Below, piece by piece: positions 1-64,000 of a stretch of DNA of 64,000 bases. Source of the stretch: Siderastrea radians (Eukaryota > Cnidaria > Anthozoa > Scleractinia > Rhizangiidae); assembly GCA_964017195.1 (NCBI GenBank), contig OZ024890.1, positions 25,475,701 through 25,539,700 of the forward strand. Direction: 5' to 3'. The notes beneath the pieces are model-generated. The model was not told where the DNA came from, made no database searches, and saw only the letters and a program-made list of their open reading frames with translations. The translations under genes and the position numbers were made by a program. Within the stretch, counting starts at the first letter, position 1; each line of letters opens with the position of its first letter.

Positions 1-362
1 TAGTAGTCCGTACTGTAGGTAACGCATTCAGCAGAGTCCCAGTCGATTCTGTGGTTTGTTTTTAAATGGTGCTCAGCAATGTGATTGTTGATATCACCAT
101 TTCTAGTTGCTCGTTTGTGTTCAGTCAGTCGGACGTTCAGATTTCTGCCGGTCTCACCAATATAAGTGGCCTGGCAGTCGCAGCATTTGATTTTATAAAC
201 TGCTCCCCGTCTGTCGCTCGGTTCGTCTTTGTCTTTAACGTTCGTCAGTAGCTGTCGTAAAGTAGTGATAGGTTTGTGAGCAACGCGGATGTTGTAGGGT
301 TGTAGGATTCGTGCGATAGTTTCAGAAGTCCCTTTGATGTAAGGTACTTGCGGTTCTGTCCC
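1..362 (-). CDS. Penelope-like element C-terminal region with GIY-YIG endonuclease, partial
   Basis: Reading the minus strand from 362 to 1 gives about 120 uninterrupted codons. They include the linker PYIKGTSETIARIL, a Cys-x2-Cys pair (KCCDC) and the GIY-YIG core ATYIGETGRNLNVRLTEHK, then NNHIAEH. The reading frame runs off the left edge of the window. It is the better preserved of the two copies here: where the plus copy has a stop at 1955-1957 this one has a tryptophan codon, and where the plus copy has Arg this one keeps the first Cys of the CxxC pair. Its function would be target-DNA nicking for retrotransposition. It is a fragment, not a host gene. Confidence 0.8.
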
Positions 363-371
363 GTCAGAGGG

Positions 372-2118
372 AGCTTTCAGAATCAGCCAGGGACAACATC
401 AGAAGTAGAATAGCTTCTACTATACAATCAGCCTCTCTACCTGACAGTAACTTGACTAAAGACGAACGACAAGCACTAAAACGACTGAAAACCGACGAAA
501 ACATTGTCATACTCCCCGCTGACAAAGGACGAGTGACTGTTGTTATGGACAAGACAGACTATTACGACAAAATGGACGCACTTGTTAACGACAAACAGAC
601 GTACCAATTAAGTACTTAAACGAGACCCGACGCCAGCACTTCAACGCAAACTTAACAGCAAAGTACTTGACCTCAAGAAAACTGACGCTATTGACATTCA
701 ACGCTACAACAGACTGAGGTGCCGTGTACCACAACCACCGAAGCTTTACGGACTACCGAAACTGCACAAACCTAACATACCCATGCGACCCATAGTCTCA
801 TTCTGTGGGTCTCCGACTTATCAACTGTCCAAATACTTGACTACCGTACTGAAACCTTTGACCGACGAAACACGACACAAACTACAGTCGACTGAGAACT
901 TTATTGACGCAATCAAGACAGTACAAGTACCTGACGACTACAAACTAGTGTCTTTTGATGTGAAATCACTGTTCACCAGTATTCCACTTCAGCTGGCTCT
1001 AGACTGCACTGAGACCGCCATCAACAACTCTACTATTGAACTACCGCTACCTACAGACGACTTAATGGACTTACTGAACCTCTGTCTTACTTCTACGTAT
1101 TTTCAGTATAACGGCAAGCACTACAAACAGTTGCACGGAACAGCTATGGGCTCACCAGTTTCCGTTGTTGTTGCAGAAATCGTTATGCAAAACATCAAGG
1201 AACGAGCCCTCGCAACTTACAAACGAACACTACCACTCTGGCTACGTTACGTTGACGATACCTTTACAGCCGTACACAAAGACGAAATCGACGATTTTCA
1301 CGAACACCTCAACGGACAAAACACCGACATACAGTTTACTAAGGAGATCGAGGAAAATGGTAAAATACCTTTTCTAGACTGCTTAGTTACCCGCGACAAT
1401 AACGGACTACGGACGACAATTTACATAAAACCGACTGACTAATCGACCAATCATCTTACAACCCAACTTCTCACAAAGCTACGACTATACGGACCCTGAC
1501 AAGACGCGCGCAACTAGTTTGTGACTCACCTGACAGCTTAACGGACGAAAACAAGTACTTAGACAACGTTTTCAACAAGAACAATTACAACCGGGACTTT
1601 ATTAGACACAACACTTACAGAAACTCCGAACCAAACGCTACGAACACTAACGCGACACCTGTCACTACTGCAACCAACTATCGCACGAATCCTACAACCC
1701 TACAACATCCGCGTTGCTCAAAACCTATCACTACTTTACGACAGCTACTGACGAACGTTAAAGACAAAGACGAACCGAGCGACAGACGGGGAGCAGTTTA
1801 TAAAATCAAACGCTGCGACTGCCAGGCCACTTATATTGGTGAGACCGGCAGAAATCTGAACGTCCGACTGACTGAACACAAACGAGCGACTAGAACTGGT
1901 GATATCAACAATCACATTGCTGAGCACCATTTAAAAACAAACCACAGAATCGACTGAGACTCTGCTGAATGCGTTACCTACAGTACGGACTACTATCAAC
2001 GAATCACTCTGGAAAGCTGGTTTACTAACTTAGAACAAACACCACTGAACCGTTGCCAACAGCTACCTGCACCTTACAAACGACTGATTGCCGACAATAA
2101 CAAGACAGACAAACAATA
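372..2118 (+). pseudogene. Penelope-like reverse transcriptase / GIY-YIG protein, broken
   Basis: The N-terminal part (372-about 612) reads LSESARDNIRSRIASTIQSA and ILPADKGRVTVVMDK. After a frameshift near 612-640 the frame continues with PPKLYGLPKLHKP and MRPIVSFCGSPTY, then the longest open piece at 783-1442. That piece shows RT motifs: SFDVKSLFTSIP (first catalytic Asp), GTAMGSPVS, and LRYVDDTF, where YVDD is the catalytic loop. A stop at 1441-1443 and a further frame change precede the GIY-YIG part at about 1745-2118. That part is interrupted by TGA at 1955-1957. The RT core looks intact, but the protein as a whole cannot be made. Confidence 0.85.
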
Positions 2119-2329
2119 GACAAACTGACTTATTTGACTAACAATAGACCAACGGACATTTGACTAACAAAAGACGGATCGAAACGCACCAATCACGTTT
2201 ACAGTCTTCACAGCCAATAACATCACGGCTTAACTGACAGACGACCAATAACATCACGAGATCGTCGACCAATCAGGACAACGACCAGAGACTTATAACA
2301 TCTACTGACGATTCACAGTTCACTTGACT

Positions 2330-2374
2330 CTGATGATGACTTCCGCTCAGGTTGTCGAAACGTCAGTCAATGTC
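2330..2374 (+). ncRNA. hammerhead-ribozyme-like motif in the Penelope 3' tail
   Basis: CTGATGA (2330-2336), GAAA (2357-2360) and a GTC (2372-2374) occur in the order expected for a hammerhead core. A short stem III can be drawn between the bases after GAA and those before TC, and a weak stem II (GAC/GTC plus CC/GG, with an extra U). Stem I is poor in this copy. Hammerhead ribozymes are known from Penelope-like elements. The same motif order recurs at 44882-44926. I cannot fold it properly here, so the call is tentative. Confidence 0.4.
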
Positions 2375-2420
2375 ACCTCAAACAGTCCTTCTCAGGACTA
2401 CACTCACCCGGACGATCATA

Positions 2421-3407
2421 ATTTACCGAACAATCGATAATGTTGGGAAACACTTTGAATTTAGTGTCCTAGACACATTTTCTAGGTGTTGGAACACCAT
2501 GTTTTCTCTCAGTCCAGCTGCTCGGCTGTTGTGGAAGACAAGAACTGGCACAGCAATGCGACTTCATTCCAAAACCAGATGGTGGAGCAAATGGGAAGTC
2601 CTCAATCAGGTCATGGAGTTTTTTGGGGATGTTGAGCCCTTTCTAAGAGAAAATGATAACCTGTCTCCTGTTTGCCGTGCAAGCCTGTTGGAGATTTTTG
2701 ATGATCCAGCTACTGCTAGAGACTTAGACATTGAGCTTGCTGCTATGATTGATGCGGGCAAGCACTTTGTTCAAGCAACTTATTATCTTGAGGGGGATGG
2801 TCCCTTAGTATTTACTTGCTATGAGCGTTTGTCCGCATTAGCACATGCAATAGCCATTGAATCTTATCCAAACACTGAGGCCAAAGCTCGCCAACATGCA
2901 GGTAGAAATATGGAATTGTACAACCAGTTAGTTGCTCAAGCAAAGGCATGCATCAATCCAGGCTTCCGCTTTTACCAACAGAAATTCAGTGTGCAATTCC
3001 ATAATATTGTCCGTGCATTTAAGGCTGCACGCTTATGCTGCCCAATACAGGTGCAAGCACTACATCCAACTGCTGCATCAGTCCAGGAACTAAAGCAATT
3101 TAGTTTCATTACTGATGCAGAAGTTGTACAGCTTGTGGAAGAGCTGCCAAACTATCTGGCCATTGCTGATGGTGCAGCCATTGAAACAGAGGAAGGCAAA
3201 GTACAGTGGTGGGCTACAGTTGCCGCTGCTCTCCCAAATTGGTCTGCTGCAGTCAAAAAGATCTTGTTGGTGCAGCCTAGTTCAGCATCAGCTGAACGAG
3301 TGTTTAGCCTGCTGCAAAATGCATTTAGCAAGCAGCAAGAGGCAGCATTAGAGGAAACAGTGGAAACATCGGTCATGTTACGTTACAATGACAATAAGCG
3401 CACATGA
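2421..3407 (+). pseudogene. hAT-family transposase, 5'-truncated
   Basis: An open frame of about 325 codons follows directly on the Penelope tail. It contains TRWWSKWEVLNQVMEFFGDVE (mid-protein region of hAT-like proteins) and ends with ILLVQPSSASAERVFSLLQNA, the hAT C-terminal dimerisation signature. The zinc finger and the first catalytic region are missing, apparently because the Penelope element joins at about 2420. No ATG near the junction belongs to this protein. It is a DNA-transposon relic whose frame happens to remain open. Confidence 0.85.
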
Positions 3408-3771
3408 AATCTTGAATTATATGTCTGTAGAGGACTAGCTGGTGGTGCAAAACATTGACCAACAGGGACAGTGCTCTGTTCTACATCCACAAAGATGTAA
3501 ATATTGAAAGACTATGGTTTTATACCACATACACTCGTGTATGTCAGAGAAACTTTATATATTTAATAAGCATATTAGCGTGGTTATCAATCACGTGGTT
3601 ATCGTAATAGAAAGCCAATACAGAGAATCAGATTTTTATGATTTGGGTTGAGAGAGACTCAGCCTTACAATATTGATGAGTCAGTATGATATAATTATGT
3701 ATATAATATCTATGCAAAGTTAAATCTATTCATTAAGTTGTTAATCAATCTCTTACACTAAAAAATTGAAA
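3408..3771. other. hAT 3' flank, no gene seen
   Basis: AT-rich sequence after the transposase stop. I see no coding region; it is presumably the 3' untranslated part of the hAT element. Confidence 0.4.
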
Positions 3772-3897
3772 GCAACTTTTGAGCAACTTTTGGATTTTGG
3801 GGCAACTTTTGAGCAACTTTTAGAGTTTTGGAGCAACTTTTGAGCAACTTTTTGAGAAAATTGGAGCAACTTTTTGAGAAAATTGGAGCAACTTGTG
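3772..3897 (+). repeat. short tandem repeat of gagcaactttt(g/t)
   Basis: About eight variants of gcaactttt occur in roughly 125 bases, spaced by gag, ggattttggg or tgagaaaattgga. It lies just downstream of the hAT fragment and may be its subterminal region. Confidence 0.75.
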
Positions 3898-4396
3898 GAC
3901 AGCCCTAAGGCTCCCCGTATAGGCCATTATAGGGAGTACCCCCCCCGGGGATTCGTGGTGCGTCAACATGCAAGGGAAGGACAGAGGAAAGTTTCTCCCT
4001 CCGTCCCAAAAGGCTTTGCGCGCATTGCTACTACGATTGACGACTGACGAGTGGAATCAGACCTGGTTTTTCCGGTGTGCGACATCTGCAGACTGCAGAC
4101 CGCAGTTGACTGGAAAAAGATCCCGTACATCACAGTGACATCATGAATAATATTTCCCATGCAAGTTTCAAACAACAATACATGTATGCATGTACTAACG
4201 GCTTATTAGCAATTACGTTTCAGCTTTTACCTGACACCTTTTGTAGGCACTTACGACTACGTGAGGTCTTTTCTTCGACAGCTGACGCACATTTAGACCA
4301 TCTTATCTCTCTTTGTGGCGATAGTCATTGATTGATTGGTGAAGGGGCGGGCAGCTCCAATTTTTTTTTTTTTTTTTTTGAAGACAAGGTTCATAG
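3898..4396. other. no gene; G/C-rich MITE-end fragment and poly-T run
   Basis: Contains gggagtacccccccc (about 3931-3948), which resembles one end of the G-rich MITEs at 41519 and 48781, and an 18-base T run near 4361-4379. The short ORFs here have no recognisable product. Confidence 0.4.
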
Positions 4397-6942
4397 TCAG
4401 GGCTCGAGACTAAAGGTAGCCAACCAATCACAGACTACTAGAAATTCCGTTTTCATTGGCTAGTAAGTTTTGCGCTTTCACTAGCCATTTTTGCTAGTGA
4501 AAATGTCAAAGCAGTAAAGCACCGGATGGAAACGAAACTAAATATTGCTTCTGATGATCGGATCCCAAAAGCAAATTGAATGAGCAGAAACTAAAACTTA
4601 TTCCATAGAAAGATATCATAATGTTTGTACGATACTTGTTTTGTCCTCTCAACGTTTTTCTCTACTAATTCTTGTCTCAGATGGCAACGTTTTTCCCGTC
4701 ATTTCTACGTTCGAACGAAATTAGCCGGCTTCAGAACGTTTCACCATACGTTTCCTTGAAAGGTCCATTAGTGCGTTCATATGATATTTGTCTACACGTT
4801 AGTAGGTTCACACAATTCTTTAGTCTTCTGTTATCGACTTTTTTCCATTAATTGCTCCCTTCGTACAATAGTTTCTCTTTCCAGCGTTTCTCTCTAGGTA
4901 ACGTCTTCAAAACGTTTCTCCGTACGTAAGTAGGTCCGTCGATTTATTAGTCTAGCCTTCTCAACGCTTCTTTGTACGTTAGCACGTTCGCGCGATATTG
5001 TTCTGCTCTTCCTAAGATTTTCAGTGTGTTAGTACATTCGTATGATAAGTCAACACTGCTTAGCGTATCTCTGTACCTTAGTATGTTCATACGGTATTAG
5101 TCTTGTCTTCTCAACGATTATCCGTACGTTAGTGCGATTTTAGTTGTCTCATTTACGTTTCTCCGTAATTTATTGTCCCACTGTAATAGTTCAGTTTGTC
5201 CTTTCGGCGTTCTTCCGTACCTCTCTCCTCCGCAGAGGCTCAAAGGGGTTTTTCGCGCAGGGAGCGCAGGCGTAAAAGTGGATCATTTTCGGTTTACGCG
5301 CCTGCACTCACTTCGAACAGCGGAAATCTAATAACGCCTCACCGAACCTTTGCGGAGGAGGGAGCTTCCGTACGTCACACACGTTCTTACGGAATTAGTT
5401 TTGTTTAGTAACGTTTCTTCGTAAGTTAGTAGTTGCGTATTTTATTAGTCTCTCTCTGTATCTTGGTACGTTGGCAGCGTTTCTCCGCCTACTATGATGC
5501 ATTTGCAACCAACGCGTTTGATATGAGTTCTCAACGTTTCTCCGTATCTCACTCTTACGCTCAAACTAAGAGAACCGTGAACACTGAAAATATTTCTGGA
5601 AAGTTTATTGTGTTTTGACCAATCACATGCGAGACCTTGCAACCGCAGAAAACGAACGGGTTTCTCAGTCACGGAACAGATTCGGTTCTCAATTTGTTTC
5701 GAAAGACCTTCATCTCAACTTACAAGAATTTAAATTGTTATTTCTTTCTATCTGAGAGCTACATGCACTACGGGAGCGAAAAATGTGTTGGTAGTCTTTG
5801 GCTTGTTGCATTGTAGCACCGGCCGCGGATTGTCGAAACCGGCCTTCCTTATTTTTCAACAGCCTGATATAACGGTGCTAAATTTGAAAATGAGTCATTT
5901 TCAAAAGTTGGCACTAGTCGTTGTATGATGCAAGCCCGGCTCGAAGGCATGGATGATTCGGCCTAAATAAATCGAGTCAGCTGTGCTATCAATGGGTGAG
6001 TTTGGAGGAAGAAATTTGCAGGTTTTACATTAAGGTGAAATAACTGCAGCTTGAGTTGTTTTATTTGAAATGTCGGACACGCTAATCGTTGCGTCGGCTT
6101 GTTGAAAACTTTTATTCTCCAAAAGCGCTCAAACATATTTTCGCTTGCGTAGTTCGTGTGGCTCTCAGATAGAAAGCAATAGCACTTTCCATTTCTGTAA
6201 GATGAAAATGAATATTAAACCTTGACGTCTTTCGAAACGACTCGAGAACCAATTCAACTCGATTCCGTGACTGAGAACCCATTCATTTTCCGCGGTTACA
6301 AGGTCTCGCATGTGATTGGTCAAAACTCACATTCCAGGAATATTTTCGGTGTTCATGGTTTTCTTATTAGTTTGAGTGTAGTAAGTTCGAACTTTAGTAG
6401 TTTTTTCTATTCAATGTTTCTCTGCACTTAAATACGCTTATAATTTACTAGTCTTCTCTTGAAGACGTTTTTCCCTACGTGAGTTGAGTGCTGTATCAGT
6501 CTTGTCTTTTTGACGTTTCTCCGTACCCTAACAACGTTTATACAAAGTTAGTCTTGTCTTCCCAACGTTTCTCCGTACGAGGCCATGCTCACATAAGGTT
6601 AACTGTTCAAGTTATTCGTCATGATCTGGCCGAAACGGAAAAGAGAGGCGTGAACTACATCGCGCTCGGCTGGGAATTTGCTCTGAAGGCACATAGTACT
6701 TTGTATTCCGCGTGTGAGGATCTGTAACCGTTGGAAAGAATAGTCAACATTCAAGTTCTTCACTCTTGAGGTTACGGAGAGGCATGTTTACAGTACTTAA
6801 CTCGGCTAAAAATTAGACATATTGAACACAGTATGAGATTATGCAAAAAAGTCTGGCTAATGAAAATTTATTTTAGCTAGTGAAATCAAACCTCTCACTA
6901 GCCACTTGGCTACTAAGCTGAAAAGTTAGTCTCGAGCCCTGC
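4397..6942. mobile_element. foldback-like DNA element with internal approximately 50-bp repeats
   Basis: The ends are perfect 16-base inverted repeats (CAGGGCTCGAGACTAA at 4398-4413; its complement at 6926-6941). CATAG flanks both sides (4392-4396 and 6942-6946), a possible 5-bp target duplication offset by one base. Subterminal blocks rich in CACTAGCCA/TAGTGAAA are also inverted. Inner segments at about 5565-5770 and 6150-6375 are clear inverted copies of each other. Between end and inner segment, many degenerate copies of a unit containing AACGTTTCTCCGTACGTTAG run in the same direction at about 4640-5560 and 6385-6590. No transposase is visible, so it is non-autonomous. Confidence 0.75.
5221..5364. 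mobile_element. 144-bp MITE nested in the foldback element
   Basis: Ends are inverted repeats of the form CTCYCTCCTCCGCARAGG. The nine bases CTTCCGTAC occur immediately before (5212-5220) and after (5365-5373), which looks like a 9-bp target duplication. That length fits Mutator-like elements. The target motif is part of the host repeat array, so part of the match could be chance. Confidence 0.7.
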
Positions 6943-7139
6943 ATAGCGGTCGACAACCCGTCCTAAAAAAACGATGGGCATCTGAAAATATGCAATTCCT
7001 TAAAATTAACTTTCTAACGGACAACCTGATTGACCTTCAGGACCATTTGTGAAAACGTTTCTAGTATACCTAATGCCCATCGTTTTTTCTTGCATGGCAG
7101 GTTCGGAAAGGGGAGAAATTATGTATTCAAATAGAGAGA
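6943..7139. other. short intergenic stretch, nothing recognised
   Basis: AT-rich sequence between two elements; no coding signal. Confidence 0.4.
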
Positions 7140-7687
7140 TTAAGCATCGCGATTACGGCAAACGGCAGACGTCAACCTGCCGGCTGCCGCTTGCCGTCTG
7201 CTGTTTTAAAATGGACCATTTGTTCTTTTTAAAATAAGCTTCGTGTAAACTTATTAAAAGATAGGATACACAAAAAACCAGCTATCTAACTTTTAACTAA
7301 AATATTTGTTACCGGTTCAATGTAGTTTCCTTGGGATATTTTGACGTAGTGCATAATTATAGCGCCATTTTCATAAAACAGTTGATAGCCTTTGCGAAAG
7401 TGATGACCAATATCAGCTCGCTTTCTCGCACTTTTTGTTCCCTTTTCTGTTAACACTGACGGTAAACCGGTCCGTTTGCGTAGAAAAATAAATAAAACAT
7501 CTCTGGGCTTAAGCACAGGCTGATAATTGTAGCAGAACGAATCAAAAACTTTAAAAAAAATACTCACATTGTTGACAAACGCGAGAACAGGCCTCTTCGC
7601 GTTGAAAACGGAAAACAGCAAACGTGAAAAATGGCGGGAAACTCATGGTATTTTTCCGTTCGCGTTTGCCGTTAACGTGATGCTTAA
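7140..7687. mobile_element. MITE flanked by TTAA
   Basis: Left end TTAAGCATCGCGATTACGGC and the reverse complement of the right end TTAAGCATCACGTTAACGGC match at 17 of 20 bases. TTAA at 7140-7143 and 7684-7687 would suit a piggyBac-type target duplication, though the terminal bases are not typical of that superfamily. No coding capacity is visible. Confidence 0.6.
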
Positions 7688-8214
7688 CAGACCTGCCAAC
7701 TCTCACGGTTTCACCGTGAGACTCACGGTTTGGGGTATCAACTCACGGTCTCACGATTTGGCCTCCAAATCTCACGGTGAATCAGAAAATCTTGAAATTG
7801 CCAAACAATTCAGGTAGTATGAAGCAATATTGAAAAACCGTGTTGAAAATGGCCAAGTTTGTCACATCTAATGTTTGAGGGAAAGCTGGGTACAATTCCG
7901 ACCTCATGCCCGTGAAACCATAGGTCAATATAGGTGTGCTTAGGTCTCTGGGGAAGATAGAGCTGTGAATAGTTAACTCAAACTGGCGTCTCGCGTCGAC
8001 AGCGAAACAGAAACTGACTTCAAAAAATGCGGCAAAAGAAGACAATAGGTAGCACAAATAAGGTAAAGAATACCTTGAAACAAGAAATCTACCATTTTTA
8101 TTTTCATTTTACACATATTTTGGTAATCTCCAGGTTTGAGGTCCCAGTCTCCAGGTTTTTCTGGGCTTTTTTGCAAGTCTCCAGATTTGCACGTTTTGGA
8201 GGTTGGCAGGTCTG
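7688..8214. mobile_element. MITE with CAGACCTGCCAAC ends
   Basis: CAGACCTGCCAAC at 7688-7700 is repeated inverted as GTTGGCAGGTCTG at 8202-8214. GCTTAA flanks both ends (7682-7687 and 8215-8220), consistent with a 6-bp target duplication. Short CTCACGG motifs are repeated behind the left end and CTCCAGRTTTG motifs before the right end. It inserted exactly at the right edge of the TTAA-flanked element. Confidence 0.7.
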
Positions 8215-8220
8215 GCTTAA

Positions 8221-9059
8221 TGTCTCCAATGTTTCTCTCCTTTCCCTTCCCTTTCCGCGCCTGCCACGCACGCAGGATAAATCTTTTATCTGCATACGTA
8301 CGGCTGCTATTAAATAGCTATCATTGTATGAACGATAACGGAAATCTGTCACTTAATTTGACCAAATTTGATTCTTTGTAATTTAGTTTTTATTTGTCAT
8401 TTTTTCTCTTTCTTTTTTCCCCAGTTCACGTCCAGCCCAGGCTTCTTTGGAGCGGTCAAGAAGTTACTAAGCTCTGCCAGCGACCTAAAGAAGTCTCAGC
8501 TCTTTTTGTGGAAAAAGCGAAGCGTTTAATTTCATAGACTCCCTTTTCCCAGTTTAAAGATAGCCGGCTGCACTTGCGCGCCCTGCTTACTACTGCTCGT
8601 GTCATTGAAAAAAAAAAAAATAATAGGAACGCAATGCGTGCACAAAGCAATAGTGCTTTCCAACTGACGTGGGATAAATTACAATAAATTAAATAACAAA
8701 TTGAACTGGTTATGAAACGATTTGAATTAATCAAGTATGTTTTTTTTTCGGAAAGGAAATTGGGATTAATGAATTGAGACCAGGTAAGAGTGAGACCACA
8801 AAGTTGTCTGAAAAAATAAGACATCCTAAAACGGGAGTACGAGAGCTACTGTAAATATCTGGGAGTACAACAAGACTACCCCACCTTTCCCCCCCCGCCC
8901 ACTCCAGGGGGGACTTCGGTTTTAGGTGTGGGTGATTTTTCGGACATTCTTTTTTAAGGTATTTGGTAGGTTTCCTTTTCATCTTTTTGGCAACCCACCA
9001 TTCAACATTTATGAAAAATTGCAAACTGTCACTGCTAACTGAGTCCTACCTAAATAGCT
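8221..9059. other. no gene recognised
   Basis: Low-complexity AT-rich DNA with C-runs near 8890 and several short overlapping ORFs on both strands that have no protein-like features. Confidence 0.4.
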
Positions 9060-9560
9060 CTAATATGCATAATAATGATAATAATATAATAATAAAAAGC
9101 ATTTCTTTAGCGCCATATCCAAGGGCTCATGGCGCTTTACAACGTCATAGTAATATTTAAAATAGATTCAAAAATTTACATCAGTGATAAAAACCATAAA
9201 CAAATACTTAACTAAAATATATACATAGAAGAACATAAATATCTAAGAGTACTAACTACTAATATTTACACTATAGGCATCAATTCTACTTAGTTAAAAT
9301 TTTCGCGGAATAATTGAGCCTTTAAGCTAATTTTGAAGTTTGGAAGATCATCGTGATGGCGGACAGGTTCTGGTAATGAGTTCCATAGTTTAGGTGCGGC
9401 AAATGAGAACGATCGACAGCCATAACCCCTCAACTTGGCTGATGGTACTATCAGGAGCCTCTTAAATGCAGATCTTAACGGCTTCTTGATGGTCTGTAGG
9501 GCTGCAACATTTCTGTTATGTAAGAAGGTGCTAACCCATATAGATAGACTAGCTCTAATA
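9060..9560 (-). mobile_element. 5'-truncated LINE (L2/CR1-like) 3' end
   Basis: On the minus strand a conceptual translation of about 9480-9300 gives RGYGCRSFSFAAPKLWNSLP followed by EPVRHHDDLPNFKISLKAQLF. This is the extreme C-terminus of ORF2 proteins in the L2/CR1 group. The 3' end (9060-9130) has the GCGCCATGAGCCCTTGGATATGGCGC tail followed by an ATT-rich run. The upstream RT is missing, as usual for truncated LINE copies. The left (5') limit is approximate. Confidence 0.75.
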
Positions 9561-12500
9561 TATGTAGATAGATTAGCCTAACAGTGAAGCTGCTATGAAT
9601 AACCTGGTGCTCGTTTCTCAAAAAACCCGAAAACTCTTCGGGCCCAAAAATTTTGCGGGGCTATTTTCGGGCACGAAATTCTTTCGAAAAGTGTTTGTTA
9701 AGGGGGGAGACTCTTAACTACACATTTAGTGTTGTTGCTGAGGTAGTGTGTTTTGCAGCGTTTTGTGCCGCTAGTTTGGTGAAATGTATGAGGATGAACA
9801 TCGAATTTTAAAGAATCGACTTTGCGCGTGCGTAGCTAGTGCCAGTCTCTAAACGCACGTTAAAAAGAAAAATCTCTAAAACGTAGAGTTCCGATTTTTT
9901 TTTCGCAAATCGGACATAATTCAGCCTTCTTTATAAGCTGATGTAAACAATTACTGTTATTACAAAGAAAAAACTACAGTCCAAAATGTATTAATATACC
10001 ATGGTCAAGCAGTTTATCTGTGGAGGTTAGGGTTTCCAAGATATGATGATTAACCTTAGGAACTTCCTATGGTAGTTAAGAGGCCCCCCGCTTAAAAGAA
10101 AAAACCGAAATTGTTCTGAACAGCGCCGGAAATTGTTCCCGCGAATTGCCCACAATAATCCGAACTCGAAAGTCACTCTAGAACATAGCGTTATTGTTAT
10201 TATTAATTCTTTTCGAGCTTTAAACTGTACGCATGCATTAAAATATTTTTCTTATTCTTGCACCGTCTTCCTTAGTTTTTACAATGTTTCAATATCCTGT
10301 TGTGTACCTGTCAAGGCTTGTCAAATAATCTCACACTAACTGGCTGTTCGCTTGAAGGAACTGGAAACGTCGCTTATATCTACAACAGTTAAATATAACT
10401 CACTCCTAACTAAACGGGTTATCGTTTTGGCTTTTCATCGTGTTCGGATCACAAATAACACGAAATGTCACTAAATCGGAATCAGTAGCGCTGAAGCGAA
10501 CTGAGCTGTGGTCGAAAGTGGAAACTTCGTGTTAAGTTTTCGATATGTTCTTTCTCAACTGTTGGGCAATTTCTCAATTGCTCAGTGGAGTTTTCAAAAT
10601 CGGCTACTCGTCTGCTTCAGCGTTTGGTCGACTCGGTTTTCATTCGATCGGTTGCTGCAGTTTATAAAAGCTACTGACAATTTTCCAGAGCGAGAGGAGG
10701 CTATAGAGTACTCGGCCGGGTTATTAGGTGCCGTTTTTGTTTTTCTTCTGTGAAGTTGCTTCACAATTTGTTTACTCTTTTGACTCTTTCTAATCTCTGA
10801 AGAACAAATTACAAATAGAAAGGTTTTTCATCAGATGTAAGCCTTAGATACGTTTCCTTTCGATTCCCTCTAAAAGAAAACCGACCAAACGTGGCAATGA
10901 CAACGTGTACCTTAAAAATAGGAGTGATTACTTTATTTTACTGTAAAAAAAAAAAACACAGAAATACTGAAACTGTCGGTTTCGCGTTACTTGGCCTCAA
11001 CTTTGTCCTCTATACAACGTCTTTTTATGACTTTCAGAGAGGAAGATCGTGCTATCATAAAACTTATTTTATCTACTCGTGAATTGTTCTGCGTTTTTAT
11101 TCTGATCGGGTTAAACACTCTTAAATTTGAAGAAATCGGAGTGCACTTGTGGATTGTAAAAATGAAATTCTTCTTAACTTATCGGCCCCAGCTAAAATAC
11201 AGTGCATTTCAGTTGTGCAGTTGTTCGCCTAAAGATGAAAAACAACAAGGGAAACCATAAAGGCAAAAACAAAACGCGTACCGCTAAAGTTGAAGTTGAA
11301 GTGAGGTTGACATATTTTTCTTCAAAGAGTAGACTTCAGCACGACTTTCACCGGCAGCTCTTCTTGTAGCCTGCGTGCAGACGTCTACTACTTCCTTTGC
11401 TTCACGTGTGATCTGATCTTCTCACTCACGTACACATCCTTCTGATACATGTAGTCAGGCAGTGTATCAGCCCTCGTGATCGTTGTTTCTCAGCCTCACG
11501 CTCCTCTGTCGTACAGACGCGCCATACGTTTTGGCCCACTCAAGCATCATCGCGAAGCTTTACCTACACGGAGGTTCAAGTTCCACTGGAGGGATGTCGA
11601 ACAGGCCAAGGGATCGTTCAGGTAGCATAATCCACGACTTGTATAATAATACGCTGACCAACAAGTTGTTTGTTTCAACCCCTCCTTCCCGTGCTCATTA
11701 AGTCTCGAGCATACTGTAATACTGTGCTGACCTGGCTCTTGCGAGGCCGGACATTGGGAGTTTCCCGAAACTGCAATGCCGCGATAAAATGCAGCAAAAA
11801 CCGCGACACTGTGTCGGACGAATCCAGGAGCTCCTGACGAATCAGAAAATTGACGAAATACTGAAACCATGTTTACAAATGCCAGATTTTAAAATAACGC
11901 ACCGTAACTTCCAAGTTACCGAAATAAAGCTAAATTACGTAAAAAAGTGGCTGGAAACCTTAATACCGAAAACGGACGTGAATCTCCATGCCCTCCCTCC
12001 TATTAATTCAAACCGGCAGTGGTTCATTTCCTCTCATTTGCTATAATCCCAGTTCTGTTCAATGTAATAAGTGTCACAATTATGGAACTGTAGAGCGATA
12101 ACGGGATTTGATAAGTTTCGAACAATGTAACGAAATGCCGGGCAAACATTGACACTGAAATCGAAAGTAAGATCTGTTAGATCTTTCTTATCTTGCCACA
12201 GAAACGTCAGCATCCAAGTGACCCAGATCAGAAAAAATAACCTTAGTCGTGCTTTGTTTACCTGATTTCCGTCATCTTTTATCCCGTTTACTGCCCGAAA
12301 AAATCCATAATTCCTGCGTCCCGCCACGAAAATAACCAACTTCCCGCTTTCCGCCGACCCCTAACCATCCCGCATCCCGTCTTCAAATTTTCTTTACATT
12401 TTTAGATCGGTCATTATTTACAGGGAGTACCGGGTTGGATAGAACACGTACGGAGTATGGAAAAAATTTACACAAACCTGAGAGGGGTATGAATTTTTTA

Positions 12501-13039
12501 AATGAAACAAATGACGGGGTATAAAAAAGTTGCTGTCAATGAATGATAATTATGCACCCCTATCTTCTGTATATGCAAAAATATCCAGCATGTTCCAGTT
12601 GTTTTATTTTTTCGAGGAAAGTACACAAACTGTTGAGAACTGTAGACGAAGAAACCTTCAATTCTTCCCCTTATTAGAAGTCCAATTTAACAAAAGTTCT
12701 GTCACTTCATATGAGAAAAGTGTTCAGTCATCACAGCTGTCTTCCCTTCACAGCTTTTTCCCCTTCCAGGTGTGTCGACATTGTCATCCTCGACAAAACC
12801 TTGAGCGCAGAAACCCTTGTACGTCTGAGGGGTATTTAACATTTTTTCAGAGCCTCCTATACCTTTGCAATCAATGAATCACAAAAAAAAATCCGTTCTG
12901 CCTCAAGAAAAGTAAAGCATTGTAATAAGACAATGGCTTTAGACTTTGTAAAATTGACACGTCTGCTTCTTCCATCTTGATTGAATATTTGATTTTTATC
13001 TATTCGATTTTCTTGGTTTCTCCTTCTTTATCGTATTTT
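9561..13039. other. 3.5 kb without a recognisable gene
   Basis: Several ORFs of 60-115 codons occur but none resembles a known family. Two spots are slightly gene-like. At 11235 an ATG opens a lysine-rich peptide (MKNNKGNHKGKNKTRTAKVE) ending at a GTGAGG donor-like site. A bracketed segment at 11512-11620 lies between CAG and GTAGCA. I could not link them into a gene. The stretch at 12160-12530 looks repeat-derived. Confidence 0.35.
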
Positions 13040-13560
13040 GCCTGGAAGAGTTCCTGTTTATTTCCACAGAATGCAGAAATAAGATCAATCACTCTCTTGC
13101 ATACATTGCCCAGTATTCCTTCGTGACTTGCTCTTGTGTTTATTGTCGGCTGCTCTTTTACGCTTCCTAGCCTTCTCTGCTCTTGTCACTTGAAATCAAT
13201 GTTGCTTTGCAATGGCTTTGTGTGTGCCTTCAACAGCCTTCTCCAGCTCACCTTTTGCATGACTAACTTCCTTGAATACCTGGTCATGGTAATTTTTCTG
13301 TTCCGATACCCATGGTAACGATTCAGTGAAGTCTCTTGGTTTAAACAAATCTGATTTCAAAGACTGATTTTCTTGTTGAATATCATTGCACTTATTCCGC
13401 AGCCACTCAGGGTTGATTTCTTGAATGGCAGACTGACAGGAAGTATAAAATAGTCCAAGGATATGTAAATCATCTTGCCGACCTTGAAAAAGTCTCCGCA
13501 ATTAGAGAGCGACAGCGAGACGCCACAAATTTGCAGAAAAATACACGAAATGTCCATGAT
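13040..13560 (-). pseudogene. unrecognised, degenerate coiled-coil-like ORF
   Basis: The minus-strand frame 13501-13196 is charged and helix-rich (INPEWLRNKCNDIQQENQSL, then KGELEKAVEGTHKAIAKQH). Just past its stop the same strand continues with a basic stretch (EKARKRKRAADNKHKSKSRR), as if a longer protein were interrupted. I do not recognise the family. It could be a captured gene fragment or transposon-derived; it could also be chance. Confidence 0.25.
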
Positions 13561-15816
13561 TATGGCAGGAAAGATCTGGTGAAGTCAGGCGGTATTCAAA
13601 AACTCCTTGTGAAAGAACTGGATTAATACTTAAACTATCACAACTCGTCAACAATTGACAAAAAAGACTTGAAAGTGTCCGGCTACAATCGTTGCATATA
13701 TTCTAAAACAGGACATCCCTGAAAATGAACGTGACAGCGATTTCAAATAGAGCGAAAGGCAATCTAGTGAAGAGGACAATGATCCGGAGGCTGATGAAAC
13801 CATAGATCGTTCGTTAGTTTTCGCGATCCGCTTACCTTTTCCTTGTGACTGGGAAACGGTTTGGCCGTCTTACCAAACCGTCGAATAAAATTTTTTAAAA
13901 ATTTTCAAATCATCAATAATCATCAATTTATTTATACCCGGATTTTTGAAAACGGAATCACTAATTTTACTCCGCGCCCCGGGTGGACTCGCTGCCATCT
14001 TAATCCAGGGGTGTTAGGATTGGTAAAAACTTGGGTCTTTAGTTTAATCTCTACCGATTGTTATTATTCTTGCAAGTTAATCACACTGACTTAATTCTGA
14101 ACCGCTTGCTAAGCTTTTTGCACTCAAATGAACCGTCCTGTTTGCCGGAGCTGTTAGTCGTTGCCGTGTCAGTGAGTTGATAAATGTGGGGGAGGTGGGG
14201 GAGGGATGGGAGAGCAAACATGTAGGTTAGTGTTTGTATACATTCACTCCCTGAGATTGACACCCTGACTTGCAGGTGGTTTAATAATTTTGAAGAGCTG
14301 AAAATAGCTGCATAGCACTGATTCAAGACTAGATTAGCTGTTTGATGGCTACTAGATGACCGCAGGTGGTAAGAAATAGCTTGCAGAGTGTACTTTCAGG
14401 CAAAGCGAGGCATTTTCCTTAGCATGTCAGCACAACTGCAGTTTTGCAAGCTGGCCCGGTTTTCATAAAATCAGGTAGATTTATTTTTAATTTTTTTTAT
14501 AACTGAGTGTAACCGTCCGTGTAGTGTTATATATTTTGCTGGCAGGGTGTGTAGGTAAAAGTATTTGAATGAAATTTATTTAATTAGATAATTGTTACCG
14601 TAAATTTTGATTTGAACTCATCGATTTCGATTGCATGATTTACAGGGTGCAAAGTCTCATACTAGCTACACGTAGCTGACGTTGGGTAGCGATAAAATCC
14701 CACACAAATCCTCAACCCCTTAGTTACTGTGTTGATTTCCTGACCCCTCTTCCTAAATCCGATCCGTGCACACAGTAACATGCATGTCAAAACGCGATCA
14801 CCGTGTCTATTGATAACGTATGATCTGCGAGTGTTTGAGGGCCATTATGAGCGTCCGGCAAAATTCTAAGCTTCAAACGCAAAATAAAATGAATTTGAAT
14901 ATACATCATATACAAGCACCCACCTGTTCGAATTTTTAGAACCACTGGGGTATACTACTCAATAAATATGTAGTAATATTTCTCTCGAATGGCAATAAAA
15001 CATGGTAAAGCTGTACTAGTGATGGGGTCAAGATGTCTAAAGCGCGTGACAAGCCTTCGATTTTTAACTAGCTCTGTAGGTTTCTTGGTCTTGAATAATA
15101 AGTGTTCTGGCCTTCCAAAATAGGAAGCACTGTTTTAATTATTTGTTCAGTTGAGGCTGGATAAAGAAAAACACTGGAGATTATGTTGTTTCACAAATTG
15201 ATCAACATTTAATTTTCCTTCAAACAGTTTTTTGGAAACACAGTATGGTAATTTAATAACATAATTGCAATGAATGATGAACAAAACTACTCTAATCTTA
15301 CAGTGAAAGCTACTTAGATATCAGTCGGGTATCCGGTATTATGAGCGTATTGCATGTACGATTTTCAAATATTCTACCATCCCCCAGGCCGACTCTGCTT
15401 TGAACAGGCTTAGCCCTTTCTTTCGACTACAACTCTAACTTGATAGCTTTGATGGAAAAGCTGCCATCAGTCTCTAAGTATCTTCTCAGTGAAGGTGTTC
15501 TATCAACGTTGAACAAAACCAAACCTACCAAGTAACTGCCTGCAGCAGTTTACAGCTATCGAACACGTTCGTCAAAATCGACAACAAGTGCTCTTTTATT
15601 TCATATACCCCTTTACACAATGGGAACGTTTACAGATTTTCGAACTGATTTTCGTTGGCTGAACAAAACGTATCACGAACAAAGTATTTTGAAAATAGGA
15701 GCTTTTGAGCAATACTCATGCAAAAATGGTTATTCTCACTATTGATCCCCGAAAGAGTAAAAACTGATTTGTACCATCTTATACAGTTCAGCATAGTAAG
15801 GCAGCATCACAAAAAT
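13561..15816. other. no gene recognised
   Basis: AT-rich sequence with no coding region that I can support. A short acidic frame near 13725-13885 (EEDNDPEADETID) may be a further scrap of a decayed gene. Confidence 0.35.
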
Positions 15817-16086
15817 TCAGCAGAAGAGTTGTTCTCCTTTGGTTTGAATGAAGAGTAGGTTTTCACCCACAGATTCAAAAGTTAGAACTGACCACCCGTG
15901 TTTAACATAATAAACACTACCACAGGAAAGTACTGCTCCGTAGCTTTCATTTGAATGGTCACACCATATAGTTAGGATTTCATCCACAGACTCAGAAGTA
16001 AGAACACATCGCATGACCCCAGGATGAAAAGGTTCACGGAAAGAAGAACTCATAGTAAACAGCTCAACAAAAATCAATAATGTCAT
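15817..16086 (-). repeat. dispersed repeat with TCATTTGAATGG core
   Basis: Within this block the minus-strand motif TTTTGAATCTGTGGGTGAAA (about 15853-15880) has a diverged second copy (about 15970-15995). The line AGCTTTCATTTGAATGG (15942-15958) recurs near 55783-55799 beside another GTACTGC sequence. The peptide from the open frame is repeat-derived rather than a gene, in my reading. Confidence 0.45.
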
Positions 16087-16897
16087 ATACCCATATATTG
16101 CTGGTTTCTCTGAGTACTAACTACAGTATAGACTAGGACAACATACTTCTAGGGCGACGTCCTTTCAGTCGCGAAAAGTAATCATGCATATATGTCCATT
16201 ATAAGTCGCCATTTCCTAGCTTATGTTTAGGAGCCATGAAAAGTGTTGCCTCGCGATATCGGTATCTGTCTCTCAAGTCATGCCATAAAAACCGAAAAAT
16301 TCCGAATTGTTCCAAAACCGCTAAGGGAAATTCTATAAGGACAACGCCGGAAGTTGGATACAGATACACAACATTTATAAGGCCACCCCGGACTGGAGAT
16401 GAATGTCCGATGATAAGTTACAAGACGCAGCCCTTAGATTGAAGGATATTGATACACATGTATGGCAGTATATATTGCTATTAACAAAGTGCTTTTCGAT
16501 TGATCTTGAGTAAGAATAAATTCTGGCTTTTGGTTAATGGAGGCAGTTGAAACAAACTAAATGAAAATAGATCTGTAACAGTGTATTTTAAGCATGTAAA
16601 AGCTCATAAAAACAGGTCAATAAAGCGGAAAAGTTAAAGCAGATTAAGCTCGTCACCCTCGTAACTAAATCTAAGAAACTCAATCTGGCCGATGATCTCC
16701 CGCGTTTTATTTCCCGCCACACATCTTAGACAGCGAAACGTTGCTGCGTTGCTCGATGTTGTCGTCGAGTGCGTATCAGTTTTGCCGGCCACGCAACAAT
16801 AGTAATGTTGCTTCGCGTGGAAAAACTCCCTATGCCTATGTATACAGATGTTCATGTTACCGTGAAGTAAAAAGCCAGAAAATTCCTGCTGGTCACT
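16087..16897. other. putative upstream region of the first DSL gene
   Basis: No coding region is seen. Any promoter and 5' UTR for the gene that starts at 16898 should lie here. I see no convincing TATA box or other named element. Confidence 0.35.
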
Positions 16898-19800
16898 ATG
16901 TTTTGCACTGCAAACCGACGCGTTGTTCTCAATTTTGGGATTCTAGCGCTCATTTCAACATTTAAGGTAAGGCTATTAAGTCCATGCCAGCTTGTTTTCA
17001 GTTTTTGTCTAGCTTGGACGCCTTCACGCTGCTAAAAAATAGATTTACCATTAATTCTAATTCAGCATAGACTAAATCAGATCGGATACGTATCTTATAG
17101 TCAGTGTTATTGGCCAAAAGTAAGGACTATGCTATGTGGTCTTGCTCTTTTGCTAATTCAACGTACGGCAGTTGATGAAACTAAATCCAGAAAAGCGGAA
17201 AACCTCAAATTAGCCTATGACCGTTTTAATTTTCATTTCATGTTTCTCTGTGGCCCGAGGCCAATACCATCAATTCCTTTATGATCTGGTTTCAAGTCTA
17301 TTTCTGGCCGGCTTTTATCTACACATGAATGCCAGTTGCAAAGTTGAGCGAGCACAAAGTTTCGAAAAGTTCAAACTTTAAGGTCCACAAGTCCGCATAT
17401 GTTAAACACGGGCAGAGTTAGAATTGTGCAACTAACAAATAGTGAATTAATAGCCAAAGGGAACTTAGTCTAAATGATACTCAGTAAAAACAAGGGTGAA
17501 TCGTATATTTAAATATAGTGGATCCAGTAAGCAGAAACAAGTAATACAGTATTTTTAGTGAACGGTCTTTACATAACATCGAGCTTCTGATAAGCCTTCT
17601 AGGCTTCTGTGTTTAACAAATTTATTCAACATTCCATGGCAAATGCGTTGTGACTGATAAACGGATAGCGCAGGAGGAAAAGCCAGAAAAACCTGAATAT
17701 AAAAACTGTATTACACAACTAAACTGTATAACACAGGCTAAACAAACGTCATGTATAAGTACAAGATCTTAGAGTTACTTGGCTGCCTTCCTTACTATAG
17801 TCAATCGCAGAAGAGTGGTTTTAAACGAATTTTTTATTCCAAGGCTTTTCCAATATAATCTACTGGTAAGCTAAAGAGACCTTTACGCCTTTTTTGTCAC
17901 GAAAAAGGGAACTCGTAGTAAGTTAGTTTAAGCCTTGGGTATTGGTAGTTTGTCAAGAGTGATCATGTTGGTAACCGGTGTTTGGGCAATCTTAGCGGTA
18001 GTCTTCTTCAGCCAGCTTCAGAGTCGAGTGAAATGTTTAGTAACATAATGGTGATTTAGGAAATTATCGCAATTTCAATGAGATGAGTTGCTGATAAGCA
18101 GATATCCGGCGGTACAGTAATCATTCCTTTGGATAAACATTCATTACTGTGTTTATTTAAAATTATAATATTATTTTGTCAGTGGGAGTCTAAGGCTTGA
18201 CATAAATAACCGGATAAACAAGTAGAACGAGGTAATTAATAATTTGGGCTTGAGGGTGATGTTTTACGTCTTGCGCAACTGCACTTCCATCGAGTCCGTT
18301 TTCCTTTCGATTGCAATGGAGGAGAGCCTGAAGACAGTGCCTCAGTAGGAGCGTGTCATCTAGAGCAATGATTTAACCATGTTTTAAACCAAAATAAACG
18401 CTTTTTAACCGTCCTATCTGAGACTTGAATCCCCCTCCCCCCTCCCCCCCCCCCAAAAAAGGAAGCTGTCTTCTTCGCTTCTCTTTAAAGCATAAGGCAT
18501 GTACAGGGGAATGGAGCTAAAAAGTAGTGACTGTTAGTTGCTTTAATGCGGTGGATATCGTATAGGTGGAATTTGTTAAGCTATGCCGGCATGTTCGTCA
18601 GCGAATAGGCTTTACTGTTTTTATCTATGGTAAGTATTTCCTTAATCATCTGTCTCTAAACATCAAAATAACGAAGATAAGACACCGTAGTACCTCCTTT
18701 GTTTTCATTTTGTTGCTGATTATACTCATCTATTTGATCATTCTGGTGATACTTAGATTACCGGTTATCATCAACATTGCAAACACTGATGTGTATACAA
18801 TATATACCAGTGAATTAAATCAGCAAAAAAATGTGTTCGTTGTGCCCAATGAACTGCTAGTTCGTTCTTAAATTGCTTTTTAAAAAAACCTGTATGGTAA
18901 CGTAGCATTAAAAAAACCAACCTTACTCTGAGAGAAAACAAACAACGACAACAACAACGTAAAAGTGCATGGGCAACTTTTCAGAGTCTGTCACGTCGAA
19001 TTACTCTTTGACTCTTGGGACCATATCCGTACGTGAGTTTATCGGTCTATGTATGGCCGGAATATTTCAGTAGAGGATGGGTACAATTACAACAGAAGTT
19101 AAATAATCATTCGCCCGCGACAGTTTCCCTTTCTCACAGACTCCTCCTTATACTTGTGTTTCTTTAACTCAATAGAAACACGAAAATGTTTTTCTGTTTC
19201 TTGACAAAAAAAAAATTATCAATGCCTCACGTTTCTTGTCCGTTTATACTTTTTTTAGAAAACCTTTGGATCAGGTAAAGTGACTGTTCAACTAGCGGAC
19301 TTCCGCAACAGCCAATCACGGGTATACGACGGGGGTTGCTGTGACAACGTTAACTGGTGCATTAACGAATGTGACAATTACTTCCGGTTGTGTTTCGCGA
19401 AGACCTCCTCCGCCGACAAGTGCTCGCTGTGGAGTGGCTGGACCACAGTGCTTGGCGATGACAGTTTCTCCTTTCCTAAAGCTGGTGGTAGTCTTGGGAA
19501 TGGAATCATGAATCCTTTAACATTCAGCTTTACACGCTGGGAGGTATTTACCCTTTTAAGCACTGACATAAAAATGACATTTCTTATGGAACTAGTGAGG
19601 AGAATTTGTCTAAATATCAAGACATCTTATCCTTCTTGATCACTTTCTTTATCCTCATCACTTGATATTAATGTTTGAACAAGTATTAATAATGTAAAGA
19701 GAAATCTCATTTTCGTCACTGTTAGGGCTCAAAGGGTTAAAAGAAGCACACAGAAACAGGTGAAAAGACTTTGAGTACACTGTATCGCCAAACAAGTATT

Positions 19801-22800
19801 GTCTTTGTTAAAATTTGCTAAAGCACAGGAAACGTTTCCTAGTATCATTATCTAATTGTTATGAACTCTAGAAGCTCTCCAAGAACAAGACTTTAATTGC
19901 ATTCTTGAACAGTTATATAATATACAAAAGTCCTCCGTCACCAGTTTTGAATGACCGTGTCGATCTATGTTACAATTATATCAACATTGTGGAGGAGAAG
20001 GAGACATGTCTGGGCAAATGCGGAAAAGTTTTGCACAATGATTAAAGCTACATTCTCCTGATCCTTTGTTCAGCCTCTTTGACCAGTGTAACGGTTTTAA
20101 AGCCAGCTTTCTGGTGACCTTTTCCCTCTGACAACATAGTTTAGAAGTTCACACGGCAAATTAAATTAGAAACAAAAATACCCTAACGGTTTTCCCTGTT
20201 TTTCACTTTCAGCCAATTCTTTTCAGCGTTGAAGTTTGGGACGAGGATTCCGGATCTGCAAACGATTTAGTGGATCGTTACTCGTTATCCATTCAAACCA
20301 CCCCTTCGCCCACACGTGCTTTAACAGCCGCCCGACGGCATAAAATGTCAGGAAAAGGATACTCATATTTAAACGTCGATGTGAAAGTGTTCTGTGATGC
20401 AAACTACTTCATTCCAGACTGTTCGACTTACTGCGCCCCACGAAATGACGACTCTGGACATTACACTTGTGACTTCACACGAGGTCAGAAGGTGTGTCTG
20501 TCTGGATGGTATGGCAGCAACTGCCTCACTTACTGTATGCCGAGGAATGACTCTTTAGGACATTATGGCTGTGACTCAAATGGACAAATTAAATGTCTGA
20601 ATAACTGGTACGGGAAGGACTGCGTGCTTTATTGTAAGCCTTCAAATGGTCTTTTGGGCCATTACAGTTGTGATGTAAACGGGACAAAAAAGTGTTTGTC
20701 TGGGTGGTACGGTAAGGACTGTCTAACTTACTGTGTGTCCAGAAACGACTCTTTGGGACATTACACTTGCGATGTAAAGGGACGAAGGAAGTGTCTGAAA
20801 TACTGGTATGGTCTACACTGCTTGGTCTATTGTAAGCCCAGAAATGACTCTTTTGGGCATTATACTTGCAACAGCACTGGAAATATCGTTTGCCTGGAGG
20901 GTTGGAGATGGCAAAAATGCACTGAAAGTGAGTTAGCGGGTGGTTCTTCCACTATGACTAGCACTACGGGACTTCAACATGAGATGTCTTTGTCTAGAAT
21001 ATTTTCACAGCCGAGCACATCCAGTCGAGAGATTCCCTCAACCCTCGATAGAGGCACAGGATTTCAAAACCAAACATCTACAAATCACGTTTTTTCTCAA
21101 CCGAGTGCTTCCAGTCTAACGACAATTGCAACTACTTTTATGCCAACGACCTTTGCTACATCCCTTCACGCAAAAGATAAAGAGCCTGCAGTGAAAATAA
21201 CTATGACGACGAGGGTGACGACCTCTTCGACACTTGATAGCACATTAGTACAAGTTACATCACAATCGCAGGCTTTTCGTCCAAAGGCAAGTGGGCAGAC
21301 TCTAGTGCCAACGCCCTCTGTTGGACTTGTTCACACCAAAGATAAAGAGCTTTCAGTAAAACCAACAAAAACGACGAGAGTGACGACCTCTTCAACAATT
21401 AATAGCACATTAGGTCAAGTTCTATCCCAATCACAGGCTTCCGGTCAAAAGACAAACGGACCCACTCTGATGCCAACGCCCTCTGTTGAATCTGCTCACA
21501 CCAAAGACAAAGAGCTCACAACAAAACCAACAATGGTGACGAGAGAGATGACCCCTTCAACACTTGATAGCACTTTAGGTCAAGTTACATTCAAAACGCA
21601 AAATTCTGTTCCAAGTACAAGTGTACCCATTCTAGTGCCAACGCCCCCTACTAAATGCACTTGTTCTAACGATAAAGAGTTAACAGTACAATCAAGTAAA
21701 ATGACGAGAGTGGTGACTCCTTCAACACCTCATAGCGCCATAGGACAATTTCCAAGCCAAACGCGGGCTTCTAGTCCAAAGGCAGGTGAACACACTTTGG
21801 TACCAACGCCCTCTATTAAATCTATTTATTCAAATGATAAAGAATTCGAAGTTACAGTTCAAGTAACTGAGACGACGAGGGCATCGATCCCCTCAACAGT
21901 GATGTTGATGTCAACTCCCTCTGCTATACCCCTTTGTACTCAGGGAGATGACGAGGTGACATCCGATCCAACCTTCAAACCTGAAGAAACATCTGGCATT
22001 CTGGTGATTTCAGTGGAATTCCAGGAAAAGGCAGATAACGAACTGGTAAGTTTTTCTTGATTCTTGACACTCAAAGAAACACAGCAATTTTACTAACAGA
22101 TGTCAATCACAGTAACCCAATGCCTTTCGTTTTAAAAGGCTACTCGCTTGCCCTAATCTCACAAGCAATAAAAAATGAATACCGGTATACTCAACATATA
22201 CGCTACATTCCTTTGTCCATTCTAGATCTTTACTAATCAATGTAGAAAATTGTTCTTGCTTTTTTGCAGGGGATTCCTCGGGTAATACGCACGATCAAGA
22301 CTGTCTTAGCGGAACAACTAAACAAATTGTGCATCCAAGAAATGGAGGCATGTAATGTAACTGAGGAAGACAAGCACAGGTAAATAAGGAACTATTCATT
22401 CAAATATCTCTTTTTCTGTTGCTGGGAGGACAACGAAGGAAATCAAGCACCGCTTAGTGCGAAACCCAATCGTCATGCAATTGCAACTAGCCCGATGGAC
22501 CTCTCTCGTAAACTGATTCTATGATGGTCATGGAAACACCTCGCCAATCGAACGTTCGCTCACATCTACAATACAGCATCAGTGTGAAATAATGAGGGAA
22601 GTAATGATAAGTAATAATAAACTTAAATTAACAAAGAATTCCAACATTTACCTCTAATTACATCGAGGCTGTACTGAAATCTTAACAGTAGCGTTTAATT
22701 CCATATTTACTCTGCATCTATTGCTTTCTACTTTATAGTGTATGGTTTTGTCCTCGGGATGTAAATGTCCAACTTGATGACCTCACGGAAAAAGGCGTGT

Positions 22801-25017
22801 CTCTCAAAACAGCATCCACGCTTCCTTCACCACTGAACGGTAAGATGCCGTGGCGTAACAATACAGTTGCTAATTTCATTTGACTTTAAGGCAAACAAAG
22901 TTGATGATCTAAGAAAACAGCGACAGAAGCGACTGGAAAAGAGCGGGAAACCTTAAAATAGTCTCATACAGGATGCATTTCTAGAATCTCTCAGGGCCTT
23001 TTCTCAAAAATTCCGAAGACGTTTTAAGGCAGAAAAACTATTCAGTTGTGCAGTAGTTCCAGGACCCGAAAGTCTCCTAACAGTTTTGACAAACACACGA
23101 CTGTGCATTACATGCAAGAATCAGAATCGTTCACGTACGTGGCAGCATACAGATATGTATGGCATTAACATTAGTGGACTTGCCGCCATAACATTATTTT
23201 GATTTCAATATGACTTTTAAGTCGTCTCAATCTGGTTTCTGTCGTGTGTAGGAATGGTTTCTCTAGAGTCCTTGATGGAAATAGTGAACAGAAGTAAAGA
23301 ATACCTGGAAAGTGAAACGCAAGCGAATATCACTTGGATGCGAGTTGATGAATTGACGACTCCGCGCACGCTTATTTATGGAAAGCCTGACCAGCTCACG
23401 CGTCTTTCGGTGCGACAGAAACAAAATCCACTGCCCTACATTCTGGGGATCGCAGGCGCTGGACTGATACTAGTTGTAGTGCTTTTTGTTGTGCGGTAAG
23501 AATGTCCTTCATTAAATGTAAAGAAGATCATCGCAGTTATGGACGCAACTGTTGCAGCTGCGAAAAGAAAGCCTGAAAAAGATCAGGCTTGTACGGGATT
23601 CGAACCCCTGACCTCTGTGATACCGGTGCAGCGCTCTTCTTTTTAAAGGGGCTTCCGCTCAGGTTGTTGAAAGACCTTGAAAAGTCGGGCAACGTCCTTT
23701 TTCTGGACGGTACTTACCCGAGCAATCATACTGGGAGATGGGGGTTGGTGTTGGGAAAAGAACATGGGAACTTGGGTGAAATTAAAGGTCTACGGCAGGC
23801 GAAAAAAGAGAGAAAGAGAGAGCGGGCAGTGGGAAAACTAAGAAAAAAAATAAGCAATGTTGCGAATATTTTGCGAAAAAAATCCAGAACCTGTGGACCC
23901 AACCAAAAGGAGGCCAGACTTCAGGTACATGTCATAATACACTGAGTGTGCTGATTAATCGAACATAGTGGAGCCAGTTCCTGGCCAACACATGATATTT
24001 TGAAAATCAATACTAGTCTGGAATTAACCCCTCTCTTTTCTTACAGTTTTTACGCGTTTTTTTTTCTGCTTTTACTGTCTTTAGAGCAAAAGTGGCAAAA
24101 AGGAACATGATCCATCCCTGCACTGATGATGATGATCTGCCGCCCTCCTCTTCTTTAAATTCGCAATATGAAGCAGACACTGTGGTCCTTCTTACCCGAG
24201 CGAAGGAAAAATATGTTTGCAAGGTAATGCAAGATGCCTTTTCTCCAACTTTTTCTTAATTCTTCAAGCATTTTATACCAGCCTGTTTGACACTGTAACG
24301 TCACAAGGTTTGCTCCTACATTTAAAACCACAATTTCAGTCAACCGAAGACAAAGAAGTAATATAGTCGACTGGTTTCAGTCGGTTAATATCACTTCAAG
24401 GATGTCTTAAATGCCTAATAGGCAAAAGTTTTCAGTGACTTCACAAATGCTTATAGCTTAACACAATCTGTGTTATCTGTTATCTCTCTGTTATTTCACT
24501 CTCTAGGTTATACAGACTATGTTTTCCCCACATTTGACTTCAAACTGCAACAGTACTGGTATCCACTTGTCTACTTCATGCCTGATAAATCCGAACCCAG
24601 GGCTTTGGAATCTGGAGTACAGCCCCTAGAATCTAGAATCTAGTAGCTGAATCCAAAATCCAGATTACGGGAATCTCATTAGTCTTAGAAATTGAAATCC
24701 CAAGGTGAAGAAACCTCCATCAAGGGCCATCTCAAATTAAATCCGAAAGCGCAAGGCGACGAACAACCTCGGCCCCAGGGCCCTCCCAATTTTAAAAAAA
24801 ATCCTGCGATCGAAGTCGGACGAAGAATTTAAATACCATTTCACAGTGATCTGGAGTGAACAGTCAGGAATCCAGATTCCAAGACCCTTTGGGTGCATGC
24901 TTGTCTATGTTATGATCACACCTTCCTTTTATTTTCTTACAGGGTAAAGAAAACACAGGCCTCAACATGGACTGGGGCTTTGACGTGCCTGAAGCCATTG
25001 AAGAAATATATTTATGA
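16898..25017 (+). CDS. Notch-ligand-like membrane protein with five tandem DSL units
   Basis: Proposed exons: 16898-16966, 19259-19543, 20213-22045, 22270-22379, 22739-22839, 23252-23495, 24085-24223, 24943-25017. All junctions are GT-AG with consistent phase, giving about 951 residues. Exon 1 encodes a signal peptide (VVLNFGILALIS). Exon 2 is an MNNL-like domain (VQLADFRNSQ, GGCCD, CDNYFRLCF), the N-terminal domain of Delta/Jagged proteins. Exon 3 holds five DSL units, then a Ser/Thr-rich stalk. Exons 4-6 encode a juxtamembrane domain with a few Cys, then a TM segment (YILGIAGAGLILVVVLFVV). The cytoplasmic tail of about 70 residues is acidic and ends EEIYL, which could bind a PDZ domain. EGF repeats of classical Notch ligands are absent. 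By family it should be a cell-surface protein; Notch binding is unproven. Confidence 0.85.
20393..20920 (+). repeat. five tandem DSL units
   Basis: The first unit has the full six-Cys DSL pattern (FCDANYF..DC, TYCAPRND, GHYTCD, CLSGWYGSNC). Four more follow, each with YC, GHYxC, C and a final WYGxxC. The terminal Cys of each unit stands where the second Cys of the next should be. The fifth unit ends WRWQKC and leads straight into the stalk. Unit length is about 33 residues. Three units carry the sequon NDS. Confidence 0.9.
21167..21945 (+). repeat. 165-bp tandem repeats encoding a mucin-like stalk
   Basis: Units begin at 21167, 21332, 21497, 21662 and 21827, exactly 165 bases (55 residues) apart. 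Each starts near a KDKE or NDKE motif and contains TTRVTTSST-like Thr/Ser runs and LVPTPS. The last unit is partial. The composition suggests a heavily O-glycosylated extended stalk. Confidence 0.9.
23520..23650 (-). mobile_element. tRNA-derived SINE
   Basis: The minus strand reads GAGCGCTGCACCGG, then GGGGTTCGAATCCC, a good pol III B box (about 23591-23604 on +). A short hairpin follows (AAGCCTGA..TTTTTCAGGCTT) and a tail. It lies in the intron after the TM exon of the first DSL gene. No tRNA cloverleaf can be formed. Confidence 0.7.
23648..23740 (+). mobile_element. Penelope-tail-like fragment
   Basis: GCTTCCGCTCAGGTTGTTGAAA followed by a stretch ending ACCCGAGCAATCATA lines up with the Penelope 3' tail at 2340-2420. 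The middle part differs (GACCTTGAAAAGTCGGGCAACG). It abuts the SINE head, so the two may form one composite unit on the minus strand. Confidence 0.5.
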
Positions 25018-27577
25018 AATGTAACTTAGGGGTCATCGTTCCTTGTAATGATCAATCAGGTCTGATTAACGAAAGGCAAGCAAGTTTCTCGGGTGCTTTC
25101 GATTTACAGTGATTAACAATACAGGTCAGCAGAACTGATATCGTGAGTGCCTTTAGGAGGTGGATGGTTTGATGCAACAACTTTCGGGTTCAGGTCTTAT
25201 TGATTCTTTCAACTAGCTGGAGCGGGTGAACTCGCGGTCTCGAGTAATCTAACGCTCGCGCACTATTGTTAAAGGGGATGAGGAAAGAAAATGCGTGAGC
25301 TCTTCACGCGTTTTACAATCACGTATTTTTTATCAAGGAGCCTGGAACAGGCAATAACTAACTGGAATTGGAATTTATTCCATGTTTTGCCACTTTGTAA
25401 GCGTCACGCCAGCTGGGATTCTTGAAAACATGTTTGTTTCTTCATTTAAGTGACATTCCTCTGGTTGGTTATCCCATTATCCGCTTAAAAAAAATCGCTC
25501 AGATTTTTTTTAGACTTGATAAGGCATCATGTTCAAGGCGACATCTTCGAAGTGTCTATATCGCATCAGACAAAACAGAAGAAAATAAGCAGTACACATA
25601 CTTTCGATGTAGTATAACGTTTTTATTCTTGTAAAAAATAGTAAGCCTCTTTTTTTAATCTATCAATCTGCATTGATAAAACGAGGTAAATTTAGACACG
25701 CGCTTTCATCTCATGACCGCTCTCATTACAGTCTAATTTGTAAACAAATGACCAGGGGTTTCTGTGAGACTCTAGGTACCAAAGCCTTGTAAAATATGTA
25801 AATATGTTCGTTCGTAGAGTATTAATTGCACAAATCTCACAACGTTTCTAGGATCTGGATCGCAGAAACCCCTAGTGACCATTTTAATGCAGCACCTCAT
25901 TTGCAAGACCAGTGATCTTCTCAAGTTGGTCAATTTAGCGGTGAATATGGAAGACCTAGTATGTCATGAGTTTGTCCCTATTTACATGTTAATCAGTGAA
26001 AGCTGCCATTGTTCAGTTAGAGCAAAGTTCACAGTTATCTTAAGGAATAATTTTGAAAATAAATTAGACCAATGTTAATGTTTTGCCTTTCCTGTTGTCC
26101 TCATTTGCGTTCGTATCCGTTTGTTGTGAAAAATCCGTTTCCTGTTTTATGGTAAAACACGGCAGATATCACAAATCTTTGTTTTAAACACCTGTACATA
26201 TTGGCCAGTTCATGTATGCCTCATTGAGCTGAACTACCTAGATCTTGAACAATGGCCCTTGCAACTCATAACAAAAAATATACCTCATTCCCCAGAAAAA
26301 AAAAACGTTATTGTCTTTTTCATTTGCTGCCAAAGCTTCGGTTTCTCATCCACATGCACCGCAATTTTACAACTATATGGATTTGATTTGATAAGACATT
26401 TGACCCGCAATACATCCTCGCTTTTCCCAGCAAGCGAAGCAAAGATATGCGTGATAAGATGATTAGATAATGCAGAGGGTCGCGTGAGAGTTTGAATAGA
26501 TCTAGACATGCAAAATATGTACACGTCTCTAAAAGGGAGGTGTCTACTGTTTTCTTTAAAATACCCATTTGACTTCTTTGTTCCAAGGAACCTGCACACG
26601 TCAAAACAACAACAACAACATACTTTTTAATATGCTTGAAACTCTGATAACATTTTTCTTCACGATCCAATCGGAGTGGGGCAACTTTCTATTTATGAGA
26701 CAACTCACCAGCCATGATGGGGTTAGCTCTCGAGTGACTGCAAAGGCTTCTCAAAGAATCCATAGCTTAAGAAAAGAAGAAAGTAAGAAAAAGCAAAAGA
26801 TTGAAAATAAATTTCTAAAATTCAGTAGCTCTCCTCGCTGAGGACCAAGATTTTAAAGTATGTACCCGAACCTCTCAGCGGAACATTCATTTGTTTGAAT
26901 ATAACACCGTAATTCAACGAAAACAGTTCAGGTTATCAACATTCTGTGTAACTTACTTAGGCCAAATTGGAAACGGTCTATTTATGCAGGTTAAAGGTTA
27001 GTTATGCTATTAGAAATTGTAATTTGTTTGTTTTTTAATTATGTTGCGGTTTTTTGCAATCGTTTCATTTTTACCTTGTTGGTGTCCGTTTCTTTTCGTT
27101 ATGAAAATCCGTTTCCTGTTTTACAGAAAACCACAAGACGCATAACAAATGTCTCACGTATCTCAATACTTGTCCCGGTTTTTTACAAACCCCTCTGACA
27201 AGGGAAAGCTTGAGAAAAAAGTGTCCCATTTTTTTTCAAAATTGCAAATCGTTTCTAACCTGACCATCCGTGGCCAAAAGCACTGTCAGTTGTTTACAGT
27301 TTCAATGGACTATTAGAGCAGTTTTGAACAAATCTGGACCATTAATTTGAGTTCCCATTGATACAAACATGTCTTTTGGCTAGCTTCTTAAATTCATACC
27401 AAAAATTGATGACATAGCTTCCGTAAGTTCCGTAAGCTTCATTGATGACATAGCTTCCGTAAGTAATTTCTAAAATTGCCACTACCTGCTATTCAGTTGT
27501 AGATCATGTACTGTGTGGCAGTGTTGCTATTTGTCCTAATCAGTCTCTCAAAAGGAGGTAACTACTAGGTCTGTTAC
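25018..27577. other. 3' untranslated and intergenic DNA
   Basis: The nearest clear AATAAA after the first DSL gene is at 26058-26063, which would give a 3' UTR of about 1 kb. The rest holds no supported gene. A 36-base unit containing GATGACATAGCTTCCGTAAG is duplicated at about 27408-27465. Confidence 0.4.
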
Positions 27578-27944
27578 TGCGCCTTTCAATAACATGCGGA
27601 ATCTAAAATTAAAAGCTCAACCGACAAATGCGTTTTTCGCTACCGTCAATCAAATGTACAAGAATAAAAATTTGAAGTTGATTTTTGCAATATTGATTTA
27701 TTTACTCGATTCGATTCAATAATCCACTTTTCAAACGAAAAATGAAATATTCAAAATAAAACTCCACCCGTTAGCCGAATATTGATTGGGCGAATGCCTG
27801 ACATCAACATCATGCTTCAGGGACGTGAGAATTTGACAGGTTTTCCCGAATTGTATTCCAACGGTCATCTGACTTTAAATTGTCGGTTGACATTTGTCGG
27901 TAGAGCTTTTAATTTTAGAGTCCGCATGTTTTTGAAAGGCGCAG
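27578..27944. mobile_element. 367-bp MITE with long inverted ends
   Basis: The left end CTGCGCCTTTCAATAACATG and about 35 further bases through ACCGACAAATG are matched inverted at 27891-27944 with few differences (CATTTGTCGGTAGAGCTTTT .. GGCGCAG). No target duplication is obvious. Confidence 0.7.
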
Positions 27945-28257
27945 CAATACTTATAGGATCTTTTTGTTTGAGCTAGACATCAAAAAGAAAGGATTTGACG
28001 AGAAGGGAAGGAAATGATATTATTCAAGTTTGACACTTAGCTGTTCTATTTGCCTTGCGCTGTAATTCGTGAAATAATGACAGCCTCAACCACGGTGACA
28101 GCAGTTACAAAGTGAAATAAAGTAAAGACTGATAAAAATGAAGTAAATCTTGGATTGGTGTATTGATATGAAAATCCCGCCTGAAAACCTTGCCTGAACA
28201 ATGCGAGATCAGCAAAACATACATTGCGAGTGATAGTGTGATCATTTCTGTTTGCAG

Positions 28258-29060
28258 ATTTTACACAGTTTGAGAAAGAGGGACTGCATTATCATAACTA
28301 CTTTCGCAAGATACACAATGCCCCCCAAATGACGTTAAACAAAGCAATGTGTGAACAGGCGGCTGCTTATGCTGCCAAACTTGCAAGCCAGCGACGACTT
28401 TGGCATTCATCAAGTGTAGAACGCAACGGAAACGGAGAAAATCAGTCAAAACGCTGTCTTCCTGAAGGATGGACTGAGCGGAGTGCTAAGGAGGCAGTTA
28501 CCTCATGGCAAGAGAGAGAGGGGGGACAGAGAAAAAGAGAGGGAGAGAGTTGAATCTTAGAATGCAATCGTTAAACGGTATTGTAGCCTAAGTCAATCCA
28601 TTTGATCCTCTGTGGAAGCGCGGGGAGAGGAGGGGGTGGGGGTGGGGGGTGACGCTTGGTGTTAGTGTTAGGGCTAGGCTCTAGGGTTAGGGTTAAGGTT
28701 CTACACCATCAGTCCGCCACCTTCATTCAAGATTTGGTAACCCGCTACTTGCCGTCTAGAACTCTCAGGTCATCTTCCACATTACGCCTGAATCCTGTTA
28801 ACTTTAATCTGAAGTCCTGTGAGTCTAGAGCCTTCGCTGTTTCTGCTCCTGACCTTTGGAACAGCTTACCTGATAACATCCGTTCATGTGACAATTTGAG
28901 TACTTTAAATCTAAACTTAAGACCTATCTTTTTAAAAAAGCATATCATTCTTAGTAGGATTAATTTTTGTTTATACATTAATTTAGCTTTTTAATTTATT
29001 CTTAACCTTTTGTAAAGCGCCTGGACCAGAACTGGATAGGCGCTATATAAAATTTAATTA

Positions 29061-29117
<57 letters not shown>

Positions 29118-30223
29118 AAGTTAGAGATATTCGTTTGACACATGACAAGAACTACAACACTTAAAGAATTGGTATATCTTGGGTGAAAACTTGAAAAGGA
29201 AGGAACTTCTTCAGAAAGAGTTTCTGGTACATTTTAAACATTCTTCTCAGGATTTAAGACGAACTCTCCGAACGTACTCATACTGGGTGTGTACTGGAAG
29301 AAATATAAAAATACTAGAATTTCCAGTGGTATTCGTGAATATCTGTGCTAACATTTAATTAGTTGTGCTTCAAGACTTGCTACAGTATCATCCCAAACAC
29401 TGGGCTTTTGTCTGTCATGGTATTTCTTTTCTGTCTTTTCACACGGTTTCCGTTTTTTCTCCACACCAACATCATTTTACTTCCTTTTAAAGGTACAAAG
29501 AGGTGTGTTCACGAGGATATAATTTTGGAAGCATTTACGGTCACAGCGGTACAAACCATTTTACCCAAGTTGTGTGGAAAGCTTCAACACAGCTGGGTAT
29601 TGGTAAAGTGGAAGTAGAAGAAAACAGATATAAATGTACCTACATCGTTGCCCGTTATGCGCCGATCAATTCGAAACTTCAACATCCCCCCCGGGCATAT
29701 CCCGGGCATTTGACTATGTATCTTGCCCGGGGAGAGGGGAATTTGAACGTTGTGTTGGAAGGGTGGCGAATTTGAACCGGATTTACCTCTTGTTCTGACG
29801 TAATAGGCACGTGAATTTTTTCGGTTTTTTGGGGGTCTGACGGATTTACAAGATAGAATTTCTCCTTTGTTAGTGAATAACTCTTTGAAAAGGGTCTTTA
29901 AAAGAAGATTGAAGGTGTCATTACGGCATATCTCTCTCTGAAAGGCATGTAAAGTGCTTGATTGAAGACCAAATTTGTCTTTGAGGAGAGGCAGTTCAGT
30001 ACTAATTGGTGGGGCATTTGAACGGCTTTCTTACTCCGAGGGGAGGGAATTTGAACAAGCCAATCTTCAAAAGTTCAAATGCCCGGGGGGTTGCCCGGGG
30101 GGGGATGTTGAACTTTCGAATTGATCGGCGCATTACAGTCCTGCAGGAAACCTGATGGGCTCTTATGCCCAAAACGTCTTGAAAGGTTCCTTTCAACCAT
30201 CCGTATGTAATAACCTGCACTGA
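28258..30223 (+). CDS. CAP/SCP-domain protein, last exon split by a MITE (partial)
   Basis: Exon 28258-28507 encodes EGLHYHNYFRKIHNAPQMTL, then CEQAAAYAAKLASQ, LWHSS and a GEN-like core (GNGENQS). These are the helix 1 and His-containing parts of the CAP fold. Exon 29493-29657 encodes GHFTQVVW-type sequence (here GTNHFTQVVWKASTQLGIGK) and CTYIVARY. Coding resumes at 30133 with SPAGNLMGSYAQNV and ends at TGA 30221-30223. Between them lies an inserted element (29658-30132) flanked by TTA. Without it the frame would be continuous; with it, translation runs about 40 codons into the insert and stops. The first intron appears to use a GC donor (TG|GCAAGA). Upstream exons were not found. The C-terminus resembles the short GAPR-1 group; its role is unknown. 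Confidence 0.8.
28690..29116 (+). mobile_element. 5'-truncated L2/CR1-like LINE with ATT-repeat tail
   Basis: The plus frame contains PSRTLRSSSTLRL and SRAFAVSAPDLWNSLPDNIR, the end of an ORF2 protein. The 3' end has TTTTGTAAAGCGCCTGGACC, GGCGCTATATAAAAT and a run of ATT at 29059-29116. It sits in the intron of the CAP gene in the same orientation. Confidence 0.85.
29658..30132. mobile_element. PIF/Harbinger-like MITE inserted in the CAP coding exon
   Basis: Terminal inverted repeats begin TGCGCCGATCAATTCGAAA and continue with TTCAACATCC and C/G-rich GGGCA motifs. TTA occurs at 29655-29657 and 30133-30135, a 3-bp target duplication typical of PIF/Harbinger (TWA). The inside has repeated GGGGAATTTGAAC and GGGCATTTGAAC motifs and no transposase. 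A larger, diverged relative is probably at 47965-48780. Confidence 0.8.
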
Positions 30224-30261
30224 AAAAGTCCCAGGCGAGTAATGAATCAGGCTAGGTAATT

Positions 30262-30267
30262 AATAAA
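30262..30267 (+). promoter_or_regulatory. poly(A) signal AATAAA after the CAP gene
   Basis: AATAAA lies 39 bases past the CAP stop codon, a plausible position for a compact 3' UTR. Confidence 0.5.
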
Positions 30268-30916
30268 TGTTTGAAATCTCGAAGTGCTAGATCGATCGCT
30301 ACTAGTCTTGCAAGAAGTCGTAACTTTTGATAAATTGGGGAGCCTTTTTTGTCATTGTCTTTAAGGTTTGATGGTCTGTAGTTTTTATGTTATAGAATGT
30401 GCGATATCAATTTTAGTTGTTGATTATAAAAAAGTCAGTTAGGGAGGATTTGTTTCATAGTTTTTGGCTTTGTTAGTCGGTAAGTTTTCAATTGCTTTAT
30501 ACCACTGAATCTTTATTTGAATCAATTAAACGTGGTTAATCAGTTTTCTAAAGAGTATCGACTTCAACATGATCTTTCGCTTAGTATTATTGCTAAGAAA
30601 TAGGTTCTGCATCGTCTTGAATGACGTAAGAAAGTTACTTTAATGCAATAAATGAATTTTAAAATAAAGCTGTATGAAATCTGAAACAATGCAATTACAT
30701 ATCTTTTATTGTACATGTTACCCCTTTGATGAAATTGGTATGTATCTTCAGCTCGGCCTGACAAAATGTTGCAAGATTTCAGGGACACCCAAAATTTAAG
30801 CAAAACACTTAAAATGTAATTTTCGGTATTAGACGGCTTTTAAAGGGATTTTTGCCTCAGCCAACACAGCACGGTCTGTTATATTAGGATTGTTTAGGTG
30901 AATGTTAACGCCGAAA
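30268..30916. other. intergenic, no gene seen
   Basis: AT-rich sequence between the convergent CAP gene and the PM20D2-like array. No coding signal. Confidence 0.4.
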
Positions 30917-31023
30917 TAGCCTGCATAACAAGCAGGGGTGTATTTAGCGGAGTGCGGAGCGTGAGACGATTTTTTTGTCTTGCGCTCCGCGCTCGGCCAA
31001 CTTAACGCCTATTATGCAGGCTA
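30917..31023. mobile_element. 107-bp MITE with TAGCCTGCATAA ends
   Basis: TAGCCTGCATAA and TTATGCAGGCTA form perfect 12-base ends. The interior has GCGGAGYGCGGAGCG-like inverted pieces around a poly-T. Confidence 0.7.
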
Positions 31024-31333
31024 ACACCGCCAAAACATTTTGGGAAACGGAATCTTTTCCTCCGAGCTGTTGTGGCTTTCAGAAAATATCAGCTGACCTT
31101 ATTCCGCACTCCAAACGGCATTTTTGACCCCCCGAGAACAAAAGGAAATGAAAAACGAGGTTACACAATAAACCACTAGTTTTTCGCCAAAAGTAAACCC
31201 GAATTTCAGTGGTATAGGTATCTAAGTCAGTGACTATATGCACATTCTCACATTTTGGACATAATTATTTATTTCCCATTTCACTCACATGTCTACTGAC
31301 ACAACTCTGTGTTATCATACTCGGACGGAGTCA
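31024..31333. other. downstream flank of the M20 pseudogene
   Basis: No coding region seen; it may include the old 3' UTR. Confidence 0.35.
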
Positions 31334-33918
31334 TCAGTGAGTTGCAGGGTGTGATTTCTCAAAGTCTTTAAATTTCCTGATTTTCTCCATCAATTGAGGG
31401 TTGTACATTACATCAACAACAGTCATGGCCATTGCCTTGCTTGAGATCAAGGGTTTCTCGTGAGCAATTTCTGTTATGGCTGCAGCTGTGAATGCGTGGG
31501 AATGACACCCAGCCTTAGTACCAATATCGTACATAACGTGAGTTGAAGGAATAATATGAAAGACATTTCCCATATCTGTTGATCCTCTTTCTCCATCAGC
31601 TGCTAAAGGATCGTACTTTACGCCAAAGGTCTCGGCATTAGCTTGATAAAGGCCTGCAAGGGTCACATTAGTATCCACATTGGAGTAGCGTATTGGATCC
31701 CATTCCACGGACACCTCACAACCTTTAAAAAAGACATAGCATAAAGAGACCAAACAGTGCTGAAAAATGGGCAGGCAAAAAATAAAAATAGGAAAATACT
31801 GGAAGAACTAAAAATAAAATTTTAAGCCTTTGATCTGTTAACAGACATTCATGTTCATCATTCAAGTACAAGGTGGGCTGCCCTAGATATCTAGTAACAT
31901 AACATCAGCCCCATAAACGTTTCTTCTTTCAGGTGCCAAAAATAACAGGACAGTAATTAATAATGGGCCCACAAAACATCAACCGAAAACACAAGTTTCA
32001 AGTTTCAAGGGCTTTTCAAGACTAATATATCATTTCAAATACTTGTTGATGCCCAATGCAAACTGATGAGACGATAATGATGACGACGTTGAGATGTGCC
32101 CATGGCTAATATTTACTAGAACAGTTTTATTAAAAGGCAACTGGCGGATTCTTCAAAGACGCTAAATGTGACGACTAATGCTTTATTTATATATTTGATA
32201 AGTAACTATACCAGTGGTTGTTGCCGCGGCTTGAAAACAACTTATGACCTTTTCCTTCAGCATTTCTAGTTCCTCAACAGTCATAGCTCTTATAACATAC
32301 TCAAGTTGAGCACGGACAGGAATAATGTTAGGTTTTACACCCCCCTCAGAGATGATGACATGCACACGCCATGTGGGTTTCAGCTGTTGTCGCAGTACCC
32401 TTATGTTGTTGTAAGCCATGACTGCTGCATCCAATGCATTGATACCTTCCCAGGGAAATGCTGCGGCATGAGCAGCGTGACCCTTATAGGTGACTGTGAC
32501 GCTCTCAGTGGCTAAACATTAGTTCAGGACATCTTCTTTGGTAGGGTGGACCATCATACAGATGTCAATATCTTTGAAGCAGCCATTGTTGATCATCAAA
32601 ACCTTACCCGCTTCTCATTCCTCGGCAGGAGTTCAAAGAACAACTATTTTGACCTTTGGCTTCTGGTTGACTGATTCCAAAGCAATTTTAAGACCTGCAC
32701 AGCAAAACAAGGGAAATCTTTCTAGGGATCCTTTCGGACAGCCTGCACGTACACACAAAGTTTTCCTTCCCGGTTGTCAGAAAATTGTGTCAACGCTACC
32801 ATGTCACGGTTAAAAATCGTGTCCCAGGTGATGTCACTTTTTCGAGGTTTTGAAGAACGTGCACCGATTGGCTCGAATTTGATCATGAAATTTCCATTGG
32901 CATAGCTGCCAATCAGATCATTGGTTTCAGTGAACATGGTTCATTGAGAGTTCATGTATGCAGAACAGATTCCGTGTTTCTAAAACCGGAAACTGAAGTT
33001 TCTGTTTGCAACTGTCAAGTTTTATTGTTGCCTTTTACACAAAATATCAAGCATAGCCACAAATTTTATAGCATAAAAATAGGCCAGAAAAAGGAAATCA
33101 CCGAGGCATTTATTCATTAAAAGAGTGCAAGCTTCCGTTATCATGGGTACCAGGGGCCTTTTTTCTTCCACTCGTGCTAGCTCGCTCGTGGCTCGCGCTC
33201 GGCCGGCGTTCGCCGAAAACCGGCAAACTCGAGCGGCAAAGCCTGAGGAAACAACTTCCTTTTGCTCGGGTCACAAGATCCTAATATAATATAAGAGACT
33301 ACCGGAACCGGAAACCGCCGTGGTAAGCTTTCGAATATTGCCAGAAATTTTCCAACTTTTTAGTACTTAGGTAGAGGTAAAGCTGTTCTCTCTTTCAGTT
33401 TAACTAAGGCCTATTTGGGCAACCCTTTTAAGTGGGCACTTTTAAATACTGAAACAACAAATTGTCTTACCTTTTTGTACACTGCAAGTGCAACTGAAAT
33501 ATTTCAAATAGTTTCCCCTTCAGACGCACTATCAATGGCGAGTGTCGATCCTTTATCCGGGAGTTATATTCTGTTTTACACTTACCTAAAGCTGCTGCTA
33601 CACCTGATTCAGCGATCAGATTGTGTCCACACGCGTGTCCTACTTCTGGTAAAGCGTCATATTCACAAATCAATCCAACTGTCAGACCTCCATCTTCACC
33701 AGTTTCAGCACGAAAAGCGGTGTCCAAAGTGTAATGGAGAGTCACATCGAAACCGCGCGCAGCAAAGAACTCCGTTAGTTGATCGTGGGCATATGTCTCC
33801 TTAAAGCAAAGCTCTGGGTTCTCCCATATTTTTTTGCTGAGATCATAAAAGTCAGCTGAATGGGAATCGATTGTTCTTTTGCTTTCTGCTTCAGGATTTC
33901 GGCCTGATCGCACGCCAT
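31334..33918 (-). pseudogene. PM20D2-like M20 peptidase, copy A (dead)
   Basis: Same three-exon plan as its neighbours: exon 1 33918-33586, exon 2 32694-32212, exon 3 31722-31334. Exon 1 is 333 bases instead of 334 because one base is missing near 33871-33874, which shifts the frame after about 15 codons. Exon 2 has in-frame stops at 32635-32633, 32616-32614 and 32521-32519, one of them inside the metal-binding Glu-Glu region. Exon 3 is open and even 12 bases longer than in the intact copies. Intron 2 has the donor GTATAG rather than GTAAG. The damage in two exons makes a functional enzyme impossible; exon 3 probably decays slowly because it is recent. Confidence 0.88.
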
Positions 33919-34121
33919 TTTGTGGTAGTGAGTTTTAGGAGGCCGTAGTAAAATCCTGTGACGGTCAGTTACTCACGACGGTCAACATGTGACTGCCGGC
34001 ATGGACACGTCACGGAGATGCTAATGTCTCGTGGTTAGTCTGTTCATAGGAAAAACAAAATAGAAAAGAGAAAAAAAAAAAGAAAAAAATTGTTGGTAAC
34101 AGTCTATATCGTAGGATCGTA

Positions 34122-34484
34122 GGCTCAGTCTCCAGCCGTGAGTGTCTCGAAGCGCCCCCGATTTTCGCCACCTTCACGGCTGGGCGCACGGGTTTGGTTA
34201 TTGTTTAGACTGACCAATCAGAGACAAGCCCCCTGAAATTTGCAAGGCAGAAGGCGCGGCATAATTTAGCGAGATTTCGTCTTTCTCTTGAAATTTCACA
34301 CTTTTAGGAGGACGTTTCAGGCATACTTTTCGCATTTCGCTTTTTTTCAAGACGATGACGTGTGGATTGTCTGCATGATTATTAAAATTGTAATGGCGTC
34401 ACGGACAACCAAACCCGTGCACCCGGCCGTGAAGGCGGCGAGAATCGCGGGTGCATCGAGACACTCACGGCTGGAGACTGAGCC
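34122..34484. mobile_element. 363-bp MITE with approximately 78-bp terminal inverted repeats
   Basis: The left arm starts GGCTCAGTCTCCAGCCGTGA and is matched inverted at about 34404-34484 with a few mismatches. TCTATATCGT occurs on both sides (34103-34112 and 34487-34496), a likely target duplication with small extra bases at the left edge. The arms could form a strong hairpin. Confidence 0.75.
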
Positions 34485-35456
34485 TATCTATATCGTGGCC
34501 GTCACGGGTTTATCACGGCAATTATCAGTTTCATTTCCCAATTATTCAGGGGCACCCAACGAGAATCGTAAACGAGAGAAATTTAGCAAAATACTAAAAG
34601 CGTCATTTTATGCTCTCTTAATTAGCTTGTTTCACAGCTTTTAATATTTGTGTAAGCTAATACAGGTTGATGTGTTCGGCGTTTTCAGTTGAAACTTTAA
34701 GCCGCAGAAAATTTGGGAAACGGAATCCTATCCGCAAAATTTCCGACCTGCTAATGGTTGTTCGAAAATGCTAGCTGACCTCATTTTACACCCTAAACGA
34801 TATATTTGTCCCTCCGAAAACAATAGGAATTAACCAGTTCCCTTGTTACGAAAGTCAGAGGTGATATTTCGCCAAAGAAATCTCTCTAGTTTTCGCTACA
34901 ATTTAAATCCGAATATCTCAGGCGATTGGGCCTGCCGAAGAGATATTCCGCCGAAACGAACCGTTGGGCGCCCCTGATTATTATTCTACTGAAGAACAGA
35001 GGAGTCGGCAACTGTGATTACAGTGAGTGACTACGTGTTGGCCACAAGTGACGCTCTCTATACGCTCATAGACCGATCATCCGTCAGCGATCACGGATAA
35101 CAAGAATATCAGTCAAAACGCTAAAGTGAACCGTCACGGATCCACAGTAAAAGAACACCGGATATGACAAACTGAAGATGGCTCCAAAAAAGCCTTGGTA
35201 GACTTTGGTAATTAGCCTTGGTAGTCATCACGGACATAACAAACTGAATAGCTCTACAATAATCAGCTCCTAGCTAGTGTAACCACACCATTTTTCTTCA
35301 GCTCTTTCTAGTATTTTTTTGTAATAGTATGACGGTGTTTCCTTAGAGGGAAATGTTGTTATTTAGTTTTTCATATCTCATTCACATTTGTATTTATTTT
35401 GTACTTGTGGTCTGCAAATAAAATGAAAAAAAAAATCCTTAGTGAGTCGTCACGGA
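34485..35456. other. no gene seen
   Basis: Intergenic, AT-rich, no coding signal; several short repeated GATCACGGAT/CGTCACGGAT motifs between 35085 and 35460. Confidence 0.35.
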
Positions 35457-35465
35457 TATACCGGT

Positions 35466-35841
35466 GCGCGGGGGGGGGGGGGAACTCCCATATGAAAGTG
35501 ACGGGGATGCTCGTCGGACAATTAGAATTAAACCCCTAAAGGAGACCAATCTGGGCGTGGTTCAGGCATTATTTGACCCCTAAACGAGACCATGCTAAAA
35601 CAGACAACCAAATAAGAGCTTCAGTGATTTTAAATACGCTTAAGATTGACGCTAAAGATTGACGTCGTTTGGTTTTTTCATATAGATATTTCTTTACGCA
35701 CACCCTAAGCGATACCTGAATGGGTAAAAATATTGGCTTTCCTTCCTAAAAACCCTAAGCGAGACCAAATTCTGCAATTTACAACCCTAAGCGAGACGAC
35801 GAGCATCCCCGTCACTTTCATATGGGAGTCCCCCCCCCGGG
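35466..35841. mobile_element. MITE with G-run and ATATGAAAGTGACGGGG ends
   Basis: AACTCCCATATGAAAGTGAC and the following GGGGATGCTCGTCG at 35482-35516 are matched inverted at 35797-35830, outside which lie G and C runs. TATACCGGT flanks both ends (35457-35465, 35842-35850). Inside, CCCTAAGCGAGAC-like motifs recur. Confidence 0.75.
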
Positions 35842-35908
35842 TATACCGGTAACAAGTGTCAGTCAACGCCCTTACTAAACGTCTCATGAACAGGAGTGTG
35901 CAGTAGAA

Positions 35909-37049
35909 TGCGAGTAGTCTCTAATTTTGGCGATGGCGATCGTGGGGCGGGCCATTCTCGTCCCCAGAGCTACGCGGCTTTTTTTAAATTACGTCTCATG
36001 GACCGTCTCATGTAGCTCTGGTAACGGCCAAAATTTTACTTCTTTGATTGGCCGATTCAAACTGTATGCGCAGTAACGTTAACATTTTTTGGCTGCTACG
36101 CATAACGTTTTATTTCCGATTGAATTAATCGGGCATTAATTAATATATTGACTTGATCAATTTCCACACAAAGAATGTGGCTAAGGGAGACCAAATTTTG
36201 CTGTTTGGTTAAGCACATAAGAATTCAAAGTGTTAGAGATTGTCGCTAAATGCCAGTGATTCTTTTCTCGCTACAGCATTTTCTACAAAACTACAGCTTG
36301 TCCATAAATAAACTTACATGTAACTGTCTCATCAACTTTTGTAATGACCTCTTGTTGTCGATGTTGAAAAACTTGGGCGCCAAATGCTTCTGGAAATTTT
36401 CGATGGGTAAAACGTAATACAGTGTAGCATTTAGTGGCGAAACGATAAGTACACAGTTGACATTCTCACACGACAGAAACCAGACGAATGTAATATAACT
36501 GTACAATTCAGTATAACGCCAATGTAATACCTTTATTCAGGCAAGATACAAATCCACAACCCGTGAGCAAAATGCAGGGACAATCGTTCTTCTGAATAAC
36601 TACGGCACTAAAGGCGGCTTCTTAAGTTCCTTCCTTTTAAGGCTCCAGGTTTTCCGCTAATTGCAGGGGATTTAGAGGTTCCCGAACAGGTTTTAGTCGA
36701 CCTAACACCATGACTCGATCGATAGGAATTCAATGTCAGAATTGTCATGCCCAGAGCTCCACGGACGAGAATAGAGCAGGTGCAATAATAGGACCTTAAC
36801 GAATTAGACATGCCGCTACCGGATGTCGTGAAATTCACGACATCCGGTATTGGCTGATACCAGAGCCCAACGATCGTACCGCTGACCGAACAGATCGTGG
36901 GCTCTGGGAACGAGAATGGGGGGGGGGGGGGCGGGGCGAAAATACACACATGCGCGCGAGCGAAATTTCAGGGAGACGCGACACGAGGGGAGCGCCGAAA
37001 ATTAGACCCGCCCCACGATCGCTATCGCCAAAATTAGAGACTACTCGCA
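35909..37049. mobile_element. 1.14-kb non-autonomous inverted-repeat element
   Basis: TGCGAGTAGTCTCTAATTTT and the following GGCGATGGCGATCGTGGGGCGGG are repeated inverted up to 37049. The interior includes a perfect 33-base palindrome at 36817-36849 (arms TACCGGATGTCGTGAA around one base) and a G-run near 36918. No transposase frame was found and no clear target duplication. Confidence 0.65.
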
Positions 37050-37660
37050 GTCTAGAGTGTACAGTGTCCCTCTTATATAAATCCTCTTTTAAGAAAGATG
37101 ACCCTGAAGCATAACCAAATTCAGAACTTATAGTTATTTACTTTCCAGAACAATCTGCCATAAGCTTTAGACTGGTGCTGGGTAAAATCAAGTACGAAAA
37201 CGGTGCTTCTGTTTGTTATCGACTCATTTAATCCGCTTTGTTATGAAGTCATGTTTATTACCGAGTTCCTCACAAATTAATAATAGTCGTTCAGTGATTT
37301 CGTTGTCATACAAAATGAAGGAGCACAATTTCTTTAAATCCATCTTATTACCAGTAAGTTCTACATTTTCAAAAGTCTTCAAAAATGCAATGATAACTTA
37401 AAGTATTGACACAAGTATAAGTCGACGGTCGACGACTATTGTAAAAAAAAATAGTCAACTGTGAACTCTTAGTTACACGACAATTGTAAAATAGTGATAA
37501 GAGGAACTTAATATACTGTTGCACAAAAAATAATAATAAAATAAGTCTACGACTAATCGCTAATTGCTACAGTTGACAGAATTCGAACTTCATTTCCCTG
37601 GCAGTGTTAAAACTTTCACCCATAATGTCCAACACATCGCTCTGCGTTGCCTTATTGTTA
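37050..37660. other. 3' flank of copy B
   Basis: AT-rich sequence with no coding signal. Confidence 0.35.
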
Positions 37661-40600
37661 TCAATGAGTTGCAGGGTGTGATTTCTCAAAGTCTTTCCTG
37701 ATTTTCTCCATCAGTTCAGAGTTGCACATTACATCAATAACAGTCATGGCCATTGCCTTGCTTGCGATCAGGGTTTTCTCTTGAGCAATTTCTGTTACGG
37801 CTGCAGCTGTGAATGCGTGGGAATGATTCCCAGCTTTAGTACAAATATCGTACAATACGTGAGTTGAAGGAATGATATGGGAGACGTTTCCCATATCTGT
37901 TGATCCTCCTGATCCTTCTCGTCCATCGTATTTTACCCCAAAGGTCTCAGCATTAGCTTGGTAGAGGTCTGCAAGGGTCGCATTAGTATCCACATTGGAG
38001 TAACGTATTGGATCCCACTCTATGGACACTTTGCACCCTTTGGAAAAAAAAAAGAAATAATATATAAAGTGATAAATGGAAGAACATTCTCCTTAATTGC
38101 ACAAATCCGGTAACGTTTGTAGGATATGGATCGTGGAAACCCTAGTGACCATATCAGTGCAGCAACTGGTCTTCTCTAAGGCTGGTGATAATGGTGATGA
38201 TGAGGATGACGATGACGACGATGTTGTTGACAATGATGTTAAGACGTGAGATGTGCAACATGACTAATTTTCACTTGACCAATAATACTAGCATGCAAGA
38301 GTCTTCACAGGTGCTAAATGTGATGCTAAATGCTTTCATCGCTAAATTTGTAGACCTTTGCGGTACCTCTTGAAATACTTTTGCATTGGATAGACCCAAT
38401 TTGAAGTCACATTAAAATAAAATTGCTTAAACGGACCAAACTTGCATTCTTTATGTGGTAGTTAACCTATTTCTCTCTACGGCCGCTATTTCACGGTGTT
38501 TTCACAATTGCAGTTAAAATTAACAAACGGGCAACTGGCCAGACACATTTTGCATGAATAAATTAACTGGCAACACAAAAAAAGCTTATCCCTTCAGTAT
38601 TGCCAACATTGGCAGCGTATCGTTTTGAATGGACCATTTGGGGAGCTCTTTGAAGGGACAGTTGTTTCTAATAGGCTCAAAGCCTATTAGAATTGCCAAA
38701 TGGTTGAAAGGTGTTCACAAATCCATCGCTTTTTAACACATCAATGGACTGAACAGCGCTGTGGAGCTTGCGGACGGATACTACTGTAATGAGCCTTGGG
38801 GCAGAAAGAATTTGAACGAAAGAACTTTTCATTTCATGGAAATTCTAAGGATTTTTCGAGTAGCCAGTTAATTCGTTCATGCAAAGTGTGTCTCCCCTTG
38901 CCCATTGGTTAACAATGTTAAACTTCAACTTTGAAAACATCGTGAAACAACGTCAAATACCACATAGAGAATGCAAGTTTAGTTCATTTATGCAATTTTA
39001 TTTCAATTCGACCTCAAACTGGTTCTATTTAAAGCGACGGCTAACATTCCCGTATAATCCTTTATAATTCGCAATTTCGATAATTTTACACAACACCGGT
39101 CACGCGTCACACGCGTCACACACTACGTGCTTGGCTGCCTATGTGTGGAACAGGTCACACAGGTGACTGCAGTAAAGATGGGCACAGATATTAGACTCGT
39201 ACGGCTACAAAGTATCTCTGGACAAATTGGTAAAACATTCATAAACAAAGAAGACAGAGAACGAGAGAGAATTGAAGAAGAAATTAAAAGTAATACAGTT
39301 CAACGTTTTTTCACCAGCATGGACACCGAATTAAAGAACAGAATAGACAGTGTATTGTGACAATTGTCCATGTGACGGGGGTTTTGAAGGGGAGCTGACC
39401 ATCTTAATGTAAATGTACAGCGTGACCACAAAAAGTGTCCTCATTGTTAAAATTCATAACAACGGTCTCCAGCTTTATACAGCTACAGAACATCTGGGAC
39501 CCGGGGGGGAGGGGTGGGGAGGTACAAATGGAGCCAAATTTCTACACCCAAAAAAAGTCCGAATAGGCTAACACTGGACCCAAAAAAGTATAGAAATTAA
39601 GTATAGAAGTATAGAAGCCTATGAGAAAAAGGAAATCGCTACAGTTGACATAATGCAAAATTTATTTCCTGGTATAATGCAAAATTTATTTCCTGGCAGC
39701 ATTAAGAGTTTCACCCATGATGTCCAACACATCACTCTGTGTTGCCTTATTGTTTTCATTGACTTCCAGGGTGTGATTTCTCAAAGTCTTTCTTGATTTT
39801 CTTCATCAATTCAGGGTTGCACACTACATCAATGACAGTCATGGCCATCATCTTGCTTGCAATCAGGGTTTTTTTGTGAGCAATTTCTGTTATGGCTGCA
39901 GTTGTGAAGGCATGGGAATGATTCACAGCTTTAGTACAAATATCGTACTGTACATGAGTTGAAGGAATGATATGTGAGACATTGCCCATATCTGTTGATC
40001 CTCTTGATCTCCTCTCAGCTGCTTAAATGATCATATTTTATGCCAAAGGTCTCAGCATTAGCTTGGTAGAGGTCTGCAAGAGTTGCATTAGTATCCACAT
40101 TGGAGTAATGTATTGAATCCCATTCCATGCACACTTTACATCCTTTGAGAAAAAAAAACATTAAGTGATGAAACAGCACCTCAAATGATAAAATTTTCAA
40201 AACAACAAATACTATGCACAAGTGAATTATTTTCACTAAAAATATTTAAAAAACAAATTTCCCTACCCTTTCAGTAAGACCTGGTCCTATGATGTACTTT
40301 GACAAAAGTTGATCTACTCAAGTATAGCTGTACATCTGGAAAAAATAGCTGGCTACACCCTGACTTGGGGCGCGCAGTGGTGTAGTGATTAGCATGTTGG
40401 TTCTGAAGTTCTGAAGGTCAGTGGTTCGATGCCCAGTCCCTGCTATTGTGTTGTTTCCTTACACAAGAAACTTTACCCCACATTGTCTCTCTCCACCCAG
40501 GTGGATAAATGGGTACCGGCGACATACTGCTGGGGGTAACCTTGCAATGGACTAGCATCCCGTCCAGGGGGAAACAGTAATACTCTCAGTTGCTTCATGC

Positions 40601-42598
40601 TACAGAAACCGGGATAAGCTCCAGCCATGTGGGCCTCCTTGGCTCGTGTGTGACTTGACCTTACACCCTGACTGGCCTGAAGGCTTTATGTGGAATGACT
40701 GATGACGATGACGATGATGACAATGATGATGATGGTGATGATGATGATGATGATGATGATCATGACAATGACATTGTGATGTTCCACACGAATAATTTTC
40801 ACTCACCAATAATATTAACATGCAAGATTCTTCACAGATGCTAAATATCCTGATGCTAAAAATTTGTAGACCTTTGTACCCCTTAAAATATTATTTTTTT
40901 ATACATTTGATAAGTAACTAACAGAAGACTTTCTGCTTACCAGTGGCTGTTGCTGCAGCTTGAAAACAACTTGTGACCTTTTCCTTCAGCATTTCTAGTT
41001 CCTCATCAGTCACAGCTCTGATACAACACATGAGCTGAGCACGGTCAGGAATAATGTTAGGTTTTACGCCCCCCTTAGAGATGATGACATGCACACGCCA
41101 TGTGGGCTTCAGCTGTTGTCGCAGTACACTTATGTTGGTGTAAGCCATGACTGCTGCATCCAAGGCATTGATTCCTTCCCATGGAAATGCTGCAGCATGA
41201 GCAGCGTGGCCCTTGTAGGTGACTGTGACGCTCTCAAAAGCTAAATGAATAGGCTTTAGCACATCTTCTGTGGTGGGATGAACCATCATGCAGAGGTCAA
41301 TATTTTTGAAGCAGCCATTGTTGATCATCAAAACCTTGCCCCCTCCTCCTTCCTCGGCAGGAGTTCCAAGAACAACTATTTTGACCTTTGGCTTCTGATT
41401 GACAGATTCCAAAGCAATTTTAAGACCTGCATGCACACCAAAACAAGGGAAACAGAACTGGTCAAATTAAGTGGCTGAATAGCAAGCCTTGGTCTTGATC
41501 TCTCTTCCTACTGGATTGTCCCGGGGGGGAGGGTATTCCCTTATCTAAGCTATATAGGTATGTGCGGCACCAAAGGGTATGGTTTTTGAGCCTTTTTGGT
41601 CTGAAATAGGGTCTACATTTTGACCATTTTGGTCTGAAATAGGGTGAGGTTTGAGCACTCTGATATGGGATCTGGTACACATGTATGGTTCTCACAAGAA
41701 GCTATCATTATATTAGTTTTCTTCTCCAAAGAACTGAGGTTTGATTACCATTGGGAATTTGAAGCCTTTCTCATATGTTTAGGCAAACAAAATAGGGTTA
41801 GGGTCTAGTCTGAAAAGGGTATCAAATTTTGGGTCAGGTCTGAAATAGGGTAGGGAAAATCACATATTTTGGTCTGAAATAGGGTAAGGGTTTCCAGAAG
41901 CACGCCACACACCCCCGCCCAAATCTTCGGGAAGTACCTGCCCCCCCCCCCCCTCACCCGGGTGGATTGTGTAATTCCCCAGACATAAATTATGCATACA
42001 TTTTCTCAATCAAGTTCTATTCCTGATTGTCCTTTGTTTACAAGAAATAGCACGAAAGTAGTTGAATGAATAAATGTTGTATGGGGCTGTGCGGAAATTT
42101 ATCACTTCTTATCACTTATCAATTTATCTCTTATCACCAATTATCACTTCAACATAGGTCATGCACGCAATGCGTGCCCTATGTCGTTCGAGATAGAGGG
42201 GAAGTTTAGTAAACCAAATCGAGTTAGCAGGGTTTCTATCTACAATTCTGTTTTATACACGTACCTAAAGCTGCTGCTACACCTGATTCAGCGATCAGAT
42301 TGTGTCCACACGCGTGTCCTACTTCTGGTAAAGCGTCATATTCACAAATCAATCCAACTGTCAGACCTCCATCTTCACCAGTTTCAGCACGAAAAGCGGT
42401 ATCCAAAGTGTAATGGGGAGTCACATCGAAACCGCGCGCAGCTAAGAAGTCCGTTAGTTGATCGTGGGCATATGTCTCCTTAAAGCAAAGCTCTGGGTTC
42501 TCCCATATTTTTTTGCTGAGATCATACAAGTCAGCTGAATAGGAATCGATTGCTTCTTTTGCTTTCTGCTTCAGGATTTCCGCCTCATCCCCCGACAT
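37661..42598 (-). CDS. PM20D2-like M20 family peptidase, copy B (intact)
   Basis: Exons: 42598-42265 (334 nt), 41426-40941 (486 nt), 38037-37661 (377 nt). They join in phase 1 with GT-AG introns to give 398 residues, near the roughly 430 of vertebrate PM20D2. M20 features are present: ICEYDALPEVGHACGHN (metal-binding His and Asp), GTPAEEGGGGK (catalytic and metal Glu), [24 protein letters not shown] in the lid domain and NHSHAF near the C-terminus. PM20D2 hydrolyses beta-alanyl or gamma-aminobutyryl dipeptides of basic amino acids; that activity here is inferred from family. No signal peptide, so cytosolic. Intron 2 contains a decayed extra copy of exon 3, a small plus-strand ORF, a SINE and a microsatellite. 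Confidence 0.9.
38666..38692. repeat. perfect 12-bp hairpin
   Basis: TTCTAATAGGCT, loop CAA, AGCCTATTAGAA. It lies in intron 2 of copy B. Confidence 0.8.
39178..39360 (+). CDS. small ORF, 60 residues, unknown function
   Basis: ATG in AAGATGG context opens a charged peptide (MGTDIRLVRLQSISGQIGK, then EDRERERIEEEIKSN) ending FFTSMDTELKNRIDSVL and TGA. A damaged relative lies at 42772-42932, where it faces the start of copy B head-to-head. The presence of two related copies makes it more than a random ORF. It is probably helical and cytosolic or organellar; I do not recognise the family. It may itself be a pseudogene displaced into the intron of copy B. Confidence 0.45.
   Translation: MGTDIRLVRLQSISGQIGKTFINKEDRERERIEEEIKSNTVQRFFTSMDTELKNRIDSVL
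39756..40142 (-). pseudogene. extra decayed copy of PM20D2 exon 3
   Basis: The minus strand after an AAAG acceptor encodes GCKVCMEWDSIHYSNVDTNA, as in exon 3 of copy B. It hits TGA/TAA-type breaks around 40020 and is 10 bases longer than the intact 377-base exon, so the frame shifts before MGNVSHIIPSTHV. The flanking intron sequence (about 40795-40885 versus 38280-38380) is also duplicated. The tandem duplication therefore included the end of intron 2. Confidence 0.85.
40368..40690 (+). mobile_element. tRNA-derived SINE, full-length-like
   Basis: A box-like TGGTGTAGTGATTAG (40378-) and B box GGTTCGATGCC (40423-40433) are followed by a body with CTCTCTCCACCCAG, CTGGGGGTAACC and TGCTACAGAAACCGGGATAAG. 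Copies at 50499-50791 (minus), 61890-62155 and 46228-46384 share that body. Confidence 0.8.
40694..40765 (+). repeat. GAT microsatellite
   Basis: Imperfect run of gatgat/gacgat. A similar, more degenerate GAT-rich run lies at 38185-38250 in the duplicated intron segment. Confidence 0.85.
41519..41962. mobile_element. MITE with CCGGGGGGGAGGGTATTCCC ends
   Basis: The left end is G-rich followed by TTCCCTTATCTAAGCTATATAGGTATGTG. The right end is the inverted counterpart ending in a C run and CACCCGGG. The interior repeats GGTCTGAAATAGGGT at least five times. The copy at 48781-49235 has the same plan. It occupies intron 1 of copy B. Confidence 0.7.
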
Positions 42599-42771
42599 TT
42601 TGGTGGAGATTTCAGGACACATTTGTGGTCACTACACGACGTGAAAACGCTCTTGAAGGTTGACGCGCGCGCGGGCTCATGGTCTTTTGAGCTCGCGGAA
42701 GTCCCAAGGAAATAGGAGACGTCTGCATGCGTGAGCGTGTGAAGCAGGTCACACAAGTGAATTCAGTTAAG

Positions 42772-42932
42772 ATGGGCGCAGTTGTTAGACTCATACTATG
42801 CTCATGGATACAACATATCTCTTGTCAAATTGGTAAAGGATTCGTAAACAAAAGAAAGCAGGGAACAAAATAAAATTGAAGAAGAAATCAAAAGTAATAC
42901 AGTTGAACCTTTTTTCATCAGTATGGACTGAC
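42772..42932 (+). pseudogene. decayed relative of the small ORF, divergent to copy B
   Basis: AAGATGGGC starts a sequence similar to 39178-39360, with the shared run ACAAATTGGTAAAR, an insertion after about nine codons and shifted frames later. Its ATG is 174 bases from the ATG of copy B on the opposite strand, so both starts share one short intergenic region. Confidence 0.55.
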
Positions 42933-44140
42933 TCTACAAAATTTTTAAAAGAAAGATATATGCAACAAACACATTTTTTTAAGTTTTCATCTTTATTGAC
43001 TGGCACTCTCAACACAAAATAAAAATACTGTTATTATTACATTGTTGATACAGTACTACTTAAAAGTATAAATTATATATGAGGACATGTCGTCAGACAT
43101 TTCTGTCATGCTTTTTTCCCTTTTCTTTTCAGTCTAAAGTAACTAGTAGATGACAACATATACATGGACACCTTATATGTGCATACATGTATCTCTACAT
43201 GTATGCCCTAACCTGTTCCAGGCATGCAGATTAAGGGAACTAAAGGAAAGGAGGTGTGCAACATAAATATTGTGAGGGGAAATGGGAAATGGGAAATGGG
43301 AAATGTGGAAAGGGGGTGCTTGGGTAGGGAGGTGCAACCGTGCCCAGTAAACCCTAACCCAGATTAAAACAAAAGTCAGTTATGGGATTTTTTTTTTTTT
43401 GGTTATTTCTTCAAATTTCCATTTTGGACACTTGTTAATCAAACCTATGACTTGCTCTAAGTTTGTTGGTGTGATTTGTGAAAACAATTTTCCAGACTTA
43501 CACCTTTGAAATCTTAAACCAACTTTGGTTTGTGGTCCATAGTTACCAGAGTTTAGGAAAACATAGCTTTTTCCCGGGAGTGAAAGGGTTGGACACTGAA
43601 GAAAAGAGGCATTTCCCTGTTACAGGTCCCCCAGGCTGCAACAAGCTGTCCAGAACAGCAAGAGGTTTCTTGAAAAAAAAAAAGTACCATCTCTGTTTAA
43701 TGTCAGCTTCCTAAAGTGCTCACAATACTTCTTTCTTCACACTTTGGTTTACCTATGCTACTCAACTGTGTGGCTGGAATAGTGCTACTTTACCCTTATG
43801 CAAAATTAATGCCTTTTTTCCAGATCAGCCACTGCAAACTAATGTCTCTGTATGATATACCATTTTAAAGCTAGTGAAGAGTGCATTTCAGAAATCATTT
43901 AATAATTATCATAAACAAGGAAAGGTATGGCTTTGAGATGGGTAATTATGTTTTACAACCCATAAGTGCCAGGGAAAAATGTTGAAAAGTTATGGGGTCA
44001 TCATTAACCAGATCACACATGGATCATACATAGAAGGGGGTATAATTTTACCCTTTCATCTTAACAAGTCAACCTTGGAGCCAAAAATTCATAGAAATCT
44101 ACCAAATACAATCATATATTGACCAAGTTATGGCATTACC
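42933..44140. other. between copies B and C, no gene
   Basis: AT-rich sequence. GGGAAAT is tandemly repeated at about 43276-43310. No coding region seen. Confidence 0.4.
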
Positions 44141-44310
44141 GAGGTGGATCCAGGGGGAGGGTTAAGGGGGTTGCAACCACCCCCCTTTGGGAAGTTTCCG
44201 AACTTGTCTGACTCCTTGTGTCTATTGCTTTTTCATCAACAAAAATAAAAGCTTGTTGTTTTTTACTTGTAACCCCGCCCCCCTTGAAAAAATCCTGGAT
44301 CCACCCCTGA
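44141..44310. mobile_element. MITE with GGTGGATCCAGG ends
   Basis: GAGGTGGATCCAGGGGGAGG at the left is matched by CCTGGATCCACCCCTGA at the right. G-rich then C-rich inner blocks (CAACCACCCCCCTT, AACCCCGCCCCCCTT). About 170 bases, non-coding. Confidence 0.65.
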
Positions 44311-44391
44311 ATACATGCCAATTGGAACTCCTGGGGGCTAAAGGGTTAACGCTATCAGCCATTAATCATAATGTGCTTCTGAGAGGAGTCA

Positions 44392-47300
44392 CTACTTATT
44401 TGTGGGGTGTGATTTGACAAAGTCATTCCTTACTTTGCCTATCAAGTCAGGATTGCACAACACATCAATAGCTGTCATGGCCAAAGCCTTGCTAGCAATT
44501 AAAGTTTTCTCATTGGCTAGTTCTGTTGCCGCTGCTGTTGTGAATGCATGTGAATGATTGGCAGCTTTTGTGCCAATGGCGTACATGGGATGTATCGAAG
44601 GAACCACATGTGAAACGTTGCCCATGTCAGTTGAGGCAGTAAATTCTTCTCCACGGGTAAAGGCGACTCCTAATGTTTCTGCATTTGCTTGGTAGAGTTC
44701 AGCGAGGGTGTTGTTGGTATCCAGATTTGAATAACAGTTTGGTTTCCACTCAACACAGACTTCACAACCTACATGAAAACAGGGCACATACATGTAAGGT
44801 TACAGGAATTAACTCTTTTTTAGGATTACTCTTACATGTAGTTGAATTATTTTATCAACAAATTTATAGTAACTAATGACTCTGATGATGACTTCCACTC
44901 AGGTTGTTGAAACCTTAGTCAATGTCATTACAAACAGTCCTTCTCGAGACTACACTCACCTGGACGATCATCCTTTGAACACTGACTCACAATATGACTC
45001 CTGAGTTCAAACCATTTACAGTAAATACACGTTAAAAACTGTTTTGAGTGCAACGAGTGTTCCACACCTGCAAGTGGTCTGTATCTCTATTTTGTATTTT
45101 GTATCTTCATTCCAAGTCTTAGATAAAATAATGTATTCTACCTGTTCAGTGCAAAATGTAGACTACAGACTGACATTAAAGCTACCCTCAGGACTAGTCC
45201 TAAAATGCTACTTTACTGCACCTACACTATTATTTAATAATAGTGTAGGTGCAGTAAAGTAGTGGTTAATATATATTCAATTTTTAATCAGATTTTTAAT
45301 CAGAAGGTCAGTTGGTTTAAGGTTGGTCTCTGTATTACAGTGTATGTCGTGTTATTTCCTTTCAGTGCTGAAAATGATTTTCCTTGCTAAGGTAGACATG
45401 TATCCTTCCAGACAAATCTTTTGATCACACATTTGCAAAATTGATCAGACATCCACCTTGTTGGATTTTTTTCCCACGACACAATTGATAAGCATTCCGG
45501 CGTGACGTAGTTAAGGTTTTGGCGCTGCACTACGGAATGGCCATTTTCAGCTTTTTTCAAGTTAATGAAACACCCTCTGTGGGTTTGGGGGTAGAGACGG
45601 GTGACATGTCAGACAAGTTAAAATGCCTAAATGTTTGCAACAAAACAAAAGATGGAATGATGTGGCTCATATTTGACTACTTTTAGTGAATGTGACCAGT
45701 AACAAGCTCTTGAGGTTAGACCAAAGCTGAATCAGTGAGTTTGTGAGCAGGGACACCATGACTCTGCAAAATTTTGTGAAGTTTAGCCTGTTCCCGGCAT
45801 TCAGCTGGTGGCGCGTAAACAATAAAAATTGAGAGCAGAGAAAAAAGACTGGAAGAGACAGAGGGAGGCAAACGAACACCTGTGCTCATTTTTCAAAGAA
45901 AGCCTCTTTCATCTCGCCTCGATGTCTTATGATGTCTGTGAACCCTACATTCTACAGATGAATTGCAAGTCCACCCTTCTTCGTGTTTCATTGTAAGGAA
46001 AGAGGAAATCTGTGCAATTTAAAGAGAGTGAGGTTCAAAACTCCAAACAACCAAGACAGATTTTCACCTTGTCTGGGGTTGGGAGTTTTGAATTTCTCTG
46101 TCTTTCTTCTTTAAATTGCTCACATTTCCACTTAACTTATAACGAGAGAAGAAAGGTAAACTGATAATGAAAAGTATACAGAAATGTCTGATAGAAAACT
46201 GTTGTTTCCAGCACTACCTTCAACCAAAAGCTTCTCTCCACAGGTGTATAAATAGGTACCAAAGAACTGATACTTAAAAACTAACAAAAAGATGAGGGGT
46301 AGGGGTAACCCTTTGATAGACCAGCATCCCATTGAAGAAGAAGTACAAAGTAATTATGATCCTTGTCACTTCATGCTGTAGAAAGCACTACGCTTTTAAA
46401 TGTAACTTTGCCTTACAGTAACAATGGTGTACATGTACGCGGTACTTGTCAGCCTAACCAAAATGCCTAATTTAGGCTAAGCTTTAGGCTAATAAGCTTT
46501 AGTCTGCATTCTTCTCTTTACACTGATCTGAACTCTAAAACTAACACAGCTGCTGTACATATCGAAAAGAATCGTCATACAATTTAAACACACAGGGTTC
46601 CATATCAAGTTTTTTTAAAACTCATCAGCCGGGCAAGCATATCAGAAAACATACTTTCCCTGGCTAAATTTTACTTGCCCCTTCAGAATTGGGAAACTCA
46701 CATGCAGAAAAAAGTGTTTTTGTAGTTGCATGTTGCTGAAGTTTTTGAGTTCTGATACTCATCCAATCGGACTTAACAGTAGTCCCGGACAACCTAATGA
46801 ATGTTATAATCCCTGACCAACAAAACACTCTTACCAGTAGCTGATGCTGCTGCTTCAAAACAACTCTTGACCTTTTCTCTTAAAACTTTAAGTTCTCCAT
46901 CAGTTGGTGCTCGAAGATTATAGATGAGTTGGGCGCGGTCAGGAATAATGTTTGGCTTTACACCCCCCTCAGAGATGATACCATGCACGCGCCATGTGGG
47001 CTTCAACTGTTGCCGCAATGCACTAATATTGTTATAAGCCATGACTGCTGCATCTAAGGCATTAATTCCTTCCCAGGGGAATGCCGCAGCATGAGCCGCA
47101 TGACCTTTGTAGGTGACTGTGACTCTGACACGAGCTAAAATTGATGGTTTGAGAACATCAGCTGGAGAGGGATGAACCATCATACAGAAGTCAATATCTT
47201 TGAAGCAGCCATTGTTGATCATCAAAATCTTGCCCCCTCCTCCTTCCTCAGCAGGAGTTCCAAGAACAACTATTTTGACGTGTGGCTTCTGAGTGACTGC

Positions 47301-49621
47301 ATCCAAGGCAATTTTAAGACCTGTAAAGATACATGTAAACCAAGGGTTAAGCATAAACAGCTGAACCTGACAAACAAGAAAGGTTCGCCGTCTACACATA
47401 ACAATACACCTGTAGGCATTTTAGAATGCTTTGGATCATTTGGCAGCAACATGTTATATATTCCTTTAAGAGACTTAAACCCTGGTCTAACATTCTTATG
47501 GACATAAATTTTTTCTTGCATCTCAAAATTGTATGTCTGTTCTCTGAAATTCTAGCCATAATGAAGTTGAAATTCTAGCCACGATTTCACATCAGGGTAG
47601 GTACCAAATTCAAGTAAAAATTCACGTGCATAATTTATTCACTTTCATGCACTTCTGTCCAAAACCTTACATGCAAATGATGAATTGAAGGTGTTGATGG
47701 AGCACTGACAGGTAAATTACAGTGAAACCTGTATTAAGCATACCCCATATTAAGCGGACACCCAGTATTGAGCGGACACAAGCGTCAGTAAGTTCCAAAC
47801 GTTTCTTCCCATATTTTCTGTAAAACGAACCTGTATTTAGCTGACACCTCTATTAATTAAGCAGGCACTAGCAATAGTCCCAAGGGTGTCTGCTTAATAC
47901 AGGTTTCACTGTACAAGAAGGCTGAATGGCAGTCTCAATTCCAAGTCTACAGGCTGTCCATCCATCCCCACCCCCCCCCCCCTGGCAATCCTGGACAAAC
48001 CCTGGGCATTACTGCAAGGTTAGCTCTATATAGTGGGGAATTTGACTCAAAAAGAGGCCTGCCTGGTCGGGCATTTGACTATTGTGGGAATGTTGGTCAG
48101 TGGTCACAAGCTATAGGATTTCGAGCTACAGTGTACATAAGCATAAAGTATACACTGTACGTCAGGGTTTTCTTCATTTTGCTGTAGGTCCAAAAAACAT
48201 TTCTGTTTTCGGGGTGGATTTGATGCAATTGATTAACTGTTGTAAGCTAAATAGCTTGTTTATATATTGCATTATTCCCTGTTTTCTTGGAGCATCCGTT
48301 TTCGTCTGCATTTAATGTGAGCATTCCTGCGTTAGTGAACTGAGAAAAAATAATCAAAACCTTCGTCAGAGACGCCAAACTACATATAACAAACAAACAC
48401 AAATAAAAAACAATTACATCAACAAAAAAGTGTGTTACTTGCTGATTAAGAAATTGCATATTTCTGTTTTATTGGATCGCCCTTTTATCTTTAAAATTTC
48501 AGGTGATGCAAATTTTGTATAAGCTGTCCAACTGTTTGAATATTTAATAAATTTTAATTCCATAGGTGGCTATAAAACGTCTGAACTTAGGACAATTTTT
48601 GTTAAATACTAGCCCAAAATAATACTTCCTTATCTAAAGGGAGGGGAATTTGATGCTCTGTGAAGCCCTAACCGATGGGGGATTTGACTGCGCTAAAGGC
48701 CATTAGCGCACCAGGCTAAAGAATTTGACCTTTTTTTTTAAACAGTCAAATGCCCGATGGGGAAGGGGGGTGGCCCGGAGAGGGGGGTACTTCCTTATAT
48801 ACGCTATATAGGTATGTGCCACCCGATAGGGTAGGCTTTTTGAGGTGCTCAGTCCTTAAATAGGGTATCCTTTTTGATGTTTTTTTGATATTGTGATCCT
48901 TAGATGTTCCTTAGATAGGGTCACTAAATTGCAGTATCCACCTCAATGTGCAAAACGAAAAAGATATGGTCCATTAAAACTGTACTACACGTTATAAAGT
49001 TTAACAAAGCGATTTTAAAAGGGCGTTTATAGCTTGTGTTGGCGCTCCTCACCACCTAGTTACAGAATTATGAGTTATCTTGTTTCCCTTAAATAGGGTG
49101 CCATTTCTTGGTTTTGGGCCTTTAAAAGTGTATCAATTCACGATTTTCTACCCTTAAATAGGGTCAGGGTTTGAGAACCTTGGCGGCACACACCTATCCT
49201 AAATTGACGGGAGTACCCCCGGGGGGGGGGGGGGTGGATTTGACTGACATATTAAATTTTCAGCCATTTTAAGGCAAGGCAAGTTACCTAAAGCTGCTGC
49301 TACACCTGATTCAGCGATCAGATTGTGTCCACACGCGTGTCCCACTTCTGGTAAAGCGTCATATTCACAAATCAAACCAACTGTCAGACCTCCATCTTCA
49401 CCAGTTTCAGCACGAAAAGCGGTGTCCAAAGTGAAATGTGGGGTCACATCGAAACCATACGCAGCTAAAAACTCAGTTAGTTGATCGTGGGCATATGACT
49501 CCTGAAAAGCCAGCTCTGGGTTCTCCCATATGCATCGGTTAAGATCATACAACTCAGCAGAATGGATATCAATTGCCTCTTTTGCTTTTTGCTTCAGGAT
49601 CTCTGTCTGACTGTCCGCCAT
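44392..49621 (-). CDS. PM20D2-like M20 family peptidase, copy C (intact)
   Basis: Exons: 49621-49288 (334 nt), 47320-46835 (486 nt), 44768-44392 (377 nt). Lengths and phases equal those of copy B, giving 398 residues. Start MADSQTEILKQKAKEAIDIH; motifs [75 protein letters not shown]. The C-terminus is SHPTNK rather than SHPATH. It is the most diverged of the three copies, so probably the outgroup of a more recent A/B duplication. Introns are packed with mobile elements: MITEs at 47720, 47965 and 48781 in intron 1; a Penelope tail, a palindrome and a SINE piece in intron 2. Confidence 0.9.
44871..44975 (+). mobile_element. solo Penelope-like 3' tail with hammerhead-like core
   Basis: CTGATGATGACTTCCACTCAGGTTGTTGAAA, TCAATGTCATTA and CTACACTCACCTGGACGATCAT correspond to 2330-2420 with scattered differences. 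No RT precedes it, so it is a severely 5'-truncated copy. TAATGAC (44874-44880) and GTCATTA (44924-44930) can pair around the core. Confidence 0.75.
45208..45262. repeat. perfect 55-base palindrome
   Basis: Two 27-base arms beginning CTACTTTACTGCACCTACAC flank a single central T. It lies in intron 2 of copy C. Confidence 0.9.
46228..46384 (+). mobile_element. SINE fragment
   Basis: CTCCACAGGTGTATAAATAGGTACC, GGGGTAACCCTTTGATAGACCAGCATCCC and CACTTCATGCTGTAGAAA match the body of the SINE at 40368. The tRNA head is missing. Confidence 0.6.
47720..47911. mobile_element. mariner-like MITE, TA target duplication
   Basis: CAGTGAAACCTGTATTAAGC at the left and its inverted match GCTTAATACAGGTTTCACTG at the right. 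TA precedes (47718-47719) and follows (47912-47913). AAGCGGACAC is repeated inside. 192 bases. Confidence 0.85.
47965..48780. mobile_element. G-rich MITE related to the one in the CAP exon
   Basis: C-run and CCTGGGCATT motifs on the left, GTCAAATGCCCGATGGGGAA on the right, with GGGGAATTTGA motifs inside, as in 29658-30132. Limits are approximate. Confidence 0.45.
48781..49235. mobile_element. G-rich MITE, relative of 41519-41962
   Basis: Left end GAGGGGGGTACTTCCTTATA followed by CGCTATATAGGTATGTGCC; right end inverted, ending GGGAGTACCCCCGGGGG. CCTTAAATAGGGT recurs inside. Confidence 0.7.
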
Positions 49622-50498
49622 TTTCCGATTGCAGAGAAAAATTGAGTGTTTATTACATGACGCCAACATGTCACGGTATTAGCAGCCCACAAGAGGATAC
49701 AATCGCGGGCGCATCCTCAGAGGAATCTGTCAATTTTTGTGAAGCTGGAGGTGGGTATTAAAAGGGCATATAAAATAGAAATCAAAATCGTCAGTCTGTA
49801 AAGCACTTTTAATTTTTAATGTGGCTGAGGATTTTATTGAAAAAATAATGTAAAGTATTTTGTTGTGGCTCCTCTTAAGCCTCATTCTTTTCATTTGGTC
49901 TAAAAAGTAAATCTATATCATGTATTCAAATGCAAATGGCTGTATGTATGATGGAGAGGGACACACTGAGGATGCAGACTCAGGAGAAACGAAAGTGGGG
50001 AACTCGAGCAGGATGAATAAATTATGTTTGTAAAAGGGAAGCAGTCAGTGTACTAAAGAATAAGGTTTTTTCACAACATTGCATAATATACCTAGTTTTT
50101 AAGTGGCAAAGTGCCAAGAGTCAAGACCCATCAGGGGAGGCACAGGAACCCAGAGTATTTAAGGGATACAAAAAGTGGAAAGTTCAGTCCATTGACTCCC
50201 TTTTGAAGGGAGGGGGGATGGGGGGTCCAAAAACATCAGTCCCACTTCCCATACCATTTACTCTCAGTTCCTCCCCCCCCCCCCCTTCCTTGGTGGCTCT
50301 TACCAAATTGTGCCTTTTTTACGTTGCATAATATTATATAATATAGTGAGATTTTTCTCATCTCTCCCACTTCCTACACCCTCTCAAATGCTATTTTATC
50401 CCTTTTCAGCTGTCCCCTTGATTGTCCTCCTTCATTTAGTCCCTTCTCCCCCCCCTTCGTGCCCCTCTATACACCCTTCAGTCCCTACCACTGTATAA
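49622..50498. other. upstream of copy C, no gene
   Basis: Putative promoter region of copy C near 49622-49750, then AT-rich DNA with G and C runs at 50205-50285. No coding signal. Confidence 0.35.
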
Positions 50499-50791
50499 AA
50501 GTCACATATGAGCCAAGGAGGCCCACATGGCCAGAGTTTAACTTGGTTCCTGTAGTATGAAGCAACTGAGAGTATTGCTACTCCCCCCTGGTTGAGATGC
50601 TAGTGCATCGCAGAGTTACTCCCAGCAGTATGTCGCTGGTACCCATTTTATACCTCTGGGTGGAGAGAGACAATGTGGGGTAAAGTTTCTTGTCTAAGGA
50701 AACAACACGATGGCAGGGACTGGGCCTCAAACCACCGACCTTCAGATCTGAAGTCCAATGCATTGGCCACTACACTACAACCCGTCCCCCC
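50499..50791 (-). mobile_element. tRNA-derived SINE, minus strand
   Basis: The reverse complement carries the same body as 40368-40690 (CTCTCTCCACCCAGAGG, AGTTACTCCC-type block, AGTATTGCTAC) and a tRNA-like head with GTTGTAGTGTAGTGGCCAATG and a degenerate B box (GGTTTGAGGCC). Confidence 0.75.
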
Positions 50792-53114
50792 CCCCCTACC
50801 ACTGCACTGTATGCTGCATCAATATTTTTATATCCACCCATGTTAATGTTGTGCATGTTAGCTTCTAGTTTCCACATGTAGGTAATCTTAGATTTGCACA
50901 TTTTGCCTTCCACGTCTAATTATCACTGTGTTAGAACTAACCATCTGTGCTTGCTACTGTCTGTGGGTGAATGTTGCAATCAACACTTCAAAATGGTGTC
51001 TGCGATAATGTTATAATTGAAGGTCTTCATTCACTCATATGACAACTGCTGGCCATTGAATGCAGGTATATTAATTGGTTTGAGCTCTTGAAATATAATA
51101 TTTTAACTGAAACTGACTGGCATGGCATATTGCAGTAAAAAAAAATTGACACAAGTGGATGAAATTACCTCAAACATTTAACATTTATTTTACTTTATTT
51201 ATATATCAAATAATTATGCCCATTATATTAAGAGTATTTTGCTAGAGAAGTCAGAGTGATTGCACAGGTATGCTTACGAATTAATAGTTTTTATTTATTA
51301 CAGTCACTCACAAACCTGTACTGTCAACATATGCCCTTACCCATAAAGATAAACTGAACTTGTCTTTCTTGAAGAAAGTGTGGGGCTAAATCAGTCTTTG
51401 AAGTCCATCAAAACGAACTGTTTCACACTCCATGGAAATCTGTACCCTTCCAAGGAACTCCCCAAATATGTTTTGAGCTTCATCAACCTTAAGTGCAATT
51501 CTACAGATGTCCATGTCGTCTTCATGAATAGAACTCCATGGAGATTCCATTAAAGCCCACGGAACTCTATTCAGAGCTTCCATGAAAACCTATGAAATTC
51601 CATGGAGCTCACAGAGAGAGCGCGAAAGCTTTATTTTAGCAGGGTGGCCTATTCAGCTCGAAGGGTGGTATCCAAAGGGGCCCTGCATCTAAAATATACA
51701 TTAAATGTATAGAATATAAAAATTACACATTCTAAAAGTTTTTTTTTTAAGCTGAAAAAAAAATCTATTTTAAGATGCTAAAAAATTACGTTTCTGAAAA
51801 GTTAAAAAAGCTAAAAAATACATGGGTTAAAAAAATCTAAAATGCAAATTATCCTAAGAAACTAAAAAGGAAGTTTCTTGCTTTCTGTATATTTTTGGCA
51901 TTTGATATCTGTACAGGAAGTTCATTAAAAGTTTGGTGTCACTGCTGAAAAGCAAATGTATTTTTCCAAAATTGCGGTATCAAACACTACGCCTAGATAT
52001 TTGAAATTGGTAACGCTGGATATATCCTTCTCGAGAAGAGTTTGGCTTAGAGTACAGTCACACTCTTTGTGTCTTTGAGATGCAAATGGAAATCCATGCA
52101 GTTCTTCACAGAATTGTTTGAGTCAAAAATTGATTTTGTGTTTTTTAATTCCGGTGTTGCATCAAAGGAGCTCATTTCTTATTATCTCTGCTGTTAGTGC
52201 CCGATTCTATCTTGTATTGAGAGCTCAAAACGAGCAGGAAACCTGTAAAGGTTGTAGCTGCTTATTACTTTCTTTGATTGAGTTATAACGAAAATTGCAC
52301 ATTCTGTGTAAGTCCAATTTTCGCCCAGCGTTTCCTATTTTCAGTCACAAAAGAGGTGACGCGACTCTCCACATTAACTGAAGCTAGACTTGCTTTCTGT
52401 TACTTAACGTTATTTTTTATAACTTATTTTTGATTGAGATATCACAAATTATGTTTATATGAGTGCCCGATTAACGTCTTTTAAAACGTATACAAACGGA
52501 TGTAAAAAAAGATCGTTTCTGTCCACGTCAGGCAGTTCGCAAGTGGAATGCTCTACATTGGTTTGCAACATATTTTTCAAATGAATGAACTATAAATTTG
52601 ACGTATCAGATATAAGAAATATTTTACCTTAACGTGAAAATAATATCAATATAGATACCTTGTTACATCCCTTTAAACGCAGGTAGATAAGGCTTAGGGA
52701 GGGGGCTTTGCAATTCCTCTACGGTTGTTTGCCACCGGGTGGAATGTTGTACAGTTGTACCCTGCGGATGAACTTCTTAATCTTTAGTTAATAGTTCTCT
52801 TGGTTTACCTGCCTGTCACGGATGCCGTTTTCAAGAAGCGGATGATGTCCTAGCCGGCTTGATACGTGTCTTCTTGACAAAAGAGGACCTTTGCCCACTT
52901 GTCTAAAGACACGCCTTCTGCTCAAGTGCACACAATTAAACAATAATATTTCGCAAGTTCTCCACTTGAGCAACCTGCAGTGACATCCGCTTTTTTGTTA
53001 TTGTCACATTAGGCCGCCACTTGGGTCATTAAGAGTAAAAGCTGAGAAAATCCGTGTTGTCGCAGATTGCAAATCCGGTCCCGGTTACCAGTTTTGTCTT
53101 AACATGACGCAGTA
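50792..53114. other. 2.3 kb upstream of the second DSL gene
   Basis: No coding region seen. CCATGGA/GAACTCCATGG-type motifs recur at about 51430-51605 and AAGCTAAAAAA-like motifs at 51750-51870. A promoter for the gene starting at 53115 should lie near the right end. Confidence 0.35.
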
Positions 53115-56100
53115 ATGTTTGTCCTCATGAGCAATTTTTGTACCAATATGACTTCTTCGTTGCCCATGTGTGTTTTCTTCTTACTCTTTTTACTGACGGC
53201 CCATACGGTGAGTATTAACGAAAAACTACTTATTATATATTCAGTTAAAAGCTGCGCTGGTGATATCCAGCGCGTACCTCCTGACTAGGCTAGATAGTCC
53301 GGGAACCAACGGGAAGCATCGTCAGTTCCCGAGTCTATACCTGATACTAGCAGAAATTACTGTGGCCCACTGCAAACACGCAAATCTTATTGGCTCAATA
53401 GTCATTGACTATTCTCTCATAGTCAATGTTTGCGCGCCCTGCGTGCTGTGTCCATTAAAATTATGACTTTATGTTGTTTCCCTACTGCAATCATTTTACT
53501 GTCGGGCCTATAATAGACAAGAGGATATACGAAGAGGAAGAAAGGATGGAACGACACATCTTCGTTTATATACGAAAGAAAAATTGAATTAAGTAAGTAC
53601 ATATATCTGGGATTCAACACCAGCGACATTGTAGTTAGGTCTTGAGTAAAAGCTTATGACAACAGGACAAGAACTCACACAGTCTGGATTACTAATTTTG
53701 TGGTTAGGCTGTCAAGCATGTTTTCTCTGTTTTGTACATGTCAAGTGCCAGCAGGTGCCAAATCGTGCGACTGCTATCAGAGTTATGCCGGACCATGGAC
53801 GGAAGCGTTTTTGGTGATTTGACACTCAGTTTGCATGAGATTACTGTGATTTGATTCTTTGTTTTGGAAGAGTTATCAACGTGTTTTGTTTTTGTTTTGT
53901 TTTTTCTATTTCCTTCTCTCTAAATCTTCAGGCTGTCTTAAACCAAAGTGCGTAGTAGACCCTCAGTAATTAATCAAACAGTCATATATTTATTGAGCTG
54001 TTCGTTGTAGCCAACGTTTTCAGTAAACTGAAAGATTTCGGTCGTTTTCTCAGCTCACCCATAAATAAATGTTATTTGTCAAGTGAGTTGAAGACTTTTC
54101 TAAGTTAATCCCGAAAAAAACCATTTATCTGCACAGTCACGCTGTCATATAGGCTCTCCACGGAGAGCTTGTATATACTGCTGTACATACTGGCCGATTC
54201 ATTTATTCATCCCTTCTATTTCCGTACGAACAATCGTTTTAACGATTTTTCCCCTGTATTGGGCTAATTGCTAATGACCTCCTTGCTAGAAAAGTATCAA
54301 GAACTACATCTGTACTACAGTAACTATAAAGGTACGTATCAGTAAAAGTATGCATTACATATGTTTCCTATAACAATTCTGAAATAAGACAATTCTTCAC
54401 CCGAATTGAGGAAGAATAACTGTTTTAGTGAATACCACACAAGTGGGGAGTACGCCCCACGTAGTTGTTTAATTTTCTGTCAAATGCGCCGAAGCATCGC
54501 GCAAGGCGATTTTGTTTTGTTCGGGGTGAATAGCAAAGGATATCAGGAGTTTCAGTAACCAATCAGAGCGCGCGTAAAACACAATTCGCGTGTGAGGTAT
54601 GTGCTATTGCTGAATAATGACAGGGTCTTCTGACAAGTTGTAGCACGTGATAGACAAGATAAAATCATTGACTGCAGCAGTCAAAAGTAGAACGTTACTT
54701 AAAAGAAATGGATGAAAGGAAACGAGTCAGTAATTCAAATCGCGTCTCCAGTACTCAGGCTATTTCTCGATTGCTAGGTCCCAAGACGAGTTTTTATTTA
54801 GTACAACTTCCCTTTTTGTTTTAACACTACTCTTGTTTTAAGCTGCTTAAGTTGTGTTTAGGATTGTGACGCGGGCACAAGGGTTAAGCAAGTTTTAAAG
54901 CGCATTTTACACGCAAACTTAACGGCAAAGGAGAATCACGACAATTACAGCGTTTTCTTCCGGCATCTGCATTAACATCAAGTGCAAAGTGATGTTAGAC
55001 TGGGACGTAAGCCACACTCGGTATATGCATGGTTTCTTCGCCCGATCTTCTAATCTGTGACCGAGAAACGTTTTGAAAGCAAATATCACTAAGCTGTTCT
55101 TGCCTCTCGTTCTGCGCAAGTAGAAAATTTCAGTAGAACTAACAGTATTTGTGTCTAGAATATTAAACACCCTCCCCTGGATTTGGGATTTCTGCTTCTC
55201 GGCTTACCTGGGAGGAAAATTTTTTCAATGCAAATATTAATTAAGGCAAATAAATCTCCGACAGCTAACCACGTGCTTTTTTAGCACCTTACAGACTCAA
55301 ACATAATCCTTACTATCCTCCATTGTCTAAACCTTTTAAAGGCTTTTGACGGTGTTCGTATTGTGGTTTCTTAAGAACGAGGCAACCATATCTCACAGGT
55401 GTTAATCCTGTATTCACAAAAAAATGTTTTCAGTTCAGTCACCAATGGTTTATTTCAACCATTTAGTGCGGGGGCAGTGTCGCGTTTATAAACACATTCG
55501 ACCCAACTGTAATATCGTCGTTTGCTTTGAGGCCAAGGGAACGAAATTCCCTTCGTGAGAATTTCCTGTCAACTTCTAGTTGAGTGGAACTATATTTCCC
55601 GCTTTTTTGGTCGTTTTGGGTGACGCTCTGTAGCTCTGCAGCACCTATGTAACATACATTCGGTTTGTACAGAACCCTTTCATCGCCAACAGTGCTGCAA
55701 TGAATTAAGAAAAAAGTAATCTTTAAGGTGGTTTTGTAAAATACAGAAAAACAAACAGTACTACACATATGTACTGCGCAATAGCTTTCATTTGAATGGA
55801 CACCCCTAAAGATTTCTTGCACACACACCTACACCCTCAATTCCAATTTGTCACTTTCACGGAAGGTCAAAGTTGCTTGTGGCCCCGGCGTTCAAATGTC
55901 TCTCTGTTTTACTCCTTTTCTAAAACCCCAGTAACTGGATGTTGAGCTGTGCCTGTTTTTGCAGTTACCGCTGGAACACATTAAATTCATTCATTCGTTC
56001 GTTCGTTCTTTCATTCATTCATTCATCCATTCATTTTGATATTTATTTATTTGTTTGTTTATTGCTTTATGTACGGCAGGTTAAAGTATCCTGTGGTCCG

Positions 56101-59100
56101 GGCGGTCAGTTATCTTTGCTGTTTCGCTCCTTTTCCAACCCTAGCAGCCAGACGCTGAGCGGTGCCTGCTGTGACCCACTGTGCGAGGCATGTAACTATT
56201 ACTTCGTGTTTTGCATCCGTGTCGATCCAAGATCCAGCAGCTGCTTGGTGTCAGGCAAAACCTCCACCTATCACAACTACAAGCATTTGGTGTTTAAGGA
56301 TGGAGAGTCCCTTGGAAACGGTTGGAAAAATCCATTGTCAGGAAGTTTTGCTTCTTGGAAGGTAAGGTAAATTACTAAAAGATTTCTGTACAGCACCACC
56401 AAATCCAATTTTCCATCAATGTCAACATGTCGACCCAAGCAGACAGCTAACGGGTATAAATTCAGATAACTATTTGATAAAGTCGCGCTCGGGCCGCCAA
56501 TGTCACTTGCATTTGTAGCCGGAATGACGGGCTTCAATTCAGACGTGATGGATGGTCAAACCCATTCCAAGTAGTTGTAAGTTGGACGTAAGTTGCGAAA
56601 AATCCATTTCAACTGAGGTAACCCACACTGTTGGCGCGCGCCACACTATTAAAGAAAGTCGCTGAGACCAACTTGTGGTAGCCAAACAGGTGCGCAAGTA
56701 GACACAAGTGTTTAACTTCTGTTTCTTTGAGACTGTGTTTGGGCAGAGAAGTAGAGGGCCTCAGCACTGTGCTTTATTTACGAAGTATGTCCGATTTTCG
56801 ACAATGCCAAAAAGACCACTAAAGCAGGTTGAATAAACTTTATGGGGTGGCTGTACTAAGTTCAAAAGTGTTGTTGTGGTTTGGGTTGGTGCAAGCTAGT
56901 GTTTCACCGTTTGTCCACCCAACCCAAGTCTACTCTGGTTGGTTCCACTCTCGTTTGGTGTGTGCGCCTCAGCAGGGTTACACTCAAAAGGTGTTTGGGT
57001 GACTTACCTCCGTAACATGCGTAAGCTGTACTTGCAAGCGTAGTTGTCTAGTGTGTTCCATTTAAAGCCCGGCCAAAAAACTTCCCAATAGTGTTAGCTA
57101 CTTGCATTGGCAGTCTTGATGGGTAAAGTTAACCCTGTACATTTGGCTGTTAAAATTAAGTCAGTGACAAAACGATTGATACAAGTTACTCTATATTACA
57201 CGTACAGGGTATGCTAAGCGTTACCATTGACGTCATGGACTATGATTACTTTTCCGAAGCAGAGGTCGTTGATCGTTTCAGCGTTAAGAGAACAAAGGTA
57301 GTACCAACTCCATGGATGGATTCAGACAAATGGAAAACGATTTCCCTCGGAGGAGGTAACCATCCCTCTTCCATGACACTAGACTATAATATACAGTGCA
57401 ATGCCAATTATTACGGAGCCAGCTGTACGAAATATTGCAGGCCACGGGATGACGATATCGCAGGTCACTACACGTGCGATAAAGCTACTGGTCAGTGGGT
57501 TTGTCGAGCTGGGTGGCACGGTGCGAGCTGTAAAGTGTACTGTGTTCCTCATGACGATGATACACAGGGACACTACACATGTGAGTCTGGTACAGGGAGA
57601 AAGGTGTGTCTGCAAGAATGGTATGGGTCCAGTTGTAAAGTACACTGTATGCCTAGGAATGACTCCATGGCGGGGTACATATGCAATTCCCAGGGACAAA
57701 AGATCTGTTTGCAGAACTGGTATGGTAAAAAGCAGTGCAACATTTACTGTAAACAAACAAACGATTCCAACGCAGGTTACAGCTGTGACTCAAATGGAAA
57801 CAAAATTTGTTTCCAAGGTTGGTATGGTCGGTCGTGTGATTGCGCACCGAAGAATGACTCATCCATGGGTTACACGTGCAATACTACTACTGGGAAAAGA
57901 GAGTGCCTGGCGGGATGGTTTGGAGGTAAATGTGATGTTTTCTGTTCACCCAAGAACGATTCTGCCGGACACTATACTTGTCACGATGGCACTGGAGCCA
58001 AACAGTGTCTACCGAACTGGTTTGGCGAAAACTGTACCGTGTACTGCAAGTCAAGGAATGATTCCTTGGGTCAACACGAGTGCACGATAAATGGAAGCCA
58101 ACTTTGCGCCCGTAACTGGTATGGTCCGAGTTGTAGTGTTTACTGTATCTCAAGACAGGACGATGTGGCTCACTTCACCTGCCATCCGAAAACAGGACAG
58201 AAAATCTGCGGAAAAGACTGGTACGGGAAGAACTGTAGCACTTATTGTGCTCCTCAGGACAGTGATTGGTTTGGTCATTACAACTGTAATAAACCCGATG
58301 GTAGCAAACAGTGCCATAGCAACTGGTACGGAAATCTTTGCACTTTCTTCTGCATTCCTCGCAATGACTCCCACGGGCATTACAAGTGCGATGAAACTAA
58401 CGGTAGCAAAGTTTGTCTGGACAACTGGTTTGGAACTGAGTGCAAAACGTACTGTAAGGCAATGAACAACTCTCAAGGACACTACCGTTGTAGCGTCACT
58501 GATGGAACTAAGCTTTGTCACAAAAACTGGTTTAGGCAAAACTGCACAGTGTACTGTGCACCGAGAAATGACTCTTATGGGCATTACCAGTGCGATCAGG
58601 GTGATGGTAGCAAGATCTGTCACCGGAACTTTTACGGCCATGACTGTTCGACACATTGCGTTCCTAAGCGAAGCAGTTTAGATGGCCATTATGACTGCAA
58701 CTTGAAGGATGGTAGTAAGATTTGTCTCCGGAACTGGTATGGACAGAATTGCAGCGTGTATTGTCAAGGGCGAAATGACTCCGAAGGACATTATGAGTGC
58801 AATGCAGTGGACGGAAGTTTCAGTTGTCTTCAGGATTGGTATGGTCCCCAATGCTCCGTATATTGCTTCCCACGGAACAATTCCGAGGGGCATTATACTT
58901 GTGATTATAAGACTGGAAGCAGAATATGTCTTCCAGGTTGGTACGGACTAAATTGCAGCGTGTATTGTCAAGGGCGAAATGACTCCCAGGGGCATTATGA
59001 GTGCAATACAGAGAACGGGAGTTTAATTTGTCTTCAAGATTGGTACGGTACTCGATGCACCGTGTATTGCGTTCCAAGGAGTGACTCCGAGGGACATTAC

Positions 59101-62100
59101 ACCTGCGATATTACGACCGGGAGCAAAATATGCCTTCCGGGTTGGTATGGACCAAACTGTAATGTTTACTGCGTAGGGAGGAATGACTCGCAGGGACATT
59201 ATGAGTGCAACGTTATGAATGGGAGCAAAATTTGCAACGCTAACTGGTACGGAACAAGTTGTAATGTATATTGTATGGGGAGGAATGATTCCCAGGGGCA
59301 TTATAAGTGCAAGGTAGTGGACGGGAGTTTGATGTGTTTCCAAGATTGGTACGGTCCTCGGTGTTCCGTGTATTGCTTGCCAAGGAGCAACTCCGAGGGG
59401 CATTATACTTGTGACTCTACGAGTGGCAGCAGAATTTGTCTTTCAGGATGGAACGGGAAGTATTGTGACCAAGGTGAGTGGCTTTTACAGCTTTAGGTAA
59501 CTTAGATCATTTTTTAAGGTTTTCTGTTTGGAAAGTACAAAGTATTGTGGAAGTGGATTGTTAATTTGGTCGATTTAGTGTGACTTTTCTCCCGATTGCC
59601 TTCAGGAAAGTACTTTGTTTAGGTCTAGAAGGGGAATTAAAGGGAATGATGTTTTGTTACCGATCTGGTGGGCCTTTATGTGTCGGGTGGGTTTATTCGG
59701 TGGGGGTGTCTTATACCCGGAGGTGGGAGGGCGTAGAACCGCGGGATTTTACGGTATTCCAAGTATTCAGAGAAAGGAATACATTGCCAAACTTCTAGTA
59801 AAATTCAGACAACCTGAATAAATGTAATGACGTGTCTCAACGTTTTGAAAGAATGATATGTGGAAGTTTTCAAAGTATTCTTATTTCTCTCAATAAAATG
59901 CATTGATAGGAAAACCTTGTATGGGTGTATCTTCTGAGTATTCAGGAAAACGAATTAAAAGTTACAGTTAAGAGAACTTATGAATCATGGTACGCCCTTT
60001 CTAGAGACACAGCAGCCAGAGACAACAGAAGCCAGCATGATCCCAACATCCGATGCATCCTCGTTGGCTCTTCCAACCTTTCCTCCACAATATAACAATA
60101 ACGAGCAGCTTGTGTTGAATCTTCGACTTGAATGGAGAGGACAAAAGGTGAGTGTGACACAAGTAAGGTTGTTTCCGTTTTCCTCTCCATCCCAGGAAGG
60201 ACATTAGGTGGCTACTGCAGCTAGTGCTCTATGTCTGTTTCTAGCCGTCTTCTTTTCATTGGCCAAGACATGGTGACCTAATGTTGTCGGGTCAAATGCG
60301 AACCTTGTTCCCTGCAGGATTCAGGCAATTTCTCAACTGGAGGCCACTATTTACATTCTATTTCCGGATGGAAGGCATTAAAGCTGCCTGACCATTTTCC
60401 AAAAAACCTTATAGCTCATGTAGAAGTTGGGAACCCGCATTTTCAAATGTCAAATGCAAGGTTTCCAGGAAAGCCTTGACGGCCACGACACCTGAAAACA
60501 GCACCCTGGCTCAATGCACGTAGTAATTAGTATCTCAATGGGGCATTTTCAGATGTATCATTATGCTTACAGTACTGAGAAGAAGACGACGAAGAAAACT
60601 CTTTTGTTTCTCTATGCAGGATTTGAGAAAGGTTCTCAATAATTTAAAATCCCTCTTGGCGAAAAAACTGAGCATCTTTTGTAACGCAAGAAACGTCAAA
60701 TGTGGACTGCCAGAGGACTGGTTGTATCGTAATAGGTTAGTTTGATTTGTTGTCATATCACAATCTTTAAAAAATTTTGAATGTAATGTTTTCTGCATTC
60801 ATCATTGTTGTCACTGGTGAAATATTATCTGAGTATCAACACCTTATTTGGAGCTTACATGCCAGTGTATGTGTGCGATACAAATGTACTGGGCAGGTTG
60901 AACGGGGAACTCTAGTCAGAGGGCTTTTATGTTTTCCCATATCTTTGTGAATCAGCGCCTGTGAAAACTAACCGTAAAGTTAAATTTGTTCAGATAATGA
61001 AGTGGCAAACAAAGAACAGAACTGTATTCCTCGAATTCACGAGCTCTTGTTGCTTTAAATTTTCAAAAATTCATATCTAAATGTTTCTTGTACCCCAAAT
61101 GACATTTGTCTCTCCGTAAACAGAGGAAATTAACTTTCCCATATTAGAAAAGTTCACCTTGACATTTAGCTAAGAAACATGAATAATTCATAAAGAGAAA
61201 ACAAAGGAAAATTACTACCTTGACGGTGGTTTGGATAACTGATTTTAATTAGAATTGAATTTCTCCAAAAACTACTAAGGGTTTGAGAAGCTATATTAAA
61301 TGCGTGAAAGAGTGTTTCATCAGGATATCCAAACACCTCGAAGTCGGTAAAAAAAAACTCGCCTGCGCCTCGTTTTTGCAATCCACTTCTCGGTGTGTGG
61401 ATATCCTGATGAAACACTCTTTCAAGTGTTTGACATGTTACTTTAAATATGGATATATTTTTCCTATAATTTTATTTAGATCAGTCTTTGACTCCGAGAG
61501 TATTTTGGTGGAAGCGGAGCAACTATCAAACCAAAGTCTTGCGGTTAAATTAGCAGTAAAACTTCCCCCAAGCGTGGAAGGTAATGCGCCGTATATCATG
61601 ACATTTATCTGCGACATTTGTTCATGACAATACCTGCTAAGGGATGGGTCATTATTTAGAGGGGGGACGGCTGGTGCAAATGGAGGGAGGCCATGTTCAA
61701 ATTCTCCTCCCTCCCCTTTTTGAAGCAGATTTTTTGCTGACCCTCCCCCCTTAGCCCCTTTGTATAACAAAGCTCCCTAATATGCATGCATAAATTTATG
61801 TGCCCATCCCCCTCCCCCATTTCCCTGCATAAAAATTATTGACCCTCCCCCTACTTGCACCAGCCCTCCCCCACCTAAATAATGACCGGTCAGGGAAAGA
61901 TCAATCCTCAGTTTAATGGTTAGTGGATCGGACTTGAGTTCAAAAGGTCGTAGTTTCGGGTTCTGGCCGTTGTCTCTCTTCACCCAGGATTCAGCGGGTA
62001 CAAACGGATACAAGTGATCCGTTAGGAAGACCTTACATAATCCTGGGGGTAACCTTACAATTGGCCAGCGTCTCATCCAGGAGGAATAAGTAATGCTCCT

Positions 62101-64000
62101 AACAACCTCTTGTCACAGAAACGGGAGATAAGCGCCGTCCGCTGATGAGCCATTTGGTTCATCCAATCAGTCACATTTTATGCAGACAAATATGTGACGT
62201 CATAACATGTCACTAATCACGTGCTACATGCATGTCTATTTCAGGATCGTTTCCAGGCCATACGCTGGAGGAGGTAGTAATGATGAATAAAGACTCTATT
62301 CAAAATGTCACATCGGCTGAGGTGACAGAGGTGTATGTTATCTCTCCAAGCCTTGGACCAGGTATCTCAGAAGGCTCTGCTGTGTCTGAGAAGCCATCAA
62401 CTGGTTTTCCATCTTTATTGATTTACCTCATGATCTCTTCGGGTGTCACAGTTGTTCTTATTCTCCTGGTTATCGCGTTCTGGAAATTCAGGTAACAACT
62501 TAGATTCAACAAGGAGTAAGCAACACGAGGCATAGGGCGTTGTTGACTAACTCTTATACCTCCTTATACTGGCACTGGCACAAGATTCTCACATTTTTCC
62601 TCGATACCGAAATGCAAACAACACAGGAAATGGGTGCAAGTACTTACAGCCGGCTGCCTTTGAAAAAAATAGTTTGATTATCTCTTGATTGACGACATGA
62701 ACAAGTTCCTAGGAAAAGTGCCGCAACTCTTGCTTAAATTAAGAGTTGTTGACTTTTTAACAACAATGCACTGGTCTGAATCTTGAATAATTTATTGCCC
62801 TTGGCTGAAAACGTGCAATACATTAATTTATGTATTCTGATAAGTGTTTTTGTTTGGTGGAAGGTTGGTGGTTCTTTCATGTTCAGATTTCATGTCACCT
62901 TAACTTAGTGCGCTTATATTTTGGAGAAAATACGGTAACTACTTTCAAGAGACGTTTAACAGAATCCCAGTCAGCATTTCCACAACCTTTTTCACCAAGC
63001 GAATGAACTTTATTTTTTCTCTCCAATTCAGGAGAAGAGATTCTCGTGTACGAGTCATCAAGGTAGCCCCTAGCGTTGATAATTGGTTGCCTGGAGACAC
63101 AATCGCTTTTAATTAGTTTCAAGAACCCCTAGTGCTGAAGACAAAGAGGTACGTATCCGCTGTCTAGTGTCCTAGTGTTAGAAGCGTATCACTATAAAAT
63201 AGATATAAATTCAGTTTCTTTGTCTTTGAAGCTGGGTATTATCTTGTTATTCTGATAGATTTTGCCTTCGTTCTTGGTGATTGTTTGCGTACAGTTTACA
63301 TGAAGATTTTCTCAGTATGTTTTGCCCTGAAGCCAAGCATCAGTTCTCGATCTGAAGTAACTGACAAATCGTTAATTCATTGTCAATTCTAAAAATCTGT
63401 ACACTTAAATTCGAGTTTTGAAGCCAGGAAAAACATCTTTTTGATCAAAGATTATGAACACAACAGACAAACTGTAACCCTTACTTGCGACACACGTCTC
63501 ATGAAAGAAAGACAAACATGTTGTCCTGAGCAGGAACCGAACCTGTGTCTCCCCAGATACTAGTCGAGCATGATAACCACTACACCACCGGGTAAACCAC
63601 GCTGGCAACGTGGCTAATTTCCTCGGAACATTTTTCTTTTGAGGCTATCGTGTGTAACCTGACTTCTAAACCGTCATTAGCGGGATTGCTATCTAAACCT
63701 CTTAAATTTGCCTTCATTTAGATCGAAGACTGGAATTGTGCAATGAAACCTGAAACAGTGGTTTGAAGACGTTAGCGAGGTTGATATAAAATCCCAGAGG
63801 TCACTTTTTATGATGGTGCGTTCGGGTGCCGGATACGATGCTATGCTTGTTACTTGTCCACATAACAATATCTTAGCATTCAAGCGAAACAATCAGATGA
63901 TACATCCTTCTTCATTTTTGATCAGTGATTTGTTGTTTTTCTCTTAGGAAATCGTGATTTCCCCGGATAGTTATTCCTCCACTGGACATCCATGCAGCGT
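53115..64000 (+). CDS. Notch-ligand-like membrane protein with 20 tandem DSL units (3' end beyond window)
   Basis: Proposed exons: 53115-53207, 56080-56361, 57208-59473, 60005-60147, 60620-60735, 61480-61580, 62245-62491, 63032-63062, and probably more to the edge. Exon 1 is a signal peptide (MCVFFLLFLLTAHT; in-frame ATGs at 53115, 53127, 53148). Exon 2 is MNNL-like (GQLSLLFRSFSNPSS, GACCD, CNYYFVFCI). Exon 3 starts with the end of that module (MLSVTIDVMDYDYFSE) and holds 20 DSL units. Exon 4 is Thr/Pro-rich. Exons 5-7 give a juxtamembrane domain and a TM segment (LLIYLMISSGVTVVLILLVIAF). A tail such as RRRDSRVRVIK follows. The last frames are uncertain: 63117-63148 and 63948-64000 (EIVISPDSYSSTG) look coding but do not join exon 8 in phase. 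About 1093 residues are covered to 63062. No EGF repeats are seen. Confidence 0.85.
53208..56079. other. intron 1 of the second DSL gene
   Basis: 2.9-kb phase-0 intron. Near 55733-55810 it contains the AGCTTTCATTTGAATGG dispersed motif also present at 15942. No other feature was identified. Confidence 0.55.
57397..59466 (+). repeat. 20 tandem DSL units in one exon
   Basis: Each unit is about 33-35 residues: x2-YC-x-PRNDS-x-GHYxC-x5-GxxxC-x2-WYG-x2-C. The first has an additional leading CNANYYGASC, which makes a full six-Cys DSL domain with RPRDDDIAGHYTC. Later units borrow the preceding WYGxxC as their own start. Units 14, 16 and 19 (RNDSxGHYxC..CxQDWYG) alternate with 15, 17 and 20 (SEGHYTCD..RICLPGWYG), showing a two-unit higher-order repeat. 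Most units carry an NDS or NNS sequon. Unit 11 has WFRQNC instead of WYGxxC, and unit 4-5 lacks one residue between them (CDCAP). Confidence 0.92.
61305..61424. repeat. 120-base hairpin with perfect 27-bp arms
   Basis: Arms at 61305-61331 (TGAAAGAGTGTTTCATCAGG..) and 61398-61424, with partial further pairing (ACACCTCGAAGT / ACTTCTCGGTGT) inside. It lies in the intron before exon 6 of the second DSL gene. Confidence 0.85.
61647..61887. mobile_element. 241-bp MITE with GGTCATTATTTA ends
   Basis: GGTCATTATTTAGAGGGGGG and inverted AAATAATGACC ends; GGCTGGTGCAAATGGAGGG is partly matched by CTTGCACCAGCC near the right end. It lies in an intron of the second DSL gene and directly precedes a SINE. 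Confidence 0.75.
61890..62155 (+). mobile_element. tRNA-derived SINE, diverged
   Basis: Head AGTTTAATGGTTAGTGGATCGG with a degraded B box, then CTCTCTTCACCCAGGATTC, CTGGGGGTAACCTTACAATTGG and CACAGAAACGGGAGATAAGCGC, as in the copy at 40368. Confidence 0.7.
63149..63947. other. intron or 3' region of the second DSL gene
   Basis: No coding signal apart from the SINE head at 63505-63605. The segment ends at a TTAG acceptor-like site (63944-63947). Confidence 0.4.
63505..63605 (-). mobile_element. tRNA-like SINE head or tRNA pseudogene
   Basis: The minus strand shows TGGTGTAGTGGTTATCATG (A-box-like) and CAGGTTCGGTTCCTG, a good T-arm with B box. Acceptor and anticodon stems do not form, so it is not a functional tRNA. 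Confidence 0.6.

Follow-up and report, generated by a model that had tools for sequence, protein, structure and literature searches.

Gene B, a forward-strand gene that we identified in the window (the whole stretch of 64,000 nucleotides of Siderastrea radians DNA analysed here), encodes a predicted protein with 20 consecutive DSL units. Sequence comparisons and structure models together establish its architecture, the DSL character of the units, their conserved order and the loss of the residues known to contact Notch. The explanation that we favour, with moderate confidence, is that gene B is a Notch-ligand-derived type I membrane protein that would have kept the C2-DSL head and set a rod of DSL units in the place of the EGF rod. 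In Notch ligands the DSL domain usually counts as the working end, present once, and gene B suggests that it is also able to act as a rod repeat module.

Gene model and domain order

Under a GT-AG splice model, the eight exons of gene B join into one open frame encoding 1,110 aa, in the order signal-like start, C2/MNNL domain, 20 DSL units, juxtamembrane domain, transmembrane (TM) segment and 33-residue tail. Exon 1 (53115..53207, +), joined in matching phase, supplies a hydrophobic start in which a signal peptide was predicted by eye only; it is the least certain exon, and the start of the Oculina protein differs from it. The first part of the MNNL/C2 domain lies in exon 2 (56080..56361, +), and exon 3 (57208..59473, +; 2,266 bp) holds the remaining C2 and the entire DSL array in a frame of 778 codons without a stop; the array is intron-free, as the first-pass annotation had claimed. 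The splice model places an S/T/P-rich linker and the beginning of the juxtamembrane domain in exon 4 (60005..60147, +), continues this domain through exons 5 (60620..60735, +) and 6 (61480..61580, +), ends it together with the TM helix (about 62418-62474) in exon 7 (62245..62491, +), and closes with the short cytoplasmic tail and the stop in exon 8 (63032..63116, +). The TM segment is clear (mean hydropathy 2.72) and does come after the array, as had been noted, but about 180 aa, with the extra domain, separate it from the last DSL unit. No known fold was found for this juxtamembrane domain by Pfam (best E 0.015, below cut-off) or by searching the PDB with a profile (a single row, E 0.73), and its part of the first structure model has a pLDDT under 50; that its strands and helices follow a SEA-like order is a guess made from sequence.

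With 19.3 bits, the MNNL-like exon 56080-56361 stays below Pfam's threshold (cut-off 22.5), and Pfam lists MNNL neither for the complete 1,110-aa protein nor for the first seven homologues (P0001-P0007). The Actinostola orthologue P0008 (40.3 bits) and the paralogue gene A (56.2 bits, 19259-19636) do lie above the cut-off. A model of the N-terminal part of the Oculina orthologue, where it is 75% identical to gene B, has its best matches among Notch-ligand C2-DSL structures (DLL1/Jagged). On the strength of orthologue, paralogue and Oculina model, we accept the MNNL/C2 domain predicted earlier at the N terminus of gene B.

The DSL array and its relatives

Defined by Cys spacing and fold, the array extends from 57397, the first Cys codon of unit 1, to 59466, where the last Cys codon in unit 20 ends, on the + strand and with a period of about 34 aa (102 bp). 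Pfam DSL returned 20 stretches both on the exon translation 57208-59472 (E 7.5e-159, 516 bits, cut-off 24.2) and on the whole gene B protein (E 3.5e-154, 501 bits), and the regular Cys spacing, with four Cys in each unit of 32-35 aa (about 34 aa typically), confirms the count of 20 first proposed. The Teneurin profile EGF_TEN (PF25024) also matches this region in 4 stretches, with four Cys per repeat, at 103.8 bits and thus above its cut-off of 65, yet the DSL score is about five times higher (501 vs 103.8 bits). The three disulphides of EGF are impossible in these repeats because they have only four Cys each, and Pfam EGF (PF00008) is not listed for the gene B protein, whose sole EGF-type match is the EGF_TEN one overlapping the array; these results favour the DSL identity first proposed. 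From the Cys spacing and the published DSL disulphides, neighbouring DSL units seem to share a disulphide loop, last in one unit and first in the following one, which suggests how such sharing can work. Confidence is high for a four-unit model (pLDDT 93.4), which has Jagged/Delta as its best structural matches, and the modelled DSL rod of gene B can be superposed on Jagged's DSL-EGF rod, in agreement with the proposed replacement of one rod by the other.

Compared unit by unit, units 1-15 are 62-83% identical between Siderastrea and Oculina, with the unit order kept. Units 16-20 (58954..59463, +) have no same-numbered Oculina partner in the unit matching, come closest to units 14/15 within their own array and look like recent copies; a tandem period of 204 bp occurs at 58735-59210, within the array. 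These five C-terminal units are what might be expected of an assembly artefact or a pseudogene, an explanation that we regard as very improbable, as all 1,110 codons of the predicted splice model are free of stops and frameshifts, proteins of other species have a similar architecture, and the units diverge most at third codon positions (mean 0.62, against 0.37 at first and 0.37 at second positions, over 85 equal-length pairs), the pattern expected of coding sequence. Judged by its exon chain, codon bias, homologues and paralogue, gene B is best read as a real animal gene.

Relatives of gene B occur in Oculina (15 units), Nematostella, Actinostola and the octocorals and, distantly, in ctenophores. 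Nematostella P0002 has 11 Pfam DSL matches and Nematostella delta-like D (P0031) has 9. Gene B itself combines the features that define an EGF-free multi-DSL protein of Cnidaria (C2/MNNL, at least two DSL, no EGF and a TM segment); Actinostola P0008 stops inside the DSL array, so that any TM segment would lie beyond it. In the tree, gene B forms a clade with Oculina, Nematostella P0002 and Actinostola (support 97/96), and the placement of gene A, P0004/P0006 and the octocoral and ctenophore proteins is not settled; the tree leaves 11 of its 27 inner branches open, with a long-branch warning and no known cnidarian canonical ligand in the set. The form of gene B has been retained in a coral, in Oculina and in two species of sea anemone.

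Gene A, a paralogue with five DSL units, lies within the window at 17965-24223. Its exon 1 (17965..18027, +) is signal-like by eye, exon 2 (19259..19543, +) carries the MNNL/C2 match given above, exon 3 (20213..22045, +) holds the remaining C2, the 5 DSL units (Pfam DSL, 5 stretches, E 4.3e-55; our own profile on the frame 20165-22057, E 5.5e-71) and S/T-rich repeats, and exons 4-7 (22270..24223, +) encode the juxtamembrane domain, the TM segment and part of the tail, the model stopping short of the 3' end. From exon 4 on, its intron phases are those of gene B. The exon chain of gene B, on which the initial proposal depended, is supported by this paralogue with its shared intron phases and by the proteins of Oculina, Nematostella and Actinostola.

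Notch-contact residues and the role of the rod

The contact positions F199, R201, R203 and F207 were taken from human Jagged1, and F207A alone brings Jagged1-Notch1 binding down to background, according to an excerpt of PMC3888931. Many DSL units engaging Notch at once, whether to raise avidity as a multivalent ligand or to soak up the receptor as a soluble or cis decoy, would be in keeping with 20 copies of a Notch-binding module behind a retained C2 head, and an aromatic 199 is found in 17/20 units and R203 in 13/20. R201, however, is present in 1/20 and an aromatic 207 in 2/20, none of the 20 units combines all four residues, and unit 1 lacks the signature in the orthologues of Oculina and Nematostella too. 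With the F207A result, this makes such a ligand or decoy unlikely, and 20-fold Notch binding is not borne out. Unit 1 (57424..57528, +), the sole unit with R201, keeps Y-R-R and not F207, and unit 7 (58033..58131, +) is the only one to satisfy a relaxed contact rule (YKRL), with GQH in the place of GHY.

This relaxed rule (FYLM, RK, R, FYL) holds in all 12 chosen canonical ligands, for which it is post hoc, having been set after viewing them, and among which there is no known cnidarian ligand; applied then to 23 multi-DSL-type proteins, it holds in 10 of 163 units and never twice in one protein. As 2.3 such units are expected from independent columns, some of the 10 may be kept by selection. 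A strict rule (F/Y, R, R, F/Y), which 5 of the 12 canonical ligands satisfy, was dropped as too strict. Canonical was taken to mean one DSL with EGF repeats, with MNNL in 11 of the 12 (none listed for P0024); P0016 was left out, as were P0021, P0022, P0025, P0035, P0037 and P0039, six DSL + EGF proteins that all fail the relaxed rule. As these six carry EGF, and P0037 has MNNL and 2 DSL besides, lack of the signature is not confined to proteins without EGF. The multi-DSL set excluded the two-DSL P0038, in which our unit pattern matched nothing, and five ctenophore-type proteins, in which it matched 2 units, neither passing; P0036 and P0017, both included, contributed one unit each. The pattern misses unusual spacing, matching 19/20 units in gene B, 14/15 in Oculina and none in P0044, whose contact residues are FKRL by eye. 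Unit 5 of gene B, which it misses, has a different Cys spacing. Together, about 160 natural DSL variants offer a resource on the residues required for Notch binding.

The array contains 23 N-glycosylation sequons, with one at position 204 in 13/20 units, as might suit a purely structural rod, that is, a glycosylated spacer or glycocalyx element with no specific partner. We consider this quite improbable, because the conserved unit order and identity with Oculina exceed the needs of a spacer and the 204 sequon also occurs in 5/12 canonical ligands (P0041, P0043, P0045, P0046 and P0047). For the latter reason the sequon does not show masking either, and glycan masking of Notch binding was dropped as an explanation.

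Under the Notch-ligand-derived reading that we favour, gene B would descend from Delta/Jagged stock and its 20-unit rod would have grown by tandem duplication within one exon. The WYG loop closing one unit (C5-C6) would also open the next (C1-C2), giving a single continuous disulphide-laced rod, roughly 60 nm long on the assumption that a unit is as long as a DSL/EGF module of Jagged1. Such a rod could carry the C2-DSL head well out from the membrane and present it to other cells. At most one module would touch Notch, the protein being a weak or cis-acting modulator, or none would, a different partner having been adopted. At least one relative may bind Notch, as the near-canonical first unit of delta-like D (CRARDDQYGHYTC) suggests. 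On a bolder and rather unlikely reading, the multi-DSL proteins would be an EGF-free class of their own among the surface proteins of the Notch pathway. This class would go back at least to Cnidaria, with ctenophores perhaps sharing it, and in it a mostly disabled DSL rod would carry a single live module, repeat number tuning reach and presentation; the candidate live modules would then be unit 1 of delta-like D, unit 9 of P0002, the last unit of gene A and, in gene B, unit 7 or none. Counts of 'Notch ligands' in cnidarian and ctenophore genomes may mix two kinds of protein.

Comparison with known systems

Engulfment receptors of the Draper/MEGF10/CED-1 type are marked by an EMI domain, atypical EGF repeats and the tail motifs NPxY and YxxL. 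A Draper/MEGF10/SCARF-like engulfment or scavenger receptor is brought to mind by database names, which label the Nematostella orthologue 'draper', by a SCARF1 fragment among the Foldseek matches, and by NPxY/F motifs in the tails of P0002, P0005, P0006 and P0007, out of 19 proteins scanned. Gene B differs from these receptors in its DSL units, in the absence of EMI from its Pfam list and in a tail with neither NPxY nor YxxPhi, and we think it improbable that it belongs with them.

The Capsaspora 'Delta-like' receptor tyrosine kinase resembles gene B in having more than one DSL (two) and differs in its EGF repeats and kinase, and in coming from a filasterean and not an animal (excerpt of PMC4810162). 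A 332-aa gland-cell protein of Hydra, a cnidarian like our coral, also carries DSL outside a canonical ligand (excerpt of PMC3180645). The ctenophore Bolinopsis has P0014 (9 DSL) and P0015 (5 DSL), found with the cnidarian profile, which share several DSL matches and, by eye, a C2-head-like N terminus with gene B; they differ by having no Pfam MNNL, shorter loops, long tree branches and, in P0014, laminin-EGF matches, and the kinship of the two architectures is not settled.

A precedent is the survey of Gazave et al. 2009 (PMC2770060), which describes cnidarian DSL-only genes with 1-11 repeats and one gene combining MNLL with 3 DSL, suspects misassembly and leaves gene or artefact open. Among the excerpts compared, EGF-free repeated DSL appears only there and not in PMC10970066, PMC6040629, PMC3180645, PMC4810162, PMC3376496 or PMC4335385, the last of which has NvashA expression as a Notch readout in Nematostella. 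Those genes, perhaps the family of Nematostella P0002 and P0031, share with gene B repeated DSL without EGF in a cnidarian, so that the architecture announced as distinct is so in its 20 EGF-free units but not wholly new. Gene B adds to that survey a complete gene model with 20 units, as well as orthologues and a paralogue, and it favours real genes where the survey left the matter undecided. With Delta and Jagged/Serrate, its best structural matches, gene B shares a C2/MNNL head followed by DSL and a type I membrane topology; unlike them, it has 20 DSL units instead of one, lacks EGF repeats, has lost most contact residues and carries an extra juxtamembrane domain.

Gene B and its twenty-unit DSL exon

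In gene B, the exon at 57208-59473 (+) lies in a single open frame of 778 codons, stop to stop, and its translation gave 20 Pfam DSL matches (516 bits, E 7.5e-159), as the first-pass annotation had read from the sequence; its array limits (57397-59466) are the first and last Cys codons of the array. The architecture that it described, a DSL array with an MNNL-like domain in front and a TM segment behind, was likewise borne out. The gene B model has eight exons with consistent splice sites (phases 0,0,0,1,0,2,1,2) and encodes a stop-free protein of 1,110 aa. Exon 1, picked by eye 2.9 kb upstream of exon 2, is its weakest part. The closest homologue, at 74% identity, is a protein of Oculina patagonica, a coral, so that the window is read as coral DNA too; the annotated start of the Oculina protein differs from that of gene B. 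The gene B tail ends at a stop where the Oculina tail continues (63105-63150), and by eye the bases that follow look like the further Oculina tail read in a different frame.

Gene B is preceded on its strand, at a distance of about 29 kb, by a second multi-DSL gene, gene A (17965-24223, +), which contains MNNL (56.2 bits), five DSL units, S/T-rich repeats (21206-21646, +, 165-bp period), a juxtamembrane domain and a TM segment. P0028, from a public contig, is a piece 94% identical to it. The juxtamembrane domain, about 120 aa (gene B about 60088-62350, exons 4-7; gene A about 21990-23400), has two invariant Cys and is common to both genes, the Oculina orthologue P0001 and the Acropora two-DSL protein P0038; Pfam and PDB searches with it returned nothing above threshold.

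On three kinds of sequence evidence, we would say that the DSL exon of gene B is joined to the MNNL exon. First, Oculina P0001 runs from a C2 region through 15 DSL units and the juxtamembrane domain to the TM segment, its C2 region being 75% identical to that of gene B, with Pfam MNNL not listed. Second, among the other orthologues, the alignment of Nematostella P0002 with DLL4 spans C2 and DSL (residues 29-250, E 2.3e-13), and in Actinostola P0008 DSL adjoins MNNL (40.3 bits). Third, the paralogue gene A keeps the intron phases of gene B, although gene B exons 3 and 4 correspond to a single exon there, and the two genes align with a score of 173 in the C2 region (shuffle maximum 37) and 92 from juxtamembrane domain to tail (shuffle maximum 36; 300 shuffles each).

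Elsewhere in the window, between genes A and B, an M20-type peptidase/amidohydrolase gene occurs more than once (several copies, 31337-49678, -), with Pfam M20_dimer matches at 40921-41466 and 46797-47420 (-). The frames 33470-33934, 42239-42628 and 49202-49678 look similar to each other by eye; Pfam gave no match for the first and last. Reverse-transcriptase and hAT transposase fragments lie at 612-1439 and 2340-3404 (+).

Multi-DSL proteins and the history of the array

With 20 units, gene B has the highest DSL count among the proteins counted with Pfam: Oculina 15, Nematostella P0002 11, P0003 11, P0004 10, Exaiptasia 6, P0006 5, Dendronephthya P0007 9, Actinostola 6, Desmophyllum 8, P0010 6, P0011 7, P0012 6, P0013 10, Bolinopsis P0014 9 and P0015 5, Dendronephthya P0017 1, P0018 4, P0019 5, P0028 5, P0029 6, P0030 14, Nematostella P0031 (delta-like D) 9, P0032 10, P0033 5, Xenia 9, P0036 2, P0037 2 (with EGF) and Acropora P0038 2. 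Since a contig of 16,139,615 bases is listed for both P0002 and P0031, and P0004 and P0006 are numbered one after the other (Seg918.3 and.4), multi-DSL genes may usually be paired.

Gene B falls into one clade with Oculina, Nematostella P0002 and Actinostola (support 97/96), and all four have the same odd CDC spacing in unit 5. Each of gene B units 1-15 finds its best Oculina match in the same-numbered unit (62-83% identity), whereas units 16-20 match Oculina units 14, 6, 14, 14 and 15, respectively; thus, five units would have been gained in the lineage of the window or lost in that of Oculina. Between 58735 and 59327 the sequence repeats with tandem periods of 102 and 204 bp, which fits recent copying. 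Against Nematostella P0002, the same-numbered unit is best for 6 of 20 (units 1, 2, 3, 5, 6 and 9).

The ctenophore proteins (Bolinopsis P0014 and P0015, named MEGF10 and CED-1-like in the database, and the similar P0013, P0018 and P0019) have 4-10 DSL matches and, by eye, a C2-like N terminus. Mnemiopsis lacks diagnostic Delta domains according to a review (PMC4810162), and a 2014 paper describes Delta-like proteins without a definitive Delta in ctenophores (PMC4335385). The annelid Owenia fusiformis P0016 (1542 aa) combines 10 DSL with EGF matches, another route to DSL multiplication. NPxY/F motifs occur in 4 of the 19 cytoplasmic tails scanned (P0002, P0005, P0006, P0007); the tails of gene B and Oculina have none, and neither does that of gene A as far as it was modelled.

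Notch-contact residues and known ligands

The Notch face of human Jagged1 comprises F199, R201, R203 and F207 (PMC3415683), and with F207A binding falls to background level (PMC3888931). In gene B, position 199 is aromatic in 17 of 20 units and 207 in two, with R201 in one and R203 in 13. A relaxed rule (FYLM, RK, R, FYL at these positions), fitted to 12 canonical ligands and holding for all of them (P0044 by eye), fails for six further DSL + EGF proteins outside that set, and therefore marks core Delta/Jagged ligands and not every DSL + EGF protein. It holds for 10 of 163 units in 23 multi-DSL-type proteins, two of which contributed one unit each; independent columns would give 2.3, which is not a test because several of the 10 are orthologous. 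As no gene B unit has all four residues and the relaxed rule never holds twice in one protein, the multivalent Notch-ligand reading of the first-pass annotation is weak. Passing units are single, as in Nematostella delta-like D (YRRY, unit 1 of 9), gene A (YKRF, last DSL unit) and P0002 (unit 9), so that one live module per protein is possible and 20-fold Notch binding by gene B is not likely.

In the literature searched, which was mostly open-access, we found no later study of the EGF-free repeated-DSL architecture than Gazave et al. 2009 (PMC2770060), who asked whether such sequences were true genes or misassembled regions and described DSL-only genes (1 to 11 repeats) in cnidarian genomes, along with one cnidarian gene with MNLL plus 3 DSL.
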